Shown: one piece after another, positions 1-64,000 of the stretch
Position numbering within the stretch: the first letter of the stretch is position 1
How the letters are laid out: each line of letters opens with the position of its first letter
Source of the DNA: Siphonobacter sp. BAB-5405
GTDB taxonomy: Bacteria; Bacteroidota; Bacteroidia; Cytophagales; Spirosomataceae
DNA: 64,000 bases
Direction of reading: 5' to 3'
NCBI RefSeq assembly: GCF_002872335.1
Contig: NZ_NJAG01000011.1
Location: 186,001 to 250,000, forward strand
Made by a program: the position numbers and the translations under genes
The notes under the pieces: generated by a model
What the model was told of the DNA's origin: nothing
What the model saw: the letters and a program-made list of their open reading frames with translations, nothing else
Databases searched by the model: none

Positions 1-535
1 CGCTTAAGGCTCCTTCCGCCAGCATTTTTTCCACGTGTTTGAGTCGGTGCGGTAAATCTGCGGCAAGCCGAATGCCCATCACGTAAATGCCTACGCCGTA
101 GTTAGTATAATGCGGTTTAGGATCAAAAAAGCGGTGGTATTCTTCCGGATTTTCCCGTCCGCCGTGTAACTGCAAGGTGGTGGTTACGCCATCGGTTAGT
201 TTGAAGCGTTCGAAGACGTGGTAATCGTTCGTCAGGTTTTTCGGTCCATCGGCTAAAATATCAACAAAACCCGGACTGACTATATGGTGACTGGCGTCAA
301 TCACCTGCGTTCCCTGTAGCTCCAGTGGACTTAGATGCAACAACCCAGCATCGGTAACGCCTATGTTTAGCGGTTCTAGTTTCCCTTCCGTAAAAACGGA
401 TCCTTTCTGAATGACCAGGGGGAATACTTGCTCCTGAACCGGCGAAGCTTTTACCCAGGTTTTAGTGAAACCCCAGCCGCCCAATAAAGCAACGGAGCTT
501 AGCGAAAGATGGCTTAAGGCCTTCCGACGATTCAT
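1..535 (-). CDS. Amidohydrolase-like secreted protein, C-terminus outside window
   Basis: Reading the minus strand from the ATG at 535 gives 178 residues without a stop, running off the window edge. The N-terminus (MNRRKALSHLSLSSVALLGG) looks like an export signal with an RR pair and a hydrophobic stretch. Residues 35-95 resemble the N-terminal beta-sandwich of the amidohydrolase superfamily (D-aminoacylase/dihydroorotase type), ending in SPGFVD at about 87-92. Active members continue from this motif with two metal-binding histidines (HxH); here the sequence is ILAD, so both are replaced. Whether it is catalytic cannot be judged from this half. Family assignment is moderate. Confidence 0.6.
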   Translation of the reverse strand, partial: MNRRKALSHLSLSSVALLGGWGFTKTWVKASPVQEQVFPLVIQKGSVFTEGKLEPLNIGVTDAGLLHLSPLELQGTQVIDASHHIVSPGFVDILADGPKNLTNDYHVFERFKLTDGVTTTLQLHGGRENPEEYHRFFDPKPHYTNYGVGIYVMGIRLAADLPHRLKHVEKMLAEGALS

Positions 536-654
536 AGATTATACAATGGAGAATAAAAAGGAAATGTAAAAGAGGTCTATGGAATGACTTGGCTTTTCGT
601 CGGTCCTTCTTGCAATCATTGGCCTCTACTTGGGTAACAGACGGGTAATTAACG

Positions 655-1287
655 CTAGTACTGCGTTAATTCTTTCAATTTTAAAGACTGGGCTATTTCC
701 TTGACCAAATCCGTGTTTTCCTGATTCGTCGCGGAAACCTGTACCAGAAAGCGTTCGCCCACACTAACGGTTACTTTAGCCTGTTTACCCTTCTTGTAGA
801 ATTCTTCGTAGCCTCTTACGGATTCCATTCCCGTTGCCCAGCTTTTGGTAATCTGATTTTCGTTTTCGATCTCCATTCCTGAGGACATCGCCACAGTAGC
901 CATGCTTAGCAAAGCCGCCGAAGCGTTGTAGTCAGCCAGCTCGATCTTCACTTCTGAATCCTCACCCTTTTTAAATTTTAGTTCATAAGAGGAATACGAA
1001 AAGCCTTCGTTGTTGGTCGTTTGTCCCGAGGGTTCGCCATCTGTTTTGTAGCCCTCTACTTCCGTAGGCATAAACTGGGCTAAGGTTCGAAACGGCAGGG
1101 CCAGGGTGTCTCCTTTGGCCCGGCGTTCTTCTACTTTTTTGTTAATCGCTTCCGTACCTTCACTGACGTTCCGGGCGGCCTGGGTCATCTGCTGGTAACC
1201 GTCTGCGGTTTCTTTCGCGGCACTCACCCATCCGCACGATGTAACGATTCCACTCAACAGGACGAAAAGTATAGCACTGGTTTTCAT
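655..1287 (-). CDS. Lipoprotein of unknown function
   Basis: A 210-residue protein. I chose the start at 1287 because MKTSAILFVLLSGIVTSCG is a lipoprotein signal peptide with lipobox VTSC; the frame stays open upstream to 1383 but that extension adds a non-signal-like tail. The mature part opens with a likely helix (AAKETADGYQQMTQAARNVS) and continues as mixed alpha/beta sequence with no motif I recognise. It is probably anchored in the outer or inner membrane facing the periplasm. Single gene, divergent from def. Confidence 0.7.
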   Translation of the reverse strand: MKTSAILFVLLSGIVTSCGWVSAAKETADGYQQMTQAARNVSEGTEAINKKVEERRAKGDTLALPFRTLAQFMPTEVEGYKTDGEPSGQTTNNEGFSYSSYELKFKKGEDSEVKIELADYNASAALLSMATVAMSSGMEIENENQITKSWATGMESVRGYEEFYKKGKQAKVTVSVGERFLVQVSATNQENTDLVKEIAQSLKLKELTQY

Positions 1288-1597
1288 GATTGGCTTGAAT
1301 ACAATTGGTTGAACGATTAAATACGATGGAAAATTAGCTCGTCTATGCCCTGTCGTACCAGCGGTGTTGGGATGAATTGACAATACAGTGTGATGAACTG
1401 TTCATACACGCAGTCAGACGAAAACGCAGCAGGTATTAGCTAAGTCGAAGGATGAATACGGACGGGAAATACTGGCAGAAAAAAGTCAACGGATGGGATA
1501 ATGACGCTGGCGTTCGGAAAAGCCGCCAGCTTTCACGAATTTTGTCTTTTCATTCTCAACAAACCGCGTAACGTAAGCGGATTACTTTTCAGAGATT

Positions 1598-2179
1598 ATG
1601 ATTTTACCCATCGTCGCCTACGGTGATCCGGTATTGCGGAAGGAAGCCGTCGACATTCAAAAAGATACAGATCTCGACCTGCAAGCACTGGTCGATAATA
1701 TGTTTGAAACGATGTACAAAGCCTCGGGTGTCGGTCTGGCGGCCCCGCAGGTCGGCATGAGCCTGCGTTTGTTCGTCGTAGACGGTACGCCGATCATCGA
1801 CGGAGAAGAGGAAGACAGTGAAGATTTTGATCCGAGTCTGGTAGGTTTTAAAAAGGCCTTCATCAATCCCGAAATTCTGGAAGAAGATGGCGAAGAATGG
1901 GCCTACGAAGAAGGCTGTTTATCCATTCCGGGTATTCGTTCGGATGTCAGTCGCCCCGAACGGGTCAAGATTAAATACTACGATCTGGACTGGAACGAGC
2001 ACATTGACGAGTACGATGGCATTGCCGCCCGGATCATTCAGCACGAATACGATCACATTGAAGGCATCCTGTTCACCGATCACCTGCCTCCGCTGAAGCG
2101 TACCCTGCTTAAGAAGAAACTTTCTAACATTACGAAAGGGGAAGTACGAGTAGATTACAAAATGAAATTTTCTAAGTAG
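1598..2179 (+). CDS. def: Peptide deformylase
   Basis: A 193-residue enzyme that removes the formyl group from the N-terminal methionine of new proteins. All three family motifs are visible: GVGLAAPQ at 44-51, EGCLS at 105-109 (Cys107 metal ligand) and HEYDH at 149-153 (two metal-binding His and the catalytic Glu150). An acidic insertion at about 68-80 (DGEEEDSEDFD) lies between motifs 1 and 2, as in many Bacteroidota homologues. Length is normal. Followed by a stem-loop terminator, so probably monocistronic. Confidence 0.97.
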   Translation: MILPIVAYGDPVLRKEAVDIQKDTDLDLQALVDNMFETMYKASGVGLAAPQVGMSLRLFVVDGTPIIDGEEEDSEDFDPSLVGFKKAFINPEILEEDGEEWAYEEGCLSIPGIRSDVSRPERVKIKYYDLDWNEHIDEYDGIAARIIQHEYDHIEGILFTDHLPPLKRTLLKKKLSNITKGEVRVDYKMKFSK

Positions 2180-2218
2180 TCGACGGATTTATTCCCCTGA
2201 GTATCGACATTCAGTACG

Positions 2219-2253
2219 CATCCCGGAAGTTTAGGCTTTCGGGATGTTCTGTT
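2219..2253 (+). terminator. Terminator of def
   Basis: Inverted repeat with arms 2219-2229 and 2236-2246 (11 pairs including one G-U, 6-base loop) followed by a T-rich tail, 40 bases after the def stop codon. Confidence 0.75.
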
Positions 2254-2384
2254 TTTAGACCTTTTCGTATTTGCTCTTCGGTAAAGAAGTCCTTTTACTC
2301 TTCAGTAGAAATTCAGTCTTGTAGGCACAGGGTTTTACTCGATTGCATCCAGAACGAAACGTATCACCTTATTTCTCTTTTCGT

Positions 2385-2630
2385 ATGGCAAGCCTGCAAA
2401 ACATGGTCGAAGAAATCTTAGGCATTCAGGAAAAAATTTTAACGCCGGAGGGTAAAAAGCCAGAGGTAGCCGAAGCTCTGGATGCCCGTTTTAATGAATT
2501 ACAGGGCCAACTCGATCCACTCGTTGAGCCAGGTCCTCCCTTTCAGACGATTACGGTCAATGGAATCGACTACGAACTCAAAAAACTGGATCATTACGTA
2601 AACATTGAGCCAGTAACTGGCGTCTCCTAA
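2385..2630 (+). CDS. Small hypothetical protein
   Basis: 81 residues from the ATG at 2385 (MASLQNMVEEILGIQEK). A TTG start at 2343 would add 14 unremarkable residues, so the ATG is preferred. The sequence is helical at the N-terminus, then acidic, and ends in a short beta-like stretch (TITVNGIDYELKKL). No signal peptide or membrane segment. It lies 14 bases before another small gene on the same strand, so the two are likely co-transcribed. No family recognised. Confidence 0.55.
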   Translation: MASLQNMVEEILGIQEKILTPEGKKPEVAEALDARFNELQGQLDPLVEPGPPFQTITVNGIDYELKKLDHYVNIEPVTGVS

Positions 2631-2644
2631 CTTATTTATTTACT

Positions 2645-2965
2645 ATGCCCCGTTACGAATTCACGGCCTGCACGCCGGTTGATACCCAAGGCTCAGGCAC
2701 ACACTTGATTTTTACCTATAAAAGTCTGTCTGGTGATCCCGGTCATGAACGGAATATTCAGATTATCGATCCAGACCGTTCTACTATGGACGAAGTTCAT
2801 ACGCAACAGCTTTTCACGGAGGTGATTAATTTTATGAAAAATTACTGGGAGAAGAGTATTCAGATTCCCGAGAGTAACTATGAAATTCATCTGAGCGAGA
2901 GTCCGCTTCTGGAAGGAAAAGAAGGTCCTACACCCTGGCAGGGATTTGTGCTGGAATTGGAGTAA
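2645..2965 (+). CDS. Small hypothetical protein
   Basis: 106-residue soluble protein without a signal peptide or membrane segment; mixed alpha/beta composition (start MPRYEFTACTPVDTQ, end GFVLELE). It is close behind the 81-residue gene, suggesting a two-gene unit. I prefer this frame to the overlapping 93-residue minus-strand frame because it is the longer, has a clean ATG and fits the neighbour. No family recognised. Confidence 0.6.
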   Translation: MPRYEFTACTPVDTQGSGTHLIFTYKSLSGDPGHERNIQIIDPDRSTMDEVHTQQLFTEVINFMKNYWEKSIQIPESNYEIHLSESPLLEGKEGPTPWQGFVLELE

Positions 2966-2970
2966 GTATT

Positions 2971-3075
2971 CCATGGGTGGTACCCATGGTTACGGTTATT
3001 GAACCCCTGCGGGGTTGGATCTTACCAACCCGCAGGGGTTCAATGTACATAGCCCCGTATGCAATGCGGGGTAAT
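2971..3075. repeat. Cluster of palindromic (REP-like) repeats
   Basis: Three stem-loops in a row between two genes: arms 2971-2978/2982-2989; arms 2999-3018/3025-3043 (19 pairs with one bulged G, 6-base loop, GC-rich); and a shorter one near 3052-3075 built on CCCCG/CGGGG. The long middle hairpin has no T tract, so it looks more like an interspersed palindromic element than an intrinsic terminator. Confidence 0.6.
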
Positions 3076-3137
3076 TGCGAGTAGATCCCGAATACAGATT
3101 TATATATTCATTACACCTGAAAACGACAAACTAACAA

Positions 3138-3983
3138 CTAAAACGGATTCAGGAAGAACCCTACGCCTACCCAATTGTTGATATGCTGTTCAAACGTACT
3201 ATAGGGTAAGGGTCCATGAAAGGCCTGTACAGCCAGACTTAGTGGATTTCGTTCAATCGCTCCTAATTCAATTCCCACGGCCGCAGTTACACCCGGATGA
3301 AAGTTCGTTTGTTCGATCATCCGAACATCTACGCCCGCCCACCAGCGAAGTTTCTCCCGATTCGGTTGCTTCCAGACGGTACCGATTTGCGTATACAACC
3401 GCTTCCGCTCCGAAGCAGGTCGCAGTCCGACGCCCAGGCCTCCGTACAAGCGTACACTCGTCCACTGATACGCGTACAAAGCATCCACCTGTTCGTAATT
3501 AACGGCATTGGGCAAGAAATAATTGATCTGATTGCGAACCAGATAATCATCACCCAAATGCGACGACAGGTGATAAACCCGGAATCGCCAGCTGGCATTT
3601 CCCCGCTTCAAATTATAAAGCAACCCTACGCGAAAATCGACGTTAAACAGATAGCGTCGGAATTTATCTTCCTGACTATCGTGAAACATTTCAAACTGAG
3701 TATTGGCTACGACATCCAGGGCTAGTTCGGAAGCCCGACGCTCGTCCCGACTCCAGCGGAAAAAGCCTTTCTGAAAACCGATTGAAAAGGGAGCAAACAG
3801 TCCGTCCCTGCTTACGCCATCTTCTGTACGCCGCAATAAGGAGGCACTGGTTTTAGCTTCCAGCGGATCGAGAACGATCGGTTCAAATAAATGGCCCTTG
3901 GGCAGAAATTCCGTTTTGGTTTGAGCCTGAACTCCGGAAATTAGCAGGAAGCCTAGCCCCAGAAGGGTAAAGATCGAACGCAT
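3138..3983 (-). CDS. DUF1207-like outer-membrane/periplasmic protein
   Basis: 281 residues beginning with a signal peptide (cleavage after VQAQ, about residue 21). The mature start contains LPKGHLFEPIVLDPLEA, resembling the conserved opening of DUF1207 proteins, followed by alternating aromatic/polar strands (YNLKRGNASWRFRVYHLSSH) typical of an outer-membrane barrel or beta-rich protein. Function is not known for the family. It lies downstream of the M20 dipeptidase on the same strand but behind a terminator. Family assignment from memory of the motif; moderate confidence. Confidence 0.6.
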   Translation of the reverse strand: MRSIFTLLGLGFLLISGVQAQTKTEFLPKGHLFEPIVLDPLEAKTSASLLRRTEDGVSRDGLFAPFSIGFQKGFFRWSRDERRASELALDVVANTQFEMFHDSQEDKFRRYLFNVDFRVGLLYNLKRGNASWRFRVYHLSSHLGDDYLVRNQINYFLPNAVNYEQVDALYAYQWTSVRLYGGLGVGLRPASERKRLYTQIGTVWKQPNREKLRWWAGVDVRMIEQTNFHPGVTAAVGIELGAIERNPLSLAVQAFHGPLPYSTFEQHINNWVGVGFFLNPF

Positions 3984-3993
3984 GGCGGTATGA

Positions 3994-4029
3994 AAAAACC
4001 GGAGCTTTCTGTGAGAAGCTCCGGTTTTT
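3994..4029 (-). terminator. Terminator of the M20 dipeptidase gene
   Basis: Perfect 14-base arms 3994-4007 and 4016-4029 with an 8-base loop; on the minus strand the stem is followed by a run of T. Located 11 bases beyond the dipeptidase stop. Confidence 0.85.
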
Positions 4030-4039
4030 GAATGAAGTA

Positions 4040-5398
4040 TCAGGATAAAGCCGTGAAGTGTTTGAAGAACAAAGGAATGGTTTCGATTCCCTTATAGAAG
4101 TTGAACAAACCATAGTGCTCGTTGGGCGAGTGAATGGAATCCGAATCCAGACCAAAGCCCATTAATACGGTTTTCAGACCAAGTTCTTTTTCAAACAAAG
4201 CCACAATGGGAATACTACCACCGCCGCGAGTCGGTACGGGTTTCTTGCCAAAACTTTCCGTCAAAGCGGCCTCGGCTGCTTTATACGCCGCCGATTCCAG
4301 GGGCGTCAGGTACGGTTGACCGCCGTGGTGGGGCGTTACCGTCACTTTCACTGACTTGGGAGCAATGCTCTGGAAATGAGCAGCGAACAAATCCGTAATC
4401 TTATTCCAGTCCTGATTAGGCACCAAACGCATGGAAATTTTAGCGTAAGCTTTAGACGGCAGTACCGTTTTTGCTCCCTCGCCAATGTAACCACCCCAAA
4501 TGCCGTTGCAATCGAGCGTCGGACGAATACTGGCCCGCTCCCGGGTTGTAAAGCCAGCTTCTCCCTGTACATCGTCGATCGCCAGATCAGCCTTGTATTC
4601 CTCAAGATTGAACGGAGCCGATTCCAGCATTTCACGCTCTTCCGCCGATAATTCTACGACATCATCATAAAAATTCGGAATCGTGATATGCCCGTTTTCA
4701 TCGTGCAGACTGGCAATCATTTTAGCCAGCGTATTGATCGGGTTCGCTACGGCTCCTCCGTATACCCCTGAGTGGAGGTCACGGTTGGGTCCGGTTACTT
4801 CTACTTCCACGTAGCTCAGTCCACGTAAGCCCGTATCAATCGACGGCGTATCGTTAGAAATCATCGCCGTATCCGAAATCAGAATCACATCAGCCTTGAG
4901 TTTTTCACGGTTCTGGCTAACGAAAGTACCCAGGTTATTGGAGCCAACTTCTTCTTCGCCTTCAATCATGAATTTCACGTTACAGGGCAGCGAGTTCGTC
5001 GCCATCATGGCTTCAAACGCTTTCACGTGCATGAAAAACTGGCCTTTATCATCGGCTGAACCCCGGGCATAAATTTTCTCGTCTTTGATGACGGGTTCAA
5101 ACGGTGGTGACGTCCAAAGTTCCAGCGGATCGGCTGGCTGAACGTCGTAGTGACCGTAAATCAGTACCGTTGGTTTACCCGGATCAACGATCTTTTCTCC
5201 GTACACAATCGGATGGCCGGCGGTTTCGTGCAGCTCGGCTACATCCGCTCCGGCTTTGGCTAAACTTTCCCGAACGTATTCGGCAGCCTGTCGTACATCA
5301 CCTTTGAATTTTGAATCTGCACTAACGGAAGGGATGCGTAACAATTCCAGCAGTTCTTCGAGAAAGCGGCCCTTATTAGCCTCTAAGTAATCTTGCAT
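4040..5398 (-). CDS. M20-family metallopeptidase (dipeptidase)
   Basis: 452 residues from the ATG at 5398 (MQDYLEANKGRFLEELLELL); the frame extends to 5458 but the added residues are not family-like. Two-zinc peptidase of the M20 carnosinase/CNDP-like branch, cytoplasmic (no signal). Visible metal and catalytic motifs in order: GHYDVQP (His ligand and catalytic Asp region), RGSADDKGQ (bridging Asp), EGEEEVGS (general-base Glu and ligand Glu), DLHSGVYGG at the lid domain, and a late GLDSDSIHSPNEH with the last His ligand. Expected to hydrolyse dipeptides or short peptides. Own terminator. Confidence 0.92.
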   Translation of the reverse strand: MQDYLEANKGRFLEELLELLRIPSVSADSKFKGDVRQAAEYVRESLAKAGADVAELHETAGHPIVYGEKIVDPGKPTVLIYGHYDVQPADPLELWTSPPFEPVIKDEKIYARGSADDKGQFFMHVKAFEAMMATNSLPCNVKFMIEGEEEVGSNNLGTFVSQNREKLKADVILISDTAMISNDTPSIDTGLRGLSYVEVEVTGPNRDLHSGVYGGAVANPINTLAKMIASLHDENGHITIPNFYDDVVELSAEEREMLESAPFNLEEYKADLAIDDVQGEAGFTTRERASIRPTLDCNGIWGGYIGEGAKTVLPSKAYAKISMRLVPNQDWNKITDLFAAHFQSIAPKSVKVTVTPHHGGQPYLTPLESAAYKAAEAALTESFGKKPVPTRGGGSIPIVALFEKELGLKTVLMGFGLDSDSIHSPNEHYGLFNFYKGIETIPLFFKHFTALS

Positions 5399-5530
5399 AG
5401 TGTAGCATGTTGAATGAAAGGACTTGTTCTCTTTCCGCCAGTCCGGTTCGAACACCAACCCGGCTGGATCGTCCTGACTGATTTTGCAAAAGTAAACAAA
5501 GCTTGTACGTAGCAGCGAACCAAAGGCAAA

Positions 5531-5560
5531 AGAAAAACCCGGAACCTGAGGCTCCGGGTT
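5531..5560 (-). terminator. Terminator of plsY
   Basis: Arms 5536-5546 and 5550-5560 (11 positions, one mismatch, 3-base loop); read on the minus strand the stem is followed by TTTTTCTTTT. Lies 30 bases beyond the plsY stop. Confidence 0.8.
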
Positions 5561-5589
5561 GAGAAAAAAGTACGGGTAAAACCGAAGTA

Positions 5590-6231
5590 TTAACGGCTCC
5601 GACGACGACCGATGGGGATACGAGCTTCCTCGCCCCGCAGTAATCGACCAATATTTTTATGGTGCGTATACACAATTAATCCAAACAGAATAAATCCAAA
5701 AATCACCAGCAGATTGTGTTCCGGACCAAACAGGTTAAACACCATCATCAGGGGGAATGCCAGTGTAGCGACAATGGAACTCAGCGAAATATACCGCGAC
5801 GAAAGCATTACCAGTATGAAAACCAGAATACAAACGCCAGCCGCTTCCGGGTGAATGCTAAGTACCATACCCAGCAACGTAGCCACGCCCTTACCACCTT
5901 TGAAACGGGCAAAAACGGGAAACAAGTGGCCAATGACCGCGATAATTCCGAAGGCAAGCTTCATGGGTACCCGTTCGTCCAGCGTAATTTCATTCAGATA
6001 GAACAGAATGAGAGCCAGGTTCGCTGCTAACCATCCTTTCAATACGTCGATGAGCAGTACGATCGTACCTGCTTTTTTGCCTAAAGTGCGGAACGTATTG
6101 GTTGCTCCGGCATTGCCGCTTCCGTGCTCACGAACATCGATTCCAAAGAAAGCCTGTCCGTACCAAACGGACGTAGGGACTGAACCTAAAAAATAGGCCA
6201 ACAGGCCAGCAAACAATACGCTTAAGGTCAT
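5590..6231 (-). CDS. plsY: Glycerol-3-phosphate acyltransferase PlsY
   Basis: 213-residue polytopic inner-membrane enzyme that transfers the acyl chain from acyl-phosphate to glycerol-3-phosphate, the first step of phospholipid synthesis. The three conserved cytoplasmic motifs are present: GSVPTS, then GSGNAGATN with following R, and FKGGKGVAT. Five hydrophobic segments, normal length, basic C-terminus (RIPIGRRRSR). Upstream is a 349-base AT-rich region carrying a candidate promoter element and a perfect palindrome. Confidence 0.95.
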   Translation of the reverse strand: MTLSVLFAGLLAYFLGSVPTSVWYGQAFFGIDVREHGSGNAGATNTFRTLGKKAGTIVLLIDVLKGWLAANLALILFYLNEITLDERVPMKLAFGIIAVIGHLFPVFARFKGGKGVATLLGMVLSIHPEAAGVCILVFILVMLSSRYISLSSIVATLAFPLMMVFNLFGPEHNLLVIFGFILFGLIVYTHHKNIGRLLRGEEARIPIGRRRSR

Positions 6232-6580
6232 TTCAGATACTTAAAAAATGAAAGTGGCTTGAAAATTGTTCAACAATTTTTTATGAGCGTGGAAAACAAA
6301 GATACTGGCAATTGCCATATTCTCTAATCGCTCTATAGAGTAATTGCTAAAATTAAGGGCTTTTTAAGAGTTGCCTTTCTCAGCGAATCGTAAGATAATA
6401 AAGTCCAAACGGTGGAAAAATGTTTACAGGTGCGGGTATTCAATAATTATTACATACATATAAACGTATTATAGATGTATCTGGTTTGAATAGACTTAAC
6501 TATTTTGAAATAAACTTTTTAATAGGGCTGCAGGCCCCTTTTGTATATATAAAAACTTTTGAAAAAAATTCCTGCATTTT
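6232..6580. other. AT-rich intergenic region with palindrome upstream of plsY
   Basis: No gene seen. It holds a 19-base perfect palindrome (arms 6262-6270 and 6272-6280, centre C6271) between plsY and a possible minus-strand -7 box TATCTTTG (complement of 6297-6304); no TTG at the usual distance. The rest is very AT-rich and may carry the 3' end of the AsmA-like transcript's upstream neighbour signals; no terminator found. Confidence 0.5.
6262..6280. promoter_or_regulatory. Candidate operator palindrome upstream of plsY
   Basis: AAAATTGTT-C-AACAATTTT, a perfect inverted repeat located 31 bases upstream of the plsY start and about 17 bases downstream of the candidate -7 box. Position and symmetry suit a dimeric repressor; it could also be a weak RNA hairpin. 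Binding protein unknown. Confidence 0.4.
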
Positions 6581-8239
6581 CTAGGTTTTCAAGGCTGAAT
6601 CAGAAAGGCAAGAACGGATACTCCGCCAGAGAATCCCAAAGAAACTTTCCCCCGGAATGCGTTCATAGGAAATTTTTCCTTGCCGTACTTCTTTTTTAGG
6701 CATAGGGTTACTTTCGTACATCAAAACCTTGTTGGCAGCAAACGTAAATAGGTCCCGGATTTTAAACCCTTTCTTCTCGTCGGGCTTCAGAATCTTTATT
6801 TTCAAATCGTGATACAGAAGCGTTCCGCTGCCTGAAGTCTTCACCTGATCGCCGGAAAAACGGAACTGAAACCGATCTACTATCCCCGTTTCTATGTCCA
6901 TGAGGGCCAATGGTTTGAAAGTGGATTTCAAGACCCGTAAATCCAGGGTGGCCAGTTCAGCCGCACAGGTATACTGCCCCCGGGGTGACCGCATGTCGAA
7001 TGTAAAATGCGTTTGCAAGGAACTCACCCCCATAAACGAAGCCTGAAAATCAGCCTTACACACATTGGTCTTCCGGAGTGAATCATTACTCAGCGAAACG
7101 ATTACGCCTTTTATCCGTCGGAAATTAACGTTTCCAGTCTGGTTCGTTTTCGGATTTAGCTCATCGTAAACAATATCGACCTGCCGCACTTTCACCGAGT
7201 CAATGTCTAACTGAAAAGGCAATTGCTGATACAGCTGGTGCGGGAAGGGTTTGCGAGGTCCATCCATCTTGGAAGATCGGCTCCGTACTTCAAAAGCGTT
7301 TACCAGACCTCCTTCCACCGTCACTACTTCCACTTTTACTTTTTTCTGAAGCCAGTATTTTGATAAGTCCAGTCCGGCGAGTTCAATGTGATTCACGACA
7401 GCCTTTGTATAGCTGGTGTTTCCCGTGCGTCGTACGTACTCCATACGTGGATACGAAGGAATGCTGCCCAGTCCCTCGATTTGCAGACGTTTGTTGGCCG
7501 TTGACAACTGAATTTTCTTCACCTGTACGGATGCACTCAAGTCCTGATTGGGCAGGACCAGTGAATCAAGGTTTACCTCAATTGCTTTAGCATACCAGAG
7601 GCGGGTCGTATCCAGATGGCCCTTCTCATCGATCAATAGGTCGTCTACTTTCCAGGAAAGTTTCTGGACACTTAGCGTACGGACCTTTTTCGTTCGACGG
7701 TCTACCTGTTTAACCGTCCAGTTATCGCCCTGAATCCGACCAATCTTTACGTGCTCGAATTGCTTGTTCAGCATTTCATAAGGCGTTTTTTGTACTTCGG
7801 GCTCATCCGGTTTTGTGTTCGGAAACTGGGTTAACCGTAGATCGAATTGATTGAGCACGATTGCTTCCACGGACAGTTTCTTTCCCCATAACCAGGAAAA
7901 CAGCTGAAAACCCTGTACGCTGATTTCAGGCATGTTCCCTTCAAAAATTAAATCAGGAGCCTCCTTGCCTAATTGTCGGCGTCGTGCGGTGTCAGCCTGT
8001 AGTTTGACGTCCGTAATGCGGGCTTTACCCGTAAAAGGGTTATAAGTAAGCTCATTGAGCTGGATCTGATACAGCTGATCTGACTTCTCGTAAACGGCAC
8101 GCTGAATCTTTTGACCTGCAAAAGGCTTGAGGAAGAAAGTCCCCACAACCCATATACTTAAGACAACCAGCAGGCAAAGGGCAAATACACCGACGAGTAT
8201 TTTGACAGCAAGTGGTGAGGGCTTTAAGATTCTGTTCAT
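6581..8239 (-). CDS. AsmA-like membrane-anchored envelope protein
   Basis: 552 residues with one N-terminal membrane helix at about 14-36 (ILVGVFALCLLVVLSIWVVG) and a large periplasmic part of amphipathic beta strands. The repeated 'motif of integrated strands' (LTYNPFTGKARITDVKLQ near 62; SGSGTLLYHDLKIKIL near 470) and overall build match AsmA/TamB/DUF748-type proteins, which bridge the periplasm and are linked to lipid transport. In Bacteroidota many are annotated only as hypothetical. Single gene between plsY and a divergent small membrane protein. Confidence 0.6.
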   Translation of the reverse strand: MNRILKPSPLAVKILVGVFALCLLVVLSIWVVGTFFLKPFAGQKIQRAVYEKSDQLYQIQLNELTYNPFTGKARITDVKLQADTARRRQLGKEAPDLIFEGNMPEISVQGFQLFSWLWGKKLSVEAIVLNQFDLRLTQFPNTKPDEPEVQKTPYEMLNKQFEHVKIGRIQGDNWTVKQVDRRTKKVRTLSVQKLSWKVDDLLIDEKGHLDTTRLWYAKAIEVNLDSLVLPNQDLSASVQVKKIQLSTANKRLQIEGLGSIPSYPRMEYVRRTGNTSYTKAVVNHIELAGLDLSKYWLQKKVKVEVVTVEGGLVNAFEVRSRSSKMDGPRKPFPHQLYQQLPFQLDIDSVKVRQVDIVYDELNPKTNQTGNVNFRRIKGVIVSLSNDSLRKTNVCKADFQASFMGVSSLQTHFTFDMRSPRGQYTCAAELATLDLRVLKSTFKPLALMDIETGIVDRFQFRFSGDQVKTSGSGTLLYHDLKIKILKPDEKKGFKIRDLFTFAANKVLMYESNPMPKKEVRQGKISYERIPGESFFGILWRSIRSCLSDSALKT

Positions 8240-8479
8240 GTGGGTATTTACACAAGTAAGAGGAACGATAACCCACTATCAGGACAATAAGCGGGGGGAC
8301 CCGTTAAGGTATGAAAAGCCTGTACCACTTGTTGCGTATTTTCAAGTCATGTCTTCGAAAAGCCTACCAATCAGGGGTATAACGTCCGCAGATTGGGCAT
8401 GTAGACCACACGTCACTGCTCCAGAGCAGAAGGGATAATTCTTTTGTACCTATAAGCAGTAGAATCATTTGGAACAGCT

Positions 8480-8740
8480 ATGGAATCAACGAACGATACA
8501 AATAATTCATGGAGTAAAATGAAACAATGGTGGCGAATCAGTTCACTTATCCGCTGGGCGGTGCTTATTGTAGTGGTGCTGATGGTCGTTGCAATTGGCG
8601 GTAGTCTTATTTTTATAAAAGATAAAAAACGAACAATGTTTCCCGGTACGGTAGCTTCGGATACCATTCGTGGAGATACACTTTTCGAGCCGACGAAAAC
8701 AATTCATCTACCCGCTAAGGAAGAAAGGGATACGAATTAG
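8480..8740 (+). CDS. Small single-pass membrane protein
   Basis: 86 residues: polar N-terminus, one strong membrane helix at about 25-50 (RWAVLIVVVLMVVAIGGSLIFI), then KDKKR (positive inside) and a polar tail. Arrangement suggests both termini are short and soluble. Divergently transcribed from the AsmA-like gene, and closed by a strong terminator, so it is a monocistronic unit. No family recognised; the clear TM, ATG start and terminator support it being real. Confidence 0.6.
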   Translation: MESTNDTNNSWSKMKQWWRISSLIRWAVLIVVVLMVVAIGGSLIFIKDKKRTMFPGTVASDTIRGDTLFEPTKTIHLPAKEERDTN

Positions 8741-8772
8741 CGGCTTTATTAACGTTTATAATTTTGATTTAC

Positions 8773-8816
8773 AAAGGGATAAGAGAAAGTAATTTTCTCT
8801 TATCCCTTTTTTATTT
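8773..8816 (+). terminator. Strong intrinsic terminator
   Basis: Perfect 16-base arms 8773-8788 and 8794-8809, 5-base loop, followed by a T-rich tract; 33 bases after the stop of the small membrane protein gene. Confidence 0.92.
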
Positions 8817-8823
8817 TGTTATC

Positions 8824-8831
8824 TATATTTG
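8824..8831 (+). promoter_or_regulatory. Candidate -7 box for the following secreted-protein gene
   Basis: TATATTTG matches the Bacteroidota -7 consensus TAnnTTTG, 41 bases before the start at 8872. No TTG is found 19-21 bases upstream, so support is partial. Confidence 0.35.
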
Positions 8832-8871
8832 AGCTGAAATTTAGTTTTATACCCCATCTATCATCTTCTTT

Positions 8872-10428
8872 ATGTCCATCAAATTTCGGCGTGCAAAATC
8901 CTTTTGCACCCTTGGCAGTATTCTTCTGCTTACTGCTTCACTCGCCAAAGCTCAGGAAGTAAATTACGAATCCATCGGTTTTTCACGAGAAGTTCCCGCT
9001 ACCTTACCAGCCCTTCAGCAAGACCATACGTATGATGTTCGCGGAATTGTTACCAGTCAAATCAATAACGCGTTTATCAGTAAAGAACACGCGGATGATT
9101 TAAAAGCGGCTTTCACGGGGAATACCCTGGCTATTAATTTTGGCAAATTAATCCAGGTAGATGATCAGGGTGATCTGCACGTAATTGCTCTCATTCAGGC
9201 TTTTAAGTTCATTGGACCTAATCCCTACAATGCTCAACAATCCCTTGCTCAGGTAGCCGTGCATACCACCGTTTATGATCGCTACGGACGTAAAGTATTT
9301 ATCAATCCGTACGAATCTTCGCAAGTTGCCGTACCCGCTTCTTCCATCGACTTCAAAAACAATAAACGAGCAAGTTTAGCCCTTTTTGCCCAGAAGGCAA
9401 TTACGGAAAGTCTCGTGCCTTTACAGAATAAGATTTACGGTTATCAGGGAAAGTTTAGTACAAGTTTAGCGTACCTGAATGGGGTTAAGAAATTTCCTGA
9501 ATTGAAGGAGTTAAAAGAGCAGATTAATGGCTTGCAAAGTACGCTTAAAAAGAACGGTATTGAAGCCTATCTGGAGCAGGCTAAACCTTACCTTTCCCAA
9601 TGGCAGACGCTGGCTAATTACCAGGGAGAAGGAAATGCTTCCGAAGTAAGAAGAGCGGCTTTGCAAAACCTGGCCGTTACGAACCTGTTGCAGGGAAATT
9701 ACAAAGAAGCTATGGCTTACGTTGAACAATATAAACCCATTGACAAGTCGATCCGGCAAATGATGGGTTTGATTTCCTACAAGAATAGTGAAGAGCTGGA
9801 ATCCATGATTCGGGCCTTCACACCCGAACTCCAGGAAGAAACAGCGAGCCAGCTAGCGGTGCTTTCTACCCCGGAAGTGATGGACCGCTATAAGTACTAT
9901 CTGATCCCAAAGACTAAAATTGTCATCGAATCCGGTCGCAACGCGGGTACTTACGAAGGCTTGGTCAAGGTATTCCGGAGTGAACCCTACTATCAGTCTA
10001 AGGAAAAAAACGGCATGGTCGAACTGCCTTCCACGACTGATTTGTCAGTATGTCTGCCCAGTACAGGTAATGGCCCTGAAACCTGGGTATGGGGCTCTAC
10101 CATCAAATCCTTTCAGGACGAAAATGGTAAAGAATACCTGATTCGGAAGTTTGGCTCAGCGATTACGGGTGGTGCTACCTACTACCTTTTACAAAATACG
10201 TATCAATCGCCGAAACTGGTGGTGTATCAATCGCTCGTTCCGGGAAATACGGAATACCTGATGATGAAAAAAGGGGATGAAAAAGGCGTACGTTCAACGT
10301 TACTCAATGCCCGGAAAAATATGCTGGAGTATTTGAGTGACTGCCCGGCTATCGGCACCAAGTACGCCAACAGTCAGACGCCGATCAATCTTCAGGAGGT
10401 TGCCGAAGCGTATACAGCCTGTAAGTAA
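8872..10428 (+). CDS. Secreted protein of unknown function
   Basis: 518 residues with a signal peptide ending LAKAQ (about residue 28). The first half is beta-rich; the middle (about 215-330) is helical with TPR-like spacing (RRAALQNLAVTNLLQGNYKEAM), and the end contains several tyrosine-rich strands. No catalytic motif is visible. Probably periplasmic or surface associated. Monocistronic: preceded by a terminator and followed by a bidirectional one shared with the convergent dehydratase gene. Confidence 0.7.
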   Translation: MSIKFRRAKSFCTLGSILLLTASLAKAQEVNYESIGFSREVPATLPALQQDHTYDVRGIVTSQINNAFISKEHADDLKAAFTGNTLAINFGKLIQVDDQGDLHVIALIQAFKFIGPNPYNAQQSLAQVAVHTTVYDRYGRKVFINPYESSQVAVPASSIDFKNNKRASLALFAQKAITESLVPLQNKIYGYQGKFSTSLAYLNGVKKFPELKELKEQINGLQSTLKKNGIEAYLEQAKPYLSQWQTLANYQGEGNASEVRRAALQNLAVTNLLQGNYKEAMAYVEQYKPIDKSIRQMMGLISYKNSEELESMIRAFTPELQEETASQLAVLSTPEVMDRYKYYLIPKTKIVIESGRNAGTYEGLVKVFRSEPYYQSKEKNGMVELPSTTDLSVCLPSTGNGPETWVWGSTIKSFQDENGKEYLIRKFGSAITGGATYYLLQNTYQSPKLVVYQSLVPGNTEYLMMKKGDEKGVRSTLLNARKNMLEYLSDCPAIGTKYANSQTPINLQEVAEAYTACK

Positions 10429-10446
10429 ACCTCTAAATCCGTACGA

Positions 10447-10488
10447 AAACAAAACACCCGGCTTGAATCCAAGCCGGGTGTTTTGTTT
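10447..10488. terminator. Bidirectional terminator
   Basis: Perfect 18-base arms 10447-10464 and 10471-10488 with a 6-base loop, A-rich on the left and T-rich on the right, placed exactly between two convergent genes so it serves both. Confidence 0.93.
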
Positions 10489-12207
10489 CTAATGCGATTC
10501 CCGCAATTTCCAGGTTCCGGATTTTCCAACCAGAAAATCCATATCAGCTCCCTGGTGCGATTGCTGGACGTGATTCAGATACAAGTTGGTATAACCGCGT
10601 TCGTAACCCAGTTCAAGCGGCTCCCAGAGCTTTTTACGTTCGGCCAGTTCCTCATCGGATACGTGCAGGTGCAGGCTACGATTGGGTACATCCAGCGTAA
10701 TCAGATCGCCATTTTGTACCAGAGCCAGTGTGCCTCCAATGGCCGCTTCGGGTGAAACGTGCAGGACGACCGTACCGAAACCGGTACCACTCATCCGACC
10801 GTCGGAAATACGGACCATATCGTGGATGCCTTTTTCAAGGAGCTTCTTCGGCAAAACCATATTTCCTACTTCCGGCATACCGGGGTATCCCTTCGGACCA
10901 ACGTATTTCAACACCATGACGCAGGTTTCGTCGATGTCCAGATCCGGGTCGTCAATCCGGGCTTTGTAATCGTCAATGTCTTCAAAGACAACCGCCCGGC
11001 CCGTGTGCGTCATCAGGTGCGGACTGGCCGCCGAGGGCTTAAGTACAGCTCCATTCACGGCCAGATTGCCTTTCAGTACGGCTAGCCCGGTGTTGGGTTT
11101 GAAGGGATTATCGACGGAAGCAATGATTTCACGGTTATGAGCATTGGATAAAACAATGTTTTCGCCCATCATTTGCCCGGTTACCGTCAGAGCATCCAGG
11201 TTGAGCGAATTGGAAAGCTCTTTCATTACCGCGGGCAAGCCGCCCGCGTAGTACAGATCTTCAAAGAAGTGCTCGCCTGAAGGCTGAATATTGGCAATGA
11301 AAGGAATATTTTCGGACAAGCGATCAAAATCCTGCAAGTCCAGCTCCACGCCAATCCGACCCGCAATCGCCATTAAGTGAATGACAAAGTTGGTAGAGCC
11401 CCCGATGGCGGCATTGACCATGATTGCGTTTTCAAAGGCCTTTCGGGTTAGTACTTTGGACATCGTCAGGTCCTCGCGAACCATCTCCACGATCCGGCGA
11501 CCCGTCATGTGGGCCATGGTTTTTCGGCGGGAATCCGCCGCTGGAATGGACGCATTATCGGGCAAAGTCAAGCCCAGCGATTCGACCATGGATGCCATCG
11601 TGGAGGCCGTGCCCATCACCGCACAGTGCCCGGCACTACGGGCCATACAGCCTTCAGCGGCAATAAATTCCTCCTGCGACATCTCCCCTACTTTGTAGGC
11701 TTCGGCAAAACGCCAGACATCCGACGTACCGATCTTACGGCCTTTGAAGTGCCCCGCCAGCATGGGTCCGCCCGAGATGACGATACTGGGCAGGTCCACG
11801 CTCGCTGCTCCCATCACCAGGGAGGGCGTTGTTTTGTCACAACCGCACATCAGCACGACGCCATCGATGGGATTTCCGCGAATGGATTCCTCCACGTCCA
11901 TACTGGCCAGGTTGCGATACAGCATGGCCGTAGGTTTCATGAGGGTTTCGCCCAAAGACATGACGGGAAACTCCACGGGAAAGCCTCCGGCCTCCCACAC
12001 GCCCCGCTTGATACACTCGGCGAGTTCGCGGAAGTGGGCATTACAGGGCGTTAACTCCGACCAGGTATTACAGATTCCGATGACGGGCTTGCCCATGAAT
12101 TCATGGTGCGGAAAGCCTTGATTTTTCATCCAGGCCCGGTAAATGAAACCGTCTTTGCCCGTCTTGCCAAACCAGTCCTGTGAACGGAGTTTCTTTTCTT
12201 CTTGCAT
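10489..12207 (-). CDS. IlvD/Edd-family sugar-acid dehydratase, L-arabinonate dehydratase type
   Basis: 572 residues. The opening LRSQDWFG and FIYRAWMKNQG and the GICNTWS-LTPCN region match the sugar-acid branch (L-arabinonate/D-xylonate dehydratases) rather than IlvD of branched-chain amino acid synthesis. The three iron-sulfur ligands expected for this branch are present: Cys46, Cys123 (GCDKTT) and Cys195 (SAGHCAVMG), and the catalytic serine motif RISDGRMSGT is near the C-terminus. Predicted reaction: dehydration of a sugar acid to the 2-keto-3-deoxy acid. No aldonate transporter, lactonase or aldolase lies next to it, so the true substrate is open. Confidence 0.85.
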   Translation of the reverse strand: MQEEKKLRSQDWFGKTGKDGFIYRAWMKNQGFPHHEFMGKPVIGICNTWSELTPCNAHFRELAECIKRGVWEAGGFPVEFPVMSLGETLMKPTAMLYRNLASMDVEESIRGNPIDGVVLMCGCDKTTPSLVMGAASVDLPSIVISGGPMLAGHFKGRKIGTSDVWRFAEAYKVGEMSQEEFIAAEGCMARSAGHCAVMGTASTMASMVESLGLTLPDNASIPAADSRRKTMAHMTGRRIVEMVREDLTMSKVLTRKAFENAIMVNAAIGGSTNFVIHLMAIAGRIGVELDLQDFDRLSENIPFIANIQPSGEHFFEDLYYAGGLPAVMKELSNSLNLDALTVTGQMMGENIVLSNAHNREIIASVDNPFKPNTGLAVLKGNLAVNGAVLKPSAASPHLMTHTGRAVVFEDIDDYKARIDDPDLDIDETCVMVLKYVGPKGYPGMPEVGNMVLPKKLLEKGIHDMVRISDGRMSGTGFGTVVLHVSPEAAIGGTLALVQNGDLITLDVPNRSLHLHVSDEELAERKKLWEPLELGYERGYTNLYLNHVQQSHQGADMDFLVGKSGTWKLRESH

Positions 12208-12288
12208 GTTTCAGTGTTCAGTTTAGAGGGTTATGTCTGATCTTGCCCACAGGGGATATCCGTCCCCATCCAATGCCCATTCACAAAT

Positions 12289-12329
12289 AAAACACAGTAT
12301 TCACTATTACAAGTGAAATACTGTGTTTT
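12289..12329 (-). terminator. Terminator after gmhA
   Basis: Arms 12289-12304 and 12313-12329 (16 pairs, one bulge, 8-base loop); on the minus strand the stem ends in TTTT followed by ATTT. Sits between gmhA and the dehydratase start, separating the two transcripts. Confidence 0.75.
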
Positions 12330-12350
12330 AACAGACGCAAAGAAGGGACG

Positions 12351-12938
12351 TTAGTCGTTTTGTTCGACCACTAACTTCTCAATCAATAAAATTAAAATGT
12401 GAATCACTTTAATGTGAATCTCCTGAATACGATCCGCGTAGCCAAAATGCGGTACGCAGATTTCCACGTCGGCCTGTCCGGCCAGTTTGCCTCCATCTTT
12501 TCCGGTCAGAATCAATACCTTCATGCCCTTGGAACGGGCGGCTTCTACCGCTTTGATGATATTAGCCGAATTTCCGGACGTACTGATTCCAACCAGTACA
12601 TCCCCGGCAAAGCCCATGCCTTCCACAAAACGGCTAAATACGTGATCGTAGCCGTAGTCATTGGATACGCAGGATAAGTGACTCACGTCGGAAATCGCAA
12701 TGGCCGGTAGTGATCGGCGATCGTTTCGGTAGCGACCCGTGAGTTCTTCGGCAAAGTGCATGGCATCACAATGCGAACCGCCGTTTCCGCAGGAAATGAT
12801 TTTGTTGCCGTTCTGAATCGCCACAGCCAGTAAGCGGGCAGCGTCTTCAATGTGCTGACTATGTTTAGGATCGTTTAAAAAGCGATCCAGTACTTGTTGA
12901 GCTTCTGATAATTCCTGTTGAATAATCGACTGTAACAT
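12351..12938 (-). CDS. gmhA: D-sedoheptulose 7-phosphate isomerase
   Basis: 195 residues from the ATG at 12938 ([15 protein letters not shown]), chosen because it aligns with the start of known GmhA; the frame extends 30 bases further. It converts sedoheptulose 7-phosphate to D-glycero-D-manno-heptose 7-phosphate for heptose in lipopolysaccharide or glycans. SIS-fold motifs are intact: [20 protein letters not shown] (substrate and zinc site with catalytic Glu), [11 protein letters not shown] and HIKVIHIL carrying the catalytic His. The other heptose genes are not nearby. Located 52 bases after the M16 peptidase gene on the same strand and likely co-transcribed. Confidence 0.93.
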
Positions 12939-12990
12939 GGATAGTAAGGATTGGGCGTTCCGGGCCAAATCTTTCCCGAAACGCTGAACA

Positions 12991-14229
12991 TTAAGCCGAA
13001 GCCCGGTAATACAAGGTTGAACAGTTTTCGGGACGAAGAATGTTACGGGCCGCCGCCTGAATCAGTTCGCCCGATACGGCCTGAATGCGTTCTGCTTCCA
13101 TATTGGCCCATTCGACGTTTCCGGCGTTAGCCGCAAATGCCAGATTCATCGCCCGATTCAATAACTCGATTTCGGAGAAGGCCAGGGTCGCTTCAGCCTG
13201 ATTTTTTACTTTTAATACTTCCGATTCCATCGGTCCTTTCGCCAGCAGTTCATCAATGATTTCCTGAATGGCCTTTTCGCCCTCCTCAATTGATACACCC
13301 TGATTCAGGTTACCCTGAATGACGAATAAGCCAGGTTCCAGACTACCCGTAGGATACGCATTGATGGAATTAAACAAAGCCTGTTCTTTCACCAGCTTGC
13401 GATACAGGCGTGACGATTTTCCCCGGCCCAGAATATCCGCCAGCAAATCGGCCGGATAATACCCGGCCTCGTACCGACCCGGCATGTGATAAACTTTATA
13501 CAGAGCGTCCAGGGGTACTTTGGCTTCAACTTCCTGAAAACGGGCCTCGGTTTGTAAGGGCTCCTCAGGCAAAGCCCGTTGATACGGCTGACCGGCGGCA
13601 ATGGGTTCAAACCATTTTTTGCTCAGGGTTTTTACCTGTTCTACGGTTACATTTCCGGCTACCACCAGCAAGGCATTGCTCGGCACGTAATACCGGAAAA
13701 AGAAGTTCCGCACATCTTCCAGCGTTGCTTCTTCGATATGGCTGATTTCCTTGCCGATGGTCGCCCAACTATACGGGTGTTTTGTGTACGCCAGGGGTCG
13801 AAGCTTCAGCCACACATCACCGTAGGGCTGGTTAAGGTAGCGTTGTTTGAATTCTTCAATCACCACATTTCGCTGTACTTCCAGCACCTGCGGATCGAAG
13901 GATAGCGACATCATCCGATCCGACTCCAGCCAGAAGGCCGTTTCCAGATTCGTCGCCGGTAAGGTGATGTAATAGTTAGTAATATCGGGCGACGTAAATG
14001 CGTTATTCTCCCCACCTACCCGTTGCAGGGGGGTATCGTAATCGGGAATGTGTTTCGAGCCGCCAAACATCAGGTGCTCGAAGAGGTGGGCAAAGCCCGT
14101 TTTTTCGGGGTTTTCATCCCGCGAACCCACGTTGTACAAAATATTGACGGCTGCCATGGGCGTGGTGTGATCTTCGAGCACATATACCTGCAAGCCGTTA
14201 TCCAGAGTAAAAGTCTGATAATGAATCAT
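12991..14229 (-). CDS. M16-family zinc peptidase
   Basis: 412 residues from the ATG at 14229 ([16 protein letters not shown]), the usual family start; upstream frame residues are Arg-rich and not family-like. The inverted zincin motif HLFEH is present near residue 52, with [12 protein letters not shown] following and the downstream ligand Glu region (EEFKQRY) about 75 residues on. A C-terminal M16C domain completes a normal short (about 45 kDa) member. No signal peptide, so probably cytoplasmic or exported by an unusual route. Likely first gene of a unit with gmhA. Confidence 0.9.
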
Positions 14230-14395
14230 AGTCCTCAACCGGACGTATTTCGGCGAACGGTTAGTCCGCCGCATCCGTTTCCTTCCGACAAATCTACGGT
14301 TATGGGTTAAATGCACCCTATCTTTAACGGCTCAATGTTTTTAAAATTTCCAGCAAGTACCCCACTTTTTGCATACCCATTTGTAAACCCCAGTC

Positions 14396-15523
14396 ATGAA
14401 AAATCATACCTATTTACGCCTTCTTCTGCTGCTTTCGTTCTTTATTTTCCAAAGCCCTTCCGCTAAGTCTCAGATTCTCAACGATCGCGAAACCCAGCAG
14501 CAAGTCATTGAAGCCCTCAAAAACATTTACAATTTCGAATTCAAAGAGGCCGAACCTTTCCAACAAAAGATCAAAGCCAAATATCCGAATCACCCGGTCA
14601 ATGCGTTACTACTGGCGATTCAGACCTACTGGCAGTACCTGCCCGTGTCTGAGAACGCTTCGGCGGCCAGTCGGTATCAGTCGTATCTGAATCAGTCGCT
14701 GGAACAGGCGGAACAGATGAAGTCCGCTGATAAACATGATACAGAAGCTACGTTTTTTCTGTTGGCCTCCCATAGTTACCTGGCGATGCTGGAATCGGAC
14801 CGGGGCGAGTTTATGAAAGCCACTTCGGAAGCCAAGCGTACCTATAACTATATGAAGAAAGGATTCAAGCTGACGGAACAAAACCCGGAATTTTTCTTTT
14901 CAACGGGCCTCTATAATTATTACCGCGAACAGTATCCGCAGGATCACCCCATCGTAAAACCCATCATGGTCTTTTTTCAAAATGGCAATAAAACGCTGGG
15001 GTTGAAACAGATGGAAACGGGTTACCAGAGAGGCATTTTCACCAAAACGGAAGCCGCGTATTATCTGGTCTATGTCCTGATCAAACATGAAAATAATCCA
15101 GCAAAAGCTCTGACTTACTCGACGCCTTTACTAAAAGAATATCCAAACAATCCGGTTTACCTGACGCGACACACGGAAGCTCTTACGCTGGCGGGCCGAT
15201 ACGCTGACGCCGAACCACTGGCTCAGCAACTAGCCCAGAAAAAACAAGTGGTTTTTAAATCATCGGGTGAAGTTTTTCTGGGATTGATTCTAGAAAAAGG
15301 AAAGAAAAACGATGCCGCTGCTGCTTCTTATTACCATAAAGCCCTGCAAAACAAAATAAGCGAACAGTATACGCAGGATTACCACGCCATGGCTTATTGC
15401 GGACTCGCCCGTATTGCGGATCGTTCCGGCAAGCAAGATCAGGCTCGGGAGTATTACAGGAAGGCTCAGAAACTGGCTGAATACCGAAGTACGATGGATG
15501 AAATTAAGCAGGCCTTGAAGTAA
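14396..15523 (+). CDS. Secreted tetratricopeptide-repeat protein
   Basis: 375 residues with a signal peptide ending SAKSQ (about residue 26). The remainder is helical with several TPR-like units, e.g. ALKNIYNFEFKEAEPFQQKI near 41, HTEALTLAGRYADAEPLAQQ near 250 and the C-terminal AYCGLARIADRSGKQDQAREYYRKA. TPR proteins act as protein-binding scaffolds; partner unknown. Divergent from the M16 gene with an 166-base promoter region between. Confidence 0.8.
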   Translation: MKNHTYLRLLLLLSFFIFQSPSAKSQILNDRETQQQVIEALKNIYNFEFKEAEPFQQKIKAKYPNHPVNALLLAIQTYWQYLPVSENASAASRYQSYLNQSLEQAEQMKSADKHDTEATFFLLASHSYLAMLESDRGEFMKATSEAKRTYNYMKKGFKLTEQNPEFFFSTGLYNYYREQYPQDHPIVKPIMVFFQNGNKTLGLKQMETGYQRGIFTKTEAAYYLVYVLIKHENNPAKALTYSTPLLKEYPNNPVYLTRHTEALTLAGRYADAEPLAQQLAQKKQVVFKSSGEVFLGLILEKGKKNDAAAASYYHKALQNKISEQYTQDYHAMAYCGLARIADRSGKQDQAREYYRKAQKLAEYRSTMDEIKQALK

Positions 15524-15674
15524 TGCTGACACTGTACTAAAGATTAAATGGGAATTAAAAAAGCCCCATTTAAAGCATTTTGTAAATCAGCGGTACAAAA
15601 ATTTTGAGTACGGATATAGCTTTATCCCTTGTGGAATAAGCTTTCGTATTTTATTCATTTTTCACCCTGATACC

Positions 15675-15932
15675 ATGAAAACGTTCAGCATTGCTCTGTT
15701 ACTGACCGCTCTTAGCTTCGGTTCATTCGCTCAACAGCCCGTAGTTGTAACCAAAAAAACGGTAACGAAGAAAAAAACGGAACACGTTTCCAGCAAAAAA
15801 ACGACGAGCCCAGCTTCTGAAGGAAGTAGCAAAAACGTCTCGAAGAAGGTAGAAACTTCGACTGTGAAAGGAGCCAATGGTGATACGAAGACCACCACCA
15901 AAACGGCAACCAAAACCAAGAAAAATTCTTAA
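15675..15932 (+). CDS. Small secreted lysine/threonine-rich protein
   Basis: 85 residues: a signal peptide (MKTFSIALLLTALSFGSFAQ) followed by 65 residues of low complexity, dominated by Lys, Thr and Ser (KTVTKKKTEHVSSKK ... TKTTTKTATKTKKNS). The mature part would be highly basic and unstructured; it may bind nucleic acid, anionic glycans or the envelope, but no function is shown. Signal peptide plus a strong terminator support a real gene. Confidence 0.7.
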   Translation: MKTFSIALLLTALSFGSFAQQPVVVTKKTVTKKKTEHVSSKKTTSPASEGSSKNVSKKVETSTVKGANGDTKTTTKTATKTKKNS

Positions 15933-15975
15933 AAACAAAGCAGGCGACTCTTACGGGCCGCCTGCTTTGTTTTTA
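15930..15975 (+). terminator. Terminator of the Lys-rich protein gene
   Basis: Perfect 17-base arms 15930-15946 and 15959-15975 around a 12-base loop, ending in a T run; begins at the stop codon. Confidence 0.9.
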
Positions 15976-16390
15976 TCTCCTACTCGAATACATCGTATTT
16001 TTATCTTTAGCTTCCTACATTAAGCACACGTACTATCTAATTAGTACATACTCGTTCCCAGTTAAACTTACGTATATTCTAGGTTCAAAATAAATATCCG
16101 TACAAGAACGTTTTTACACATCTTAACTCATTCTGATTCAGAGGATAAATCATTAATCTTAAGGATTTAAATAGTTAGTAAAGTGAAACTAATTTTTACT
16201 ATCAATTATCTACCTGTAACTATTTTTTCTTTGTATAAGAATTAATTTGATCAAAAGATTAGGATTAACTATGCTATTTTTTTTATGCTTCGCTTCCCTT
16301 TATTTTTGATGAAATCTCAATTAGGAAATCAAAAATATTCTTTTCATTTTCGCTCGCTGTTAGTAATTAATCCACCATTGTCCATCAAGT
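15976..16390. other. AT-rich intergenic region
   Basis: 415 bases with no convincing gene. It must contain the promoter for the DUF4190 gene; TATTTTTG at 16301-16308 fits the -7 consensus but lacks a TTG at the right distance. An open frame at 16285-16494 overlaps the real gene out of frame and is not supported. Confidence 0.4.
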
Positions 16391-17017
16391 ATGAAACAGT
16401 TATTTACCTTGACTTTACTAAGTCTGGTTGCGTTAACCTCGTGTCAAAAAACCAACTACGCGTACTTCGCCAAATCTACCCCACCGCTCATTGAACGTAA
16501 GAAAGTCGCTACTAAGCCTGACACCACCTCTATCCCGCTTATTCCTAAAAAAGAATTACTGGCTTCGGCCATTCCTGTTCTTTCAGCAGTTCCCAGTCTG
16601 GCAACTTCTACCCCAGCCCATGCCGTAACATCAGCCGAGGCCTCTGCCAGTCAGCAGACGAAAGTTGGGTTTCGTCAACGGTTACTGACGAAAATGGTTA
16701 CGAAGAAGGTTCAAAAGCTTCAGGCTAAAGCGAAGCGTACGGCTGATTCCCGACGTACGGAACCCATTTCTGTCGTCTCTTTCATCGCTGGCTTCCTGGC
16801 TTTGCTGGACGTCTTATTGATCGGTAGCGGGCTTTTATTTTTACTGGGAGCGATTGTCGCTATTGTTTTCGGGTTTGTCGGATTAAGCAAGATTAACCGT
16901 CATAGCTCTGAATACAAAGGTCGTGGGTTTGCGATTACAGGTTTATCACTGGGCTTCTTTGGTCTTCTGCTGATCATCATTGCTCTCATTGCCTTATCTT
17001 CCCTCTCATTCTCCTGA
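16391..17017 (+). CDS. DUF4190-type lipoprotein with C-terminal membrane helices
   Basis: 208 residues. The N-terminus (MKQLFTLTLLSLVALTSC) is a lipoprotein signal with lipobox ALTSC. A long polar, Lys-rich linker follows (to about 135), then two membrane helices (about 140-168 and 183-206) separated by GLSKINRHSSEYKGRGFAI, the hallmark of DUF4190. A lipid anchor plus two helices in one protein is unusual; the protein is probably in the inner membrane. Function unknown. Convergent with the efflux operon. Confidence 0.75.
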   Translation: MKQLFTLTLLSLVALTSCQKTNYAYFAKSTPPLIERKKVATKPDTTSIPLIPKKELLASAIPVLSAVPSLATSTPAHAVTSAEASASQQTKVGFRQRLLTKMVTKKVQKLQAKAKRTADSRRTEPISVVSFIAGFLALLDVLLIGSGLLFLLGAIVAIVFGFVGLSKINRHSSEYKGRGFAITGLSLGFFGLLLIIIALIALSSLSFS

Positions 17018-17044
17018 TTTACTGGACAAATCGATACAATCACT

Positions 17045-17075
17045 AAAAAAGCGGCCCTACAAGAGCCGCTTTTTT
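17045..17075. terminator. Terminator between DUF4190 gene and efflux operon
   Basis: Arms AAAAAAGCGGC (17045-17055) and GCCGCTTTTTT (17065-17075), usable in both directions between convergent genes. Confidence 0.9.
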
Positions 17076-17096
17076 ACTACATCCTTACATAAATCC

Positions 17097-18284
17097 TTAC
17101 TCGTTTTTCTTGCGTTCGGCTTCCAACGCCAGTATATTTTTATACGCAACCTTAATCGTATTGGGTACCTTTTCCAGCACTTTCACCTGCACATACTCTT
17201 CGCCTTCATTCTGGATTTCTACCTTCAGTTTTCGTAAAGGAATCTTGGCGGCTTGTGGCTGACTGGTACCGAAAATGTATGTACCTTCTCCGTCATCCAG
17301 AATGGCCGTACGCGGCAGTGTATTCGAACTTTTCCGCTCGCTGGCTCCTACAATCTTCGCCCGAACGTTCATATCCGAGAAAATGATGTCATTCGTATGC
17401 GGGCGTTTGAAATTCACGTACAACGTAATCGCTCCATTTTCGGCATCCAGAGCCCGGGCTACGCTGGCGACGGTTCCCTGTACAGCTCCAATTTCCGAGT
17501 TTGGGAAGGTCAATTCCACCTTCTGCCCAACCTGAATTAACTCCGCGTCTTTCTCGTACACGTATACGTTTGCCTGTAATTGTTCGGTATTCAGAATATC
17601 TACCAGTGGGTCGGTAGGCGTCGCCAGCTTACCCAGGTTCTGATGCACTTTATAAATCGAACCGCTAATGGGAGCACGAATGATGAGTTCGGGTGAGACG
17701 ACGGCTTTGCGAATATCGTTGAGTTGAGTGGCATTGAAGTCCAGCAGAGCCAATTTGGCTTTGAAGGCCTTTTCCCGCCCAATGGCCGCATTCAACTTGG
17801 CTTCCGTAGCCTGATAATCAGCCAGTACACCGACGTTACTTTTCCGCAATTCAGCCTGCCGCTTGAATTCAATTTCCAGGAAGTCGGCTTCACTTTTCGC
17901 CGTGATGTACTGATTTTTCAGCTCCAGAAACTCTCCACTGGTCAGTTTCATCAAGGGTTGTCCTTTCTTCACAAACTGGCCTTCCCGCACGTAAATCTGG
18001 TCGACATGACCTTCCACTTCACTGTGTACTTCGGATCTGCTATCCGGGAACAGTTTAATCTTTCCGTTGGCGTTGATAACCGGACGCAGTTGTCGATCTT
18101 CAAAACCCGTCAGATCAACGTTAACTGATTCAAGTTGCTTCATGGATAATTGCAAGGAATCCGCACTTACGCTTACCTGGGCCGGTTTTTCTTCCGCCTT
18201 GGATTCCGCGTCACTATCCGAACAACTACTTAAGAAGCCACTCAGGCCCAGCAGGGCCAACAGGGGCAAAAAGTTCTTTTTCAT
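17097..18284 (-). CDS. RND efflux periplasmic adaptor (CusB/CzcB-like)
   Basis: 395-residue lipoprotein (lipobox FLSSC near residue 21) linking the inner-membrane pump to the outer-membrane channel. Domains in order: barrel-sandwich half with EVEGHVDQIYVREGQFVKKG at about 88-107, alpha-hairpin (about 115-185, YITAKSEADFLEIEFKRQAEL), second lipoyl half (IRAPISGSIYKVHQNLG), beta-barrel and membrane-proximal domain. It starts 3 bases after the CusA-TolC stop, so it is co-translated with the pump. Predicted substrates are heavy-metal cations such as Cu, Ag, Zn, Co or Ni. Confidence 0.9.
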   Translation of the reverse strand: MKKNFLPLLALLGLSGFLSSCSDSDAESKAEEKPAQVSVSADSLQLSMKQLESVNVDLTGFEDRQLRPVINANGKIKLFPDSRSEVHSEVEGHVDQIYVREGQFVKKGQPLMKLTSGEFLELKNQYITAKSEADFLEIEFKRQAELRKSNVGVLADYQATEAKLNAAIGREKAFKAKLALLDFNATQLNDIRKAVVSPELIIRAPISGSIYKVHQNLGKLATPTDPLVDILNTEQLQANVYVYEKDAELIQVGQKVELTFPNSEIGAVQGTVASVARALDAENGAITLYVNFKRPHTNDIIFSDMNVRAKIVGASERKSSNTLPRTAILDDGEGTYIFGTSQPQAAKIPLRKLKVEIQNEGEEYVQVKVLEKVPNTIKVAYKNILALEAERKKNE

Positions 18285-18287
18285 GGA

Positions 18288-21200
18288 TTATTCTCCTTTG
18301 AGGTATTGAATCGTGATGATCGAGTTATTGTAGTTCCGGACAACATCCAGGTATTCGGCCCGGATCTGGAACGCCTGCTGCAGGTTCAGCAGAAAGTTGT
18401 AGTAGCCAATGCTTCCCAGGCGGTAACTATCCTGAGCGGCTTTGACGATTTCGTCTGCCTGATTGAGGGCAAAGGTTTCATAATAGTCCAGCGACTCCCG
18501 GTAGGTGCGGTAATCCGACGCCGCTTTATCATAAGCACCCCGTAGCTCGTAGCCACTTAGCGAAATCTGTTGCTGGGCAATTTCAATATCCTTACGGGCC
18601 CCCGCCTGACGGGAACGGTACTGCCACTGCCAGAGCGGTACCGTCAGACCAAACTCCCAACGGTAGACCGCTGGTGTTTCCCTGCTGCCCTGATTCATGT
18701 AGCCTAATGAAATACCGGGTAATTGCCGGCTTTTTTCAACTTGCAGTAACTTTTCATTGTACCGGCGATTTTCTTCGAAATACGCTACCCGAGGGTTCGA
18801 AGAAAAAGACGTATCCGACGCTGAAATGGTCGAAGCGTAGTTCAGTCGTTTAAAATCTCCTCTGACTTTTCGTGTACTATCCGGAGCCAGCCCCGTCAGA
18901 ATCCAGAGCTGGATACGGGAGCCGCGAAGCCGGGCTCGCGACTGTTTGAGGTAAATCTGGTTTTCGCGGTATTGAGACTCAGCGTTCAGACGTTCAATTC
19001 GAGAAATTTGTCCGACATTCAGGCGTACGTCCGTCACCCGAACGAAATTCGAAAGCAGACTATCCTGCTTTTCGAAGTTCTGAATCACCCGCTCGTAGTA
19101 CAGAATGTCGTTAAAAACCGAGCGAACCTGATACGAGAGTTCATTAAACGTCACGTTCTTTTCCGCCTGATTTACTTTCACCAGTTGTTTCTGAGCTCTT
19201 CGCTGGTTGCTGTAAACGGTAGGAAACTGGATCGTCTGGAAAAAACCCAACCGATAGTTCTCGCCACTCGGAGCCTGCGTGTAAATACGGGGTGGCTCAA
19301 TATTGAGCGTTGCTGGCAGGAGTACCTGCTCCCGTTCAATTCGCAGATCGGCCAGACGCGTCTGGGGATTGTGTTGTCTGGTTAAGTTCAAAGCCTGATC
19401 CAGCGTTAGTTCGCGTACATCTTCAACAGCTCCTACTTCGGGTTTCGTAGGAATGGCCTGGTTAGGCGTGATTTGAGCCGTAGCAGCCAGCAGACCCGTA
19501 GCGAGTAGTAGAACAATGGTAGTGGTAACCGGTACCGCTTTAGCTTTTACACCACCCGTCAACCCACCTTTTTTCGGCTTCCCAGCGAACATGGCGTACA
19601 GAATCGGTAAGACAATGAGAGTCAGAACCGTAGCCGTCAGCAGACCCCCAATCACCACCGTTGCCAGGGGCTTCTGTACTTCTGAACCGACGCTGGTTGA
19701 CAAGGCCATGGGCATAAAGCCGAGTGCCGCCACAAACGAAGTCATCAGTACCGGGCGGAAGCGTTCTTCAATCCCTTTCAGTACCCGCTCGTTGGGGTCG
19801 TCGATCCCTTCATCACCCAGGGCGTTGAAGTGACTGACCAGTAGAATTCCATTCAATACGGCTACCCCAAACAGAGCGATAAAGCCAACCCCGGCGGAAA
19901 TACTGAAGTTCATGTCCCGAATCAGCAGTGAGAATACCCCTCCCACTGCCGACAAGGGTACTACGGCGTAAATCAGGAAGCTGTCGCGGAAATTGCGGAA
20001 GGTCAGATACAACAGGCCAAAGATGACGAGCAGGGCAATCGGTACGACAATCGAAAGCCGGTCTTTCGCCCGTCCAAAGTTCTCGAAGTCGCCTCCGTAG
20101 TTGATCTCGTATCCCTTGGGGAGTTTTACTTTGGCGTCCACCTGTTTGATCACGTCGCTTACCACCGACTGCAAGTCACGGCCCCGGACGTTGAAGCCCA
20201 GGTTTACGACCCGTTTCATATTTTCGTGTACAATCTCCGAGGGTCCAATGGTTTCCGAGATGGTGGCAATGTCCCGCAATGGAATCGGGTTATTATTCTG
20301 ATCGTTAATGAGCAGGTTTTCAATGTTTTCGGGACGCGTCCGGTCTTCGCCCGTCAGTCGAAGCGTTACGTCAAAACGACGATCATCTTCGTAGACCACA
20401 CCCGCCGTCGCACCCCCGAAGGCCATCTGAATGGCCCGGTTTACCTGTTCAACCTTGATTCCGTATACGGCCATCCGCTGCCGGTCGTAGTGAATATTCA
20501 ACTGCGGCAGACCAAATACCTTGCTCCCTTTCACGTCTACGGCTCCGGGTACATTGCGTACGATCTGAATGATCTGCTTGGTTTTCTTTACCAGCGTATC
20601 CAGGTCCGTTCCGTATAACTGTACCACTACCTGCGTCCGGGCTCCGGAAATCATATCGTTGACCCGGCTTTCGATGGGTTGCGAAATGGCGTAGAGTGGA
20701 CCGGGGAACTGCGACATATACTCATTCATCTTGATCGCCAGTTCCTGCTGATTGGTCGCCTTGGTCCAGTGCTTTTTATCCTTCAGCTCGACGTATACCT
20801 CCTGCGATTCCAGCGGCAAGGGATCGACTTTCACTTCGGACGTACCAATTTTTGAGACAACTCCTTCGACCTCATCCGGAAATTCTTTCATAATCCCCGC
20901 CTGAAAAATCTGGCTCTGGCGAATCGATTCCGTCAGTGGCGTACCCACGGGCAAATCCATATCCACGACCATGTCGCCTTCCTGAATCTGCGGCATAAAC
21001 TCACCCCCGATTTTCCCGAAACCGATGATCCCGGCAGTCAGTACTGCCAGGGCAAACAGAATCACCGCCCACTTCACGCGTAAGCCCGCCCGTACCACGG
21101 GACGCAACCCTTTTAGGAAGAACTGAACAATTTTTTCCGAGAAGCCATCGTGGTGTGCCGACTTCGGCGGTCGTAACATGACGGCACACATCATCGGTAC

Positions 21201-22691
21201 GTAGGTAACCGCCAGTAACAAGGCTCCGATGATGGCAAAGGCTACCGTTTTGGCCATGGGCGAGAACATCTTTCCTTCAATTCCTTGTAAGGTCAGAATG
21301 GGAACGTATACAATCAGGATGATCAGGCCACCGAAAATCACCGATTTTTTTACTTCCGCCGCCGCCGAAATAACAACTTCCTGCCGATCCGCGAAAGTCA
21401 TTTTCTTGCCTTGGAATTTACTCATACGTAGGGCCAGGAAAAGTACGGCGGACTCGACGACAATGATCGCCGGATCGACCAGCAGACCAAAGTCAATCGC
21501 TCCCAGACTCATCACGTTTCCAACTACCCCAAATTCCTTCATCCAGATAAAGGCAAAGAGCATGGCCAGCGGAATAACCGAAGCCGCGAGCAAACTGGCC
21601 CGCCAATTGCCCAGGAAGATCAGAATGACAATCATGACGATGATGGCCCCTTCCACGAGGTTTTTTGCTACTGTTGCAATGGCGGCGTTCACCAGTTTCG
21701 AGCGATCCAGGAAAGGCTCGATGGTGAGTCCAGGGGGCAATTCTTTCTGAATTTCGGTGAAACGCTCCTTCAAACGGGAAATTACTTCGTTTCCGTTGGC
21801 TCCTTTCATCATCAGAATGGAACCACCGACGACCTCGCCCTCACCGTTGTTGGACAAAGCTCCGAAACGTAAAGCGTGGCCAAATTCTACATCGGCTACG
21901 TCTTTGACCAGAATGGGTACATTGCCGTTTTTCTTCACTACAGCATTGGCAATGTCTTCGAGTGAAGCAGCCAGACCAATACCGCGAATGGTAAATGCCT
22001 TGTTTTCCTTTTCAATGTAGGCACCGCCCGTATTGCTGTTGCCCTTGTTCAGAGCTTCGTATAATTCATCTACCGTAACGCCCAGTGCCCGCATACGGTC
22101 GGTTTTGATCTGAGCCTGATATTCTTTGGCGTATCCTCCGTAACCACTTACGTCGGCCACGCCGGGCAAACCGAGTAATTTACGCCGTACGACCCAATCC
22201 TGAATGGTACGGATTTCAGTCAGCGTATAGGGGCTGTTATTGAGGTCTTTCGGACGAATAACGTATTGAAAAATTTCGCCCAAACCCGTCGATACGGGTC
22301 CCAGGATGGGCGTACCGGCCCCTTCCGGAATTTCGGCCTGTACCTGTGTCAGGCGTTCAAAGACCTGCTGACGAGCCCAGTAGATATCCGTATCATCCGT
22401 GAAAATCAGTTTTACCACGGATGAACCAAATTTGGAATAGGAACGCACTTCCGTCAATCCCGGAATATTGGCCATGGCCATTTCCAGGGGCGTGGTGATG
22501 TATCGTTCAATTTCGAGAGAAGATAAATTCGGAGAATTGGTAATTACATCTACCTGCTGGTTGGTTACATCAGGTACTGCGTCAATGGGTAGTGTTTTTA
22601 ATGAATAGCCACCCCAAATGGCCATTACCAGCACCAGAAGTCCAATCGTAAACGGACTTCGGACGCTGAATGCGATAATTTTATCGATCAT
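18288..22691 (-). CDS. CusA/CzcA-type heavy-metal RND pump fused to a TolC-family channel
   Basis: 1467 residues, one frame. Residues 1 to about 1040 are a complete CusA/CzcA proton-driven pump: first helix with SPFTIGLLVLVMAIWGGYSL, DAVPDVTNQQV, a TM4 segment AIDFGLLVDPAIIVVESA with the relay aspartate, and twelve hydrophobic segments. Residues about 1090-1467 are a TolC/CusC outer-membrane factor (LTLDQALNLTRQHNPQTRLADL ... duplicated helical repeats). Between them, at about 1050-1073, lies a signal-peptide-like stretch ending LLAATAQ. Such fusions are known in Bacteroidota; cleavage at this site is inference. With the adaptor it forms a full tripartite pump. Confidence 0.93.
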   Translation of the reverse strand: MIDKIIAFSVRSPFTIGLLVLVMAIWGGYSLKTLPIDAVPDVTNQQVDVITNSPNLSSLEIERYITTPLEMAMANIPGLTEVRSYSKFGSSVVKLIFTDDTDIYWARQQVFERLTQVQAEIPEGAGTPILGPVSTGLGEIFQYVIRPKDLNNSPYTLTEIRTIQDWVVRRKLLGLPGVADVSGYGGYAKEYQAQIKTDRMRALGVTVDELYEALNKGNSNTGGAYIEKENKAFTIRGIGLAASLEDIANAVVKKNGNVPILVKDVADVEFGHALRFGALSNNGEGEVVGGSILMMKGANGNEVISRLKERFTEIQKELPPGLTIEPFLDRSKLVNAAIATVAKNLVEGAIIVMIVILIFLGNWRASLLAASVIPLAMLFAFIWMKEFGVVGNVMSLGAIDFGLLVDPAIIVVESAVLFLALRMSKFQGKKMTFADRQEVVISAAAEVKKSVIFGGLIILIVYVPILTLQGIEGKMFSPMAKTVAFAIIGALLLAVTYVPMMCAVMLRPPKSAHHDGFSEKIVQFFLKGLRPVVRAGLRVKWAVILFALAVLTAGIIGFGKIGGEFMPQIQEGDMVVDMDLPVGTPLTESIRQSQIFQAGIMKEFPDEVEGVVSKIGTSEVKVDPLPLESQEVYVELKDKKHWTKATNQQELAIKMNEYMSQFPGPLYAISQPIESRVNDMISGARTQVVVQLYGTDLDTLVKKTKQIIQIVRNVPGAVDVKGSKVFGLPQLNIHYDRQRMAVYGIKVEQVNRAIQMAFGGATAGVVYEDDRRFDVTLRLTGEDRTRPENIENLLINDQNNNPIPLRDIATISETIGPSEIVHENMKRVVNLGFNVRGRDLQSVVSDVIKQVDAKVKLPKGYEINYGGDFENFGRAKDRLSIVVPIALLVIFGLLYLTFRNFRDSFLIYAVVPLSAVGGVFSLLIRDMNFSISAGVGFIALFGVAVLNGILLVSHFNALGDEGIDDPNERVLKGIEERFRPVLMTSFVAALGFMPMALSTSVGSEVQKPLATVVIGGLLTATVLTLIVLPILYAMFAGKPKKGGLTGGVKAKAVPVTTTIVLLLATGLLAATAQITPNQAIPTKPEVGAVEDVRELTLDQALNLTRQHNPQTRLADLRIEREQVLLPATLNIEPPRIYTQAPSGENYRLGFFQTIQFPTVYSNQRRAQKQLVKVNQAEKNVTFNELSYQVRSVFNDILYYERVIQNFEKQDSLLSNFVRVTDVRLNVGQISRIERLNAESQYRENQIYLKQSRARLRGSRIQLWILTGLAPDSTRKVRGDFKRLNYASTISASDTSFSSNPRVAYFEENRRYNEKLLQVEKSRQLPGISLGYMNQGSRETPAVYRWEFGLTVPLWQWQYRSRQAGARKDIEIAQQQISLSGYELRGAYDKAASDYRTYRESLDYYETFALNQADEIVKAAQDSYRLGSIGYYNFLLNLQQAFQIRAEYLDVVRNYNNSIITIQYLKGE

Positions 22692-22795
22692 AGCGGTCAG
22701 GGATACAACAAGGACTACCCTGTGTATCCATTGGTTTCAGTAAAGAATAAGCAACTGGCCCAGCCAGAAATAGCTGAGAAATGGAAAGGAGGAAA

Positions 22796-23191
22796 TTAGT
22801 CCAACTGCGGGGGTGGACTAATCAAAACGCCATCAATCGATTGATAATGGCTGCAATACTGAAATAAACCGGCTTGTTTGAGAAGAATCAGCCAGAAACG
22901 CCGGGACTGAGAAGTTAATAGGGCAGCGTCGAGGTGATGGAAGTCGGAAACATGGTGGCTATGTTCTTCCCCGGAATTCGTATCCCAGTGTTCGTCATCT
23001 GGCATACTGTCACTCTTCCAATACCGGATTTTTTTCTTACAATCCGGATCTTTGTCTGCCATAAAAGTAGAAGTATTTCTTTCTAAAGTACAATTATTTT
23101 CCACCCAGAAAGGTAAACCATAGGCGGAGGTACCTAGTAGAAAAAATACCATCAAACAGAGATACATTCGCATTATTATTCTGTTTGTCAA
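22796..23191 (-). CDS. Small secreted His-rich protein upstream of metal efflux genes
   Basis: 131 residues; internal Met at 7 or 9 could be the true start, giving MRMYLCLMVFFLLGTSAYG as a signal peptide. The mature part has a Cys pair region (NNCTLERN ... DPDCKKK) and a histidine cluster EEHSHHVSDFHH at about 73-84, suitable for metal binding. It lies 104 bases upstream of the pump gene on the same strand, so it is probably the first gene of the efflux operon. A metal-sensing or metallochaperone role is inferred from context only. Confidence 0.6.
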   Translation of the reverse strand: MTNRIIMRMYLCLMVFFLLGTSAYGLPFWVENNCTLERNTSTFMADKDPDCKKKIRYWKSDSMPDDEHWDTNSGEEHSHHVSDFHHLDAALLTSQSRRFWLILLKQAGLFQYCSHYQSIDGVLISPPPQLD

Positions 23192-23362
23192 CTTCTCTTT
23201 AACTAAAATCTGGCTATTAACTACTTCAAAGGAATTAAATTTTAATTAGAATTTCAAGTTATAAAGCAGATAAAATACAATTTCGATAGGTATTTGCGAC
23301 CAATCCGGGGATTTTAGATAGGTAGCTGCTGGGGCTCTCAAGCCGATACGTGGGAGCACAAA

Positions 23363-23395
23363 AAAAATGGGAAGAGCCTAGCTCTTCCCATTTTT
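23363..23395 (-). terminator. Terminator of otsAB
   Basis: Perfect 15-base arms 23363-23377 and 23381-23395 with a 3-base loop, A/T tails on both sides; 20 bases beyond the stop. Confidence 0.92.
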
Positions 23396-23414
23396 ACTAC
23401 CCACTGACGCTGCC

Positions 23415-25673
23415 TTAAGCAGAAGCCAGATGCGGATTAGGTGTTAATTCTACATTGGGCGGTGTGTCCATACTGGTGAAGCGTTGCAGGAAACTTAAGA
23501 CAGCTCCCGTATCTGGCAGACTGTAGCGAGCCAGCGTTTTCTGCTGCCCTACTTTAATAGTAATGGCCCGGTCGGCCAGTGTCCGGAACATGTCTTCATC
23601 GGTACGGTCATCGCCAATGGCCAGGATAAAATCATACTGATCATCCGAGGCTAAACGGCTAGCAACGCTTCCTTTATCTACACCCGTCACCCGTACCTCT
23701 ACGACCTTGTTTCCATCAATTACCTGTAGCTGATGGCCCGTCAGTCCATGTAAGGTATCAATGAGCTCACGGGACTGGGCAAAACCCAGATCAGCTCCGG
23801 TATTCCGGTAATGCCAGGCTAGAGAGTGCGTTTTCTCTTCCACAAAGGTTCCCGGACAACGTTGTACGGCCAGATTCATGGCCTGCTGAATATTGCTTCG
23901 CCATTCGGGCAGAAAAGCTTCCGGGTTTTCCTGCCAGTTTCCATCCGGCAATCGTACCGCCGCTCCGTGTTCGGCAACCAGTTGAATCGAGAGCGATCCG
24001 AACCAGTTTTCCAGCGTCTTTTTATCCCGACCACTAATGATGACAATGCGATTCTGGGGTACATTAGCCAACTCGCTCAACAACTCAATCACTCGTTCAC
24101 TGGGTCGGGCTAAATCGGGAAACTTAGCGAAGGGAACTAGCGTACCGTCGTAGTCCAGCAATAAAAGCCGCTTTTGGGCTTTCTGATAATTATCCATAAG
24201 TTCTTTGCGTAATGCCACATTCAGCAGGCGTACTTCCCACTGGTTTTGCTGGGCTTTAGCATTAAATAATTGGGTTAAAAAATCATCCGCCCACTGGACC
24301 ACGTCATAGTCCCGAATACGGGTTTGCATGCGTTTGATTCGCTCAGCCTGCGTTTTAACGGGCATGGACAGGGCTTCTTCAATAGCTAAAGCCATCCCTA
24401 CCCGATCCGTAGGATTAATAAGTAAAGCCTCGCCTAATTCAGCGGCGGCTCCGGCTACTTCACTGAGAATCAATACGCCTTGTTCGTCCTGGCGGGAGGC
24501 GATAAACTCTTTGGCTACTAGATTCATACCATCCCGAATTGGGGTGATTAATGCCACATCGCAAGCCGTGTAGTAGGCACACAGTTGCTCGAAGGAAAGA
24601 CTGCGATACTGATAGACCAGCGGCTGCCAACTGACCGTAGCAAAACGCCCGTTGATCCGACCGATGTTTTCTTCGATCATCTGCTTCCGTTCACCGTACG
24701 AAGTGATTTCGCTACGGGAGGGTACTACAACCATAACAAAGTTGATCTTGCCGTGCCATTCCGGGTGGTTTTCCAGGAATTTCTCGTATCCCTGTAATCG
24801 GTTCAAGACGCCTTTCGTATAGTCAAGCCGATCCACCGAAAAGAGAAGTTTATTTCCCTGTAACTGCTGATGAATGGCTTCCCGCTCGGCGACAACTCCG
24901 GGCAGACGATAAGAGGAGTTGAACCGATCGTAGTCAATACTAATGGGAAAGAGATCAACACGTACCGGACGGTTGGGAATCTGAACAAAACGTAGTTTGC
25001 TTTCAATCCCTAACAGCCGTTGAACTGATTTTTCGAAATGCTGTACGTAATCGTTAGTATGGAATCCGATGAGGTCGGCTCCCAGCATTCCCTGCAGTAA
25101 TCCTTCCCGCCAGCGGTTGGGCAACATGCGATACACTTCAAACGATGGAAAAGGAATATGCAGGAAGAAACCAATGGTCGCTTCCGGGCAACGCTCCCGT
25201 AGCAGGGCCGGTAATAACATCAAGTGGTAATCCTGTACCCATAGGACATCGTCAGGTTGATATAATTCGGCCAGACGATCCGCAAACACAGTGTTTGCCT
25301 GTTGATACGCCTGCCAATTGGGTTCTTTAAATTCAGCAAATGATGGAAAATAATGGAAGAGCGGCCAGATGGTTGAATTGGAAAGACCGTTGTAAAAACC
25401 ATCATTCACATCATCATCGAGCCAAAGTGGCTCAATTTTAAATGTTCCGGTCGAACGTTTGCTCTGTTGAAATTCTTCCCAAAGCTCACGACTAAAATCA
25501 GCGTTGCCTACCCATACTACTTCTTCGGGTTCAAAGGAAGAGCGGTCCTGAGCTTGTAGATAGCTTTTTAATGCGGTAGCCAAGCCACCCGCACTTTCCA
25601 GCAATTGTACGGTTGATTCCTGCCGTACTAACTGAATGGGTAATCGATTGGAAATTATGAAAAGTCGTTTCAT
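23415..25673 (-). CDS. Bifunctional trehalose-6-phosphate synthase/phosphatase
   Basis: 752 residues from the ATG at 25673 (MKRLFIISNRLPIQL); nine upstream in-frame residues are dismissed. Residues 1 to about 470 are a GT20 synthase: ISNRLP, WVQDYHLMLLP, FFLHIPFPSFEVY, GFHTNDYVQHF, DRLDYTKG and DGMNLVAKEF are all present. From about 495 a HAD phosphatase follows: LLLDYDGTLVPF with nucleophile Asp, ISGRDKKTLENWFG, and GDDRTDEDMF. Together they make trehalose from UDP-glucose and glucose-6-phosphate via trehalose-6-phosphate, an osmotic or desiccation protectant. Monocistronic with its own terminator. Confidence 0.95.
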   Translation of the reverse strand: MKRLFIISNRLPIQLVRQESTVQLLESAGGLATALKSYLQAQDRSSFEPEEVVWVGNADFSRELWEEFQQSKRSTGTFKIEPLWLDDDVNDGFYNGLSNSTIWPLFHYFPSFAEFKEPNWQAYQQANTVFADRLAELYQPDDVLWVQDYHLMLLPALLRERCPEATIGFFLHIPFPSFEVYRMLPNRWREGLLQGMLGADLIGFHTNDYVQHFEKSVQRLLGIESKLRFVQIPNRPVRVDLFPISIDYDRFNSSYRLPGVVAEREAIHQQLQGNKLLFSVDRLDYTKGVLNRLQGYEKFLENHPEWHGKINFVMVVVPSRSEITSYGERKQMIEENIGRINGRFATVSWQPLVYQYRSLSFEQLCAYYTACDVALITPIRDGMNLVAKEFIASRQDEQGVLILSEVAGAAAELGEALLINPTDRVGMALAIEEALSMPVKTQAERIKRMQTRIRDYDVVQWADDFLTQLFNAKAQQNQWEVRLLNVALRKELMDNYQKAQKRLLLLDYDGTLVPFAKFPDLARPSERVIELLSELANVPQNRIVIISGRDKKTLENWFGSLSIQLVAEHGAAVRLPDGNWQENPEAFLPEWRSNIQQAMNLAVQRCPGTFVEEKTHSLAWHYRNTGADLGFAQSRELIDTLHGLTGHQLQVIDGNKVVEVRVTGVDKGSVASRLASDDQYDFILAIGDDRTDEDMFRTLADRAITIKVGQQKTLARYSLPDTGAVLSFLQRFTSMDTPPNVELTPNPHLASA

Positions 25674-25960
25674 AGAGTTCGGTGGCAGATTCATAGGCAT
25701 TCCTTACAAAAACCCGCCCTAGGAGTGAAGAAACGGCTGGGCTGGGGAAAAACGAGGAATAGACTTCCAGTTTTTCCGGACATTGAGCGACGACAGTCTC
25801 CCCGAGGAATGCATGCTTAACTGTTCAAAAGAACAGGTATACGCATCTCAAAACGGGAAGATAACCGCGAACGCAACGGCTCGTTTCAGAAAATAAATGG
25901 GTCCTTTCGATAAAATAATCGTCTGGTTCGGACCAAACAGGAAGCGAAAGCAGGAAGGCT

Positions 25961-26122
25961 TTAAGCGACTCCTCCCATAATAAGCAGGTAAGCAATTCCG
26001 GCGACTAAGGTACCAATGCCAAGCAAAGGAGCATTTTCGAAATTCGGTAACAAGCGAAGATGACGTAATTTGCGACGGCGGAGCCTTGACCAGGCTAATA
26101 CATGAATGGGTTCTACTATCAT
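25961..26122 (-). CDS. Small basic single-pass membrane protein (53 residues)
   Basis: Reading the minus strand from the ATG at 26122 gives 53 residues: N-terminal polar part with a basic cluster (WSRLRRRKLRHLRLL at 11-25) and a C-terminal membrane helix (LLGIGTLVAGIAYLLIMGG at about 33-51). The strong basic-then-hydrophobic layout, favouring cytoplasmic N-terminus, is unlikely in random sequence. It fills part of a 690-base gap between otsAB and the DUF952 gene, on the strand of otsAB. No family recognised. Confidence 0.5.
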   Translation of the reverse strand: MIVEPIHVLAWSRLRRRKLRHLRLLPNFENAPLLGIGTLVAGIAYLLIMGGVA

Positions 26123-26364
26123 GGTCTAACTGGTTTGGTGCTGAACAAACGTAGGCATGAAGCCTTAGGCTGAGCTTAATGAATCATTAAAAACTACTTA
26201 AGGCGTCAAGCGAGCATTCCAGGCTGTATAATAATTAATGAATAGTTATATAAAAACTTAGGAATACCATGCCAAACTATACGTCATCCGTCAAAAAATA
26301 AAACTTTATACAATCGGCTGGTTTAGTACCTTTTTCGGTATCCAGCCTTACATCTTTACTGCTC
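26123..26364. other. Intergenic region with stem-loop upstream of DUF952 gene
   Basis: No gene seen. An interrupted stem-loop (GGCTGG 26316-26321 with CCAGCC 26342-26347, inner TACC/GGTA) lies 17 bases upstream of the DUF952 start and would be in its leader RNA. The stretch 25701-25960 on the other side of the small gene also holds nothing recognisable apart from the otsAB promoter region. Confidence 0.35.
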
Positions 26365-26664
26365 ATGTTATATCACGTTGTTCAGCCAGCCTATTGGTCG
26401 GCACTAGAGGAAGCAAATCCCTACACCCCCGAAACCTTTGCGGAAGAAGGGTTCATTCACCTAAGTACACAGGAACAGGTAGCGGGTGTACTGGAACGCT
26501 ATTACGCGGGCGTGCGACCTTTATTAGTACTACACCTGGACGAAACCCGATTTTCAGCCCCTTTACGCTACGAAGCCTCTACCGGGGGCGAACTCTTCCC
26601 TCATCTATACGGTCCGCTCAACCGGGATGCCATCGTACAAATTGAGACGCTGCCGGAAGTTTAG
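26365..26664 (+). CDS. DUF952-family protein
   Basis: 99 residues, soluble. It shows the family pattern: short N-terminal strand MLYHVVQP, then YTPETFAEEGFIHLST, LVLHLDETRFSAPLRYE and FPHLYGPLNRDAIV. The family fold is related to ADP-ribosyltransferase-like/glutathione-independent domains in some databases, but no activity is established. Upstream, same strand, of an oxidoreductase with 45 bases between, so they may share a transcript. Confidence 0.85.
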   Translation: MLYHVVQPAYWSALEEANPYTPETFAEEGFIHLSTQEQVAGVLERYYAGVRPLLVLHLDETRFSAPLRYEASTGGELFPHLYGPLNRDAIVQIETLPEV

Positions 26665-26709
26665 CGGTACAGGTTTTTTGGTACTAAAACTGAAACAACC
26701 TTCCAGTCA

Positions 26710-27828
26710 ATGCAATCGCTTCCCTACGAAACTCTCCGCCTCGGCGTTATTGGCATGGGCGGGTTTGGGCTATTTGCTACCCAACACTTCTTACAGGTTC
26801 CTGATACCCAACTCATTGCTATTGCCGGGACCTTCCGCGAACAGGCGAAGCAAGCCGCCCGCCGGTTTAAAGCCGATCTGCTGGAAACACCCGAAGAATT
26901 AGCAACCCGTACGGATATAGATGTCATTTATCTGGCCACGCCTCCTTCCCTACACTACGAACAGGCCATGCTTTGTCTGCGAAACGGCAAGCACGTCATT
27001 TGTGAAAAACCACTGGCACTCACGCCCGACCAGGGCCGGGAAATGCTGGCACTCGCTAAAGAACGGGGTCTAGTCATTATTACCAATCTGATGCAACGGT
27101 ATAATCCCATGATTGGCCGGGTTCAGCAGATCATCAAGCGTAATTTACTGGGAAAACCCATTCACGGTTACTTCGAAAACTACGCCAGCGATGAAGGCCT
27201 GGCTCCTACCCACTGGTTCTGGAATCGGGAAATTAGTGGCGGTATTTTCATCGAACACGCCGTTCACTTTTTCGATTTGTTCGAATACTGGCTGGGAGCC
27301 GGAACGGTCGTGGCCGCCCAACGGGTATTTCGGCCCGAAAGCGGTATTGAAGAACAGGTACAGGCCATTGTGAAATACGAAAACGACATACTCGTTAATT
27401 TTTACCACGGCTTCACGCAGCCGGGCCGCTTGGATCGCCAGGAATTACGAATCGTATTTGAGCATGGAGACATTACACTCGAAGAATGGGTGCCCACCCG
27501 ACTGACGTTGCGGGGCATTGTCAACGAAGAACAAACCCAGCAGCTACTCGATATTTTCCCGGGAGCCCGACTGGATATTTCAGCCTCGTACGGCGGTCCG
27601 GATCGGCAACAGCGAGGACGCCATAAAGACATTGAAGCCTTTCAGAAAATAGAGCTTCATTTCGGGGATGAAACAAACAAACAACACCTCTACGGGGATT
27701 TGCTTCGGGATTTCTTCACCGAGCAATCGGACTATTTGCGGGGTCGCGTTACCAAGCGAAAAAGTACGGAAGAAAACGGCTTACGTTCCCTGGAACTAGC
27801 GTATCAGGCCAGTCAGATGGCCCAGTAG
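26710..27828 (+). CDS. Gfo/Idh/MocA-family oxidoreductase
   Basis: 372 residues. N-terminal Rossmann domain with the dinucleotide motif GVIGMGGFG at about 13-21, then DVIYLATPPSLHYEQAMLCLRNGKHVICEKPLAL, where EKP supplies the conserved catalytic/cofactor lysine. The C-terminal alpha/beta domain contains GGIFIEHAVHFFDLFEYW with the HxxxD-like pair typical of the family. NAD(P)-dependent sugar or polyol dehydrogenase activity is expected; substrate cannot be told. Terminator follows. Confidence 0.88.
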   Translation: MQSLPYETLRLGVIGMGGFGLFATQHFLQVPDTQLIAIAGTFREQAKQAARRFKADLLETPEELATRTDIDVIYLATPPSLHYEQAMLCLRNGKHVICEKPLALTPDQGREMLALAKERGLVIITNLMQRYNPMIGRVQQIIKRNLLGKPIHGYFENYASDEGLAPTHWFWNREISGGIFIEHAVHFFDLFEYWLGAGTVVAAQRVFRPESGIEEQVQAIVKYENDILVNFYHGFTQPGRLDRQELRIVFEHGDITLEEWVPTRLTLRGIVNEEQTQQLLDIFPGARLDISASYGGPDRQQRGRHKDIEAFQKIELHFGDETNKQHLYGDLLRDFFTEQSDYLRGRVTKRKSTEENGLRSLELAYQASQMAQ

Positions 27829-27830
27829 TC

Positions 27831-27874
27831 ATAAAAAAGCCCCGAACACTCAAAAAGGTTCGGGGCTTTTTTAT
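27831..27874. terminator. Bidirectional terminator
   Basis: Perfect 17-base arms 27831-27847 and 27858-27874, A-rich left and T-rich right ends, between convergent genes. Confidence 0.92.
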
Positions 27875-27902
27875 GGAATTGCTCACACCGAAGGACGCTA
27901 CG

Positions 27903-28982
27903 CTATTCTTCATCCAGTTTCGGATAATCCGTGTACCCTTTTTCACCGGGGGAATAGAAGGTACTGGGATCGCCTTCGGCCAGCGGAGCTTCCTGCTTGA
28001 AACGTTCGGGTAAATCCGGATTCGCAATAAATGGAGTTCCAAATGAAATCAAATCCGCCGCTCCGCTTTGCAGGTCTTCTTCCGCCCGCTCCTTTGTATA
28101 ACTTCGATTCAGAATCAGTGTACCCGGAAAAACCTGTCGTACATACTGTCGAAGGGCCGTATAGCCTTCTTCCTCGCTTGCATTAATGAGGTGAATATAG
28201 GTCACATACTCGCCCAGCTGGTCAGCCAGATACCGATAAATTTCATCGAATTCCGGCTGATAGGGCATATCGTTCATTTCACCGTAGGGCGACAAACGAA
28301 TACCTACGCGGTCTTTCCCAATGGCTTCTGCTACCTGTCGGGCTACTTCTAGAGCAAAATGAGCGTATTTTTCGGTGGTTCCGCCGTACGCGTCCGTCCG
28401 TTGGTTGGTCGTAGGGCGAATGAACTGTTCGATCAGGTACCCATTGGCTGCATGTAGTTCGACGCCGTCAAAACCGGCGGTAATGGCATTGGTAGCCGCC
28501 TGTACAAACTCCAGAACGGCATCGTGCACTTCGCCTTCGGTCATGGCGTAGGGTACGGGATGGGCCTGTACCCCTTCCTGATCCGTACGCATGTTACCCT
28601 TGGCCCGTACCTCCGAGGGAGCAACAATCAAGGCTCCTTCGTGCATATTCAGGCGATGCGAAATGCGTCCGGTATGCATGAGCTGTACGAAGATTTTCCC
28701 GCCACGATCGTGTACGGCTTCCGTTACTTTTCGCCAGCCTAAAATCTGCTCTTCGTTCCAGATACCGGGGATACGGGCATAGCCTTCCCCGTTGATGGAA
28801 GGGCTGGTTCCTTCCGTAATCATCAGTCCCGCCGATGCCCGCTGAGCGTAGTACAGAGCCATGTGTTCGGTAGGAATATGGTCGACACTGGCCCGGTTCC
28901 GTGTCATGGGAGCCATAACGATGCGATTATTGAGGCTTAAATCTCCCAGCGTCAGGGGCGTAAACAAGCGTAAATCACTCAT
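27903..28982 (-). CDS. Old Yellow Enzyme family ene-reductase (NemA-like)
   Basis: 359-residue FMN-dependent TIM-barrel enzyme. Signature stretches: LTLGDLSLNNRIVMAPMTRNRA (FMN site Thr), LMITEGTSPSINGEGYARIPGIW, FVQLMHTGRISH, and GFDGVELHAANGYLIEQF in which His and Asn (HAAN) bind the electron-withdrawing group of the substrate. The downstream TNQRTDAYGG is also conserved. Reduces activated C=C bonds or nitro compounds with NAD(P)H; likely detoxification. Divergent from the GNAT gene. Confidence 0.93.
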   Translation of the reverse strand: MSDLRLFTPLTLGDLSLNNRIVMAPMTRNRASVDHIPTEHMALYYAQRASAGLMITEGTSPSINGEGYARIPGIWNEEQILGWRKVTEAVHDRGGKIFVQLMHTGRISHRLNMHEGALIVAPSEVRAKGNMRTDQEGVQAHPVPYAMTEGEVHDAVLEFVQAATNAITAGFDGVELHAANGYLIEQFIRPTTNQRTDAYGGTTEKYAHFALEVARQVAEAIGKDRVGIRLSPYGEMNDMPYQPEFDEIYRYLADQLGEYVTYIHLINASEEEGYTALRQYVRQVFPGTLILNRSYTKERAEEDLQSGAADLISFGTPFIANPDLPERFKQEAPLAEGDPSTFYSPGEKGYTDYPKLDEE

Positions 28983-29080
28983 AAAAACGATAAGATTACG
29001 GGCTATTCTTTGAAAAAGGATCGAACTTTTATTCTTTTAATTGATTTTTACGCCTGATTTTCACCTGTCTCTGTCTTGCA

Positions 29081-29581
29081 ATGCACATTCACATTCGAAC
29101 GCTTATACCCGAAGACGAAATAGCTTTGGCATTCCTAGCTAATAACCGTTCGATTTATGATAATGTTCGAGATATTTTTCCGCATCCGTATACCCTTGAT
29201 CATGCTCGGGCATGGATTGATTATGGCCGCAGTCAGCCGACGCTAAATGCCGCCATCACAGTTGATAATTGTTTTGCTGGTTGCGTAGGTCTGATTCCGG
29301 GAACAGATATTCATCGGGTAAGTGCAGAAATTGGGTATTGGTTAGGCGAGCCTTTCTGGGGGAAAGGTGTCATGACGACGGCCCTTGACTTGTGGATACA
29401 GCAAATCTGGCAGACGTTCCCGGAGGTACACCGCTTATGGGCGGGCGTTTTTGCGTTTAATACGGCCTCGATGCGGGTACTGGAGAAAGTGGGTTTTGAG
29501 AAAGAAGCGGTTTTAAAACAGGCTATGATTAAAAATCAGGTAGTGGTTGACGAGCACCTCTACAGTCTCCGCCGCTCCTGA
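29081..29581 (+). CDS. GNAT-family N-acetyltransferase (RimJ/RimL-like)
   Basis: 166 residues with the GNAT layout: N-terminal strand MHIHIRTLIPEDEIALAFL, central AEIGYWLGEPFWGKGVMTTAL, where the GKGVMT segment is the acetyl-CoA pyrophosphate loop, and VFAFNTASMRVLEKVGFEKEAVLKQ, the C-terminal motif of the RimJ/RimL branch. Acetylates a protein N-terminus or small amine; substrate unknown. Convergent with the oxidase subunit III gene, 14 bases apart and without a clear terminator. Confidence 0.88.
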   Translation: MHIHIRTLIPEDEIALAFLANNRSIYDNVRDIFPHPYTLDHARAWIDYGRSQPTLNAAITVDNCFAGCVGLIPGTDIHRVSAEIGYWLGEPFWGKGVMTTALDLWIQQIWQTFPEVHRLWAGVFAFNTASMRVLEKVGFEKEAVLKQAMIKNQVVVDEHLYSLRRS

Positions 29582-29595
29582 TTTTAGCCTGATCA

Positions 29596-30249
29596 CTATC
29601 GTCGATGATTGTACACCATGAAGGCAAAGAGCAGAATCCAGAGGATATCGACAAAATGCCAGTACAGGGTCATGAGGTTCAGCTTCAGCTGATTAGGTGG
29701 ATTGACGCTGTAGACGTACGCATCCAGGTATTTATGATTCCGAAGGGCTTCCCAGAAGCCACGGGCGAGAAAAAAGAGTCCACCCAGAATGTGCAACACG
29801 TGTAGGCCAGAAATCATATAGATAAAGGCCCCGGCCGGACTTTCCTGCATTGATATACCGCGGTGCAGCATTTCATTCCATCCGATGATCTGCAGTACGA
29901 CAAAGGTAAAGCCCAGAGCCAGCGTCAGACCGAGCATGATTCGGTAATTCAGAAAGTGTTCTTTCCTGAACGCTGATTTGGCCGAATGAAGGGTAGCACT
30001 ACTGGCGAGAATAACAGCCGTCGAAAGCCAGAAAATACGAGGCAGGGTGACATTGTCCCAGTTCGTATCCCCGTGTCGCCGCAGGATGTAAGCCAGCAGA
30101 ACAAAAACGAAGATTAGCACGCTGCCGAACATGGCCAGGCGTAACATAAATCCAAAAGGCTCGCGGCGTTTACTAAGCCAGGTCATAGATTCAGATGGAC
30201 GTTTTCGGTCCCCGGCTTTTAGCTGTCTGCGTTGGTCTCTCATGGGCAT
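29596..30249 (-). CDS. Heme-copper oxidase subunit III-like membrane protein
   Basis: 217 residues with five membrane helices. SSATLHSAKSAF, QIIGWNEMLHRGISM, FIYMISGLHVLHILGGLFFL and the C-terminal LYWHFVDILWILLF match cytochrome c/quinol oxidase subunit III. The start may instead be Met22 (30186), since the first 21 residues are polar and variable. No subunit I, II or IV gene is nearby, so it is an orphan. It follows ispE by 53 bases on the same strand. Confidence 0.85.
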   Translation of the reverse strand: MPMRDQRRQLKAGDRKRPSESMTWLSKRREPFGFMLRLAMFGSVLIFVFVLLAYILRRHGDTNWDNVTLPRIFWLSTAVILASSATLHSAKSAFRKEHFLNYRIMLGLTLALGFTFVVLQIIGWNEMLHRGISMQESPAGAFIYMISGLHVLHILGGLFFLARGFWEALRNHKYLDAYVYSVNPPNQLKLNLMTLYWHFVDILWILLFAFMVYNHRR

Positions 30250-30302
30250 GTAAGAAATGGCGTAACAAAACTGCCGATGGCAACTAAAAACCGTTGACTC
30301 AC

Positions 30303-31106
30303 TTATAATTTTCCCTGCCAGGTGGTAAGCTGTGGAAACAGAGCCTCTGGTACTTCTCCTTCAAAAATCCCGTACACGGTCGAACCTGATCCCGACATAC
30401 TGGCATAAGCCGCCCCGGCTTCGTAAAGCTGGCGTTTGATCTGAGCGAGCTGGGGATACTTGGGAAATAACGACTGCTCAAAATCATTCGTTATGGATGC
30501 TTGCCAGGTATGAAGGGGTTGTTGTAATACCTGCGTCCATTGAGCCTGAGCCGCCCGTGGACGAATGCCCGCGTATGCTTCGGCAGTTGAGCTATGGAGG
30601 TCTGGGTAAACCAATAGAATCGACTTTCCAGCTAAATTAAGCATGATTTCTGAAAACTCATCGCCTTTTCCAACGCAGAATTTTGCTTCGTTCTGAATAA
30701 AGAAGGCACAATCACTGCCCAGCGGCCGAGCGTACGCTTCGAGGGCTTCCGTACTGAGCTTCAGATCAAAAAGCGTATTAAGTACTTTCAGCGTAAACGC
30801 AGCGTCGGAAGAGCCACCTCCGAGTCCGGCCCCGATGGGTACTACTTTATGCAGGTGAATTCGTACGGGAGGCAGATCGAAATCCTTTCGCAGCTGTTCA
30901 TAGGCCCGTAAACACAGGTTGGTTGAAGTTTCACCTGGAATCGGCAAACCCGTACTGCGAAAGCTTGTTTCGGAAGCGGGCAGAATTTCGAGTACGTCAC
31001 TCCAGCCTACGGGTACAAACACGGACTCCAGGTTGTGGTACCCGTCCGAGCGTTTTTCGGTAATGTATAAGCCAAGGTTAATTTTGGCGTTGGGAAAAGC
31101 AACCAT
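30303..31106 (-). CDS. ispE: 4-diphosphocytidyl-2-C-methyl-D-erythritol kinase
   Basis: 267-residue GHMP kinase of the non-mevalonate isoprenoid pathway. Motif 1 FPNAKINLGLYIT with RSDGYHNLESVF (substrate site), ATP-binding motif PIGAGLGGGSSDAA at about 91-104 and motif 3 ASMSGSGSTVYGIF near 240 are all intact. Length is normal. The gene begins 22 bases after the 41-residue lipoprotein gene that ends the 31-42 kb cluster, so this essential enzyme probably shares its transcript at least in part. Confidence 0.95.
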   Translation of the reverse strand: MVAFPNAKINLGLYITEKRSDGYHNLESVFVPVGWSDVLEILPASETSFRSTGLPIPGETSTNLCLRAYEQLRKDFDLPPVRIHLHKVVPIGAGLGGGSSDAAFTLKVLNTLFDLKLSTEALEAYARPLGSDCAFFIQNEAKFCVGKGDEFSEIMLNLAGKSILLVYPDLHSSTAEAYAGIRPRAAQAQWTQVLQQPLHTWQASITNDFEQSLFPKYPQLAQIKRQLYEAGAAYASMSGSGSTVYGIFEGEVPEALFPQLTTWQGKL

Positions 31107-31128
31107 ACTAGTTTTTAAACGAAGCCGG

Positions 31129-31254
31129 CTAGGGTCTCGGTTCTTCGGCTACGCGAACCGTATCTCGGTCGTGACGGCGATTGCCACTTTTGGAACAACC
31201 GGCACAACTCATCAGCCCCAGGCCGAGTAAGAGCAGTAAACAATAAAATTTCAT
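31129..31254 (-). CDS. 41-residue lipoprotein at the end of the stator/cytoskeletal cluster
   Basis: The minus-strand frame from the ATG at 31254 encodes a signal peptide MKFYCLLLLLGLGLMSC with lipobox LMSC, followed by a 24-residue charged tail (CAGCSKSGNRRHDRDTVRV...). The start codon overlaps the stop of the OmpA-like gene as ATGA, indicating translational coupling. A canonical lipobox in so short a frame plus coupling makes it a convincing small gene; its role is unknown, possibly a lipid-anchored accessory peptide of the complex. Confidence 0.65.
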   Translation of the reverse strand: MKFYCLLLLLGLGLMSCAGCSKSGNRRHDRDTVRVAEEPRP

Positions 31255-31895
31255 AGCGATTTACCCACTTTTGAAGTGATCTGTATGGTAAACCGGCGAT
31301 TGGCGTTTTCGTTCCGGGGATCGCGTGATTTCCCAAAATGGCCACTCCCTACAATCAGGACTTCACAATTCTTGAACTGATCGAAGTTGATGCCATTTTG
31401 CTTCCAGAAATCCACCAGAGCCAGGGCCCGGCGATAACTGAGTTCGTACCCATTCTGACGCCCGAAACTGCTCTGCCAGTTGTCATTCGCTCGTTGGGCA
31501 TTGCCTTCTACCACAACCATATAACTGACATCCGGGTTTTCTTTGGCTACGTTCTTGATTTTTCGGAATAGTACCTTGCCCGCTTCGAGTAAGCCATTGC
31601 GGGTGCGGGCGTCGAGTTCGCTCATATCGGCCCGGTTGGGTTTAAAATTAACGTCCACCCCCAATCGAAACCGTTTGTTGTTTTCATCATAGCGAAAATA
31701 GGTTCCGTTTAACTCCTGCAACGCCCGCTCGATGGTCTGAATTTTCTGGTATTTCAGGGCATCGTTGATATACCCCTCCTCTTTTGACTTTAGAATAGCG
31801 ACCGTCAGTACATACAGCACCAGCATGACGAAAAACAGACTCGTCATGAGATCGGTATAACTCGGCCAGAAAAAATCGGTATGTCTGGTTTTCAA
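31251..31895 (-). CDS. MotB/ZorB-like OmpA-family protein with proton-channel helix
   Basis: 214 residues. Short cytoplasmic N-terminus, then one membrane helix at about 14-34 (TDLMTSLFFVMLVLYVLTV) whose Asp15 aligns with the ion-binding aspartate of MotB/ExbD/ZorB. A linker follows, then an OmpA-type peptidoglycan-binding domain from about 78 (DVNFKPNRADMSELDARTR; YMVVVEGNAQR; ELSYRRALALVDFWKQNGI; NRRFTIQI at the end). Together with the next upstream gene it forms a stator-like pair: an ion channel anchored to the cell wall. Stop overlaps the small lipoprotein start. Confidence 0.8.
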   Translation of the reverse strand: MKTRHTDFFWPSYTDLMTSLFFVMLVLYVLTVAILKSKEEGYINDALKYQKIQTIERALQELNGTYFRYDENNKRFRLGVDVNFKPNRADMSELDARTRNGLLEAGKVLFRKIKNVAKENPDVSYMVVVEGNAQRANDNWQSSFGRQNGYELSYRRALALVDFWKQNGINFDQFKNCEVLIVGSGHFGKSRDPRNENANRRFTIQITSKVGKSL

Positions 31896-31931
31896 TGATT
31901 TGATTGACTAATAGCGTTAAGAATCCGCTCG

Positions 31932-31977
31932 CCCCGATTTGTAATCGGGGTGGAGAATGGTTTCGCGTCTAAGACGC
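31932..31977. repeat. Palindromic element between the two stator genes
   Basis: Two stem-loops in the 135-base gap: CCCCGATT (31932-31939)/AATCGGGG (31943-31950), and GCGTCT (31965-31970)/AGACGC (31972-31977). A diverged further copy of the first motif lies near 31990-32025. No T tract, so they look REP-like or act as mRNA hairpins. Confidence 0.5.
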
Positions 31978-32030
31978 TTGACCAAAACGCCCCGATCATT
32001 CCATGATGGTTATAAATCGGGATGAGCTGG

Positions 32031-33626
32031 CTAACTCTTTGTTGAGAACATGCGGCTCCAGGCTCCTTTTTCCATCCGCTTCACCATGCGTTCGATGAGT
32101 TGCAGGGTCTGGCCCTGCTGACGGCCTAAGGCTTCGAGTTGCTGACGAATCTGCTCCTGCCGCTGGGCGTTTTCTTTCTGGTACACCTCGGCATTGCGTT
32201 CGAGCAGTTCCAGGTAATCGAGCTTGCTCAGTTTATCGCGGTTTTGGGTGAAGTACTGATCCGTCGCGTTGATTTCCCGAATCTTGATGTCTTCGATGCT
32301 CTTCAACTGATCGTGGATGGTACGATCCAGTGCTCGTAGACTTTGATCGATCAAGTCATCGTACTGCCCTACTTTATTGTTGAAAGCCTGCCCATGCTGA
32401 TCGAGTTGCTTGAAATGGCTCGTCAGGTATAGATACAGATCCTGCGACTGCTGGAGGCTTTTGGAAATCTGTACGGAAATGTCTTCGACGTTCTGCGTAC
32501 GTTCGACGATTTTCTGCGTATTATCCACCAATCCATTCAGCTGATTGAGGTAATACCCGAATTTCTCCAACGAATCCAGACTACTATCCAACTGACTCAG
32601 CACCTGAATATTAAAGCTGGCGACTCGATTCAGATCTACTTTTTGCAGGGTATCCAGGGCTTTCTGCTGGGCCATCAATGACGCGTGATTTTTATCCACC
32701 ATGCCACTCAGTTCCTGCACATTGTCCCGAAAGGTGGTACTGAAGTCCTGAATACTCCGGTTAAGCGTCGCAAAGATGCCCGCGTTTACGCCTTCGGAAA
32801 GAATGGGTAATAACTCCGTTTGCAGGAAAGAGAAAAAGCCCTGTTTACGGCTCTCCAAGGTAGCTTTGGCATTGCGGAACGTCCAGGAATTAAGTACCGT
32901 CAGCAGCAGACCCGCTAAACTCGCCAACATGGCAATTTTCACGCCGCCAATGAGGTTATTAACACCTTCGCCCTGTAAAAAGCTGGCCGACCCTACGGCT
33001 GGCATGGCAAACAGACCGATCACAATACCCGCCATGGTACCCATCAGACCCAGGTACAGGGGAATGGGCATGGTCAGATTAATGCCTTCTTCTTCCGCAT
33101 CCAGATTCCGTTCAGTAATGTCGCGTAACAAATTAAAATCCGCCAACGAGGTACGATTGCGGATCAGGTAGGTATTGATGCTTTCAAGAATTTTGCCGAT
33201 GCCCTCGGTTTTATCCGTCGAGACAATCAGAGGCAACTCCAGCGTTTCGCGACCCGGATTCATGGTTTTGAAATTCCAGAGGTCCTGGCGTATCTGCTGT
33301 AACTCCGCCTCTGCTTCCGCCCGCATGACCTCGTGGAGCTCTTTGGAAAGGAGTACGACCAGTTGATCTTCCCGACGGGTCAATTCTTCGAGTTGCAGAT
33401 CGTTTACGTGCGTACGTTGCGAAAGACTCTCAATCTGTTTGAGTACTTCGGCGGTGGACAACTGTTCCAGATCCTGCCGCAGTATCCGGTACCTCCGAAG
33501 GCTAAAGACGGAACCTTCAGGAATTAATTCGCGAAATCGACTAATTCTACCCCGTGTATCCAGCCATACCCAGCCCTGAGCTACCAGAATTCCGAGGATA
33601 ATGACGATTTCTATTAGTTGGGTCAT
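32031..33626 (-). CDS. MotA/TolQ/ZorA-like channel protein with long coiled-coil tail
   Basis: 531 residues. First membrane helix at about 3-21, a mostly helical cytoplasmic part to about 185, second helix 188-211 (PLYLGLMGTMAGIVIGLFAMP, the GLxGTxxGI signature of MotA/ExbB/TolQ) and third helix 229-250 (VKIAMLASLAGLLLTVLNSWTF). From about 255 to the end the protein is a long coiled coil rich in Leu, Gln and Asp (RSIQDFSTTFRDNVQELSG, QTLQLIERMVKRM). That plan, a MotA core plus an intracellular coiled-coil tail, resembles ZorA of Zorya defence. It precedes the MotB-like partner. Confidence 0.75.
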   Translation of the reverse strand: MTQLIEIVIILGILVAQGWVWLDTRGRISRFRELIPEGSVFSLRRYRILRQDLEQLSTAEVLKQIESLSQRTHVNDLQLEELTRREDQLVVLLSKELHEVMRAEAEAELQQIRQDLWNFKTMNPGRETLELPLIVSTDKTEGIGKILESINTYLIRNRTSLADFNLLRDITERNLDAEEEGINLTMPIPLYLGLMGTMAGIVIGLFAMPAVGSASFLQGEGVNNLIGGVKIAMLASLAGLLLTVLNSWTFRNAKATLESRKQGFFSFLQTELLPILSEGVNAGIFATLNRSIQDFSTTFRDNVQELSGMVDKNHASLMAQQKALDTLQKVDLNRVASFNIQVLSQLDSSLDSLEKFGYYLNQLNGLVDNTQKIVERTQNVEDISVQISKSLQQSQDLYLYLTSHFKQLDQHGQAFNNKVGQYDDLIDQSLRALDRTIHDQLKSIEDIKIREINATDQYFTQNRDKLSKLDYLELLERNAEVYQKENAQRQEQIRQQLEALGRQQGQTLQLIERMVKRMEKGAWSRMFSTKS

Positions 33627-33652
33627 GTGGGATTTTCGTTTGATACTTAGGC

Positions 33653-33706
33653 TTTGGGGTAGTTACGTGTAGGCACCCGAAGGTACTGACACGTAACTAC
33701 CCCAAA
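33653..33706. repeat. Perfect 18-base inverted repeat between cluster genes
   Basis: Arms 33653-33670 and 33689-33706 with an 18-base loop, filling most of the 92-base gap. It would form a strong RNA hairpin between two coding regions; without a T tract it may stabilise or process the mRNA, or be an interspersed repeat. Confidence 0.6.
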
Positions 33707-33718
33707 CCCTCATCGCTT

Positions 33719-35017
33719 TTAATTTTCGAATCGAATGATTGCCTTGTATTGCAACTCCCACCGATCCGAATCTACACTGGCTTTGGCTAGTTTCCCTTTG
33801 GCAACGGTGATAATCCGGCGGGCTCCGTACTCAATGCCTCCGCCGTAATCACACACCGGATCGAGGAAGGTTTCCGGATACCGCAGGGCTTCGCTAACCA
33901 AACCCGGATCATCCACAAATTCAAATTCCGCATCCAGCGGGCCCGTCAGACGTACCTGATACAGCGACTGGGAAGGATCAAACTGTGCTCCTCGAATATC
34001 CCGGAACGAGCCATCTTTGTTGGGCGTCGACAGATAGAATACCTCAAGTCCGCCCATAGTTACCGGAGCTGGAATCGCCGCAGGTTCCGGCATCGGTTCG
34101 GGCTCTTCGGGAGCCAGAGCAACGGGGGGTTGAGGCGGCTGGGGAGGCACCACTACAGGTTCGGGTTCTTTTACCAGCTCCGGTTCCTTCGCCGCTGCCG
34201 CCTGTAAACTCTGCATGTCCTGTAACCAGCGGTTCCGTTCGTTTTCGTTCTTCTGTTGAGCGTCTTTCAGAGCCTTGTCGTACTCTTTCAGTGCTTTCTC
34301 GTATTCTTTGATTTTTTCAATCAACTGCGGTACCTGCTTTTCAAGCTGTTGCATTTTGATGTAACTCTGGCTCGCCTGACTCGAAGTATTCAGCATTTGC
34401 CGGTCAATTCGTTCCCGTTTCTTTTTCTCGTCCAGGTACAAATAACCCAGCCCGGCAGCGGCGAGTACGCTTATTCCCGAAATGATCCACCAAATCCAGG
34501 GTGAATCACCTGATTTATTCGGCAAAACCGGAACGCCATCGAGGGCTTCCCGAGCTACTGTATCGGGCATTACTTCCGTACCATCGGCTACGGTTGTATC
34601 GCCGCTGTCGATGATTTCGGATTCCGTAATTTCAGTCCGCAGGTTCGTTACAAAACTGCCCAGAGCTACCCGGGTTTTCAGGATCGACACCTTCTCACCC
34701 GTTTTTGGATCGGGTTCTTTCAGATTCTCCAGTTCCGTAAGAATCTTATTGACTTTCGTCTTGTCCTGGTCGGTCAGCGGTCGGCTCAGATACGGCTCCA
34801 GTTGACGCAACACTACCGCCACACTGGGCGTAGCCTTGTTGTCCAGGAAAAAATCCATCAATTTTTTAAAGAAATCAGCGTAGGTAGCTTTGGTATTCAC
34901 ACCGCCAGCTTCCTGAAACGTACTCTCTTTACGGGCCAAAGCCGTTTGGGCAAATCCGGAAACCGTCCAGAACAGGCACAAAACAAGAATGATGACTCGA
35001 CGCATACGAAGATTCAA
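33719..35017 (-). CDS. Membrane-anchored coiled-coil, proline-rich protein of the cluster
   Basis: 432 residues. Signal peptide ending SGFAQ (about 24), a helical region to about 110 (LEPYLSRPLTDQDKTKVNKIL), a membrane helix at about 173-192 (PWIWWIISGISVLAAAGLGYLYL), then KKKRERIDR and a coiled coil to about 270, a proline/glutamate-rich spacer at about 288-322 (VVVPPQPPQPPVALAP) and a C-terminal beta-rich domain of about 105 residues. Periplasmic N-terminus with cytoplasmic coiled coil is the natural topology, making it a transmembrane connector. No known family recognised. Confidence 0.65.
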   Translation of the reverse strand: MNLRMRRVIILVLCLFWTVSGFAQTALARKESTFQEAGGVNTKATYADFFKKLMDFFLDNKATPSVAVVLRQLEPYLSRPLTDQDKTKVNKILTELENLKEPDPKTGEKVSILKTRVALGSFVTNLRTEITESEIIDSGDTTVADGTEVMPDTVAREALDGVPVLPNKSGDSPWIWWIISGISVLAAAGLGYLYLDEKKKRERIDRQMLNTSSQASQSYIKMQQLEKQVPQLIEKIKEYEKALKEYDKALKDAQQKNENERNRWLQDMQSLQAAAAKEPELVKEPEPVVVPPQPPQPPVALAPEEPEPMPEPAAIPAPVTMGGLEVFYLSTPNKDGSFRDIRGAQFDPSQSLYQVRLTGPLDAEFEFVDDPGLVSEALRYPETFLDPVCDYGGGIEYGARRIITVAKGKLAKASVDSDRWELQYKAIIRFEN

Positions 35018-35076
35018 GGTTGGTTAAAACGCGGACCCTACTACGGGCCCGCGTCGATAAAAATTTCCAAACGGCT

Positions 35077-38000
35077 CTAACTGGCCGCTTCCCAGGCTAA
35101 CTGATTTAAAGCTCCCAGCAGAGGATAGAAAAAGAGTGTTTCTTCAACCGGACTGTTCAGGTTTTCGAGTGATTCCCGACGCATTTCCCAACCACTGTAC
35201 ACATTTTGTAGTAGGTTTCGCAGCAGAATGTTCTTGTACTGATCCAGTCGGCCCTCGTTCACACCGAACTTTCCACTGAACGAAATCTCCAGACTAAAGA
35301 GCATATCCACAAACGCTTTCACTTCATCGGCTACGCCCTGCAGTACCTCCCCGTCAATGTGCTGATACGTATCGCCACGTACCACGATACGATCTTCCTT
35401 CGTACCCAGCAAAACGGTTTTGATCCGGTCCATCTGGGCTTCCAGTGTGCCGTCGTCTTCACGGGAGAAGTTCAGTCCGGGCATTTTCAAACCACCCTTA
35501 CAAGTCGATTCCTTGGGCGAATTGCGTTCACGTACAATGTCGAGTCCGTCGGCGTGGTAAGGAGCCTCGTATACCTTTTCGAAAATCAGCTTGGCCAGAT
35601 CGGCCAGAGCCACGTTTCGGGGTGTCAGAATGTCGAGCAATTTAGAACCCGTTCCACTGAAGGCAATATATCGGGGCATCTTCTTGTCTTTCGCCTTCAT
35701 CAAACGGGCCAAGTGGTAGATTTGAGCCGTATAGAATACCAGCGGAACAATTTTGAGATCGGAGTCATTGGCGAGCCGGTCGTTGAAATCGTAGGCCGCT
35801 TTTTCCCGTAAATCCAGGTTGTTTTTCAGCGAGAAATAGAACGCTACAATATCTTCCGAACGGTTGTTCGCCTTGATCGACTCGTAAGCCCGGTGCAGGT
35901 TACTGAAATTAGCCGACAGGTGCGAGCTTACTTCCGGATCGTATTTCTTGACGAAGCCATTACGGGCCGCTGCTCCGTCCCGGGCGAAGCCATCGCCGAA
36001 TACGGCATTACCGGCAAAACGCACGGAAGTCAGCATATTCGGCTGGTTTCCTTCAAAAATAACGATGTCGGACGTGCCTCCCCCAATATCAATCAGAGCC
36101 GTCGGGTAAATGTTGGAATCAATGGGCTGACTACTACCACCTCCCCGACTATACCAGTAGAAAGGGGCAATACTTTCAGGGACTTTCCGGGGCATCCGCT
36201 CGCGACTGATGGTTTCGGCGTAAAGCTTGTTCCAGAGTCCTTCGAAGTAATTCCGCTGGTTTTCAACCATACTCAGGGGGTAAAACCAGAGTAATTCGGT
36301 ATGAGCCAGGTTCCCGCCATTGATGAGTACTTTATTCCGGATCAATAGCAACAGCGACTGCAGGAAGCCTTCAATCCGCTTCTGAGCCTTGATATTTTTA
36401 CTGAAATCGGACCACTTCAGATTCGTTGAAATGGTATAGTCATCCTTGGGAATATTCCGCTTTTCGTACAGGAATCCAATATTAAAGTCCCCGAAGCCGA
36501 ACAGATTTTCACCCGAAAAATTAGGCCGGTTTTCGATCAGAGCCGTCCGCTGCGGAAACTTGCAGAGATACGCTTCACCCAGGTGTTCGGGCATCATTTC
36601 CTGCGGTACCAGTTCGGCAATGGGTATGGCTCGCGTACCGTTGAATGACCCATCCCGCTCGGGGAAAGTGGGGTCATGCAGGGTCGCGATCTGTACATCG
36701 TCGTCGATGGTAAAGGGCCGCGGTTGCCGATCGTCGGAGGTGGTAAACTCCACGTGCGTATTGGTGGTACCGAAATCGACGGCGAAGGTAAAAACCGTAT
36801 CCTTCATTTCGCGTACTTCGAACTTCGGTAAAATGACGCCGCGATGACCCGCCACTTCAACCGTAATTCGCTCGAAATCAGCCTCCACAACGTGAACCTC
36901 TGACTTAGCACCCGTACCAATATCTTTCTGACTCCGCGGACGAACCCGGTTGTCAGGCACGGGAATAAGCTGGTTATTCTGATCGAAGAAACTGAGTTTG
37001 TATTCGTTCTTGAATGTCTGAGCCGACACGTCCCGATCCACCAGATGCACCCGGTACATGGGTTTGAAATTAGCCAGCGGCGGACGTTTCATCTTGACGA
37101 AGGGGAATACCGTCATGCCAAACTGATGTTCCGCAATGACGCCTTCGTTTTTCTCCTCGTTGGGCGATTTGGTCGGATCATCGTAGTACATCCGGGAGAG
37201 CTTCAGCGTCCGGCCCGTGGGTACTACTTTTTGCTGAGCAACGTCCCATTTTCCCAGCGGAATCTGTAAGGTCACGCGAACCGAACCGCCCGCCCGTTCT
37301 TCCATCTGAATGTTGACTTCCCCACCCCGCATCAGATCCTGAGCGGAGAAAAACTCGAAGAAATCCGATTTCAGCGGTAACAGGTAGCTCTTTTGTACAT
37401 TCCGCAAACCACCGTCAAAGTACCGTTGGGAATGAATGGGGTAGACCAGCCGAATCAAATGCGGTTCCAGGAAATCGCTGGTCGTCAGGTAGGGATAAAA
37501 ATCCGCCTGACCGGGCAGTTGCCGCTGGTTGGTACGCCAGTCTTCGGACACAAAATGCTTTACGTCAATCGTGTCCCGCCAGGGAATCCGCGTGTACGGA
37601 ATGGGCTCGAAGAAATCCCTGGACAGAATCATGGGGGCCGGTTTCCCCGTGTAGCGTTGTTTTTTAACGCCGTACTCATCCAGCTCTTCGGTCGGACTAA
37701 TCAGGAAATGACTCAGGCCCTGAATGACTTCCGGTCCCGACGCTGCTTTCCGCATTTTGAAGGCGGGTCCCTGTCCCGTGGAAGCAAATTCGACGGTGTA
37801 GTTGGTATCGAATTCCAGCTCCGGAAAATCGGCATTCCAGGCTTCTTCCCGCAGGTTTTGGCCATTGGATCCGATTCGTTGCCAGGTGTCATAATTTCGG
37901 GCATGCAGTAGCTCCAGACTGCGGCTGAGATACTCGGAAACTTCAGGGTACAATTCCCGGAAACCCGGCATAAAACGCTTCAATCCGTGCCAGAATACCT

Positions 38001-38640
38001 GGTACTCAATGTCGCGTTCGTGCAGGGGTACGGGATTATTCCGGTCAAATACGCGGTGATTTCCGAAGTGAATATCCACGAAATCCAGAGCGTTCGGAGC
38101 CGTAAAAAACAGCGTAGCGGGCGAAGTGCCTCCAATCACGCCCGTTCCTTCACGACTTTGGTAATGCAGAATAAACAGCTTACGCAAGCCGCCGAAGTTG
38201 TAGCTGGCGGCGTCTTCGCGAAGGTACAGATCCAGGGCACTGCCCAGACGCTGGTGGTTACGCGAGCCGTTTTGCAACGTACGCAGAGCCTGTTCCCGAT
38301 CCCAGGTAATGATTCGGACCGGGCCACGGGGCGACTTGAATTTATCGTAATTGAAGAAGATTTCACCCACGTCGAAACAGGCCGAAACCAGCCGTTCGTC
38401 GTTCAAGGATCCTTTCAGGTCACTGCGTAAAATCAGATTACGGAAAGCAGATTTCACCAGATCAAATCGGGCAAACGGACTGGGAATGGACGTCGGATCT
38501 TTCTCCGTATCCCCTTTGGCCTTGTCCTGAATCGCCTCGATCAGATCGGTAGTATAGGGTTGCGAAGTAAACCAATGCCCATCAACCGAAGCCGAGCGGT
38601 CGTGCAGGTTTAGTTCGCGTTTTAATGACTGGTCTGACAT
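35077..38640 (-). CDS. Giant actin/Hsp70-superfamily ATPase with novel N-terminal region
   Basis: 1187 residues, no signal or membrane helix. The C-terminal half carries the actin/Hsp70 ATPase signatures: phosphate 1 loop DFGTTNTH at 622-629, phosphate 2 loop DIGGGTSD at 851-858 and adenosine loop FSGTGSK at 994-1000. The first 610 residues match nothing I know; they contain repeated aromatic, beta-rich stretches (e.g. LFILHYQSREGTGVIGG at 155). Much larger than DnaK (about 640) or MreB (about 345). Predicted cytoplasmic ATPase or filament of the cluster; 59 bases separate it from the next gene. Confidence 0.75.
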   Translation of the reverse strand: MSDQSLKRELNLHDRSASVDGHWFTSQPYTTDLIEAIQDKAKGDTEKDPTSIPSPFARFDLVKSAFRNLILRSDLKGSLNDERLVSACFDVGEIFFNYDKFKSPRGPVRIITWDREQALRTLQNGSRNHQRLGSALDLYLREDAASYNFGGLRKLFILHYQSREGTGVIGGTSPATLFFTAPNALDFVDIHFGNHRVFDRNNPVPLHERDIEYQVFWHGLKRFMPGFRELYPEVSEYLSRSLELLHARNYDTWQRIGSNGQNLREEAWNADFPELEFDTNYTVEFASTGQGPAFKMRKAASGPEVIQGLSHFLISPTEELDEYGVKKQRYTGKPAPMILSRDFFEPIPYTRIPWRDTIDVKHFVSEDWRTNQRQLPGQADFYPYLTTSDFLEPHLIRLVYPIHSQRYFDGGLRNVQKSYLLPLKSDFFEFFSAQDLMRGGEVNIQMEERAGGSVRVTLQIPLGKWDVAQQKVVPTGRTLKLSRMYYDDPTKSPNEEKNEGVIAEHQFGMTVFPFVKMKRPPLANFKPMYRVHLVDRDVSAQTFKNEYKLSFFDQNNQLIPVPDNRVRPRSQKDIGTGAKSEVHVVEADFERITVEVAGHRGVILPKFEVREMKDTVFTFAVDFGTTNTHVEFTTSDDRQPRPFTIDDDVQIATLHDPTFPERDGSFNGTRAIPIAELVPQEMMPEHLGEAYLCKFPQRTALIENRPNFSGENLFGFGDFNIGFLYEKRNIPKDDYTISTNLKWSDFSKNIKAQKRIEGFLQSLLLLIRNKVLINGGNLAHTELLWFYPLSMVENQRNYFEGLWNKLYAETISRERMPRKVPESIAPFYWYSRGGGSSQPIDSNIYPTALIDIGGGTSDIVIFEGNQPNMLTSVRFAGNAVFGDGFARDGAAARNGFVKKYDPEVSSHLSANFSNLHRAYESIKANNRSEDIVAFYFSLKNNLDLREKAAYDFNDRLANDSDLKIVPLVFYTAQIYHLARLMKAKDKKMPRYIAFSGTGSKLLDILTPRNVALADLAKLIFEKVYEAPYHADGLDIVRERNSPKESTCKGGLKMPGLNFSREDDGTLEAQMDRIKTVLLGTKEDRIVVRGDTYQHIDGEVLQGVADEVKAFVDMLFSLEISFSGKFGVNEGRLDQYKNILLRNLLQNVYSGWEMRRESLENLNSPVEETLFFYPLLGALNQLAWEAAS

Positions 38641-38727
38641 AAGTTCAATGAATGAAGGAGTCCATGAAAAGAGCTGATACCCGGTTCATGGCTCCGTAGG
38701 GTTCCAATGAATGAAAGCGATGCCTTC

Positions 38728-40266
38728 TTAGCTTCCGGACAGCTGCGAATATTCCTTTTGCAGGAATTGATCCGTACAGGTATTCATTAGCGTCAGGAAT
38801 TTGTCTTCCGGCGTAACGTAGGTTTTGCCCTTGGATTCCGCATTGAGGTATTCATCGAATTCCCCTTTGTTCATCTCGATTTCTACGTCTACGGTTTTCC
38901 CAAAGAAGTTTTTCTTGGTTCGCTCGAAACCGGGAATAAACTTCCCTAAATCTTCCGTCGCCAGATTGAAGGGGCGGAAGGTGCGTTTATTGAAGACGTT
39001 CCGGTCGTGATCGTTCATCTCCAGCAGCCAGGTACGGAAGTTCTCGTTGAAGTCGTGCAGATTCCGGTAGAACTTCGTCTGACGAAAATCCGAACCAATT
39101 TTGGGAGCTTCCTTACTAGTCCAGGGAGCACTGTTGCTGCCCAGAATACCATCGCGTTCCACCCGGGTTTTCAGGTATTGGCTCAGAATGCCGAACTGAC
39201 TCAGTGGTCGGGCGATGACCTGCCGCGTACGATCCACAAAATCCGCGAAATTCAGTCGGTTATTGCTCGTGCCCAAACCAAACTCCGAGTAGCGTGGATT
39301 GCGGGCAATGATTTGGCCGTCGCGTACCGTGCACTCTAGCTCGCTGGCATGTTCGCAGAAGTCTACGACCGACAGGGCCCCTACCATTTCGATGTAGTGA
39401 GCATCGTTTTGTTGCCCACCCGCTCCGGGATCGTACTCGTACGGACTCCGGTAGCTTTCGGCCAGGTAATACAGGGCGTTAAGCTTGGGATATTCTTTGT
39501 TGGAAAGGCTGTTCTGATAATAACCCAGAGCCGCTTTTGTCTTGGAAATAAAGGTAGCGTTATCGATGGCTTTGTCCTGAGCACCAGCCGAGTATACATC
39601 GAAGTACGGCTGAACCGACACGGCTCCGATCCGGGCTTCGCGAACGTCTTTGGCATCCGAGCCGCCGTACCCACGGATATTCTTGAGAATCAGCGGAAAA
39701 CCAGCGGCTCCGGTTCCTCCAAAAATGGAACTGACAATGAATACCTTATCTTCTCTCTTGAACGAGCTGACAAAGGCTTTGAACTCTTCCGATTCCCGGA
39801 ATTGGTTCAGTACGACCGAACCAATATTTGGATTCCCCACAAAACCAATATCCATTTTGGTATCCAGCTGTTCTTTGGAAAACAACAGATCAGCCAGGGC
39901 ATGATTGGATTCATCCAGCGAGTCATGGCCGATGTAATTGCCGTATTTTTCGTCGCTTACGCCCTTGAGTTCGTACTGGAACGAATCCGCAATGGAGGCA
40001 CTGGGCAACTGACGTTTCAGGGTTTGAATGTCAGTACCAAACAGTCCCGACGAAGGCGGATTTTGCAGCGAAGACCGTACGTTCTGGTATTGATTCAGAA
40101 TTTCCTTGGTTCGCTTCAGGTCTTTATTTTCCGCGTGGGGATCCATCAGAATGGGGATCACCTGCGTAGTATTACGGAGCTTAACGCCCGAAGCCAGTAG
40201 ATACGTCAGCGACTTTACCACCCGGGCTCCGGTACCTCCAATCGCAAACAAAAAGAGTCGAGACAT
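38728..40266 (-). CDS. Tubulin/FtsZ-superfamily protein of the cluster
   Basis: 512 residues, cytoplasmic. The N-terminus FLFAIGGTGARVVKSL (residues 5-20) fits the first nucleotide loop of a Rossmann-like GTPase. FIVSSIFGGTGAAGFPLIL has GGTGAAG at 183-189, the tubulin/FtsZ phosphate-binding signature GGTG[SA]G. Spacing between the two (about 170 residues) is longer than in FtsZ (about 90), with an acidic helical insertion between. The C-terminal third is unassigned. Represents a divergent 'tubulin-like' family; whether it polymerises is unknown. Confidence 0.75.
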   Translation of the reverse strand: MSRLFLFAIGGTGARVVKSLTYLLASGVKLRNTTQVIPILMDPHAENKDLKRTKEILNQYQNVRSSLQNPPSSGLFGTDIQTLKRQLPSASIADSFQYELKGVSDEKYGNYIGHDSLDESNHALADLLFSKEQLDTKMDIGFVGNPNIGSVVLNQFRESEEFKAFVSSFKREDKVFIVSSIFGGTGAAGFPLILKNIRGYGGSDAKDVREARIGAVSVQPYFDVYSAGAQDKAIDNATFISKTKAALGYYQNSLSNKEYPKLNALYYLAESYRSPYEYDPGAGGQQNDAHYIEMVGALSVVDFCEHASELECTVRDGQIIARNPRYSEFGLGTSNNRLNFADFVDRTRQVIARPLSQFGILSQYLKTRVERDGILGSNSAPWTSKEAPKIGSDFRQTKFYRNLHDFNENFRTWLLEMNDHDRNVFNKRTFRPFNLATEDLGKFIPGFERTKKNFFGKTVDVEIEMNKGEFDEYLNAESKGKTYVTPEDKFLTLMNTCTDQFLQKEYSQLSGS

Positions 40267-40268
40267 GG

Positions 40269-40380
40269 GAGTTTTCAGTTTTCAGTTTTGAGTTTTCAGC
40301 GGCCGCCGCTGCGGTTTAGAGTTTTCAATGATTCTACGATGCAAGAGTCGACCACTGAAAACAGAAAACCGACAACAGTA
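40269..40380. repeat. Short tandem-like AGTTTTC repeats between cluster genes
   Basis: Four near-copies of (C/G)AGTTTT(C/G) in tandem at about 40269-40300 and one at about 40319, a GC-rich hairpin AGCGG-CCG-CCGCT beside them, and the inverted form CTGAAAACAGAAAAC near 40355-40369. The arms can pair, giving a long-range stem. Noncoding; likely an interspersed repeat. Confidence 0.45.
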
Positions 40381-40386
40381 AACTGA

Positions 40387-40812
40387 TCAAAATGGAATTT
40401 TCCGGTTGTTGGTACTTACGTTTTTTACAACCAGCGATAGTACAAAAAAGAGAATAGCCGCCAGTATCAGCATTTCGAAGCCAAAGCCGAAGAAGATACT
40501 GCCGCCCTGATCAAAAAACCGACCCTGCTCGGGGTGTCCCTTCCGGCGGGGAATTTCCTGAGCCGCCTTTTGCGAACAGGTCACAATAGCGACGATCATG
40601 GTCAGTACGGCACTGCTACCCAGTACGGCCAGCCAGGTAGAGGCTTTGGCGTAACGTACTTTGTTCATCCCGAAATAATATATCGCTACTCCTACCAGTA
40701 CAAAGACCAGCATGGTGAGCGTCAGGGAGGTCAGCAGCGTTTCGTCGTATAAATCATTGAGCAGGGAGTTCTCAACAAAGAGAGCGTAAAAGTCGTACAG
40801 TAGATTTTCCAT
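40387..40812 (-). CDS. Three-helix membrane protein of the cluster
   Basis: 141 residues with three membrane helices at about 28-48 (LTSLTLTMLVFVLVGVAIYYF), 60-83 (WLAVLGSSAVLTMIVAIVTC) and 107-128 (FGFGFEMLILAAILFFVLSLVV). Its ATG overlaps the stop of the vWA-like lipoprotein gene (TAATG), so the two are coupled. No recognised family; predicted inner-membrane subunit of the machine. Confidence 0.65.
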   Translation of the reverse strand: MENLLYDFYALFVENSLLNDLYDETLLTSLTLTMLVFVLVGVAIYYFGMNKVRYAKASTWLAVLGSSAVLTMIVAIVTCSQKAAQEIPRRKGHPEQGRFFDQGGSIFFGFGFEMLILAAILFFVLSLVVKNVSTNNRKIPF

Positions 40813-42143
40813 TAATTATTCAAAGTAAGGCTGATTGTAAAATAGGTGTCGGCGTTTTGGGGATTGTACGCTTTTTCAATACCCCGGGTAAAGTTGAGCA
40901 AACCGAACGTGGTTTCCGCAAAGGCATCGGCATTCGGGTTACTATCATCCTGCGTATGCGTTTGCGTAATCCAGCGGGGCGGGAATTTACGTTTGAGTCG
41001 AATGTTAATTTCACGTTTTCCCCCACCCTGCGGTTCTGGCGTAGTGAGCAAAAACTTGTGGGTATAGCCCTCCGGCCCTTTCTCCGCTACAATTTTCTGG
41101 ATTTTAAAGCCTTCGTCCGATTCAATCTCGTAGGATTTGGGATCGGCCTTGTAGGATTCCGGCAGATAAAAACCGCCCAGATCGACGCCCAGAGCAATGG
41201 TCAGCCCCCGCGTTTTGCGGTCGGCCTTAATATTTTCGAGCGTATGCACGATGTTGGAGCGTTCCTTGCGTTCCTGACGACTTTGCTCAAATTGCCCGGC
41301 CTGTTCGGCGTCTTTTAATAACACCGTATAAAATGGAAGGTTATCGGTGGCACTGGTAAAATAATGGAAAGAGTCGAAGCCCGGCAATTCAGAGAAGCGA
41401 GAAAGCGACTCAAATTTAGGATCTGCCAGCAGAGCTTTCATCGTGGCGTTCGTAGCCATCAGGGCAATGTAATACGGCCGCGAACCACTGTAGGGTTTAC
41501 CTCCGCCGTTGTGGGGATAGTACGTACCCTTGAACTGACCATTGAGTTTCAGCAGCAAAAGCGACTTTCCTTTGGTCTGCGGAGCAAAGGTCGTTTGCAT
41601 GAGTGTTTCTACATCCGCCAGAATTTTCGTTGCCGACTGGGCGGTCGTTGATTCCGTCGAGTAGATCAGGTCCGAAAACAGGACGCCTACCTCTCCTTCT
41701 TTCAGGTCGGAAAGAATCGTTTTAAAAATAAGGCTGAAATCAGTGTGTTTGGAGTCGCCTTTCCCTTTGGTTAGCGTGAAAATATTGGGTTGTTCCACCA
41801 ACTGCTGGAAACTCACCCCCATCGGATACACGTTATCATTGACAACGAACAATTCCGTCGAACCCGACTTCTGGGTTTCAAATTCCGTCAGCAGTTTCTG
41901 GAGAGCTTCGTCAAATTCTCCCGTACTCCCCGCCGCATCGTAGGGAAACATACTGCCACTGGCTTCCAGATAAAGCTTGGCTTTGAGGTTTTTAGGAGAT
42001 AGAATTATCTCCTTCGGAGGGGGGACTACTTCCACACTATCAATATGCTGATCAGGGCCTTTGCCAGGGCCACATTGTATCAGCAACAAACATAATATGG
42101 TTGCTAAAGCATAATAATAGGTTCGAGACCAGAATATGTACAT
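40812..42143 (-). CDS. vWA-like lipoprotein, first gene of the cluster
   Basis: 443 residues. The N-terminus YALATILCLLLIQC has a lipoprotein-like signal with Cys24, though Gln before the Cys is unusual. Residues about 55-240 read as a von Willebrand A fold: strand then EASGS at 60-64 in place of the DxSxS metal motif, ELFVVNDNVYPM, HTDFSLIF with the MIDAS Thr134, and GVLFSDLIYS with Asp158. A beta-rich C-terminal domain follows. Metal-dependent ligand binding in the periplasm is plausible. First in the operon, coupled to the membrane protein behind it. Confidence 0.65.
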   Translation of the reverse strand: MYIFWSRTYYYALATILCLLLIQCGPGKGPDQHIDSVEVVPPPKEIILSPKNLKAKLYLEASGSMFPYDAAGSTGEFDEALQKLLTEFETQKSGSTELFVVNDNVYPMGVSFQQLVEQPNIFTLTKGKGDSKHTDFSLIFKTILSDLKEGEVGVLFSDLIYSTESTTAQSATKILADVETLMQTTFAPQTKGKSLLLLKLNGQFKGTYYPHNGGGKPYSGSRPYYIALMATNATMKALLADPKFESLSRFSELPGFDSFHYFTSATDNLPFYTVLLKDAEQAGQFEQSRQERKERSNIVHTLENIKADRKTRGLTIALGVDLGGFYLPESYKADPKSYEIESDEGFKIQKIVAEKGPEGYTHKFLLTTPEPQGGGKREINIRLKRKFPPRWITQTHTQDDSNPNADAFAETTFGLLNFTRGIEKAYNPQNADTYFTISLTLNN

Positions 42144-42527
42144 AAGATTACAAATGCTTGGAGAGTTTCTAGAAAAACTCCCGTACCAGAGAACGACGCG
42201 AACTTGTTCCGAATTTTACGAAACTCCAACTGATTTATGGCCTAAGGGCAGATTTTTCTTACCAATGTATATAAATCGCCGTTAGCGTGTCCTGAAAAGC
42301 TTGCTGGCTTATCACTATCCCCACTACCCCTCTCTTACGCTTTGACTGCATCAGTCACTTTTGCATCTACTTTACTCGGCTAAGTATTTATCTCTTTAAC
42401 GAGTATAAATAACCATTCGACGACAATTAGTAACTATTCAACTAACAAATAATATTTAAGCTTATATACTCATTTTACTTTACATCACTATCCAACGAAT
42501 CATCTATACTTTTTACAAATCCTATCC
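42144..42527. other. Divergent promoter region of the cluster and the outer-membrane barrel gene
   Basis: 384 AT-rich bases without a gene. It must hold the promoter of the minus-strand cluster and of the plus-strand barrel gene. I find no full TTTG-N19-21-TAnnTTTG match on either strand. Confidence 0.4.
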
Positions 42528-43100
42528 ATGAAAAAAGTACTTTTCAGTCTATGCTTCCTAACCTTCAGCATGGCCGGAGCCTTTGCTCAACAAAATACCG
42601 TGCTGGTGTACGGGACGCTAGGTTTAGAATCTCAGAAATTAAGTGGGTCGAGTGCGAAATCGAATACGTTCAACTTTAGTCCTGCCGTGGGTTACCAATG
42701 GGATGACCACTGGACGGGTGGTCTGGTCTTAGGCACGAGTTCTACGAAATCAACCACTGCCAGTGGAGCGGATCTGAAAACTTCTCAATTCACCGTAGGT
42801 CCGTTTGTCCGTTATGCCTGGGCTTTGTCGGACATCTTCGCTGTGTATGGTCAATTCAATGCTACTTACCTCTCCGGAAAGCAGGATGCGGATACTCGCT
42901 ACAACGGCTTTCAGGGCGTATTCTTTCCGGCGATCGGCGTGAACATGAAAAATGGATTCGCCCTGAACTTTGGTTTTGGGAACCTGAGCTACAGTACGGC
43001 CAAGGTTAAAAACTCGTCCAGCAACCTGAATGATTTTAAACTAACCTTTGGAGATGGCGTAAACTTTGGCATCTCCAAAAACTTTGGTTTGAAAAAGTAG
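42528..43100 (+). CDS. Outer-membrane beta-barrel protein (porin-like family)
   Basis: 190 residues: signal peptide ending GAFAQ (about 21), then alternating hydrophobic/polar strands with many Gly and aromatic residues (YGTLGLESQKL, AVGYQWDDHWTGGLVLG, VGPFVRYAWALSDIFAVYGQFNATYLSG, FALNFGFGNLSYS), ending in GISKNFGLKK. Size and pattern fit an eight-stranded OmpX/OmpA-like barrel common in Bacteroidota. Divergent from the 31-42 kb cluster; a functional link is not shown. Confidence 0.8.
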   Translation: MKKVLFSLCFLTFSMAGAFAQQNTVLVYGTLGLESQKLSGSSAKSNTFNFSPAVGYQWDDHWTGGLVLGTSSTKSTTASGADLKTSQFTVGPFVRYAWALSDIFAVYGQFNATYLSGKQDADTRYNGFQGVFFPAIGVNMKNGFALNFGFGNLSYSTAKVKNSSSNLNDFKLTFGDGVNFGISKNFGLKK

Positions 43101-43133
43101 TCCCGATTCAAATATTTTTCCTTCAGCCTTTAT

Positions 43134-43176
43134 AAACCGAAAGAGATTCCTGTAGCTCAGGAATCTCTTTCGGTTT
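43134..43176. terminator. Bidirectional terminator
   Basis: Perfect 19-base arms 43134-43152 and 43158-43176 with a 5-base loop, followed by T; between convergent genes. Confidence 0.93.
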
Positions 43177-43204
43177 TTTATTCAGCGTTGGTGGTAACGC
43201 CCGT

Positions 43205-45541
43205 TTATAACTTATAAGATAGACTGACGAGTAACTGTCTGGGGTTTTGTGGATCATAGTTAAGTCCCCAGTATCGTTTATCGGTCAGGTTATTACACTT
43301 GATTCCCAGTCGCCATTGGGGCTGATCGTAATACACGGTCGCATCAAACTTTGTATAGGCGGGTATCGTGATTCCTCCACCGACGTTATTGGGATAGATT
43401 GTACTAACGTGATTCCCGCCAATGCCTAGCCCCCATCCTTTCGCCGCTCCCTGCGTGAATTTATAACTAGCCCAGAAGTTAGCAATATCGGCCGGCAAGC
43501 CATTGCTCAAGCCTTCCTGACTGGCATTGGCCCGGGTGTATTTGTATTCATTGTGTCCATAACCCAAAATCAGATTTAAGCCGGGTAAGGGATTAGCCAC
43601 GATGTCTACCTCAACCCCTTTACTTTTTTGCTGACCATCCTGAATGGAAAACCCGGGCCGCGTTGGATCCGTGCGTATGGCATTTTTCAGATCAATTTCG
43701 TAGTAACTCACCGTAGCCGTAAGTTTCTGGGCCAAAGCCTCCGTTTTTACCCCTACTTCCCACTGATTACCGTATTGCGGCAAGGGCGTCAGGATTGAAT
43801 TGTCGGGCTGAGTAACGGGAGCTACGTTTTGAAAGCCATTCATGTAGTTGGCAAACACCGAAAGTTGCTCTTTGATGGGTTGATACACCAGACCGAACTT
43901 GGGAGAAACGGCCGTTTGGCTGTACACCCCGGCTGCCGCTGCGGGTTGTCCGTTGACAGAAGTGCCCTTGTTATCGAATTTTTCGACCCGTACGCTCAGC
44001 ATCGCCATCAAGCGATCCGTCAGATTCAGTATATCTGATACATATGCACTATAGCGATACTGTTCAGCGAAGGTATTCGTGAGGTTCGCATTCGCGACCA
44101 TGTTTTCCAGACGGGAGAGGGAGATCGGTACAATCGGTTTACGGATATTGATTACATCGTAATTCACAATGCCGTACGACTGCGTCAGGCTGGCCGTGTA
44201 ATATGCATCGACACCGACAACCATCCGGTTTTTGAAACGGCCGATCTGAAAGTCACCCGTGAAATTCTGCTGAAACTGCATGGAGCGGGTGTAGCTATTC
44301 CGAGCCGCCGAAAGACTACGGGCAATGGTACTATCACTCGTCCAGGTAGCCGGGTACATATAGTTGACATTATCGTACTGAATGTTTCCGTAGGCGTACT
44401 GCGTGGCGGAAGTCCACTGATCCGAAAGTTTGTACTCTGCCTTGGCAAAGACGTTGTGCGTACCCATTTTCAGGAGCGGATCATTGCTGTTGATGGCCTG
44501 ATCGTATGCCAGCGGCGTATCCTTGATATTTTTGAATCCTGCTTTGCCAAAGGCATACGCGGGAAGCGTAGTACGGTTCGTCCGGAAAAACTCGGCATCA
44601 ATGTGTAAGGAAAGGCGATCATTGACTTTAAAAGACAAACTGGGGGCAACGGTATAATTCCGATTGAAGCCGTAAGTCTGAAAGCTTTTTTCATTGTGCG
44701 AAGCCAAATTCAGGCGGAACAGAGCCGTTTTCTCTTTATTGAGCGGCGTGTTGACATCCGCAGCCAGTCGATTCAAGCTCCAACTGCCGCCCGTATAGGA
44801 AATCTCACCGCCAAAATCAGCGTATGGCTTTTTCGTAACCAGATTGGAAAACCCACCAAAAGAAATTAGACTGGAACCAAAGAGCGTACCGGAGGGTCCT
44901 TTCAGTACTTCTACCCGCTCCACATTGATGGGGTCAATTCCCGCACTTTGTTGCGAAGCCATGCCATTCCGCATCTGACTGGTTACCCAGAATCCGCGTA
45001 GGATCAGGTAGGTAACGCCATTGTTCACACCACCGAATCCAACCCCGGCACCGGGCACGTTTTGTAACAGGTTTTTATAGTCTACGGCGATTTGCTCGGT
45101 AGCAAGCTCTTTGGAAAGAACATTATATACCTGCGGATTCTCCAGATTCTTGATGGGTAACCGGGCTACATATTCACTTTCTTTATTCCCGAACTTGTTG
45201 GTGCCTTTCACCAGTACCTCTTCGAGTTGTTCCGCCGTCTCTACCAGCGTAAAATCGGCCTGCGTGGTTTCGTTTTCACGAACTTCCAGCTCACGCTCCT
45301 GGCTTTTCAGGCCGACAAAACTCACGCGTAAGGTATATGTACCAGCTTTTACTTTTTCGATGGCATACTGGCCTGACTCGTTAGAAGTAGCTCCGACCGA
45401 ACGACCCTTGAGCGAAATCGTTACCTGACTGGTCGGTTTACCGTCAGAACTCGTGATAGTCCCCTGAATACGGCCCGTTTGTGCCCAAAGGCTTGTGCAT
45501 GCCCCAAGCAGCATCAGAAAGAGTAGATAGTTTTTTTTCAT
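43205..45541 (-). CDS. TonB-dependent siderophore-type receptor with N-terminal carboxypeptidase-like domain
   Basis: 778 residues from the ATG at 45541 (MKKNYLLFLMLLGACTSLWAQ, a signal peptide); the longer frame to 45688 is leader sequence. After a CarboxypepD_reg-like domain (about 22-100, GRIQGTITSSDGKPTSQVTISLKG) come a plug domain (LLQNVPGAGVGFGGVNNGVTYLILRGF; VEVLKGPSGTLFGS) and a 22-strand barrel ending SLSYKL. This matches FhuA-like ferric-siderophore receptors, which import ferric complexes with TonB energy. A ferritin gene lies 0.9 kb away. The leader has a terminator-like hairpin and AT-rich direct repeats. Confidence 0.9.
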   Translation of the reverse strand: MKKNYLLFLMLLGACTSLWAQTGRIQGTITSSDGKPTSQVTISLKGRSVGATSNESGQYAIEKVKAGTYTLRVSFVGLKSQERELEVRENETTQADFTLVETAEQLEEVLVKGTNKFGNKESEYVARLPIKNLENPQVYNVLSKELATEQIAVDYKNLLQNVPGAGVGFGGVNNGVTYLILRGFWVTSQMRNGMASQQSAGIDPINVERVEVLKGPSGTLFGSSLISFGGFSNLVTKKPYADFGGEISYTGGSWSLNRLAADVNTPLNKEKTALFRLNLASHNEKSFQTYGFNRNYTVAPSLSFKVNDRLSLHIDAEFFRTNRTTLPAYAFGKAGFKNIKDTPLAYDQAINSNDPLLKMGTHNVFAKAEYKLSDQWTSATQYAYGNIQYDNVNYMYPATWTSDSTIARSLSAARNSYTRSMQFQQNFTGDFQIGRFKNRMVVGVDAYYTASLTQSYGIVNYDVINIRKPIVPISLSRLENMVANANLTNTFAEQYRYSAYVSDILNLTDRLMAMLSVRVEKFDNKGTSVNGQPAAAAGVYSQTAVSPKFGLVYQPIKEQLSVFANYMNGFQNVAPVTQPDNSILTPLPQYGNQWEVGVKTEALAQKLTATVSYYEIDLKNAIRTDPTRPGFSIQDGQQKSKGVEVDIVANPLPGLNLILGYGHNEYKYTRANASQEGLSNGLPADIANFWASYKFTQGAAKGWGLGIGGNHVSTIYPNNVGGGITIPAYTKFDATVYYDQPQWRLGIKCNNLTDKRYWGLNYDPQNPRQLLVSLSYKL

Positions 45542-45597
45542 GGAGAAGAAGGGAATAAAATGAGGGGTGCAATGGAGAAGAGAGGATAGCTCCTCAT

Positions 45598-45629
45598 AAA
45601 AAAAGCCCTCGCAAGACGAAGGCTTTTTT
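45598..45629. promoter_or_regulatory. Terminator-like hairpin in the receptor leader
   Basis: Stem-loop at 45605-45623 flanked by A7 and T6, so it has an intrinsic-terminator shape on either strand. No plus-strand gene ends here; on the minus strand it lies between the likely promoter and the receptor start, suggesting attenuation. Confidence 0.45.
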
Positions 45630-45732
45630 CTAATAACAACGAGCAAAAAAACGATGGAGTGCTTAAGATGAAGCTGTCCCCTAACCATTAGTCCATCTTA
45701 GACATTGCAAAGGAAGTAGTTTATTTAGATTT

Positions 45733-45777
45733 ATTCCAAATAATTTTCAAATAATTTTTATTGATTCTAAATAATTT
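45733..45777. promoter_or_regulatory. Three direct repeats of an AAATAATTT box (candidate metal-regulator site)
   Basis: ATTCCAAATAATTT at 45733-45746, TTTCAAATAATTT at 45745-45757 and ATTCTAAATAATTT at 45764-45777. They lie in the divergent region between the receptor and the 116-residue protein gene and reach the -33 box of the latter. The AT-rich, repeated form recalls Fur-type sites, but the regulator is not identified. Confidence 0.4.
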
Positions 45778-45807
45778 GTTTCTATCACCCTTCTGTCTTT
45801 ATCTTTG
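45775..45807 (+). promoter_or_regulatory. Bacteroidota-type promoter of the 116-residue protein gene
   Basis: TTTG at 45775-45778 and TATCTTTG at 45800-45807 with a 21-base spacer, an exact fit to the TTTG/TAnnTTTG consensus; 25 bases before the start codon, followed by GAGGAG. Confidence 0.75.
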
Positions 45808-45831
45808 AGGAGATTTTCACGTACCCGTTCC

Positions 45832-46182
45832 ATGAGCCTTAACGTTTCTCTTCACGAGTTGTACCGTACTTCGAAAGGAGTGACTTACCAATGCGATCTA
45901 ACGAATCGTATTGTTCTCAATTTTGCTGATCAGGTGATGGCATTCCGAATGGCAGATTTCGTTCTGTTTCGTCGGAAAGCAGAACGAGTGAATCTTCACG
46001 AGATGATTTTTAATCTCGACGATGAATACGATTTTGAAGTACTGGAAGCACCCAAATCCGATCAGAAACTGGTGCTGACGCTGTGCGATCTGGTACAATT
46101 ACGTGACTTACTGGCGGGTACGCAGTTTACCCTGAATCTCAATTCGATGTTACACGAAGTTTTATATACCTATTCGTACTAA
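45832..46182 (+). CDS. Conserved-looking hypothetical protein
   Basis: 116 residues from the ATG at 45832 (MSLNVSLHELYRTSK); the nine-residue extension upstream would overlap the promoter. Soluble, no signal. The sequence is rich in beta-strand and acidic stretches (NLDDEYDFEVLEAPKSDQK) with a helical end (LCDLVQLRDLLAGTQF). No family recognised. It has its own promoter and terminator and sits between two iron-related genes; shared control with the receptor is possible. Confidence 0.7.
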   Translation: MSLNVSLHELYRTSKGVTYQCDLTNRIVLNFADQVMAFRMADFVLFRRKAERVNLHEMIFNLDDEYDFEVLEAPKSDQKLVLTLCDLVQLRDLLAGTQFTLNLNSMLHEVLYTYSY

Positions 46183-46206
46183 CGAACAATACTTCTTTTT
46201 TGAATA

Positions 46207-46245
46207 AAGGGCTCCGTTGGCATATAAACCACGGAGCCCTTATTT
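46207..46245 (+). terminator. Terminator
   Basis: Stem AAGGGCTCCG..GG / CCACGGAGCCCTT (46207-46220 with 46230-46242, one bulge) followed by a T-rich tail; 25 bases after the stop of the 116-residue gene. Confidence 0.8.
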
Positions 46246-46295
46246 ATTTTGCTACTGAGATTATTTCTAAATTACTCTTTTTCAATGCGTTAGTA

Positions 46296-46325
46296 TTGCA
46301 TTCTACGCGAGAGCCTATATCTTTG
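46296..46325 (+). promoter_or_regulatory. Bacteroidota-type promoter of the ferritin gene
   Basis: TTG at 46296-46298 and TATCTTTG at 46318-46325, spacer 19 bases, exact consensus. The start codon is 97 bases further, leaving a leader of roughly 90 bases. Confidence 0.75.
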
Positions 46326-46421
46326 TGGTGTAGAAAGTATTGCCCACCAACGATCTAAATCCCCGGGCGATAGCAACGAGCACATTTTTTTGAACTATCG
46401 CATTAAAAAAATAAGATTAAC

Positions 46422-46952
46422 ATGAAAGATTTGCAACGCCTCCGCACCTCACTGAAAGAGGAAGTTGAATTAGCCTTGAATGCTCAGATTAAAATGGAAG
46501 CAGAAGCTTCTTCTAAATATTTAGCCATGGCTTCCTGGTGCGAAGTGAATGGTTTCCTGTATTCTGCCAAATATTTCTACAAACAATCGGAAGAAGAACG
46601 TGAGCACATGCTCAAAATCTTCCATTACCTGGCAGATCAGGGTGTAATGGCTTATTCACCTGAAGTAGGAGCTGTTCCTCACGAATATCCTTCCTTCCGC
46701 AGTGTATTCGAAACGGCTCTGCAAAGTGAGATCAACGTAACGCATTCCATCAACCGTCTGGTAAGTCTTTGCCGTCGCGTAGAAGATTACGCTACCGAAA
46801 ACTTCCTGCAATGGTTTGTGAAAGAGCAAGTTGAAGAAGAAATCAACGCCCGTCGGGCCCTTGAACTCTTCGACGTTATTGGCGAAGAAGGCATCGGTCG
46901 TTTTACTATCGACCGTAATGTATATAAAATTACGAAGCTGGAAGTCGAATAA
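46422..46952 (+). CDS. ftnA: Ferritin
   Basis: 176-residue iron-storage protein of the bacterial non-heme ferritin type. Ferroxidase ligands align with E. coli FtnA: Glu26 (in MEAEASSKYLAM), Glu59 and His62 (EEEREHM), a later Glu in ALQSEINVTHSIN and the EQVEEEIN segment. It forms a 24-subunit shell that oxidises Fe(II) and stores ferric iron. Own promoter and terminator. Near a siderophore-type receptor, giving a small iron uptake/storage neighbourhood. Confidence 0.95.
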   Translation: MKDLQRLRTSLKEEVELALNAQIKMEAEASSKYLAMASWCEVNGFLYSAKYFYKQSEEEREHMLKIFHYLADQGVMAYSPEVGAVPHEYPSFRSVFETALQSEINVTHSINRLVSLCRRVEDYATENFLQWFVKEQVEEEINARRALELFDVIGEEGIGRFTIDRNVYKITKLEVE

Positions 46953-46974
46953 TCATTCATTTCCCCTTCTTTGT

Positions 46975-47000
46975 AAAGCCCGCAATTGCGGGCTTTTTTT
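46975..47000 (+). terminator. Terminator of ferritin gene
   Basis: AAAGCCCGC-AATT-GCGGGCTTT followed by a T run, 22 bases after the stop. Confidence 0.92.
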
Positions 47001-47101
47001 GTGCCCTTTTTACTAAAGCCGGGGTATTTTCATTTCAGATGTCGGCTTTTCCCGGCTTTTGCAGAACTTAGTACCCGCATTGTCAATTTTTGTAGCCTAG
47101 T

Positions 47102-48334
47102 ATGCTCTACTATCTTTTCGATTACCTGGATAAAGCCTTCAATTTTCCCGGAGCCGGGGTTTTTCAGTTTCTTACGTTTCGGACGGCGGCGGCTACAGTG
47201 ACGTCCTTGATTATCGGTATTGTTTTTGGTAAACGCATCATCTGGTACCTGCAACGCCTGCAAATTGGCGAAACCATCCGTGATCTGGGCCTGGAAGGAC
47301 AGATGCAGAAAAAGGGTACCCCTACGATGGGTGGTTTCATTATCTTACTGGCCATTGTTATTCCGGTACTGCTATTCGCCAAGCTGGATAATATTTACGT
47401 AGTCCTTTTACTAATTTCGGCGGTATGGACCTGTTTGATCGGTTTCGTGGATGACTACATTAAAGTATTTCGGAAAAATAAAGAAGGCTTACCCGGTCGC
47501 TTCAAGATTGTCGGACAAATCGGACTAGGCTTGTTGATTGGACTGACGATGCACTATTCGCCGGACATCAAAATCCGGGTGTACGAAGAAGCTCGCATCA
47601 ATACCCCAACGGGCTTCGCTGAACTACGGAAATTTACGGATACCAAAGATTTTCTAACGAACGTCCCTTTCTTTAAAAACAACGAAATTGATTATTCGGA
47701 GATTCTTCCGGATTCCATTCTGCCCGATGAATACACCTGGATTCTATACACCGTTATTGTCATCTTCATTATTACGGCCGTATCCAATGGAGCCAACATC
47801 ACGGATGGGATTGATGGGCTAGCCGCGGGTTCGTCCATCATCATCGGCCTCACGCTGGGTATTCTAGCTTACCTTTCAGGAAATAAAGTCTTTTCCCAGT
47901 ACCTCAACATCTACTACATTCCTTTATCCGGCGAGCTGGTGGTATTCTGCGGGGCCTTTGTCGGAGCCTGCGTCGGCTTTCTCTGGTACAACACCTATCC
48001 CGCTCAGGTTTTCATGGGCGATACGGGTAGTTTGATGCTGGGTAGCGTCATCGCCACGCTGGCCATTGTGTTACGTAAAGAATTGCTAATTCCGATTTTG
48101 TGCGGGGTTTTCCTCATCGAATCCATTTCTGTCATTCTCCAGGTGAGTTATTTCAAGTACCAGAAAAAACGACGAGGACTTGAATACGCCCAGTTGCACC
48201 GGCTTTTCAAAATGTCTCCGTTGCATCACCACTACCAGAAATCCAATATACCGGAACCGAAGATTGTCATGCGTTTCTTCATCATCGGTATTCTGCTGGC
48301 GGTATTTACCCTGGTTACGCTGAAACTACGCTAA
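47102..48334 (+). CDS. mraY: Phospho-N-acetylmuramoyl-pentapeptide-transferase MraY
   Basis: 410-residue polytopic enzyme that transfers phospho-MurNAc-pentapeptide to undecaprenyl phosphate, making lipid I. Signature motifs: [38 protein letters not shown] (catalytic Asp), [11 protein letters not shown] and SPLHHHYQK. It carries the Bacteroidota-type periplasmic insertion of about 60 residues after [13 protein letters not shown]. The usual neighbours murE, murD and ftsW are absent here, so the gene is outside a division/cell-wall cluster in this window. A terminator follows directly. Confidence 0.96.
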
Positions 48335-48336
48335 CA

Positions 48337-48367
48337 AAAAGACCCGGCTCGAAAGGCCGGGTCTTTT
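48337..48367. terminator. Bidirectional terminator
   Basis: Perfect 12-base arms 48337-48348 and 48356-48367 with a 7-base loop, A and T tails; between mraY and the convergent regulator gene. Confidence 0.92.
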
Positions 48368-51279
48368 CATAGTTTAATCAGAAATTCATTGAGGTTCTGT
48401 TCCGTTTGCAAATTGAGTTTCGTGCGTAATCGGTACCGCTTCAACTCGACACTGCGAACCGTAATGTTCAGTAACTGAGCAATTTCCTTACTGGATAAAT
48501 TCATTCGCAGATACGCAGCCAACTTCAAATCACCAGGCGTTAGGTTGGGAAACGATTCGAGCAGCTTTTTGAAAAAGTAATCATGCACGTCGTTGAAATT
48601 CGATTCAAAGATATCCCAGCTATGTTCATCGGCCAGATTGCGATTAATGAGTTGTACCAGCGAGCGGTATTGCGTAGCAGCGGTTTCCGGACCAATTTCT
48701 TTCCGTAACTTCTCCAATTCTCCCTTGATCGTTTCCAGCAGTTCATTTTTTTGCAGCAGGTTCATGGCCGAATTTGCCAGTTCTTCCGACTTGCGTTCGA
48801 CGTCTTTCCGCAATTGCTCGTTCCGTAATTCTGCCAATACCTGAGCGTTTCGGAGTTGCTCCTCTTCCAGTTGTAGCTGCATTTTTCGTTGAATCCGGCT
48901 TTGGTGCATCCGAATGCGACGCCGATAAAACTGATACGCCAGCCAGAAACCCACGACTAACAACACCAGGTATAGAAACTGACTCCAGCGATTCCAGTAC
49001 CAGGGTGGCCGTATTTCAAAGGACAGAGTCGTTTCTTCGCTGGAAACGGATGAACGTAAATGCACCACATACGTACCTGGGTCTAAAGGCCCCGTCGTCA
49101 GGGTGTGCGTTTTCGACAACGTCGTCCAGCCCGGCATTTTTCCTTCCAGCCAGTAGTCGTATGTGACATCGGCCTCGTACTGGGTAGACGTAAAATCAAT
49201 GGTCAGGTTGTTCTGCCAGTATCGGAATTGCAACTCAGGTTGAGGCTGACCGGGATAAAGCGTTTGATCGAAGTTTTCAGTACTGATCTGACGGATTAGC
49301 GGGTGGGCCTGCGTCTCCGTCGTTCCCTGTCGCAAGTAAGAAACCGGTACCACTGAAAACCCATCATCTCCGCAGACCAGCAGCGTCTGCTCATCGAGCC
49401 GTACGACATTCTCGTACCCTTCCACCCATTGCACATGTTTGATATTCAACGGCCTGATCGATTGATTTCCCCGCCAGTACGCCAGCGTTCCGTTGATCCG
49501 TAATACCAGATAATCCTGGGAGTTGATGGGAAAAATGTTTCTTACGCCCTGTTTACCAAGGGCTGGAATGGCTTTCAAGGTTGTTCCTTCCAGAAAATAC
49601 GATTGCTGATCGGTACACACCAATGGTTTTTCCTGGATCCGAATCAGGTTAGCTCCCTGCAGACCATTGAGTGGTGTGGTATGCTGAATGGTTCGCAAAT
49701 CGTCCGCAAGTCGAATTTGGGTGATCCCCCGGTATTTTCGTCGCAGCAAAAGCGTATTGGCATCTTGCTCTATAATTTGATCGGTTAGTGAAAAATCGCC
49801 CGCCAATGAGTGACTCAACTGCCAGCGACCGTTGACCTGTTTATACAATGCCAGATCCGTATAAGTGCCCTGAATAAGTATATCCGGATGCTTTTGGAGT
49901 TGGTGAAGTACGAGTCCTCCGGTCAGCTTCGAAATTTGCCGAAAGCCCGAGCCTTCCAGTACGAAAGTGCCTTCGTTATGACCGCAAAACAGGGTTCCGT
50001 CGATTACTTCCAGATCCCAAACCTGCCCCTGACTACCGGGTACGATCTGTAGACTGGTTTTTCCATCCGTTTCGTTGACCTGAAAAACGCCATGGTTCGT
50101 TCCTACGTACAGTTTGCCCTGATAGAGCGTAGCATCGTACACACTTCCGAGTACGCCGTCCTTATCCCGAAAATGGCGAACGGGCGAACTTAGCAAGACG
50201 GCATCAATTCCATTATCCGTACCTACCCACACGTTTTTGTCCGCGTCGGCGTGCAGGGCCAGTACGGTATTATTCTGCAAGCCTGATTTCTGGTTGAGGT
50301 GGTAGCGAATACGGCCCCATTCATCGGTAATAATCATCCCATTTTGTACCGAACCATACGCATACGTTCGCTCATCCACTCGAATGGCTTTGTTGAGCTG
50401 GTTGTCCGCTAGAAAACGACTTGCTGGGGTATTCAGCATAGTGAAGCCTTTGCCATCAAAAGTGAAAAGCATCCGATCCGTACCAATCTGTAACTGACTG
50501 GGTCCGGATCGGAATACACAGCGTACCCGTTCATGAGCGAGACGGTCACTGCCCGGTAAGTATACAAATTGTTCATCTACCCATTCGTAGATGCCCTTAT
50601 CCATAATCTGCACAAAGAGCCGATTGTCAACCTGGTAGGCAAAAAATACGTTTCCCGGCGTAGGTAAAGTCGTTATCTGATTATGCTGATAACGGAACAG
50701 GTAAGCAAAAGAATGGAAATAGACCGCATCACCTAATGTAATAATATTCCAGATTTCTTCCTGTTTAAATCGAGGGTCCTTGTTCCGGGAGTTCAGGGAA
50801 TGGTACGTAAGAACGCCCTTACTATTCGCCTGCCAATAGCCGAATTCCTGTAAAGCTCCCGTATAAATGCGATCACCCGCCGTAGCAACGGAGCGAATGA
50901 TCTGACGGTGCGGCAAAATGAAATTTTTCCAGGTTTGTCCATCGTATTCCAGCAGACCTTTCGAATTCCCAACGTAGATGAATCGGGTGTTCTTGCTCTG
51001 GCTAATACTCCAGTTCTGTCGCTGGGCTTGATAGTCCTGTATAGTGAACGATCTCACCTCAGGCAGGCATAGCTTTTGTAGCTGATCGGTATACGTTTGA
51101 GCTTTCGCAAAATCACTGACAAGCACTAAAACTATTACGAATACGAACCTTACACGAGTATCGATTCCTATCCTTCTTCCGATCCTGTTCTGGGTACTCA
51201 CTTGCTTCACCGTTAAAATCAATCCCACAATTTTTTCAACAATTAATACAAATATGTAGGAATGATGTAGTACACACAA
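48367..51279 (-). CDS. One-piece sensor/LuxR-type regulator (beta-propeller, Y_Y_Y, TM, HTH)
   Basis: 970 residues by the longest frame. Signal-like helix at about 44-61 (VRFVFVIVLVLVSDFAKAQ); two-component-type propeller repeats (about 65-700); Y_Y_Y domain (about 720-800); membrane helix at about 810-830 (FLYLVLLVVGFWLAYQFY); coiled coil; and a LuxR HTH at the end (LTPGDLKLAAYLRMNLSSKEIAQLLNITVRSVELKRYRLRTKLNL). It likely senses a glycan in the periplasm and controls the divergent SusCD operon without a kinase. The start may be GTG at 51210: the ATG start would place one operator repeat inside the gene. Confidence 0.82.
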   Translation of the reverse strand: MCVLHHSYIFVLIVEKIVGLILTVKQVSTQNRIGRRIGIDTRVRFVFVIVLVLVSDFAKAQTYTDQLQKLCLPEVRSFTIQDYQAQRQNWSISQSKNTRFIYVGNSKGLLEYDGQTWKNFILPHRQIIRSVATAGDRIYTGALQEFGYWQANSKGVLTYHSLNSRNKDPRFKQEEIWNIITLGDAVYFHSFAYLFRYQHNQITTLPTPGNVFFAYQVDNRLFVQIMDKGIYEWVDEQFVYLPGSDRLAHERVRCVFRSGPSQLQIGTDRMLFTFDGKGFTMLNTPASRFLADNQLNKAIRVDERTYAYGSVQNGMIITDEWGRIRYHLNQKSGLQNNTVLALHADADKNVWVGTDNGIDAVLLSSPVRHFRDKDGVLGSVYDATLYQGKLYVGTNHGVFQVNETDGKTSLQIVPGSQGQVWDLEVIDGTLFCGHNEGTFVLEGSGFRQISKLTGGLVLHQLQKHPDILIQGTYTDLALYKQVNGRWQLSHSLAGDFSLTDQIIEQDANTLLLRRKYRGITQIRLADDLRTIQHTTPLNGLQGANLIRIQEKPLVCTDQQSYFLEGTTLKAIPALGKQGVRNIFPINSQDYLVLRINGTLAYWRGNQSIRPLNIKHVQWVEGYENVVRLDEQTLLVCGDDGFSVVPVSYLRQGTTETQAHPLIRQISTENFDQTLYPGQPQPELQFRYWQNNLTIDFTSTQYEADVTYDYWLEGKMPGWTTLSKTHTLTTGPLDPGTYVVHLRSSVSSEETTLSFEIRPPWYWNRWSQFLYLVLLVVGFWLAYQFYRRRIRMHQSRIQRKMQLQLEEEQLRNAQVLAELRNEQLRKDVERKSEELANSAMNLLQKNELLETIKGELEKLRKEIGPETAATQYRSLVQLINRNLADEHSWDIFESNFNDVHDYFFKKLLESFPNLTPGDLKLAAYLRMNLSSKEIAQLLNITVRSVELKRYRLRTKLNLQTEQNLNEFLIKL

Positions 51280-51314
51280 GCCTTACCCTGTAAATGATGT
51301 GGTAATGATGTAGT
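51261..51314 (+). promoter_or_regulatory. Three helically phased direct repeats, candidate operator of the LuxR-type regulator
   Basis: AATGATGTRGT occurs at 51261-51271, 51293-51303 and 51304-51314, offsets 32 and 11 bases (about three and one helical turns). They end 7 bases before the -33 box of susC, an activator-like position. An inverted partial copy (CTACAT) is at 51326-51331. Confidence 0.55.
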
Positions 51315-51320
51315 GGTTTT

Positions 51321-51353
51321 TTTGTCTACATCTACTTAGATATTTTAATTTTG
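51321..51353 (+). promoter_or_regulatory. Bacteroidota-type promoter of susC operon
   Basis: TTTG at 51321-51324 and TAATTTTG at 51346-51353, spacer 21 bases, exact TTTG/TAnnTTTG fit; 26 bases before the susC start. Confidence 0.75.
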
Positions 51354-51379
51354 TCCACCAAATAATACAATTTCTTATC

Positions 51380-54376
51380 ATGAAGAAAGCTTATCTGCTG
51401 TGTCTATGGTTGTTTTCACTGATCGTCACTCAAGTGTATGCTCAGGAGGGACGCCGCGTCACTGGACGAGTAACCAGTGCAGACGATAACCAACCGTTGC
51501 CCGGAGCAACGATTGCCATAAAGGGTACCACGCGTGGTACAAACACGGACGCCGAGGGGCGATTCTCTCTTGCGGCGAATACAGGCGATGTACTTTCCGT
51601 AACGTTCGTGGGAATGAAGCCGCAGGAAATAACAGTAACTGCGGCGGCTACAGAGCTTACCATTACGCTGGAATCGGATGCGTCTACGTTAAACGAAGTC
51701 GTCGCGATTGGCTACGGAACGGCCCGTAAGAAAGACTTGACGGGAGCAGTAGCTACCTTAAAAACGGCAGACATCGTTAATCAACCCGTTGTATCGGCTA
51801 CGCAGGCGATGCAGGGTAAATTAGCTGGGGTACAAATCACTGCCTCGGGTGAACCGGGTAGCGTACCGACGGTACGGATTCGTGGTACGGGTACATTGTT
51901 GGCCGGTGCAGATCCTTTGTACGTCGTAGACGGCGTTATTACGGACGATATTCGAAACATCAATCCGCAGGATATTACCTCCATGGACGTTCTGAAAGAT
52001 GCTTCGGCTACGGCTATCTATGGGATGCGAGCTGCTAACGGCGTTATCCTGGTAACGACGAAACGTGGACAAAGCGGAGCGGTTAAAGTAACCTACGATG
52101 GTTACGTAGGTTTCCGTCAGGCTTCCCGTCGGGTGAAAATGGCCGATTCGCAGCAGTACATCGACTTCTCAAACGAAGCGTTGGTACGGGCGGGTCAGCA
52201 ACCTGTTTTCACCGCAGGCGACATCAAGGCGAATACGAATTGGTTCAACGCCATTACCCGTAACGCCCTGGTTCATAACCATAACATTTCCTTGAGTGGT
52301 GGTTCTGAGAAAAGTACGTATTTTCTAAGTGGTGGTTATATGTTCGACGACGGTATTCTAAAAGGCAATGGCTATCGTCGTTTGAGCTTGCGGGCTAGCA
52401 ATGATTATCAGGTCAGTAAGTCTTTCAAAGTGGGAGCCTCATTAAACCTGGCTCAGGAAGATAATGAAAACAAACCTTACTCCGCTTTTACGAGTGCCTA
52501 CAAGCAGGCTCCAATCGTGCCCGTATACAATGAGGACGGCAGCTATGGATACACCCTTCGCAACAACGTAGCCAACCCGCTAGCTCAGATCAACTATACG
52601 AACGATCATACGAAAAGTCTGCGTTTGCAGGGTGTATTGTTTGCGGAATGGAACATCACCAGTGATTTGCGATTCCGCTCGAACTTTGCCGTGGAAAACC
52701 GTTCGTTCAATAATCGCAAGTACAACCCGATCTACGTGGTTTCTGGAAACCAGCAAAACAATACCAGTCAGCTGACACTTCGCGATGATAATGCTTCTCG
52801 CTGGGTATGGGATAATACCTTAACCTACACCAAAACGTTTGGCGAAAAACATAGTCTGAATGCCCTGGTAGGGGTTACGGGTGAACGCTACAAAACAAGC
52901 TTCCTCGGGGGCTCCCGTTTGAACGTACCGAACAATCCGGACTACTGGACCCTGAATCTGGGTACGCAGGCCACTGCTACCAACGAAAGCAGCATGGGTC
53001 TGGAGCGACGCCTCTCCTACTACGGTCGGGTAAACTATAACTACGATGACCGGTACCTGTTGACGGCTACCGTACGTCAGGATGGATCCAGCAAGTTTCC
53101 TTCGTCCAATCGTTCCAGCGTATTCCCATCCGTGGGTGCGGCCTGGCAGATTGCCAACGAGAATTTCATGAAGGGTCAGAACCTCTTCTCTGCACTGAAA
53201 CTCCGGGCGAGCTGGGGTCAGGTAGGAAACGACCGGATTGTACCGAACGCGTTCCTCTATACGCTGTCTTCGAACCTGGATTATCAGATTGATGGTCAAC
53301 TGGCTCCGGGTTACACGATTCAGGACATTAAGGATTTGAACCTACGTTGGGAAGTAACGACGGAGAAGGATTTAGGTCTGGAGTTTGGTTTATTAAACAA
53401 CCGTCTCTCCGGGGAAGTCAACTACTATGACAAACTCACGAAAGACGCGTTGATCTACAAACCCATTGATGCCATCTTCGGTGATAACGATTCCCAGTAT
53501 CTGACCAACGCCGCCGACATTCGTAACCGCGGTATCGAGTTTGGTTTGAACTGGAATGAGAAGAAAGGTGACTTCCGTTACAATGTAGGCGTGAACTTCA
53601 CGATCAACAATAACAAAATTGAGCGTGTGAACGGTGGTCTGCCTATCCAGGCTGGTAGCTTGGGTAACGGTCAAATCACAACGCAGACAGCAGAAGGACA
53701 ACCCATCGGTAGCTTCTACGTATACCAGACGAATGGTATCTTCAAATCACAGGCTGAGCTGGATGCGTATCCGCACATTTCCGGAGCAAAAGTGGGCGAT
53801 CTGCGTTACGTGGACACGGATGGGAACGGAATCATCAATGGTAACGACCGCGTATACAAAGGTTCGTATCAGCCTAAATACTTCTTTGGTCTGACGGGTG
53901 GTCTTAGCTACCGCAACTTCGATTTGAGCGTTACGGCAGCGGGTAACCTGGGCAACCAGATTTACAACGGTAAAAAAGCTCAACGATTTGGTAACGAGAA
54001 TATCGAAGCTTCCGTCACCAACTGGTGGTCACCCAGCAATACGACGAGCAACAATCCCCGTCCGTCGAATGACGTAGCTCTGGCTTCTGATTACTACATC
54101 GAATCAGGCTCGTACCTGCGGATTAATAACGTTTCGCTGGGTTACAACTTACCCAAAACGCTGACGGATTCCTGGAAAATGCAGGGCATTCGCGTGTACG
54201 TGACGGCTCAAAACCTGGTGACGTTCCAGAAGTTCTCGGGCTTTACCCCTGAGCTTCCCGGTCGTACGCTCGCGAACAGCACCGACCAAACCGCGGGTAC
54301 GCTGTCTTCGGGTATCGAACTGGATGCGTATCCCACGCCTCGTACGTTCCTGATGGGAGTAACGGTTAATTTCTAA
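51380..54376 (+). CDS. SusC/RagA-family TonB-linked outer-membrane transporter
   Basis: 998 residues: signal peptide ending QVYAQ (about 22), CarboxypepD_reg-like domain (GRRVTGRVTSADDNQPLPGA at 24-43), SusC signature VVAIGYGTARKKDLTGAV, plug (PLYVVDGVITDDI ... ITSMDVLKDASATAIYGMRA) and a 22-strand barrel ending MGVTVNF. With the SusD partner it imports oligosaccharides across the outer membrane using TonB. First gene of the polysaccharide utilization operon, under the promoter and repeats upstream. Confidence 0.95.
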   Translation: MKKAYLLCLWLFSLIVTQVYAQEGRRVTGRVTSADDNQPLPGATIAIKGTTRGTNTDAEGRFSLAANTGDVLSVTFVGMKPQEITVTAAATELTITLESDASTLNEVVAIGYGTARKKDLTGAVATLKTADIVNQPVVSATQAMQGKLAGVQITASGEPGSVPTVRIRGTGTLLAGADPLYVVDGVITDDIRNINPQDITSMDVLKDASATAIYGMRAANGVILVTTKRGQSGAVKVTYDGYVGFRQASRRVKMADSQQYIDFSNEALVRAGQQPVFTAGDIKANTNWFNAITRNALVHNHNISLSGGSEKSTYFLSGGYMFDDGILKGNGYRRLSLRASNDYQVSKSFKVGASLNLAQEDNENKPYSAFTSAYKQAPIVPVYNEDGSYGYTLRNNVANPLAQINYTNDHTKSLRLQGVLFAEWNITSDLRFRSNFAVENRSFNNRKYNPIYVVSGNQQNNTSQLTLRDDNASRWVWDNTLTYTKTFGEKHSLNALVGVTGERYKTSFLGGSRLNVPNNPDYWTLNLGTQATATNESSMGLERRLSYYGRVNYNYDDRYLLTATVRQDGSSKFPSSNRSSVFPSVGAAWQIANENFMKGQNLFSALKLRASWGQVGNDRIVPNAFLYTLSSNLDYQIDGQLAPGYTIQDIKDLNLRWEVTTEKDLGLEFGLLNNRLSGEVNYYDKLTKDALIYKPIDAIFGDNDSQYLTNAADIRNRGIEFGLNWNEKKGDFRYNVGVNFTINNNKIERVNGGLPIQAGSLGNGQITTQTAEGQPIGSFYVYQTNGIFKSQAELDAYPHISGAKVGDLRYVDTDGNGIINGNDRVYKGSYQPKYFFGLTGGLSYRNFDLSVTAAGNLGNQIYNGKKAQRFGNENIEASVTNWWSPSNTTSNNPRPSNDVALASDYYIESGSYLRINNVSLGYNLPKTLTDSWKMQGIRVYVTAQNLVTFQKFSGFTPELPGRTLANSTDQTAGTLSSGIELDAYPTPRTFLMGVTVNF

Positions 54377-54435
54377 TTCGACAAGATTCGGGTCAGGCGG
54401 TAACGACTGGCCCCATCTCAAAACATATAGTTCCA

Positions 54436-55899
54436 ATGAAAGTCAACAAATATATCCTGAGAGCTGGCCTCTTTACGGGTCTTGCTTTGAGCGGAGTCGC
54501 CTGTAAGGATTACCTGGATGTAGCTCCTCAGGGCGAGCTTACGCCGGATTATTTATCCAGCGATCCGAAATCGGCTGAAGGTATCGTTACGGCCATTTAC
54601 AACAAGATGCTCGACTGGAATATCCACTCCTTTTCCTGGATCGGTATTACCAGTATTGCTTCCGACGACGCCGATAAAGGCAGTGATCCGGGCGATTCAG
54701 GTTCAGATAAAAATGAATTGGACGGCTTTACGTTCTCGGCAACCAGTGGTTCCTTTAATGACATCTGGCAGGGAAATTATCAGGGCATCGCCCGGGCTAA
54801 CCAGGCTCTGACGTATTTGCCTACGCTGACGATTGACGAAGCCTCCAAAAACCGTCTGATTGGCGAAGCTACCTTCCTGCGGGCGTATTTTTACTTCAAT
54901 CTGGTTCGTACGTTCGGGGGTGTACCCTTGATTACGACGGTTCCTAATCCAACGAACGAAGCCGACTTACAGGCGGGTCGTACGCGGACTACGACGGAAG
55001 CCATTTATTCCCAAATCGAAGCGGATCTCAACACGGCAATAACCAATCTGCCCGAAAAAGGTAGCATTGCAACCGGCCGGGCTACGAAAGGAGCAGCTCA
55101 GGCTCTGTTAGCGAAAGTTTCGATGTACCAGAAGAAATGGGACAAAGTACTGGAACTTACCAATGCAGTAATCACTGGTGGTAAATATTCCTTGGTAGAC
55201 GATTACTCGACGATCTGGCGGGAAGTCGGTGAAAACAACGCCGAATCCATTTTTGAAGTACAAGCTCAGGGTACTACGCCAAACAAAGGCATTAATAACT
55301 ACTCGGCAACCCAAGGTGTACGCGGTCAGTGGGGCTGGGGCTTCAATACGCCTTCAGCGGATCTGGAAAAAGCGTATGAACCCGGTGATAAACGCAAAGC
55401 AGCGACCATCATGTACCCCGGTGAAGTGCTTTGGGATGGTCAGCAGGTGTTAGCTACGGCTCCGAACCCTCGTTACAACAAGAAAGCGTACGTAAGCCGC
55501 GTAGCTGAAACGTACAATGGTAACGATTCGGAGACGAACAAAAACATGCGGATTTTACGCTTTGCGGAAGTACTGCTGATGCACGCGGAAGCCTCTAACG
55601 AACTGGGTCAGTCGGGTAATGCCCTGATTTCTCTGAACAAAGTTCGGGTACGGGCCGGATTGCAAGCGGCACAAGCAGGTTCTCAGAGCGACTTACGCCT
55701 GAAAATCTGGAACGAACGTCGCGTAGAATTGGCAATGGAGCACGACCGGATGTTCGACCTGCGTCGGCAGGGACGAGCCGCAACAGTACTGCGGGCTCTG
55801 GGTCTGCCTTACGTAAGTCCTAAACACGATCTGTTCCCCATTCCGCAAACGCAAATCGACTTAAGCGGTGGTCAGCTAAAACAAAACCCCGGCTACTAA
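54436..55899 (+). CDS. SusD/RagB-family glycan-binding lipoprotein
   Basis: 487 residues; lipoprotein signal ending SGVAC (about residue 23) followed by KDYLDVAPQGELTPDYL, the usual SusD opening. The TPR core shows GEATFLRAYFYFNLVRTFGGVPLIT, KGAAQALLAKVSMYQKKWDKVLEL and the C-terminal ILRFAEVLLMHAEASNELGQ ... ERRVELAMEHDRMFDLRRQG, ending NPGY. It forms the lid of the SusC channel and captures glycan at the surface. 59 bases after susC; a hairpin separates it from the hydrolase genes. Confidence 0.95.
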   Translation: MKVNKYILRAGLFTGLALSGVACKDYLDVAPQGELTPDYLSSDPKSAEGIVTAIYNKMLDWNIHSFSWIGITSIASDDADKGSDPGDSGSDKNELDGFTFSATSGSFNDIWQGNYQGIARANQALTYLPTLTIDEASKNRLIGEATFLRAYFYFNLVRTFGGVPLITTVPNPTNEADLQAGRTRTTTEAIYSQIEADLNTAITNLPEKGSIATGRATKGAAQALLAKVSMYQKKWDKVLELTNAVITGGKYSLVDDYSTIWREVGENNAESIFEVQAQGTTPNKGINNYSATQGVRGQWGWGFNTPSADLEKAYEPGDKRKAATIMYPGEVLWDGQQVLATAPNPRYNKKAYVSRVAETYNGNDSETNKNMRILRFAEVLLMHAEASNELGQSGNALISLNKVRVRAGLQAAQAGSQSDLRLKIWNERRVELAMEHDRMFDLRRQGRAATVLRALGLPYVSPKHDLFPIPQTQIDLSGGQLKQNPGY

Positions 55900-55909
55900 A
55901 ACAAGGCGA

Positions 55910-55945
55910 GAGGTAATCAGAAAGAATGGTTCTTCTGATTACCTC
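55910..55945 (+). terminator. Intercistronic hairpin between SusD and glucanase genes
   Basis: Perfect 13-base arms 55910-55922 and 55933-55945, 10-base loop, only a short T tail (TTTCG). A partial terminator or processing hairpin that could lower expression of the enzymes relative to SusCD. Confidence 0.55.
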
Positions 55946-55997
55946 TTTCGCTTCAAGGTGTATTTGGTATTCTTTTCCGCCCTACTCTTTCTGCTTT

Positions 55998-57602
55998 ATG
56001 AGAATATACTCCACGCTTCTGACAGGCGTCATGGCTTGTACATTGACGTTTGTTTCCTGTACCAAGTCCGTCCCGACTACTCATTCTAAAACGCTTGCTA
56101 CTGAGAAATTGCCTTCCGAGAAGAGCGAATACATGGACGTTGTACAAAAAGCTACGTTCCGTTACTTCTGGGATTTCGGGCATCCCATTTCGGGCATGGC
56201 TGCCGAACGTACAGCCACGCCCAATATCGTCACGACGGGCGGTACGGGTTTTGGCCTGATGGGAATGGTCGTAGCCGCCGAACGGCAGTGGATTACCCGC
56301 GAGGCCGCCGTAGCCCGCGTACAAAAAATTGCCGATTTTCTGGAAAAAGCCGACCGCTTCCACGGAGCCTGGTCGCACTGGATTGATGGCAACACGGGCC
56401 GGGTCGTTCCTTTTGGACAAAAAGATAACGGCGGTGATCTGGTAGAAACCGCTTTTCTAACCAATGGTCTACTCGTTGCCCGAGAATACTTCAACGGCAA
56501 TACTGCCGCCGAAAAGAAACTTCGTAACCAGATTACCAAACTCTGGGAAGGCATCGAGTGGGACTGGTACGTGCACGATGGCAAACTTCGCTGGCACTGG
56601 TCCAAGCAGTACAATTGGGACATGAATATGCCCATTGAAGGCTATAATGAATGTCTGATTACGTATGTGCTGGCTCTGGGTTCGCCCACGCACGCCATTA
56701 CGCCGCAGGTCTACGAAAACACCTGGAAACAGTCGAATCACTTTACCAATGGCAACAAGTACATGGGTTATAAGCTCGACATTGGCTTCCCCTACGGCGG
56801 GCCGCTCTTCTTCAGCCATTACTCGTATCTGAGTATGGACCCGCGACGGATGCAGGATCAGCATACGAACTACTGGCAGATGAATCAGGCTCATACGCTG
56901 ATTAACTGGGCGTACTGTGCCGAAAAAGCTCCTAAAGTGTATGGGTATTCCGAAGAAAACTGGGGCCTAACCGCCAGCGACGATTACAATTTCTACGACG
57001 CTCACTCACCGACCAACGATAACGGTACGATTACGCCCACGGCGGCTTTATCGGCTTTCCCGTATACGCCTTACGAATCCTGGCAGGCACTGCGGTATCT
57101 GTATCTGAAACACGGCAATCGTCTGTTTGGTGAATATGGTTTTTATGATGCCTACAATGCGTCGAAAAACTGGTACTCCAATCAGTATCTGGCGATTGAT
57201 CAGGGTCCGATTGTCGTGATGATTGAAAACTACCGGACAGGCCTGATTTGGAAAGTGGGCGAACGCATTACTGAAATTCAGACGGGACTGAAGAAAATGG
57301 GTATTGAGAACCCCTCCTACCCGACGGGCTTCTACGCCTACCAGCCGCACCCGACTACCGGCGAATGGAGTCTGATGCGACACAGCGACACAGGTAAATA
57401 CCCGCTGGAATTCGCCGTGGCCGGTACACAACCCGTTACCATCGAACTCACGGGCATTAATGGTACAACCCTTAAAGTATTGGATAATAAAACGCTAACG
57501 CCCGGTACACATATTCAATCTTTCGACGCAGCCGGAGGAAAGTATGTAGCAACGATTACGCAGGGTTCGGTGAAGAAGGTGATGAAGTTGGTATTGCGGT
57601 AA
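55998..57602 (+). CDS. GH144-like glucoamylase-family lipoprotein (predicted endo-beta-1,2-glucanase)
   Basis: 534 residues from the ATG at 55998 (MRIYSTLLTGVMACTLTFVSC, lipobox FVSC); the frame extends upstream to 55926 over the hairpin. The catalytic module shows the (alpha/alpha)6 'glycoamylase' pattern: ATFRYFWDFGHPISGMAAER, TTGGTGFGLMGMVVAAERQWI, GAWSHWIDGNTG, WHWSKQYNWDMNMPIEGYNE, NWGLTASDD and GPIVVMIENYRTGLIW. In Bacteroidota such proteins next to SusCD and GH3 include GH144 endo-beta-1,2-glucanases. Surface or periplasmic location by the lipid anchor. Specificity is inferred from family and context. Confidence 0.82.
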   Translation: MRIYSTLLTGVMACTLTFVSCTKSVPTTHSKTLATEKLPSEKSEYMDVVQKATFRYFWDFGHPISGMAAERTATPNIVTTGGTGFGLMGMVVAAERQWITREAAVARVQKIADFLEKADRFHGAWSHWIDGNTGRVVPFGQKDNGGDLVETAFLTNGLLVAREYFNGNTAAEKKLRNQITKLWEGIEWDWYVHDGKLRWHWSKQYNWDMNMPIEGYNECLITYVLALGSPTHAITPQVYENTWKQSNHFTNGNKYMGYKLDIGFPYGGPLFFSHYSYLSMDPRRMQDQHTNYWQMNQAHTLINWAYCAEKAPKVYGYSEENWGLTASDDYNFYDAHSPTNDNGTITPTAALSAFPYTPYESWQALRYLYLKHGNRLFGEYGFYDAYNASKNWYSNQYLAIDQGPIVVMIENYRTGLIWKVGERITEIQTGLKKMGIENPSYPTGFYAYQPHPTTGEWSLMRHSDTGKYPLEFAVAGTQPVTIELTGINGTTLKVLDNKTLTPGTHIQSFDAAGGKYVATITQGSVKKVMKLVLR

Positions 57603-57625
57603 TTATTGGTACCCTATATGCAGTC

Positions 57626-57890
57626 TTTCGTCCCGCAAGTTACGCTGGTCTTTTAGTCCGTCGACGATACCGATTCGATAAAAACTAATAAATAATCACT
57701 ATTGCTGGAAAATGAAAACCTCCCCCGCCCGGAAGCAACGGAACGACCTACGATAGCCGCAATGCGGTGGCCTAAAGCGGGCTGTCGTCAGTCGTGGAGA
57801 GGTCCAGCCTGGAAGGCTTCTGGGCTACTAGTCAGCCGTTCCAACGGAACCAGACTCGGTCTAGGTGAATAACGCATCTGTAAAAAGCAA
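57626..57890 (+). ncRNA. Conserved noncoding element, copy A (possible structured RNA or decayed mobile element)
   Basis: No convincing gene in 57603-57980. Four blocks recur in the same order and strand at 62575-62850: 57626-57636 plus 57644-57659 (same 18-base offset in both), ATGAAAA at 57712, a 30-base identical stretch at 57790-57819 followed by GGGCTACTAG at 57822-57831, and a 28-base block 57847-57874. Copy A has about 26 extra bases between the second and third blocks. It ends about 90 bases before the GH3 gene. Identity unknown; blocks separated by variable spacers suggest RNA structure. Confidence 0.5.
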
Positions 57891-57980
57891 GTTATTAGTT
57901 CCTGAGCTATCTATAGGTTAACATGCTTTCGAGACTAAACTCCGTTTGATTCTGCAAGAAATCAATAAATGATTCATTCC

Positions 57981-60260
57981 ATGAAAAAGACTTCTCTTCT
58001 GCTTCTGGCGGGTCTGTTCCAGTTTCAGGTACAGGCTCAGACGCCGGAGGCGAAAATGAATACCTTCGTCACCAAGCTCATGGGCCAGATGACGATTGAT
58101 GAAAAAATCGGTCAGCTCAATCTGGTGACACCGGGCGGATTTACGGCGACGGGAGCTACGGTTTCCCAAAACGTCGAAGCCAATATTAAAGCGGGTAAAG
58201 TCGGCGGCTTGTTCGGCATTTACGATCCGACGCTGGTACGCAAACCTCAGGAACTGGCCGTAAAAAATTCCCGGCTGCACATTCCTCTGCTGTTCGGACT
58301 CGACGTCATTCACGGACACAAAACCAGCTTTCCCATTCCCCTCGGCATTTCGTCAACCTGGGATCTCGAACGCATTGAGAAAAGTGCCCGCATTGCCGCG
58401 ACTGAAGCTACCGCGGATGGGCTGAACTGGGTGTTCTCGCCCATGGTCGATATTGCCCGTGATCCTCGCTGGGGCCGCATTTCTGAAAGTTCCGGAGAAG
58501 ATCCGTACCTGGGTTCGCTCATTGCCAAAGCCATGATTCGCGGGTATCAGGGCACCAGCTTTAAGGAAACGAATACGGTTCTCGCCTGCGTCAAACACTT
58601 TGCTCTGTACGGAGCGGCTGAAGCGGGCCGTGATTACAATACCGTGGATATGAGCCGTATTAAAATGTTTGAGTACTACCTGCCGCCGTACAAAGCCGCC
58701 ATCGACGCGGGCGTAGGGAGTGTGATGACTTCCTTCAACGAAATCGACGCAGTACCGGCGACGGCCAATAAATGGCTCGTAACCGATTTGTTACGCAACC
58801 AATGGGGCTTTAAAGGCCTGGTGGTAACCGACTACACGGCCATTAACGAAATGATTGCCCACGGTCTGGGGGATCTGAAACAGGTTTCGGCTCTGGCTTT
58901 GAAAGCCGGTACCGACATGGATATGGTAGGCGAAGGCTTTCTAACGACGCTCAAACAATCGCTGAACGAAGGCAAGATCACCCAAAAAGAAATCGATCAG
59001 GCCTGCCGCCGGATTCTGGAAGCCAAGTACAAATTGGGCCTGTTTGACGATCCGTATCGCTACCTGGACGAGTCGCGTCCGGTTAAAGAAATTCTGACGC
59101 CCGAGAACCGGGCCTTTGCCCGCGATCTGGCTGCCCGTAGTCACGTATTACTCAAAAATGCGAATCAGACCTTACCCCTGAAAAAAAGCGGCAGCATTGC
59201 TCTGATTGGCCCCCTGGCGGATGATCGGAAGAATATGCTGGGTACGTGGAATATTGCTGGCGACTGGAAAAAAGCCGTGACCGTGGCGGAAGGCATTAAG
59301 AATGTAGCGGGTAATAGTGTAAAAATCAATTACGCCAAAGGAGCCAACTTCACCACAGATACACTGCTAATTCAGCGATTGAACGCTCAGAACGGACTCG
59401 TAGACGTAGACCCCCGTTCGCCGGAAGTGATGATCGAGGAAGCCGTAAAGGTGGCCCGGCAATCAGACGTGATTGTGGCCGTTGTAGGCGAAGCTCAGGA
59501 AATGTCGGGCGAAGCTTCCAGTCGTTCGGATATTGGTATTCCCGAAAATCAGAAAGACTTACTGAAAGCACTGAAAAAAACGGGCAAACCGCTGGTACTG
59601 GTAGTGATGAGCGGTCGTCCGCTAACGCTTACCTGGGAAAACGACAACGCCGATGCCATGCTGGAAGCCTGGTTTGGCGGTAGCGAATCGGGCAATGCCA
59701 TCGCAGACGTTTTGTTTGGCAACTACAATCCTGCCGGAAAACTGACGGCTACATTTCCCCGCAACGTTGGTCAGATTCCCATTTATTACAATCACAAGAA
59801 TACGGGTCGTCCCTACGAAGGCGTGTTACTGGATAAATTCAAATCCCGTTACCTCGACGTACCCAATGATCCGTTATTTCCCTTTGGGTACGGTTTAAGT
59901 TATACTACGTTCAGTTACAGCGAGGTCAAACTCAGCCAGACCACCCTGAAGGGCAATCAGACATTACAGGCAAGTGTGACTGTAAAAAACACGGGTAAGT
60001 ACACGGGCGAAGAAGTTGTTCAGCTCTACATCAGCGATCCTGTCGCGAGTGTAACGCGTTCGGTGAAAGACCTGAAAGGCTTCCAGAAGATCAGTCTGAA
60101 ATCCGGCGAGAGTAAGGAAGTTACCTTTCGTATTACACCCGAACAGCTCAAATTCTATACTACGGATTTGAAATACGACTGGGAAGGGGGCGAATTCAGT
60201 ATTCAGATCGGTACCAATTCCAGCGACGTACAAACGGCAAAAGTGCAGTGGGCTAAATAA
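57981..60260 (+). CDS. bglX: GH3 beta-glucosidase (BglX-like)
   Basis: 759 residues from the ATG at 57981 (MKKTSLLLLAGLFQFQVQAQ, signal peptide), preferred over the ATG at 57969. GH3 N-domain: GLDVIHGHKTSFPIPLG, KHFALYGAAEAGRDYN, nucleophile Asp284 in GLVVTDYTAINEM. C-domain: GEAQEMSGEASSRSDIGIPENQ with the probable acid/base Glu, then PFGYGLSYTTFSYSEV and a fibronectin-III-like end (YTGEEVVQLYI). Periplasmic; would cut sophoro- or other gluco-oligosaccharides made by the upstream GH144-like enzyme to glucose. Confidence 0.93.
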   Translation: MKKTSLLLLAGLFQFQVQAQTPEAKMNTFVTKLMGQMTIDEKIGQLNLVTPGGFTATGATVSQNVEANIKAGKVGGLFGIYDPTLVRKPQELAVKNSRLHIPLLFGLDVIHGHKTSFPIPLGISSTWDLERIEKSARIAATEATADGLNWVFSPMVDIARDPRWGRISESSGEDPYLGSLIAKAMIRGYQGTSFKETNTVLACVKHFALYGAAEAGRDYNTVDMSRIKMFEYYLPPYKAAIDAGVGSVMTSFNEIDAVPATANKWLVTDLLRNQWGFKGLVVTDYTAINEMIAHGLGDLKQVSALALKAGTDMDMVGEGFLTTLKQSLNEGKITQKEIDQACRRILEAKYKLGLFDDPYRYLDESRPVKEILTPENRAFARDLAARSHVLLKNANQTLPLKKSGSIALIGPLADDRKNMLGTWNIAGDWKKAVTVAEGIKNVAGNSVKINYAKGANFTTDTLLIQRLNAQNGLVDVDPRSPEVMIEEAVKVARQSDVIVAVVGEAQEMSGEASSRSDIGIPENQKDLLKALKKTGKPLVLVVMSGRPLTLTWENDNADAMLEAWFGGSESGNAIADVLFGNYNPAGKLTATFPRNVGQIPIYYNHKNTGRPYEGVLLDKFKSRYLDVPNDPLFPFGYGLSYTTFSYSEVKLSQTTLKGNQTLQASVTVKNTGKYTGEEVVQLYISDPVASVTRSVKDLKGFQKISLKSGESKEVTFRITPEQLKFYTTDLKYDWEGGEFSIQIGTNSSDVQTAKVQWAK

Positions 60261-60276
60261 AACCTGCCGTCGTACC

Positions 60277-60310
60277 AAAAAAGGTCAGCCGAAACGCTGG
60301 CCTTTTTTCT
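60277..60310 (+). terminator. Terminator of the GH3 gene
   Basis: Arms 60277-60289 and 60296-60308 (13 pairs, one G-U, 6-base loop) ending in a T run; 16 bases after the stop. Confidence 0.9.
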
Positions 60311-60748
60311 TTTTGTAGGCTTTCCTCAGCAATAACCCATTTCAGAGCAAACGATCCGATGATTCCAGCAAAAATGGACGCGATAATGAGAAAACGTTTC
60401 GTTTCGCTCCTTTCAGCTTTTAAGGCATCTTTTTACAAAAAAAGGCACTCTCATCCGTTTCCCTTCTGTTACTTTTCGATTCCTGAGACGCAACTTACCC
60501 ATTTGTAGGTATTGCTTTTTTTCTCTTTTTCTTTGAGTTTTGTCCATGTCGCAGCAAAGACAACTAGCCTTTTGCTGGTTCGCCTTCAACCTACTTTTCT
60601 GTCATACCTCTAGCATTTCCTGTTAAAACTATTTCCACGTTTTAGGATTTCTTACTAAAACATGGCCTTTTCGAGTATCACTTTCTCTATTCTTTTACTT
60701 ATCGCCCCTTTTTTATCATTTCCTAACCATCAAGTGTTTACAAAGCAA
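60311..60748. other. Intergenic region without a supported gene
   Basis: About 440 AT-rich bases between convergent genes. A 49-codon open frame at 60359-60508 has no signal, family likeness or good start context and is not called. Nothing else seen. Confidence 0.4.
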
Positions 60749-60779
60749 AAGCCCCGGTTACCAGTGGTAACCAGGGCTT
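60749..60779 (-). terminator. Terminator of the M28 peptidase gene
   Basis: Arms 60749-60762 and 60766-60779 (14 positions, one mismatch, 3-base loop); on the minus strand followed by TTTTGCTTTG. 20 bases beyond the stop. Confidence 0.75.
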
Positions 60780-60798
60780 CTTTGGGTTACTAAAAACC

Positions 60799-62292
60799 TT
60801 ACGGTTTATTGGAATCAACGACAATACGCTTGTCCCGATTCACCAGTTCCCAGGCTGTATAGAAGACCAGACGGGCCGTTTTCTCAGCCTTGTCGAATTG
60901 GATTTTTTCCACGTCATCCGTCGGGCGGTGGTAGTCATCGTGGACACCGTTGAAGTAGAAAATAATGGGGATTTTCTTAGCCGCGAAGTTGTAGTGGTCC
61001 GAGCGGTAGTAGAAACGGTTTACATCCTTCGGATCGTTGAACGTGTAGTCCAGATCCATCTTGATGTACTTCTTGTTCGCTTCTTCATTGATAGCGTGCA
61101 GTTCCGAAGACAGCTTATCGGAGCCAATCACGTAGATATAATCCGGCTTGCCTTCGTGGGCTTTGTCCACCCGGCCAATCATGTCAATGTTCAAATCGGC
61201 AATGGTGTTTTCCAGCGGAATCAGCGGGTGGTTTACATAGTATTCCGAGCCCAGCAGCCCTTTTTCTTCACCCGTTACGGTCATGAACAAAATGCTGCGA
61301 CGCGGACGATTGCCCGCTTTAGCCGCTTTAGAGAAGGCCTCGGCCAATTCCATCACGCCAACCGTACCCGAACCGTCGTCATTGGCTCCGTTGTTGATCT
61401 GCCCATCGGGCGAAATGCCGATGTGATCGTAGTGAGCCGTCACCACGAGTACTTCGTTTTTCTTGTCGGTACCTTCCAGAAAACCAACGACGTTTGACGT
61501 TTCGATAGGCGTCTGCTTCTCTTCGGCTTTCAAGGTCAGGGTTTTCTTGAGATCAGCAGGTTTCGTCTTCCCAGCCATCAGATCCGCCAGTTGTGTATCA
61601 TCAAGACCCAGCATTTCCTTCGCCAGTCCCTGCTTCACCTGTACGGACAATAAGGTAGATTCCGGACGTTTTTCATCCTTGAACGTCAGACGATTCATCC
61701 GGGGTGAGTATGCCCGCATCCGACCGTAAAGTTTATCCGTTTGTTCATCGGCACCCGGAGCAATGGTCAGCACACAACGCACTCCTTTTTCCTTTAGCAC
61801 GGCCATTTTCTTACGCATGGCTTCGGCGTTACGGGGCTCGGCGGCGAGTAACAACGCGGCTTTGCCATCCAGGTTTAGCCCATTCAGGTCTTCATCCGTT
61901 CCGTAACCGACCAGTACGATATCCAGGGTCTCTTCTTTGGAGAAATTCCCCGACCCCGTTACGTAGAAATCTTTCAGTAATTCTTTCGTACCGCTGGGGG
62001 TCTTCAGGTACACATCACCCCAACCCAGTTCAACCAGCTCAACGGGTTGTAGGTAGCTCCCACCGGGACCAATACCCTTTAAACCCAGACTCTTAAAGTG
62101 GTTGGCAATGTATTCAGCCGCTTTGTGCTGACCGGGCGTTCCGGTACCGCGACCTTCCAGTTCGTCGGAAGCCAGGTACGAGAGGTGTTTTTTAAGATCT
62201 TCCGCCTTGATGGTCTCGGCGAATTTCGTTGGATTCTGAGCCTGAGCGAAAGCCAGCGGACTCAAAGCCAACAACGTAAGCAGTTTTTTCAT
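60799..62292 (-). CDS. Secreted M28-family zinc aminopeptidase
   Basis: 497 residues with a signal peptide (MKKLLTLLALSPLAFAQAQ). A PA-like domain is inserted at about 95-255, then the M28 catalytic core: TAHYDHIGI (His ligand, catalytic Asp), NGANDDGSGT (bridging Asp), TGEEKGLLGSEYY (general-base Glu, Glu ligand), LNIDMIGRVD (Asp ligand) and GVHDDYHRPTDD (last His ligand). All ligands are intact. Periplasmic or extracellular removal of N-terminal amino acids from peptides. Divergent from the molybdenum-enzyme genes. Confidence 0.93.
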   Translation of the reverse strand: MKKLLTLLALSPLAFAQAQNPTKFAETIKAEDLKKHLSYLASDELEGRGTGTPGQHKAAEYIANHFKSLGLKGIGPGGSYLQPVELVELGWGDVYLKTPSGTKELLKDFYVTGSGNFSKEETLDIVLVGYGTDEDLNGLNLDGKAALLLAAEPRNAEAMRKKMAVLKEKGVRCVLTIAPGADEQTDKLYGRMRAYSPRMNRLTFKDEKRPESTLLSVQVKQGLAKEMLGLDDTQLADLMAGKTKPADLKKTLTLKAEEKQTPIETSNVVGFLEGTDKKNEVLVVTAHYDHIGISPDGQINNGANDDGSGTVGVMELAEAFSKAAKAGNRPRRSILFMTVTGEEKGLLGSEYYVNHPLIPLENTIADLNIDMIGRVDKAHEGKPDYIYVIGSDKLSSELHAINEEANKKYIKMDLDYTFNDPKDVNRFYYRSDHYNFAAKKIPIIFYFNGVHDDYHRPTDDVEKIQFDKAEKTARLVFYTAWELVNRDKRIVVDSNKP

Positions 62293-62574
62293 GAAGTGAA
62301 TAGAATGGAAATCAAACCCTTAAAGTAAGCGAAAAACGCAGGTTTTTATTGCAAAAAGCGATCAAAGGTTAAAATGAAGTGCTGTCAAGGCATCTATGAT
62401 TCATTTTGCTTGGTTTTCTCTAGGATTGAAAAGGCTATTCTTCGAAAATAGCCCGATAATTTCTGAATGGCAGAGTTTTTTAATCTGTATGAATAGGATT
62501 TGAATAAAGTATTGATTTCATAAGAAGAGCCTTTTCATTTTGTGATTGGAAGTATTGCATTAAACGAAGACCTG

Positions 62575-62850
62575 TTTCGTCCCGCTGAGAAAGCTGGTCA
62601 TTTAGTCCATATCGCGATAAGACGGGGTTCGGTTTTATGTCCTCCATGCAGGTGTTCGACTGTCTTCTAACCACACCAACAACTATTAATAAAAGATGAA
62701 AATCCCTCCCGCCCGTAAACAGCGGTGGCCCAGAGCAAGCTGTCGTTAGTCGTGGAGAGGTCCAGCCTGGAAGGCTTACGGGCTACTAGCCAGTCAGTAA
62801 AGAGAACCAAATTCGGTCCAGGTGGATAACGAAGCTTTAAAAGAGCAAAA
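62575..62850 (+). ncRNA. Conserved noncoding element, copy B
   Basis: Second copy of the element at 57626-57890, in the 677-base gap before the molybdenum-enzyme genes. Matching blocks: 62575-62585 plus 62593-62608; ATGAAAA at 62696; the identical 30-base stretch 62748-62777 followed by GGGCTACTAG at 62780-62789; 62804-62831. Similarity fades after about 62850, though short matches continue to about 62890. A GGGGCGAAACCC-type hairpin follows at about 62900-62917, before the next start at 62970. Nothing else in the gap is supported as a gene. Confidence 0.5.
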
Positions 62851-62969
62851 TTTTTGATAAGCAGTTCATAAGGGTGTTTATAGTCTAGCAGTCAGCCGTG
62901 TTTACGGGGCGAAACCCGATTTAAATAAACAGAGCACCTCTAAAAAGCACACTTCATTTTTAGAACTTC

Positions 62970-63584
62970 ATGAAAACGAGCAAAAAGACTATTGAAAACG
63001 AAGCCCGCCGCGATTTTCTGAAGCAATCGTCGGTGTTGTCGGCTTTGGTGCTATCCCCCGAAAAGGCGATCAAGGACCCGAATTGGGATGAAAAAATTGC
63101 GGCTCCTTTTGAAAAAGTACCACTGAAACTGGAAATCAATGGGGTCAAGCATACGCTGAACGTGGAACCGCGTACGACCTTACTCGACCTTTTACGCGAG
63201 CAACTGCACCTGACGGGTACCAAAAAAGGTTGCGATTACGGCCAGTGCGGAGCCTGTACCGTACATTCCGACGGCCAGCGAATTAATTCCTGCCTGACCC
63301 TGGCAGTCACCGAAGAAGGAAAGAAAATCACGACCATTGAAGGACTGGCCAAAGGCGATACCCTGCATCCCATGCAGGAGGCTTTCGTCAAACACGACGG
63401 TTTTCAATGCGGTTACTGCACGCCCGGTCAGATTATGTCGGCGGTGGCATGTATCCGCGAAGGACACGCGAATTCCGAAGACGAAATCCGGGAGTACATG
63501 AGTGGGAACATCTGCCGGTGCGGAGCCTATCCCAATATTGTCGATGCCATTATGGACGTGAAGAAAGGAGGACAAACGGTATGA
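62970..63584 (+). CDS. paoA: 2Fe-2S subunit of a periplasmic aldehyde/xanthine oxidase-type enzyme (PaoA-like)
   Basis: 204 residues. Twin-arginine-type signal [16 protein letters not shown] at about 11-26 implies folded export. Two iron-sulfur domains: plant-ferredoxin type [17 protein letters not shown] with a later Cys (INSCL), then the all-helical [12 protein letters not shown] and [12 protein letters not shown]. It passes electrons from the molybdenum cofactor to the FAD subunit. The stop overlaps the next start as ATGA. Closest known arrangement is PaoABC aldehyde oxidoreductase; substrate not determined. Confidence 0.88.
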
Positions 63585-64000
63585 AAGCCTTTCAATACGT
63601 CCGGGCCAATACGGCTAAGTCGGCTCTCGAAGCATTAGCCAAAGACCCTTCCGCTCAGTTCATCGCCGGAGGTACCAATCTGGTGGATTTGATGAAACGG
63701 GGCGTAACGGCCCCGGATAAACTCATCGACATCAGTCGTTTACCGCTAAATAAAATTGAAAAAGTAGCCAATGGCGTTCGCATCGGAGCCATGTCCCTTA
63801 ATAGTCAGGTAGCCGATGACAAGCTGATCCTGGAAAAGTGGCCGCTACTGGCTCAGGCCCTCAATGCCGGGGCTTCGGCCCAATTACGGAATAAGGCTAC
63901 GGTGGGTGGCAATATGCTCCAGCGTACGCGTTGCGGCTATTTTTACGATACCGAAATGCCCTGCAATAAACGGCAGCCGGGAACGGGTTGCGGAGCCAAG
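63581..64000 (+). CDS. paoB: FAD-binding subunit of the molybdenum oxidoreductase (PaoB-like), C-terminus outside window
   Basis: 140 residues visible, open to the window edge. FAD-domain motifs of the CO dehydrogenase/xanthine oxidase medium subunit are present: [15 protein letters not shown] (first FAD loop) and [12 protein letters not shown] (second). It continues with [24 protein letters not shown]; this Cys-rich insertion is the extra 4Fe-4S site seen in PaoB-type subunits. Start overlaps the paoA stop (ATGA), so the two are translated together. A large molybdopterin subunit is expected just beyond the window. Confidence 0.88.

Follow-up and report, generated by a model that had tools for sequence, protein, structure and literature searches.

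A Siphonobacter gene cluster combining tubulin-like and actin-like proteins with an optional ZorAB-like stator pair

The window analyzed here, a 64,000-nucleotide stretch of DNA from Siphonobacter (Cytophagales), carries a gene cluster in which a tubulin-like and an actin-like protein are encoded together with membrane proteins, a lipoprotein, and a ZorAB-like channel pair. We infer a trans-envelope NTPase machine, often equipped with an ion motor, that would serve envelope remodeling or repair, and we place the probability of this reading at about 0.5. If it is correct, a tubulin-family and an actin-family protein are paired in one bacterial operon conserved from Bacteroidota to cyanobacteria, and in many lineages a dedicated ion motor joins the pair. 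Genetic work on the FtsZ-like membrane-remodeling system predicted in 2010 would then have a concrete, accessible target, and the use of ZorAB-type motors would seem to extend beyond Zorya. Close genera that differ in having the motor (L055 versus L056 to L058) would provide natural experiments.

Gene content of the cluster

Eight open reading frames, A to H, were confirmed at positions 31129 to 42143 of the window. All lie on the minus strand with overlaps or short gaps, as the initial annotation had described.

A, 40812..42143, minus strand: 443-aa lipoprotein with a vWA-like domain; EASGSM replaces the usual DxSxS
B, 40387..40812, minus strand: 141-aa small membrane protein with three hydrophobic segments (hydropathy)
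C, 38728..40266, minus strand: 512-aa tubulin-like protein (Pfam Tubulin/Tubulin_2 in relatives; GGTG loops)
D, 35077..38640, minus strand: 1,187-aa giant actin-like protein; ATPase motifs from about residue 620
E, 33719..35005, minus strand: 428-aa bitopic protein with a coiled-coil-like part and a conserved C-terminal domain
F, 32031..33626, minus strand: 531-aa channel protein of the MotA/ExbB/ZorA type with three transmembrane (TM) segments and a long coiled-coil-like tail
G, 31251..31895, minus strand: 214 aa, TTG start; one TM segment with an invariant aspartate and an OmpA-like wall domain
H, 31129..31254, minus strand: 41-aa lipoprotein stub

A and B overlap in TAATG at 40812, and G and H in ATGA at 31251 to 31254. 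The other intergenic gaps measure 120 (B-C), 87 (C-D), 71 (D-E), 92 (E-F), and 135 bp (F-G); coupling is not tight throughout, though "short gaps" is fair wording. A promoter and terminator scan gave no excess over shuffled sequences.

Conserved order and patchy distribution

Gene order was counted over 59 loci, after L010, L011, L108, L115, L118, and L119 (6/65 loci; duplicates or FtsA only) were dropped. These loci were selected for C or D, so the presence of C or D is by construction and that of A, B, E, F, and G is not; the genomes behind the counts are partly related and hence not independent. Adjacency, defined as the same strand and a spacing of −200 to 600 bases from one stop-to-stop frame to the next, applied to B-C in 40/40 loci with both genes, to A-B in 39/40, and to C-D in 42/47. 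The order A-B-C-D-E(-F-G) is found in loci within the order and beyond, and cyanobacterial plasmids repeatedly carry A-(small gene)-C-D. This conservation rules out chance clustering, and with homologs found together in other genomes, the grouping proposed in the initial annotation stands. Synonymous sites were saturated in six of seven genes in the dN/dS analysis.

D was found in 37 of 194 genomes searched, and C was present in 37/37 of these (lists compared by hand). The distribution is patchy, at 47/194 in the order (Cytophagales) and 13/395 in the phylum (Bacteroidota), and the core is recognizable in a few cyanobacteria; within the genus, C is carried by each of the six listed genomes. 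A second, weaker type of C occurs in ten genomes. Nine of its loci were inspected (all but that of G082): D is present in L128, L129, and L131, next to C only in L128, and was not detected in L127, L130, and L132 to L135 (6/9). C likewise lacks a detectable D in L123. The C-D pair is not universal.

The cluster appears in 6/72,556 plasmid records, D in 0/50,697 phage records, and a pattern scan found three among 2.9 million viral contigs. By their records, Bacteroidota copies are not on plasmids, save one 1.77-Mb Prevotella replicon filed as a plasmid. Given this rarity, we rejected the view that the cluster is generally a mobile or phage-borne cassette.

The tubulin-like and actin-like NTPases

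Each alignment drew on part of the loci, with row numbers of 25 (D), 23 (C), 22 (A), 16 (F), and 14 (G). The tubulin, actin, and MotAB-type channel signatures noted in the initial annotation are real and are conserved in C (23/23), D (25/25), F (16/16), and G (14/14).

Residues G10 to G13, R15, F182 to G186, and G189 of C are invariant in 23/23 aligned relatives. T12 and R15 differ in three cyanobacterial rows, and the NTPase motifs of C and D are largely kept once such rows are added. At E ≤ 0.1, Pfam Tubulin matched 23/23 C relatives and Tubulin_2 matched 21/23; C from the window scores just under the Tubulin_2 cutoff (26.3 versus 27.0 bits). By profile-profile comparison, the tubulin kinship of C is weak, with probabilities against FtsZ of 4% and 2%, versus 0.1 to 0.2% for unrelated pairs.

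In D, residues D622, F623, G624, T625, N627, D851 to G855, D858, F994, G996, and G998 are invariant, and the phosphate-1, phosphate-2, and adenosine motifs of the actin superfamily are all present in 25/25 relatives. PDB profile matches of D are to MreB, actin, FtsA, and Hsp70 (best E, 2.4e-4), and hhalign against FtsA gave a probability of 96.7% (E of 3.3e-10 for that single comparison). The sequence evidence supports the predicted ATPase part of D alone, and the N-terminal 600 aa carry no assignment; the structure model (pLDDT 38) was unusable.

An optional ZorAB-like stator pair

G193, L194, T197, M233, S236, G239, and T243 of F are invariant in 16/16 relatives, and G196 and G200 are conserved in at least 90%. 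MotA_ExbB matched 8/16 F relatives at E ≤ 0.1. F from the window matched ZorA (E of 0.0016) and TolQ (E of 0.015) in the PDB and gave no ZorA match in PADLOC. Hydropathy indicates three hydrophobic segments in this protein and in 22/30 gene models. Flagellar MotA has four TM segments, a feature that F does not share.

The membrane aspartate D15 of G is invariant in 14/14 relatives. G matched ZorB in PADLOC (E of 5.6e-10), and its top three PDB sequences all come from ZorAB entries (8vvn, 1e-8; 8qyd, 1.7e-5; 8vvi, 0.017); against NCBIfam ZorB1, it scored 18.1 bits versus a cutoff of 400. The OmpA-type wall anchor noted in the initial annotation corresponds to a domain of G that is matched weakly, under the Pfam cutoff (19.4 versus 27.2 bits). 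G has the features of a ZorB-type wall-anchored partner, and by sequence the pair appears most like ZorA and ZorB.

The stator is missing in 21/47 rows of the D tree, which, beyond the loci dropped from the order count, also leaves out L048, L051, L069, L112, L136, and L137 (loci at contig ends or with split genes), as well as any locus lacking an 800-residue D frame. A genome-wide search in 11 genomes with an F-less locus found F in 0/11, and we rejected the idea that the missing stator is supplied from elsewhere in the genome. F and G are an optional module, with no obligatory coupling to the core. Because of this, ion-motor power cannot be a universal principle of the cluster; the ion-motive-force-driven envelope machine first proposed is retained here as a conjecture without that generality.

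Membrane and lipoprotein partners

The lipobox cysteine C24 of A is invariant in 22/22 relatives. The vWA-like fold that the initial annotation saw in A is suggested by structure comparison but not by profiles. The Foldseek top ranks for a modest model (mean pLDDT 53.8) are mostly vWA and integrin I-domains at E of about 1e-3 to 4e-2, with 0/1,364 matches below 0.001, whereas none of the 22 members matched Pfam vWA (A had no Pfam match at all). Hydropathy gave three hydrophobic segments in 38/41 B gene models. E from the window has an N-terminal signal-like segment (1 to 19) and a central hydrophobic segment (171 to 189); among 38 E gene models, two segments were found in 12, one in 21, and none in 5. 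The conserved C-terminal part was found in most E matches.

Relatives of H are full length (190 to 207 aa) at five loci and shorter at a sixth, and the aspartyl-protease family PF13975 matched 3/3 tested (E of 3.4e-17 to 4.3e-17). At all five Siphonobacter loci examined, H is a stub of 36 to 41 aa (36 to 39 aa in the four others). We take H to be the remnant of a predicted aspartyl-protease lipoprotein and not a full system gene, a correction to the eight-gene cluster initially proposed.

Neighboring genes at other loci

An L,D-transpeptidase gene adjoins the core in L111, genes for an OmpA protein and TerD proteins do so in L114, and aspartyl-protease lipoproteins are further envelope-type accessory products encoded beside it. 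The MATE transporter and RmuC genes after the cluster in L105 are not envelope specific, and an accessory gene in L070 had no Pfam match. Such genes, each in one or a few loci, may be coincidental neighbors. In L116, the cassette lies beside phage-tail-like genes (read by eye); in L117 and L118, A-B-C-D-F-G is followed by one more gene and then by one whose Endonuclease_NS product has a hydrophobic segment at its N terminus.

Among 25 of the 52 families matched in the neighbor profile search, ZorD accounted for 3/115 neighboring proteins. These are presumably the SNF2 genes found upstream of A in L049, L068, and L125; like SNF2 genes occur in L051 and L124. SNF2 genes of like score were present in 21/21 genomes searched, including G010 and G073, where C was not found. 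A link to ZorD was therefore rejected, the SNF2 helicase beside five loci being a housekeeping neighbor.

Comparison with described systems

Elements of FtsZl1/vWA systems, a ZorAB-like pair, and a giant actin-like protein are combined in one cluster, as the initial annotation had stated. The literature searched contained no description of a tubulin, actin-like, and ZorAB-like combination and no characterized system matching the cluster. The cluster resembles FtsZl1/vWA and GAP1-N2 systems without having all of their features.

Makarova and Koonin (2010) predicted FtsZl1 (Tubulin_2)/vWA membrane-remodeling systems (PMC2875224). In the part considered, these systems combine a divergent FtsZ-like protein with a vWA protein in one operon that also encodes membrane proteins, an arrangement that the cluster appears to share; the species include a Bacteroides and several cyanobacteria, and some systems have OmpA-family proteins. 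The P-loop GTPase or Ser/Thr kinase described there as frequent, not universal, had no Pfam match in the eight window proteins, C lies just below the Tubulin_2 cutoff, and the part considered names no actin-like or MotA-like partner. D could belong to the lineage-specific families A1-A2/B1-B9 of that study.

The predicted GAP1-N2 conflict systems (PMC7159879) were absent from the comparisons of the initial annotation. In the sections considered, Kaur et al. (2020) predict GTPase-tubulin-vWA systems as conflict systems whose tubulin-domain proteins and vWA proteins sit at the membrane; Hsp70-type (actin-superfamily) proteins occur in another subset. Their core is a TRAFAC GTPase plus GAP1, the tubulin and Hsp70 themes are described there as non-overlapping, and the word "MotA" is absent from the paper. 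Pfam and NCBIfam profiles gave no GTPase match of meaningful score among the eight window proteins.

Zorya, as portrayed in the part of PMC11890865 considered, has a channel protein with a long cytoplasmic tail, to which F may correspond, and a wall-binding partner like G; tubulin-like, actin-like, and vWA-like partners stand here in place of Zorya effectors. ZorC, ZorD, ZorE, ZorF, and ZorG gave no PADLOC match in the eight window proteins, and with no effector found, a Zorya identity was rejected. TolQ/vWA force-transducer clusters, also in Bacteroidetes, combine a vWA protein with a proton-channel motor; in the sections considered, their vWA protein is tethered to the inner membrane, unlike the lipoprotein A, and the word "tubulin" is absent from the paper (PMC12204202).

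Proposed mechanism and alternative explanations

The topology seen for A, B, F, and G, and for E in the window, suggests an arrangement that crosses the envelope. In the mechanism that we propose, C and D would be a cytoplasmic pair of nucleotide-driven, polymerizing assembly proteins at the inner membrane, tethered by B (three TM segments) and E. E would comprise a signal-like segment, a periplasmic part, one TM segment, and a cytoplasmic coiled coil, and A would form the periplasmic or outer-membrane end, probably binding a ligand. To this, about half of the loci, including the one in the window, add the ZorAB-like channel, with G presumably anchoring it to peptidoglycan and an F:G stoichiometry of perhaps 5:2 by analogy with ZorAB. 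Ion flow could turn or flex the long cytoplasmic tail of F, which would act on the C/D/E assembly. Its probable role would be to remodel, reinforce, or repair the wall and outer membrane where these are damaged or stressed, phage entry being one possible trigger. The stricter version, an undescribed trans-envelope machine in which a ZorAB-type motor drives a two-component tubulin and actin cytoskeleton acting on the wall and outer membrane, we advance only tentatively.

The L,D-transpeptidase, OmpA/TerD, and aspartyl-protease lipoprotein genes beside the core at some loci support an envelope role. Counting against it, the closest solved relatives of F and G appear to be defense proteins, the patchy distribution is also typical of defense, and both E hydrophobic segments occur in only 12/38 gene models. 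An anti-phage (conflict) system, in which the ZorAB-like pair senses envelope perturbation as a phage injects and C and D assemble there, either confining the phage or killing the cell, is possible but rather unlikely. The kinship of G and F to ZorB and ZorA, the patchiness, and the conflict role predicted for tubulin, vWA, and GTPase systems in the part of PMC7159879 considered all speak for it, as do TerD in L114, the phage-tail-like neighbors in L116 (by eye), and the nuclease gene downstream in L117 and L118. However, TerD and the nuclease are each a single-case association, none of the eight window proteins matched an effector or nuclease family, and the SNF2 helicase is a housekeeping gene (21/21 genomes). 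A resident envelope function fits better than a travelling defense cassette, given genus-wide C (six of six listed genomes) and the scarcity of the cluster among plasmid, phage, and viral records.

Two other explanations fare worse against the envelope reading. The motor pair and lipoprotein could form a surface-motility or adhesion machine that moves surface proteins via A, and a force-transducing role, perhaps in gliding, has been put forward for vWA proteins coupled to TolQ-like motors (PMC12204202, sections considered); yet those vWA proteins are tethered to the membrane whereas A is a lipoprotein, and many genomes keep the core without the motor, which makes this improbable. Still further down is a membrane-recruited DNA or plasmid positioning system akin to ParM or TubZ, for which we see very little likelihood: actin-like and tubulin-like proteins do occur together and the cyanobacterial copies are plasmid borne, but the membrane and lipoprotein partners are conserved, Bacteroidota copies are off plasmids per the records (bar the one Prevotella replicon), and the L106 plasmid encodes its own ParA and ParB.

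Genomic setting of the cluster

The cluster consists of eight open reading frames on the minus strand, from 42143 down to 31129. They encode a von Willebrand factor A (vWA)-like lipoprotein (A), a three-transmembrane (TM) protein (B), a tubulin-like protein (C), a giant actin-like protein of 1187 aa (D), a bitopic coiled-coil protein (E), the channel protein and wall-anchored partner of a ZorAB-like stator (F and G, the motor), and a 41-aa lipoprotein stub (H). A/B and G/H overlap, and the remaining intergenic gaps are 71 to 135 bp. The following features lie around and within the cluster:

42528-43100, plus strand: divergent gene upstream of the cluster
33649-33710, intergenic between E and F: inverted repeat of 29 nt (86% complementary) with a 4-nt loop; possibly an attenuator or a small repeat element
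30303-31106, 22 bp past H: downstream gene, putatively ispE-like by its sequence

In four more Siphonobacter loci, the cluster is followed by two genes that point the same way and have similar sizes; thus, its site looks fixed within the genus. The window's genome (6.49 Mb in 246 contigs) is Siphonobacter-like: its C is 88 to 92% identical to C at four Siphonobacter loci, named or metagenomic. C is present in each of the six genomes listed for Siphonobacter, and no genome of this genus appears among the listed nonmatching genomes.

Gene order is conserved, and the motor is optional

We counted adjacent gene pairs over 59 loci, after 6 of 65 were dropped. Adjacency was found for A-B in 39/40, B-C in 40/40, C-D in 42/47, D-E in 30/38, E-F in 23/24, and F-G in 21/24. 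A number of the nonadjacent cases stem from gene models or contig ends. Unlike these, the split in genome G004 (loci L059 and L136) is real: A-B-C and D-E-F lie ~235 kb apart on one chromosome, and G055, from the same genus, carries the cluster in one piece. Four loci (L052 and L070 to L072) have a second gene separating D from the best E match and, in place of F-G, two to four proteins with the C-terminal domain of E, so E may serve as an output or adaptor that is diversifying.

The core of the cluster occurs without F-G, which are therefore optional. Among the rows of a D tree, 23 have both F and G, 21 have neither, and 3 have one, which requires at least six changes. An F profile detected a single copy per genome where the locus includes F-G (3/3 genomes) and no copy genome-wide in eleven genomes whose locus lacks them, indicating that in these genomes the motor belongs to the cluster where present.

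C and D resemble tubulin-like and actin-like NTPases

Relatives of C matched the Pfam families Tubulin (23/23) and Tubulin_2 (21/23) at E ≤ 0.1; window C itself scored 26.3 bits against a Tubulin_2 cutoff of 27. Profile comparison of C with FtsZ of relatives aligned the signature loop, as a weak match (probability 4%, E = 0.01; also 2%). For D, 25 relatives matched FtsA (13), EutA (11), Ppx-GppA (9), MreB (6), and SrfB (1) at the same threshold, and the D profile matched MreB, actin, FtsA, and Hsp70 chains in the PDB (best E = 2.4e-4). Comparison of the D and FtsA profiles gave 96.7% probability, versus 0.1% and 0.2% for the unrelated pairs D-FtsZ and C-FtsA. The N-terminal half of D received no assignment, and the predicted model of D was too low in confidence (pLDDT 38) to be used. 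Hydrophobic segments are absent from 46/60 gene models of C and 45/56 of D.

Predicted envelope-associated components

A is predicted to be a lipoprotein, B and F to have three TM segments, G one, and window E a signal-like segment plus one TM segment. Neither window A nor its relatives matched Pfam; a predicted model of modest confidence (pLDDT 53.8) retrieved mostly integrin I and vWA domains as Foldseek leaders, with none of 1364 matches at E below 0.001.

MotA_ExbB was matched by 8/16 F relatives, window F not being among them. Against the PDB, F matched ZorA (E = 0.0016) and TolQ (0.015); its tail matched coiled-coil and designed helical chains, the best of which outscored ZorA, which leaves just the channel part as evidence of kinship. 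G matched the PADLOC ZorB profile (5.6e-10), and its best three PDB sequences all come from ZorAB entries: 8VVN and 8VVI, named as type I and type II ZorAB in PMC11890865, and 8QYD, whose sequence is identical to that in 8QYH and 8QYY, where chain A carries the title ZorA.

Relatives of H contain a gag-type (retropepsin-like) aspartyl-protease domain (E about 4e-17, 3/3 tested), and such H-related lipoproteins occur downstream of G or E in six loci (L055 to L058, L061, and L123). Siphonobacter H retains just the lipoprotein start (36 to 41 aa), and the 41-aa window H is a remnant of an aspartyl-protease lipoprotein gene. The window's genome has only one match to this Pfam family, away from the cluster and below the cutoff.

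Distribution

Within the order Cytophagales, D was found in 37/194 genomes and 16/94 genera (window protein as query, E ≤ 0.001) and C in 47/194 genomes and 20/94 genera (12-row profile, E ≤ 1e-10); comparison of the two lists places all 37 D genomes within the 47. A second, weaker type of C occurs in ten genomes of the order; of nine such loci opened, three have D and six show no detectable D. Across the phylum Bacteroidota, C was found in 13/395 genomes, and 12 of these 13 have D at that locus as well, one counted despite a contig-end cut. The exception, G569 (L123), is a metagenome-assembled genome with 13% contamination, where A, B, C, F, and G were found, C with a stop, and D was not seen at the locus. 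A D profile matched 353/395 phylum genomes; among the matches listed, all but eleven genomes had short and weak matches only.

Five cyanobacterial plasmid records carry C. Three of the four opened (L107 to L109) have the order A, small gene, C, D, and the fourth (L106) has A inverted. A-B-C-D-E also lies on one Prevotella replicon. The midpoint-rooted D tree places cyanobacteria, second-type Bacteroidota, L113, L114, and L122 on one side and the main group with the window on the other; long branches are frequent and fine placement is unsure.

A possible envelope machine or defense system

The topology of A, B, window E, F, and G and the lack of hydrophobic segments in most C and D gene models, together with invariant NTPase and channel residues, is most simply read as that of a trans-envelope machine, which would have cytoplasmic NTPases. 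A resident envelope task is favored by envelope-type neighbors, by presence across the listed genus, and by rarity on plasmids and phages. At L111:12710-14610, a protein with a below-cutoff SH3 match and one such neighbor, a YkuD L,D-transpeptidase (9.4e-22), directly follow A-B-C-D-E.

The cluster may instead be a defense system; the ZorAB kinship of F and G, the patchy distribution, published predictions for tubulin/vWA systems (PMC7159879), TerD neighbors, and a nuclease in one element are consistent with this alternative. The TerD proteins lie with an OmpA-domain protein after C-D and a 482-aa gene at L114 (G371:C4:130500-150400; 1490-4563, minus strand); one, tested singly, gave 1.4e-70, two more are alike by eye, and three TerD members were counted among 70. 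A link to the ter stress system is possible from this locus. The nuclease is in an element represented by two IMG/VR contigs (L117:13495-15936 and L118), where the genes next after G of A-B-C-D-F-G encode a DUF4357 protein and an Endonuclease_NS protein, the latter with a hydrophobic N-terminal segment; the spacings are a 4-bp overlap and a 12-bp gap. If damage to the envelope is what the machine responds to, an envelope task and defense could both apply. In the open-licence PMC papers searched, an operon of tubulin-like, actin-like, and ZorAB-like genes was not described.

A candidate link to ZorD was rejected: the 3 of 115 neighbor proteins matching its profile are housekeeping SNF2 helicases. 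After the core, proteins at L070 had no Pfam match, L056, L074, and L055 (just below cutoff) have WG-repeat proteins, and L105 has a MATE transporter and RmuC. On an IMG/VR viral contig (L116:815-15275), an A-B-C-D-E operon adjoins opposite-strand genes that, read by eye, resemble phage tail genes and an adenine DNA methylase gene; this operon may be prophage cargo or lie at a prophage boundary.
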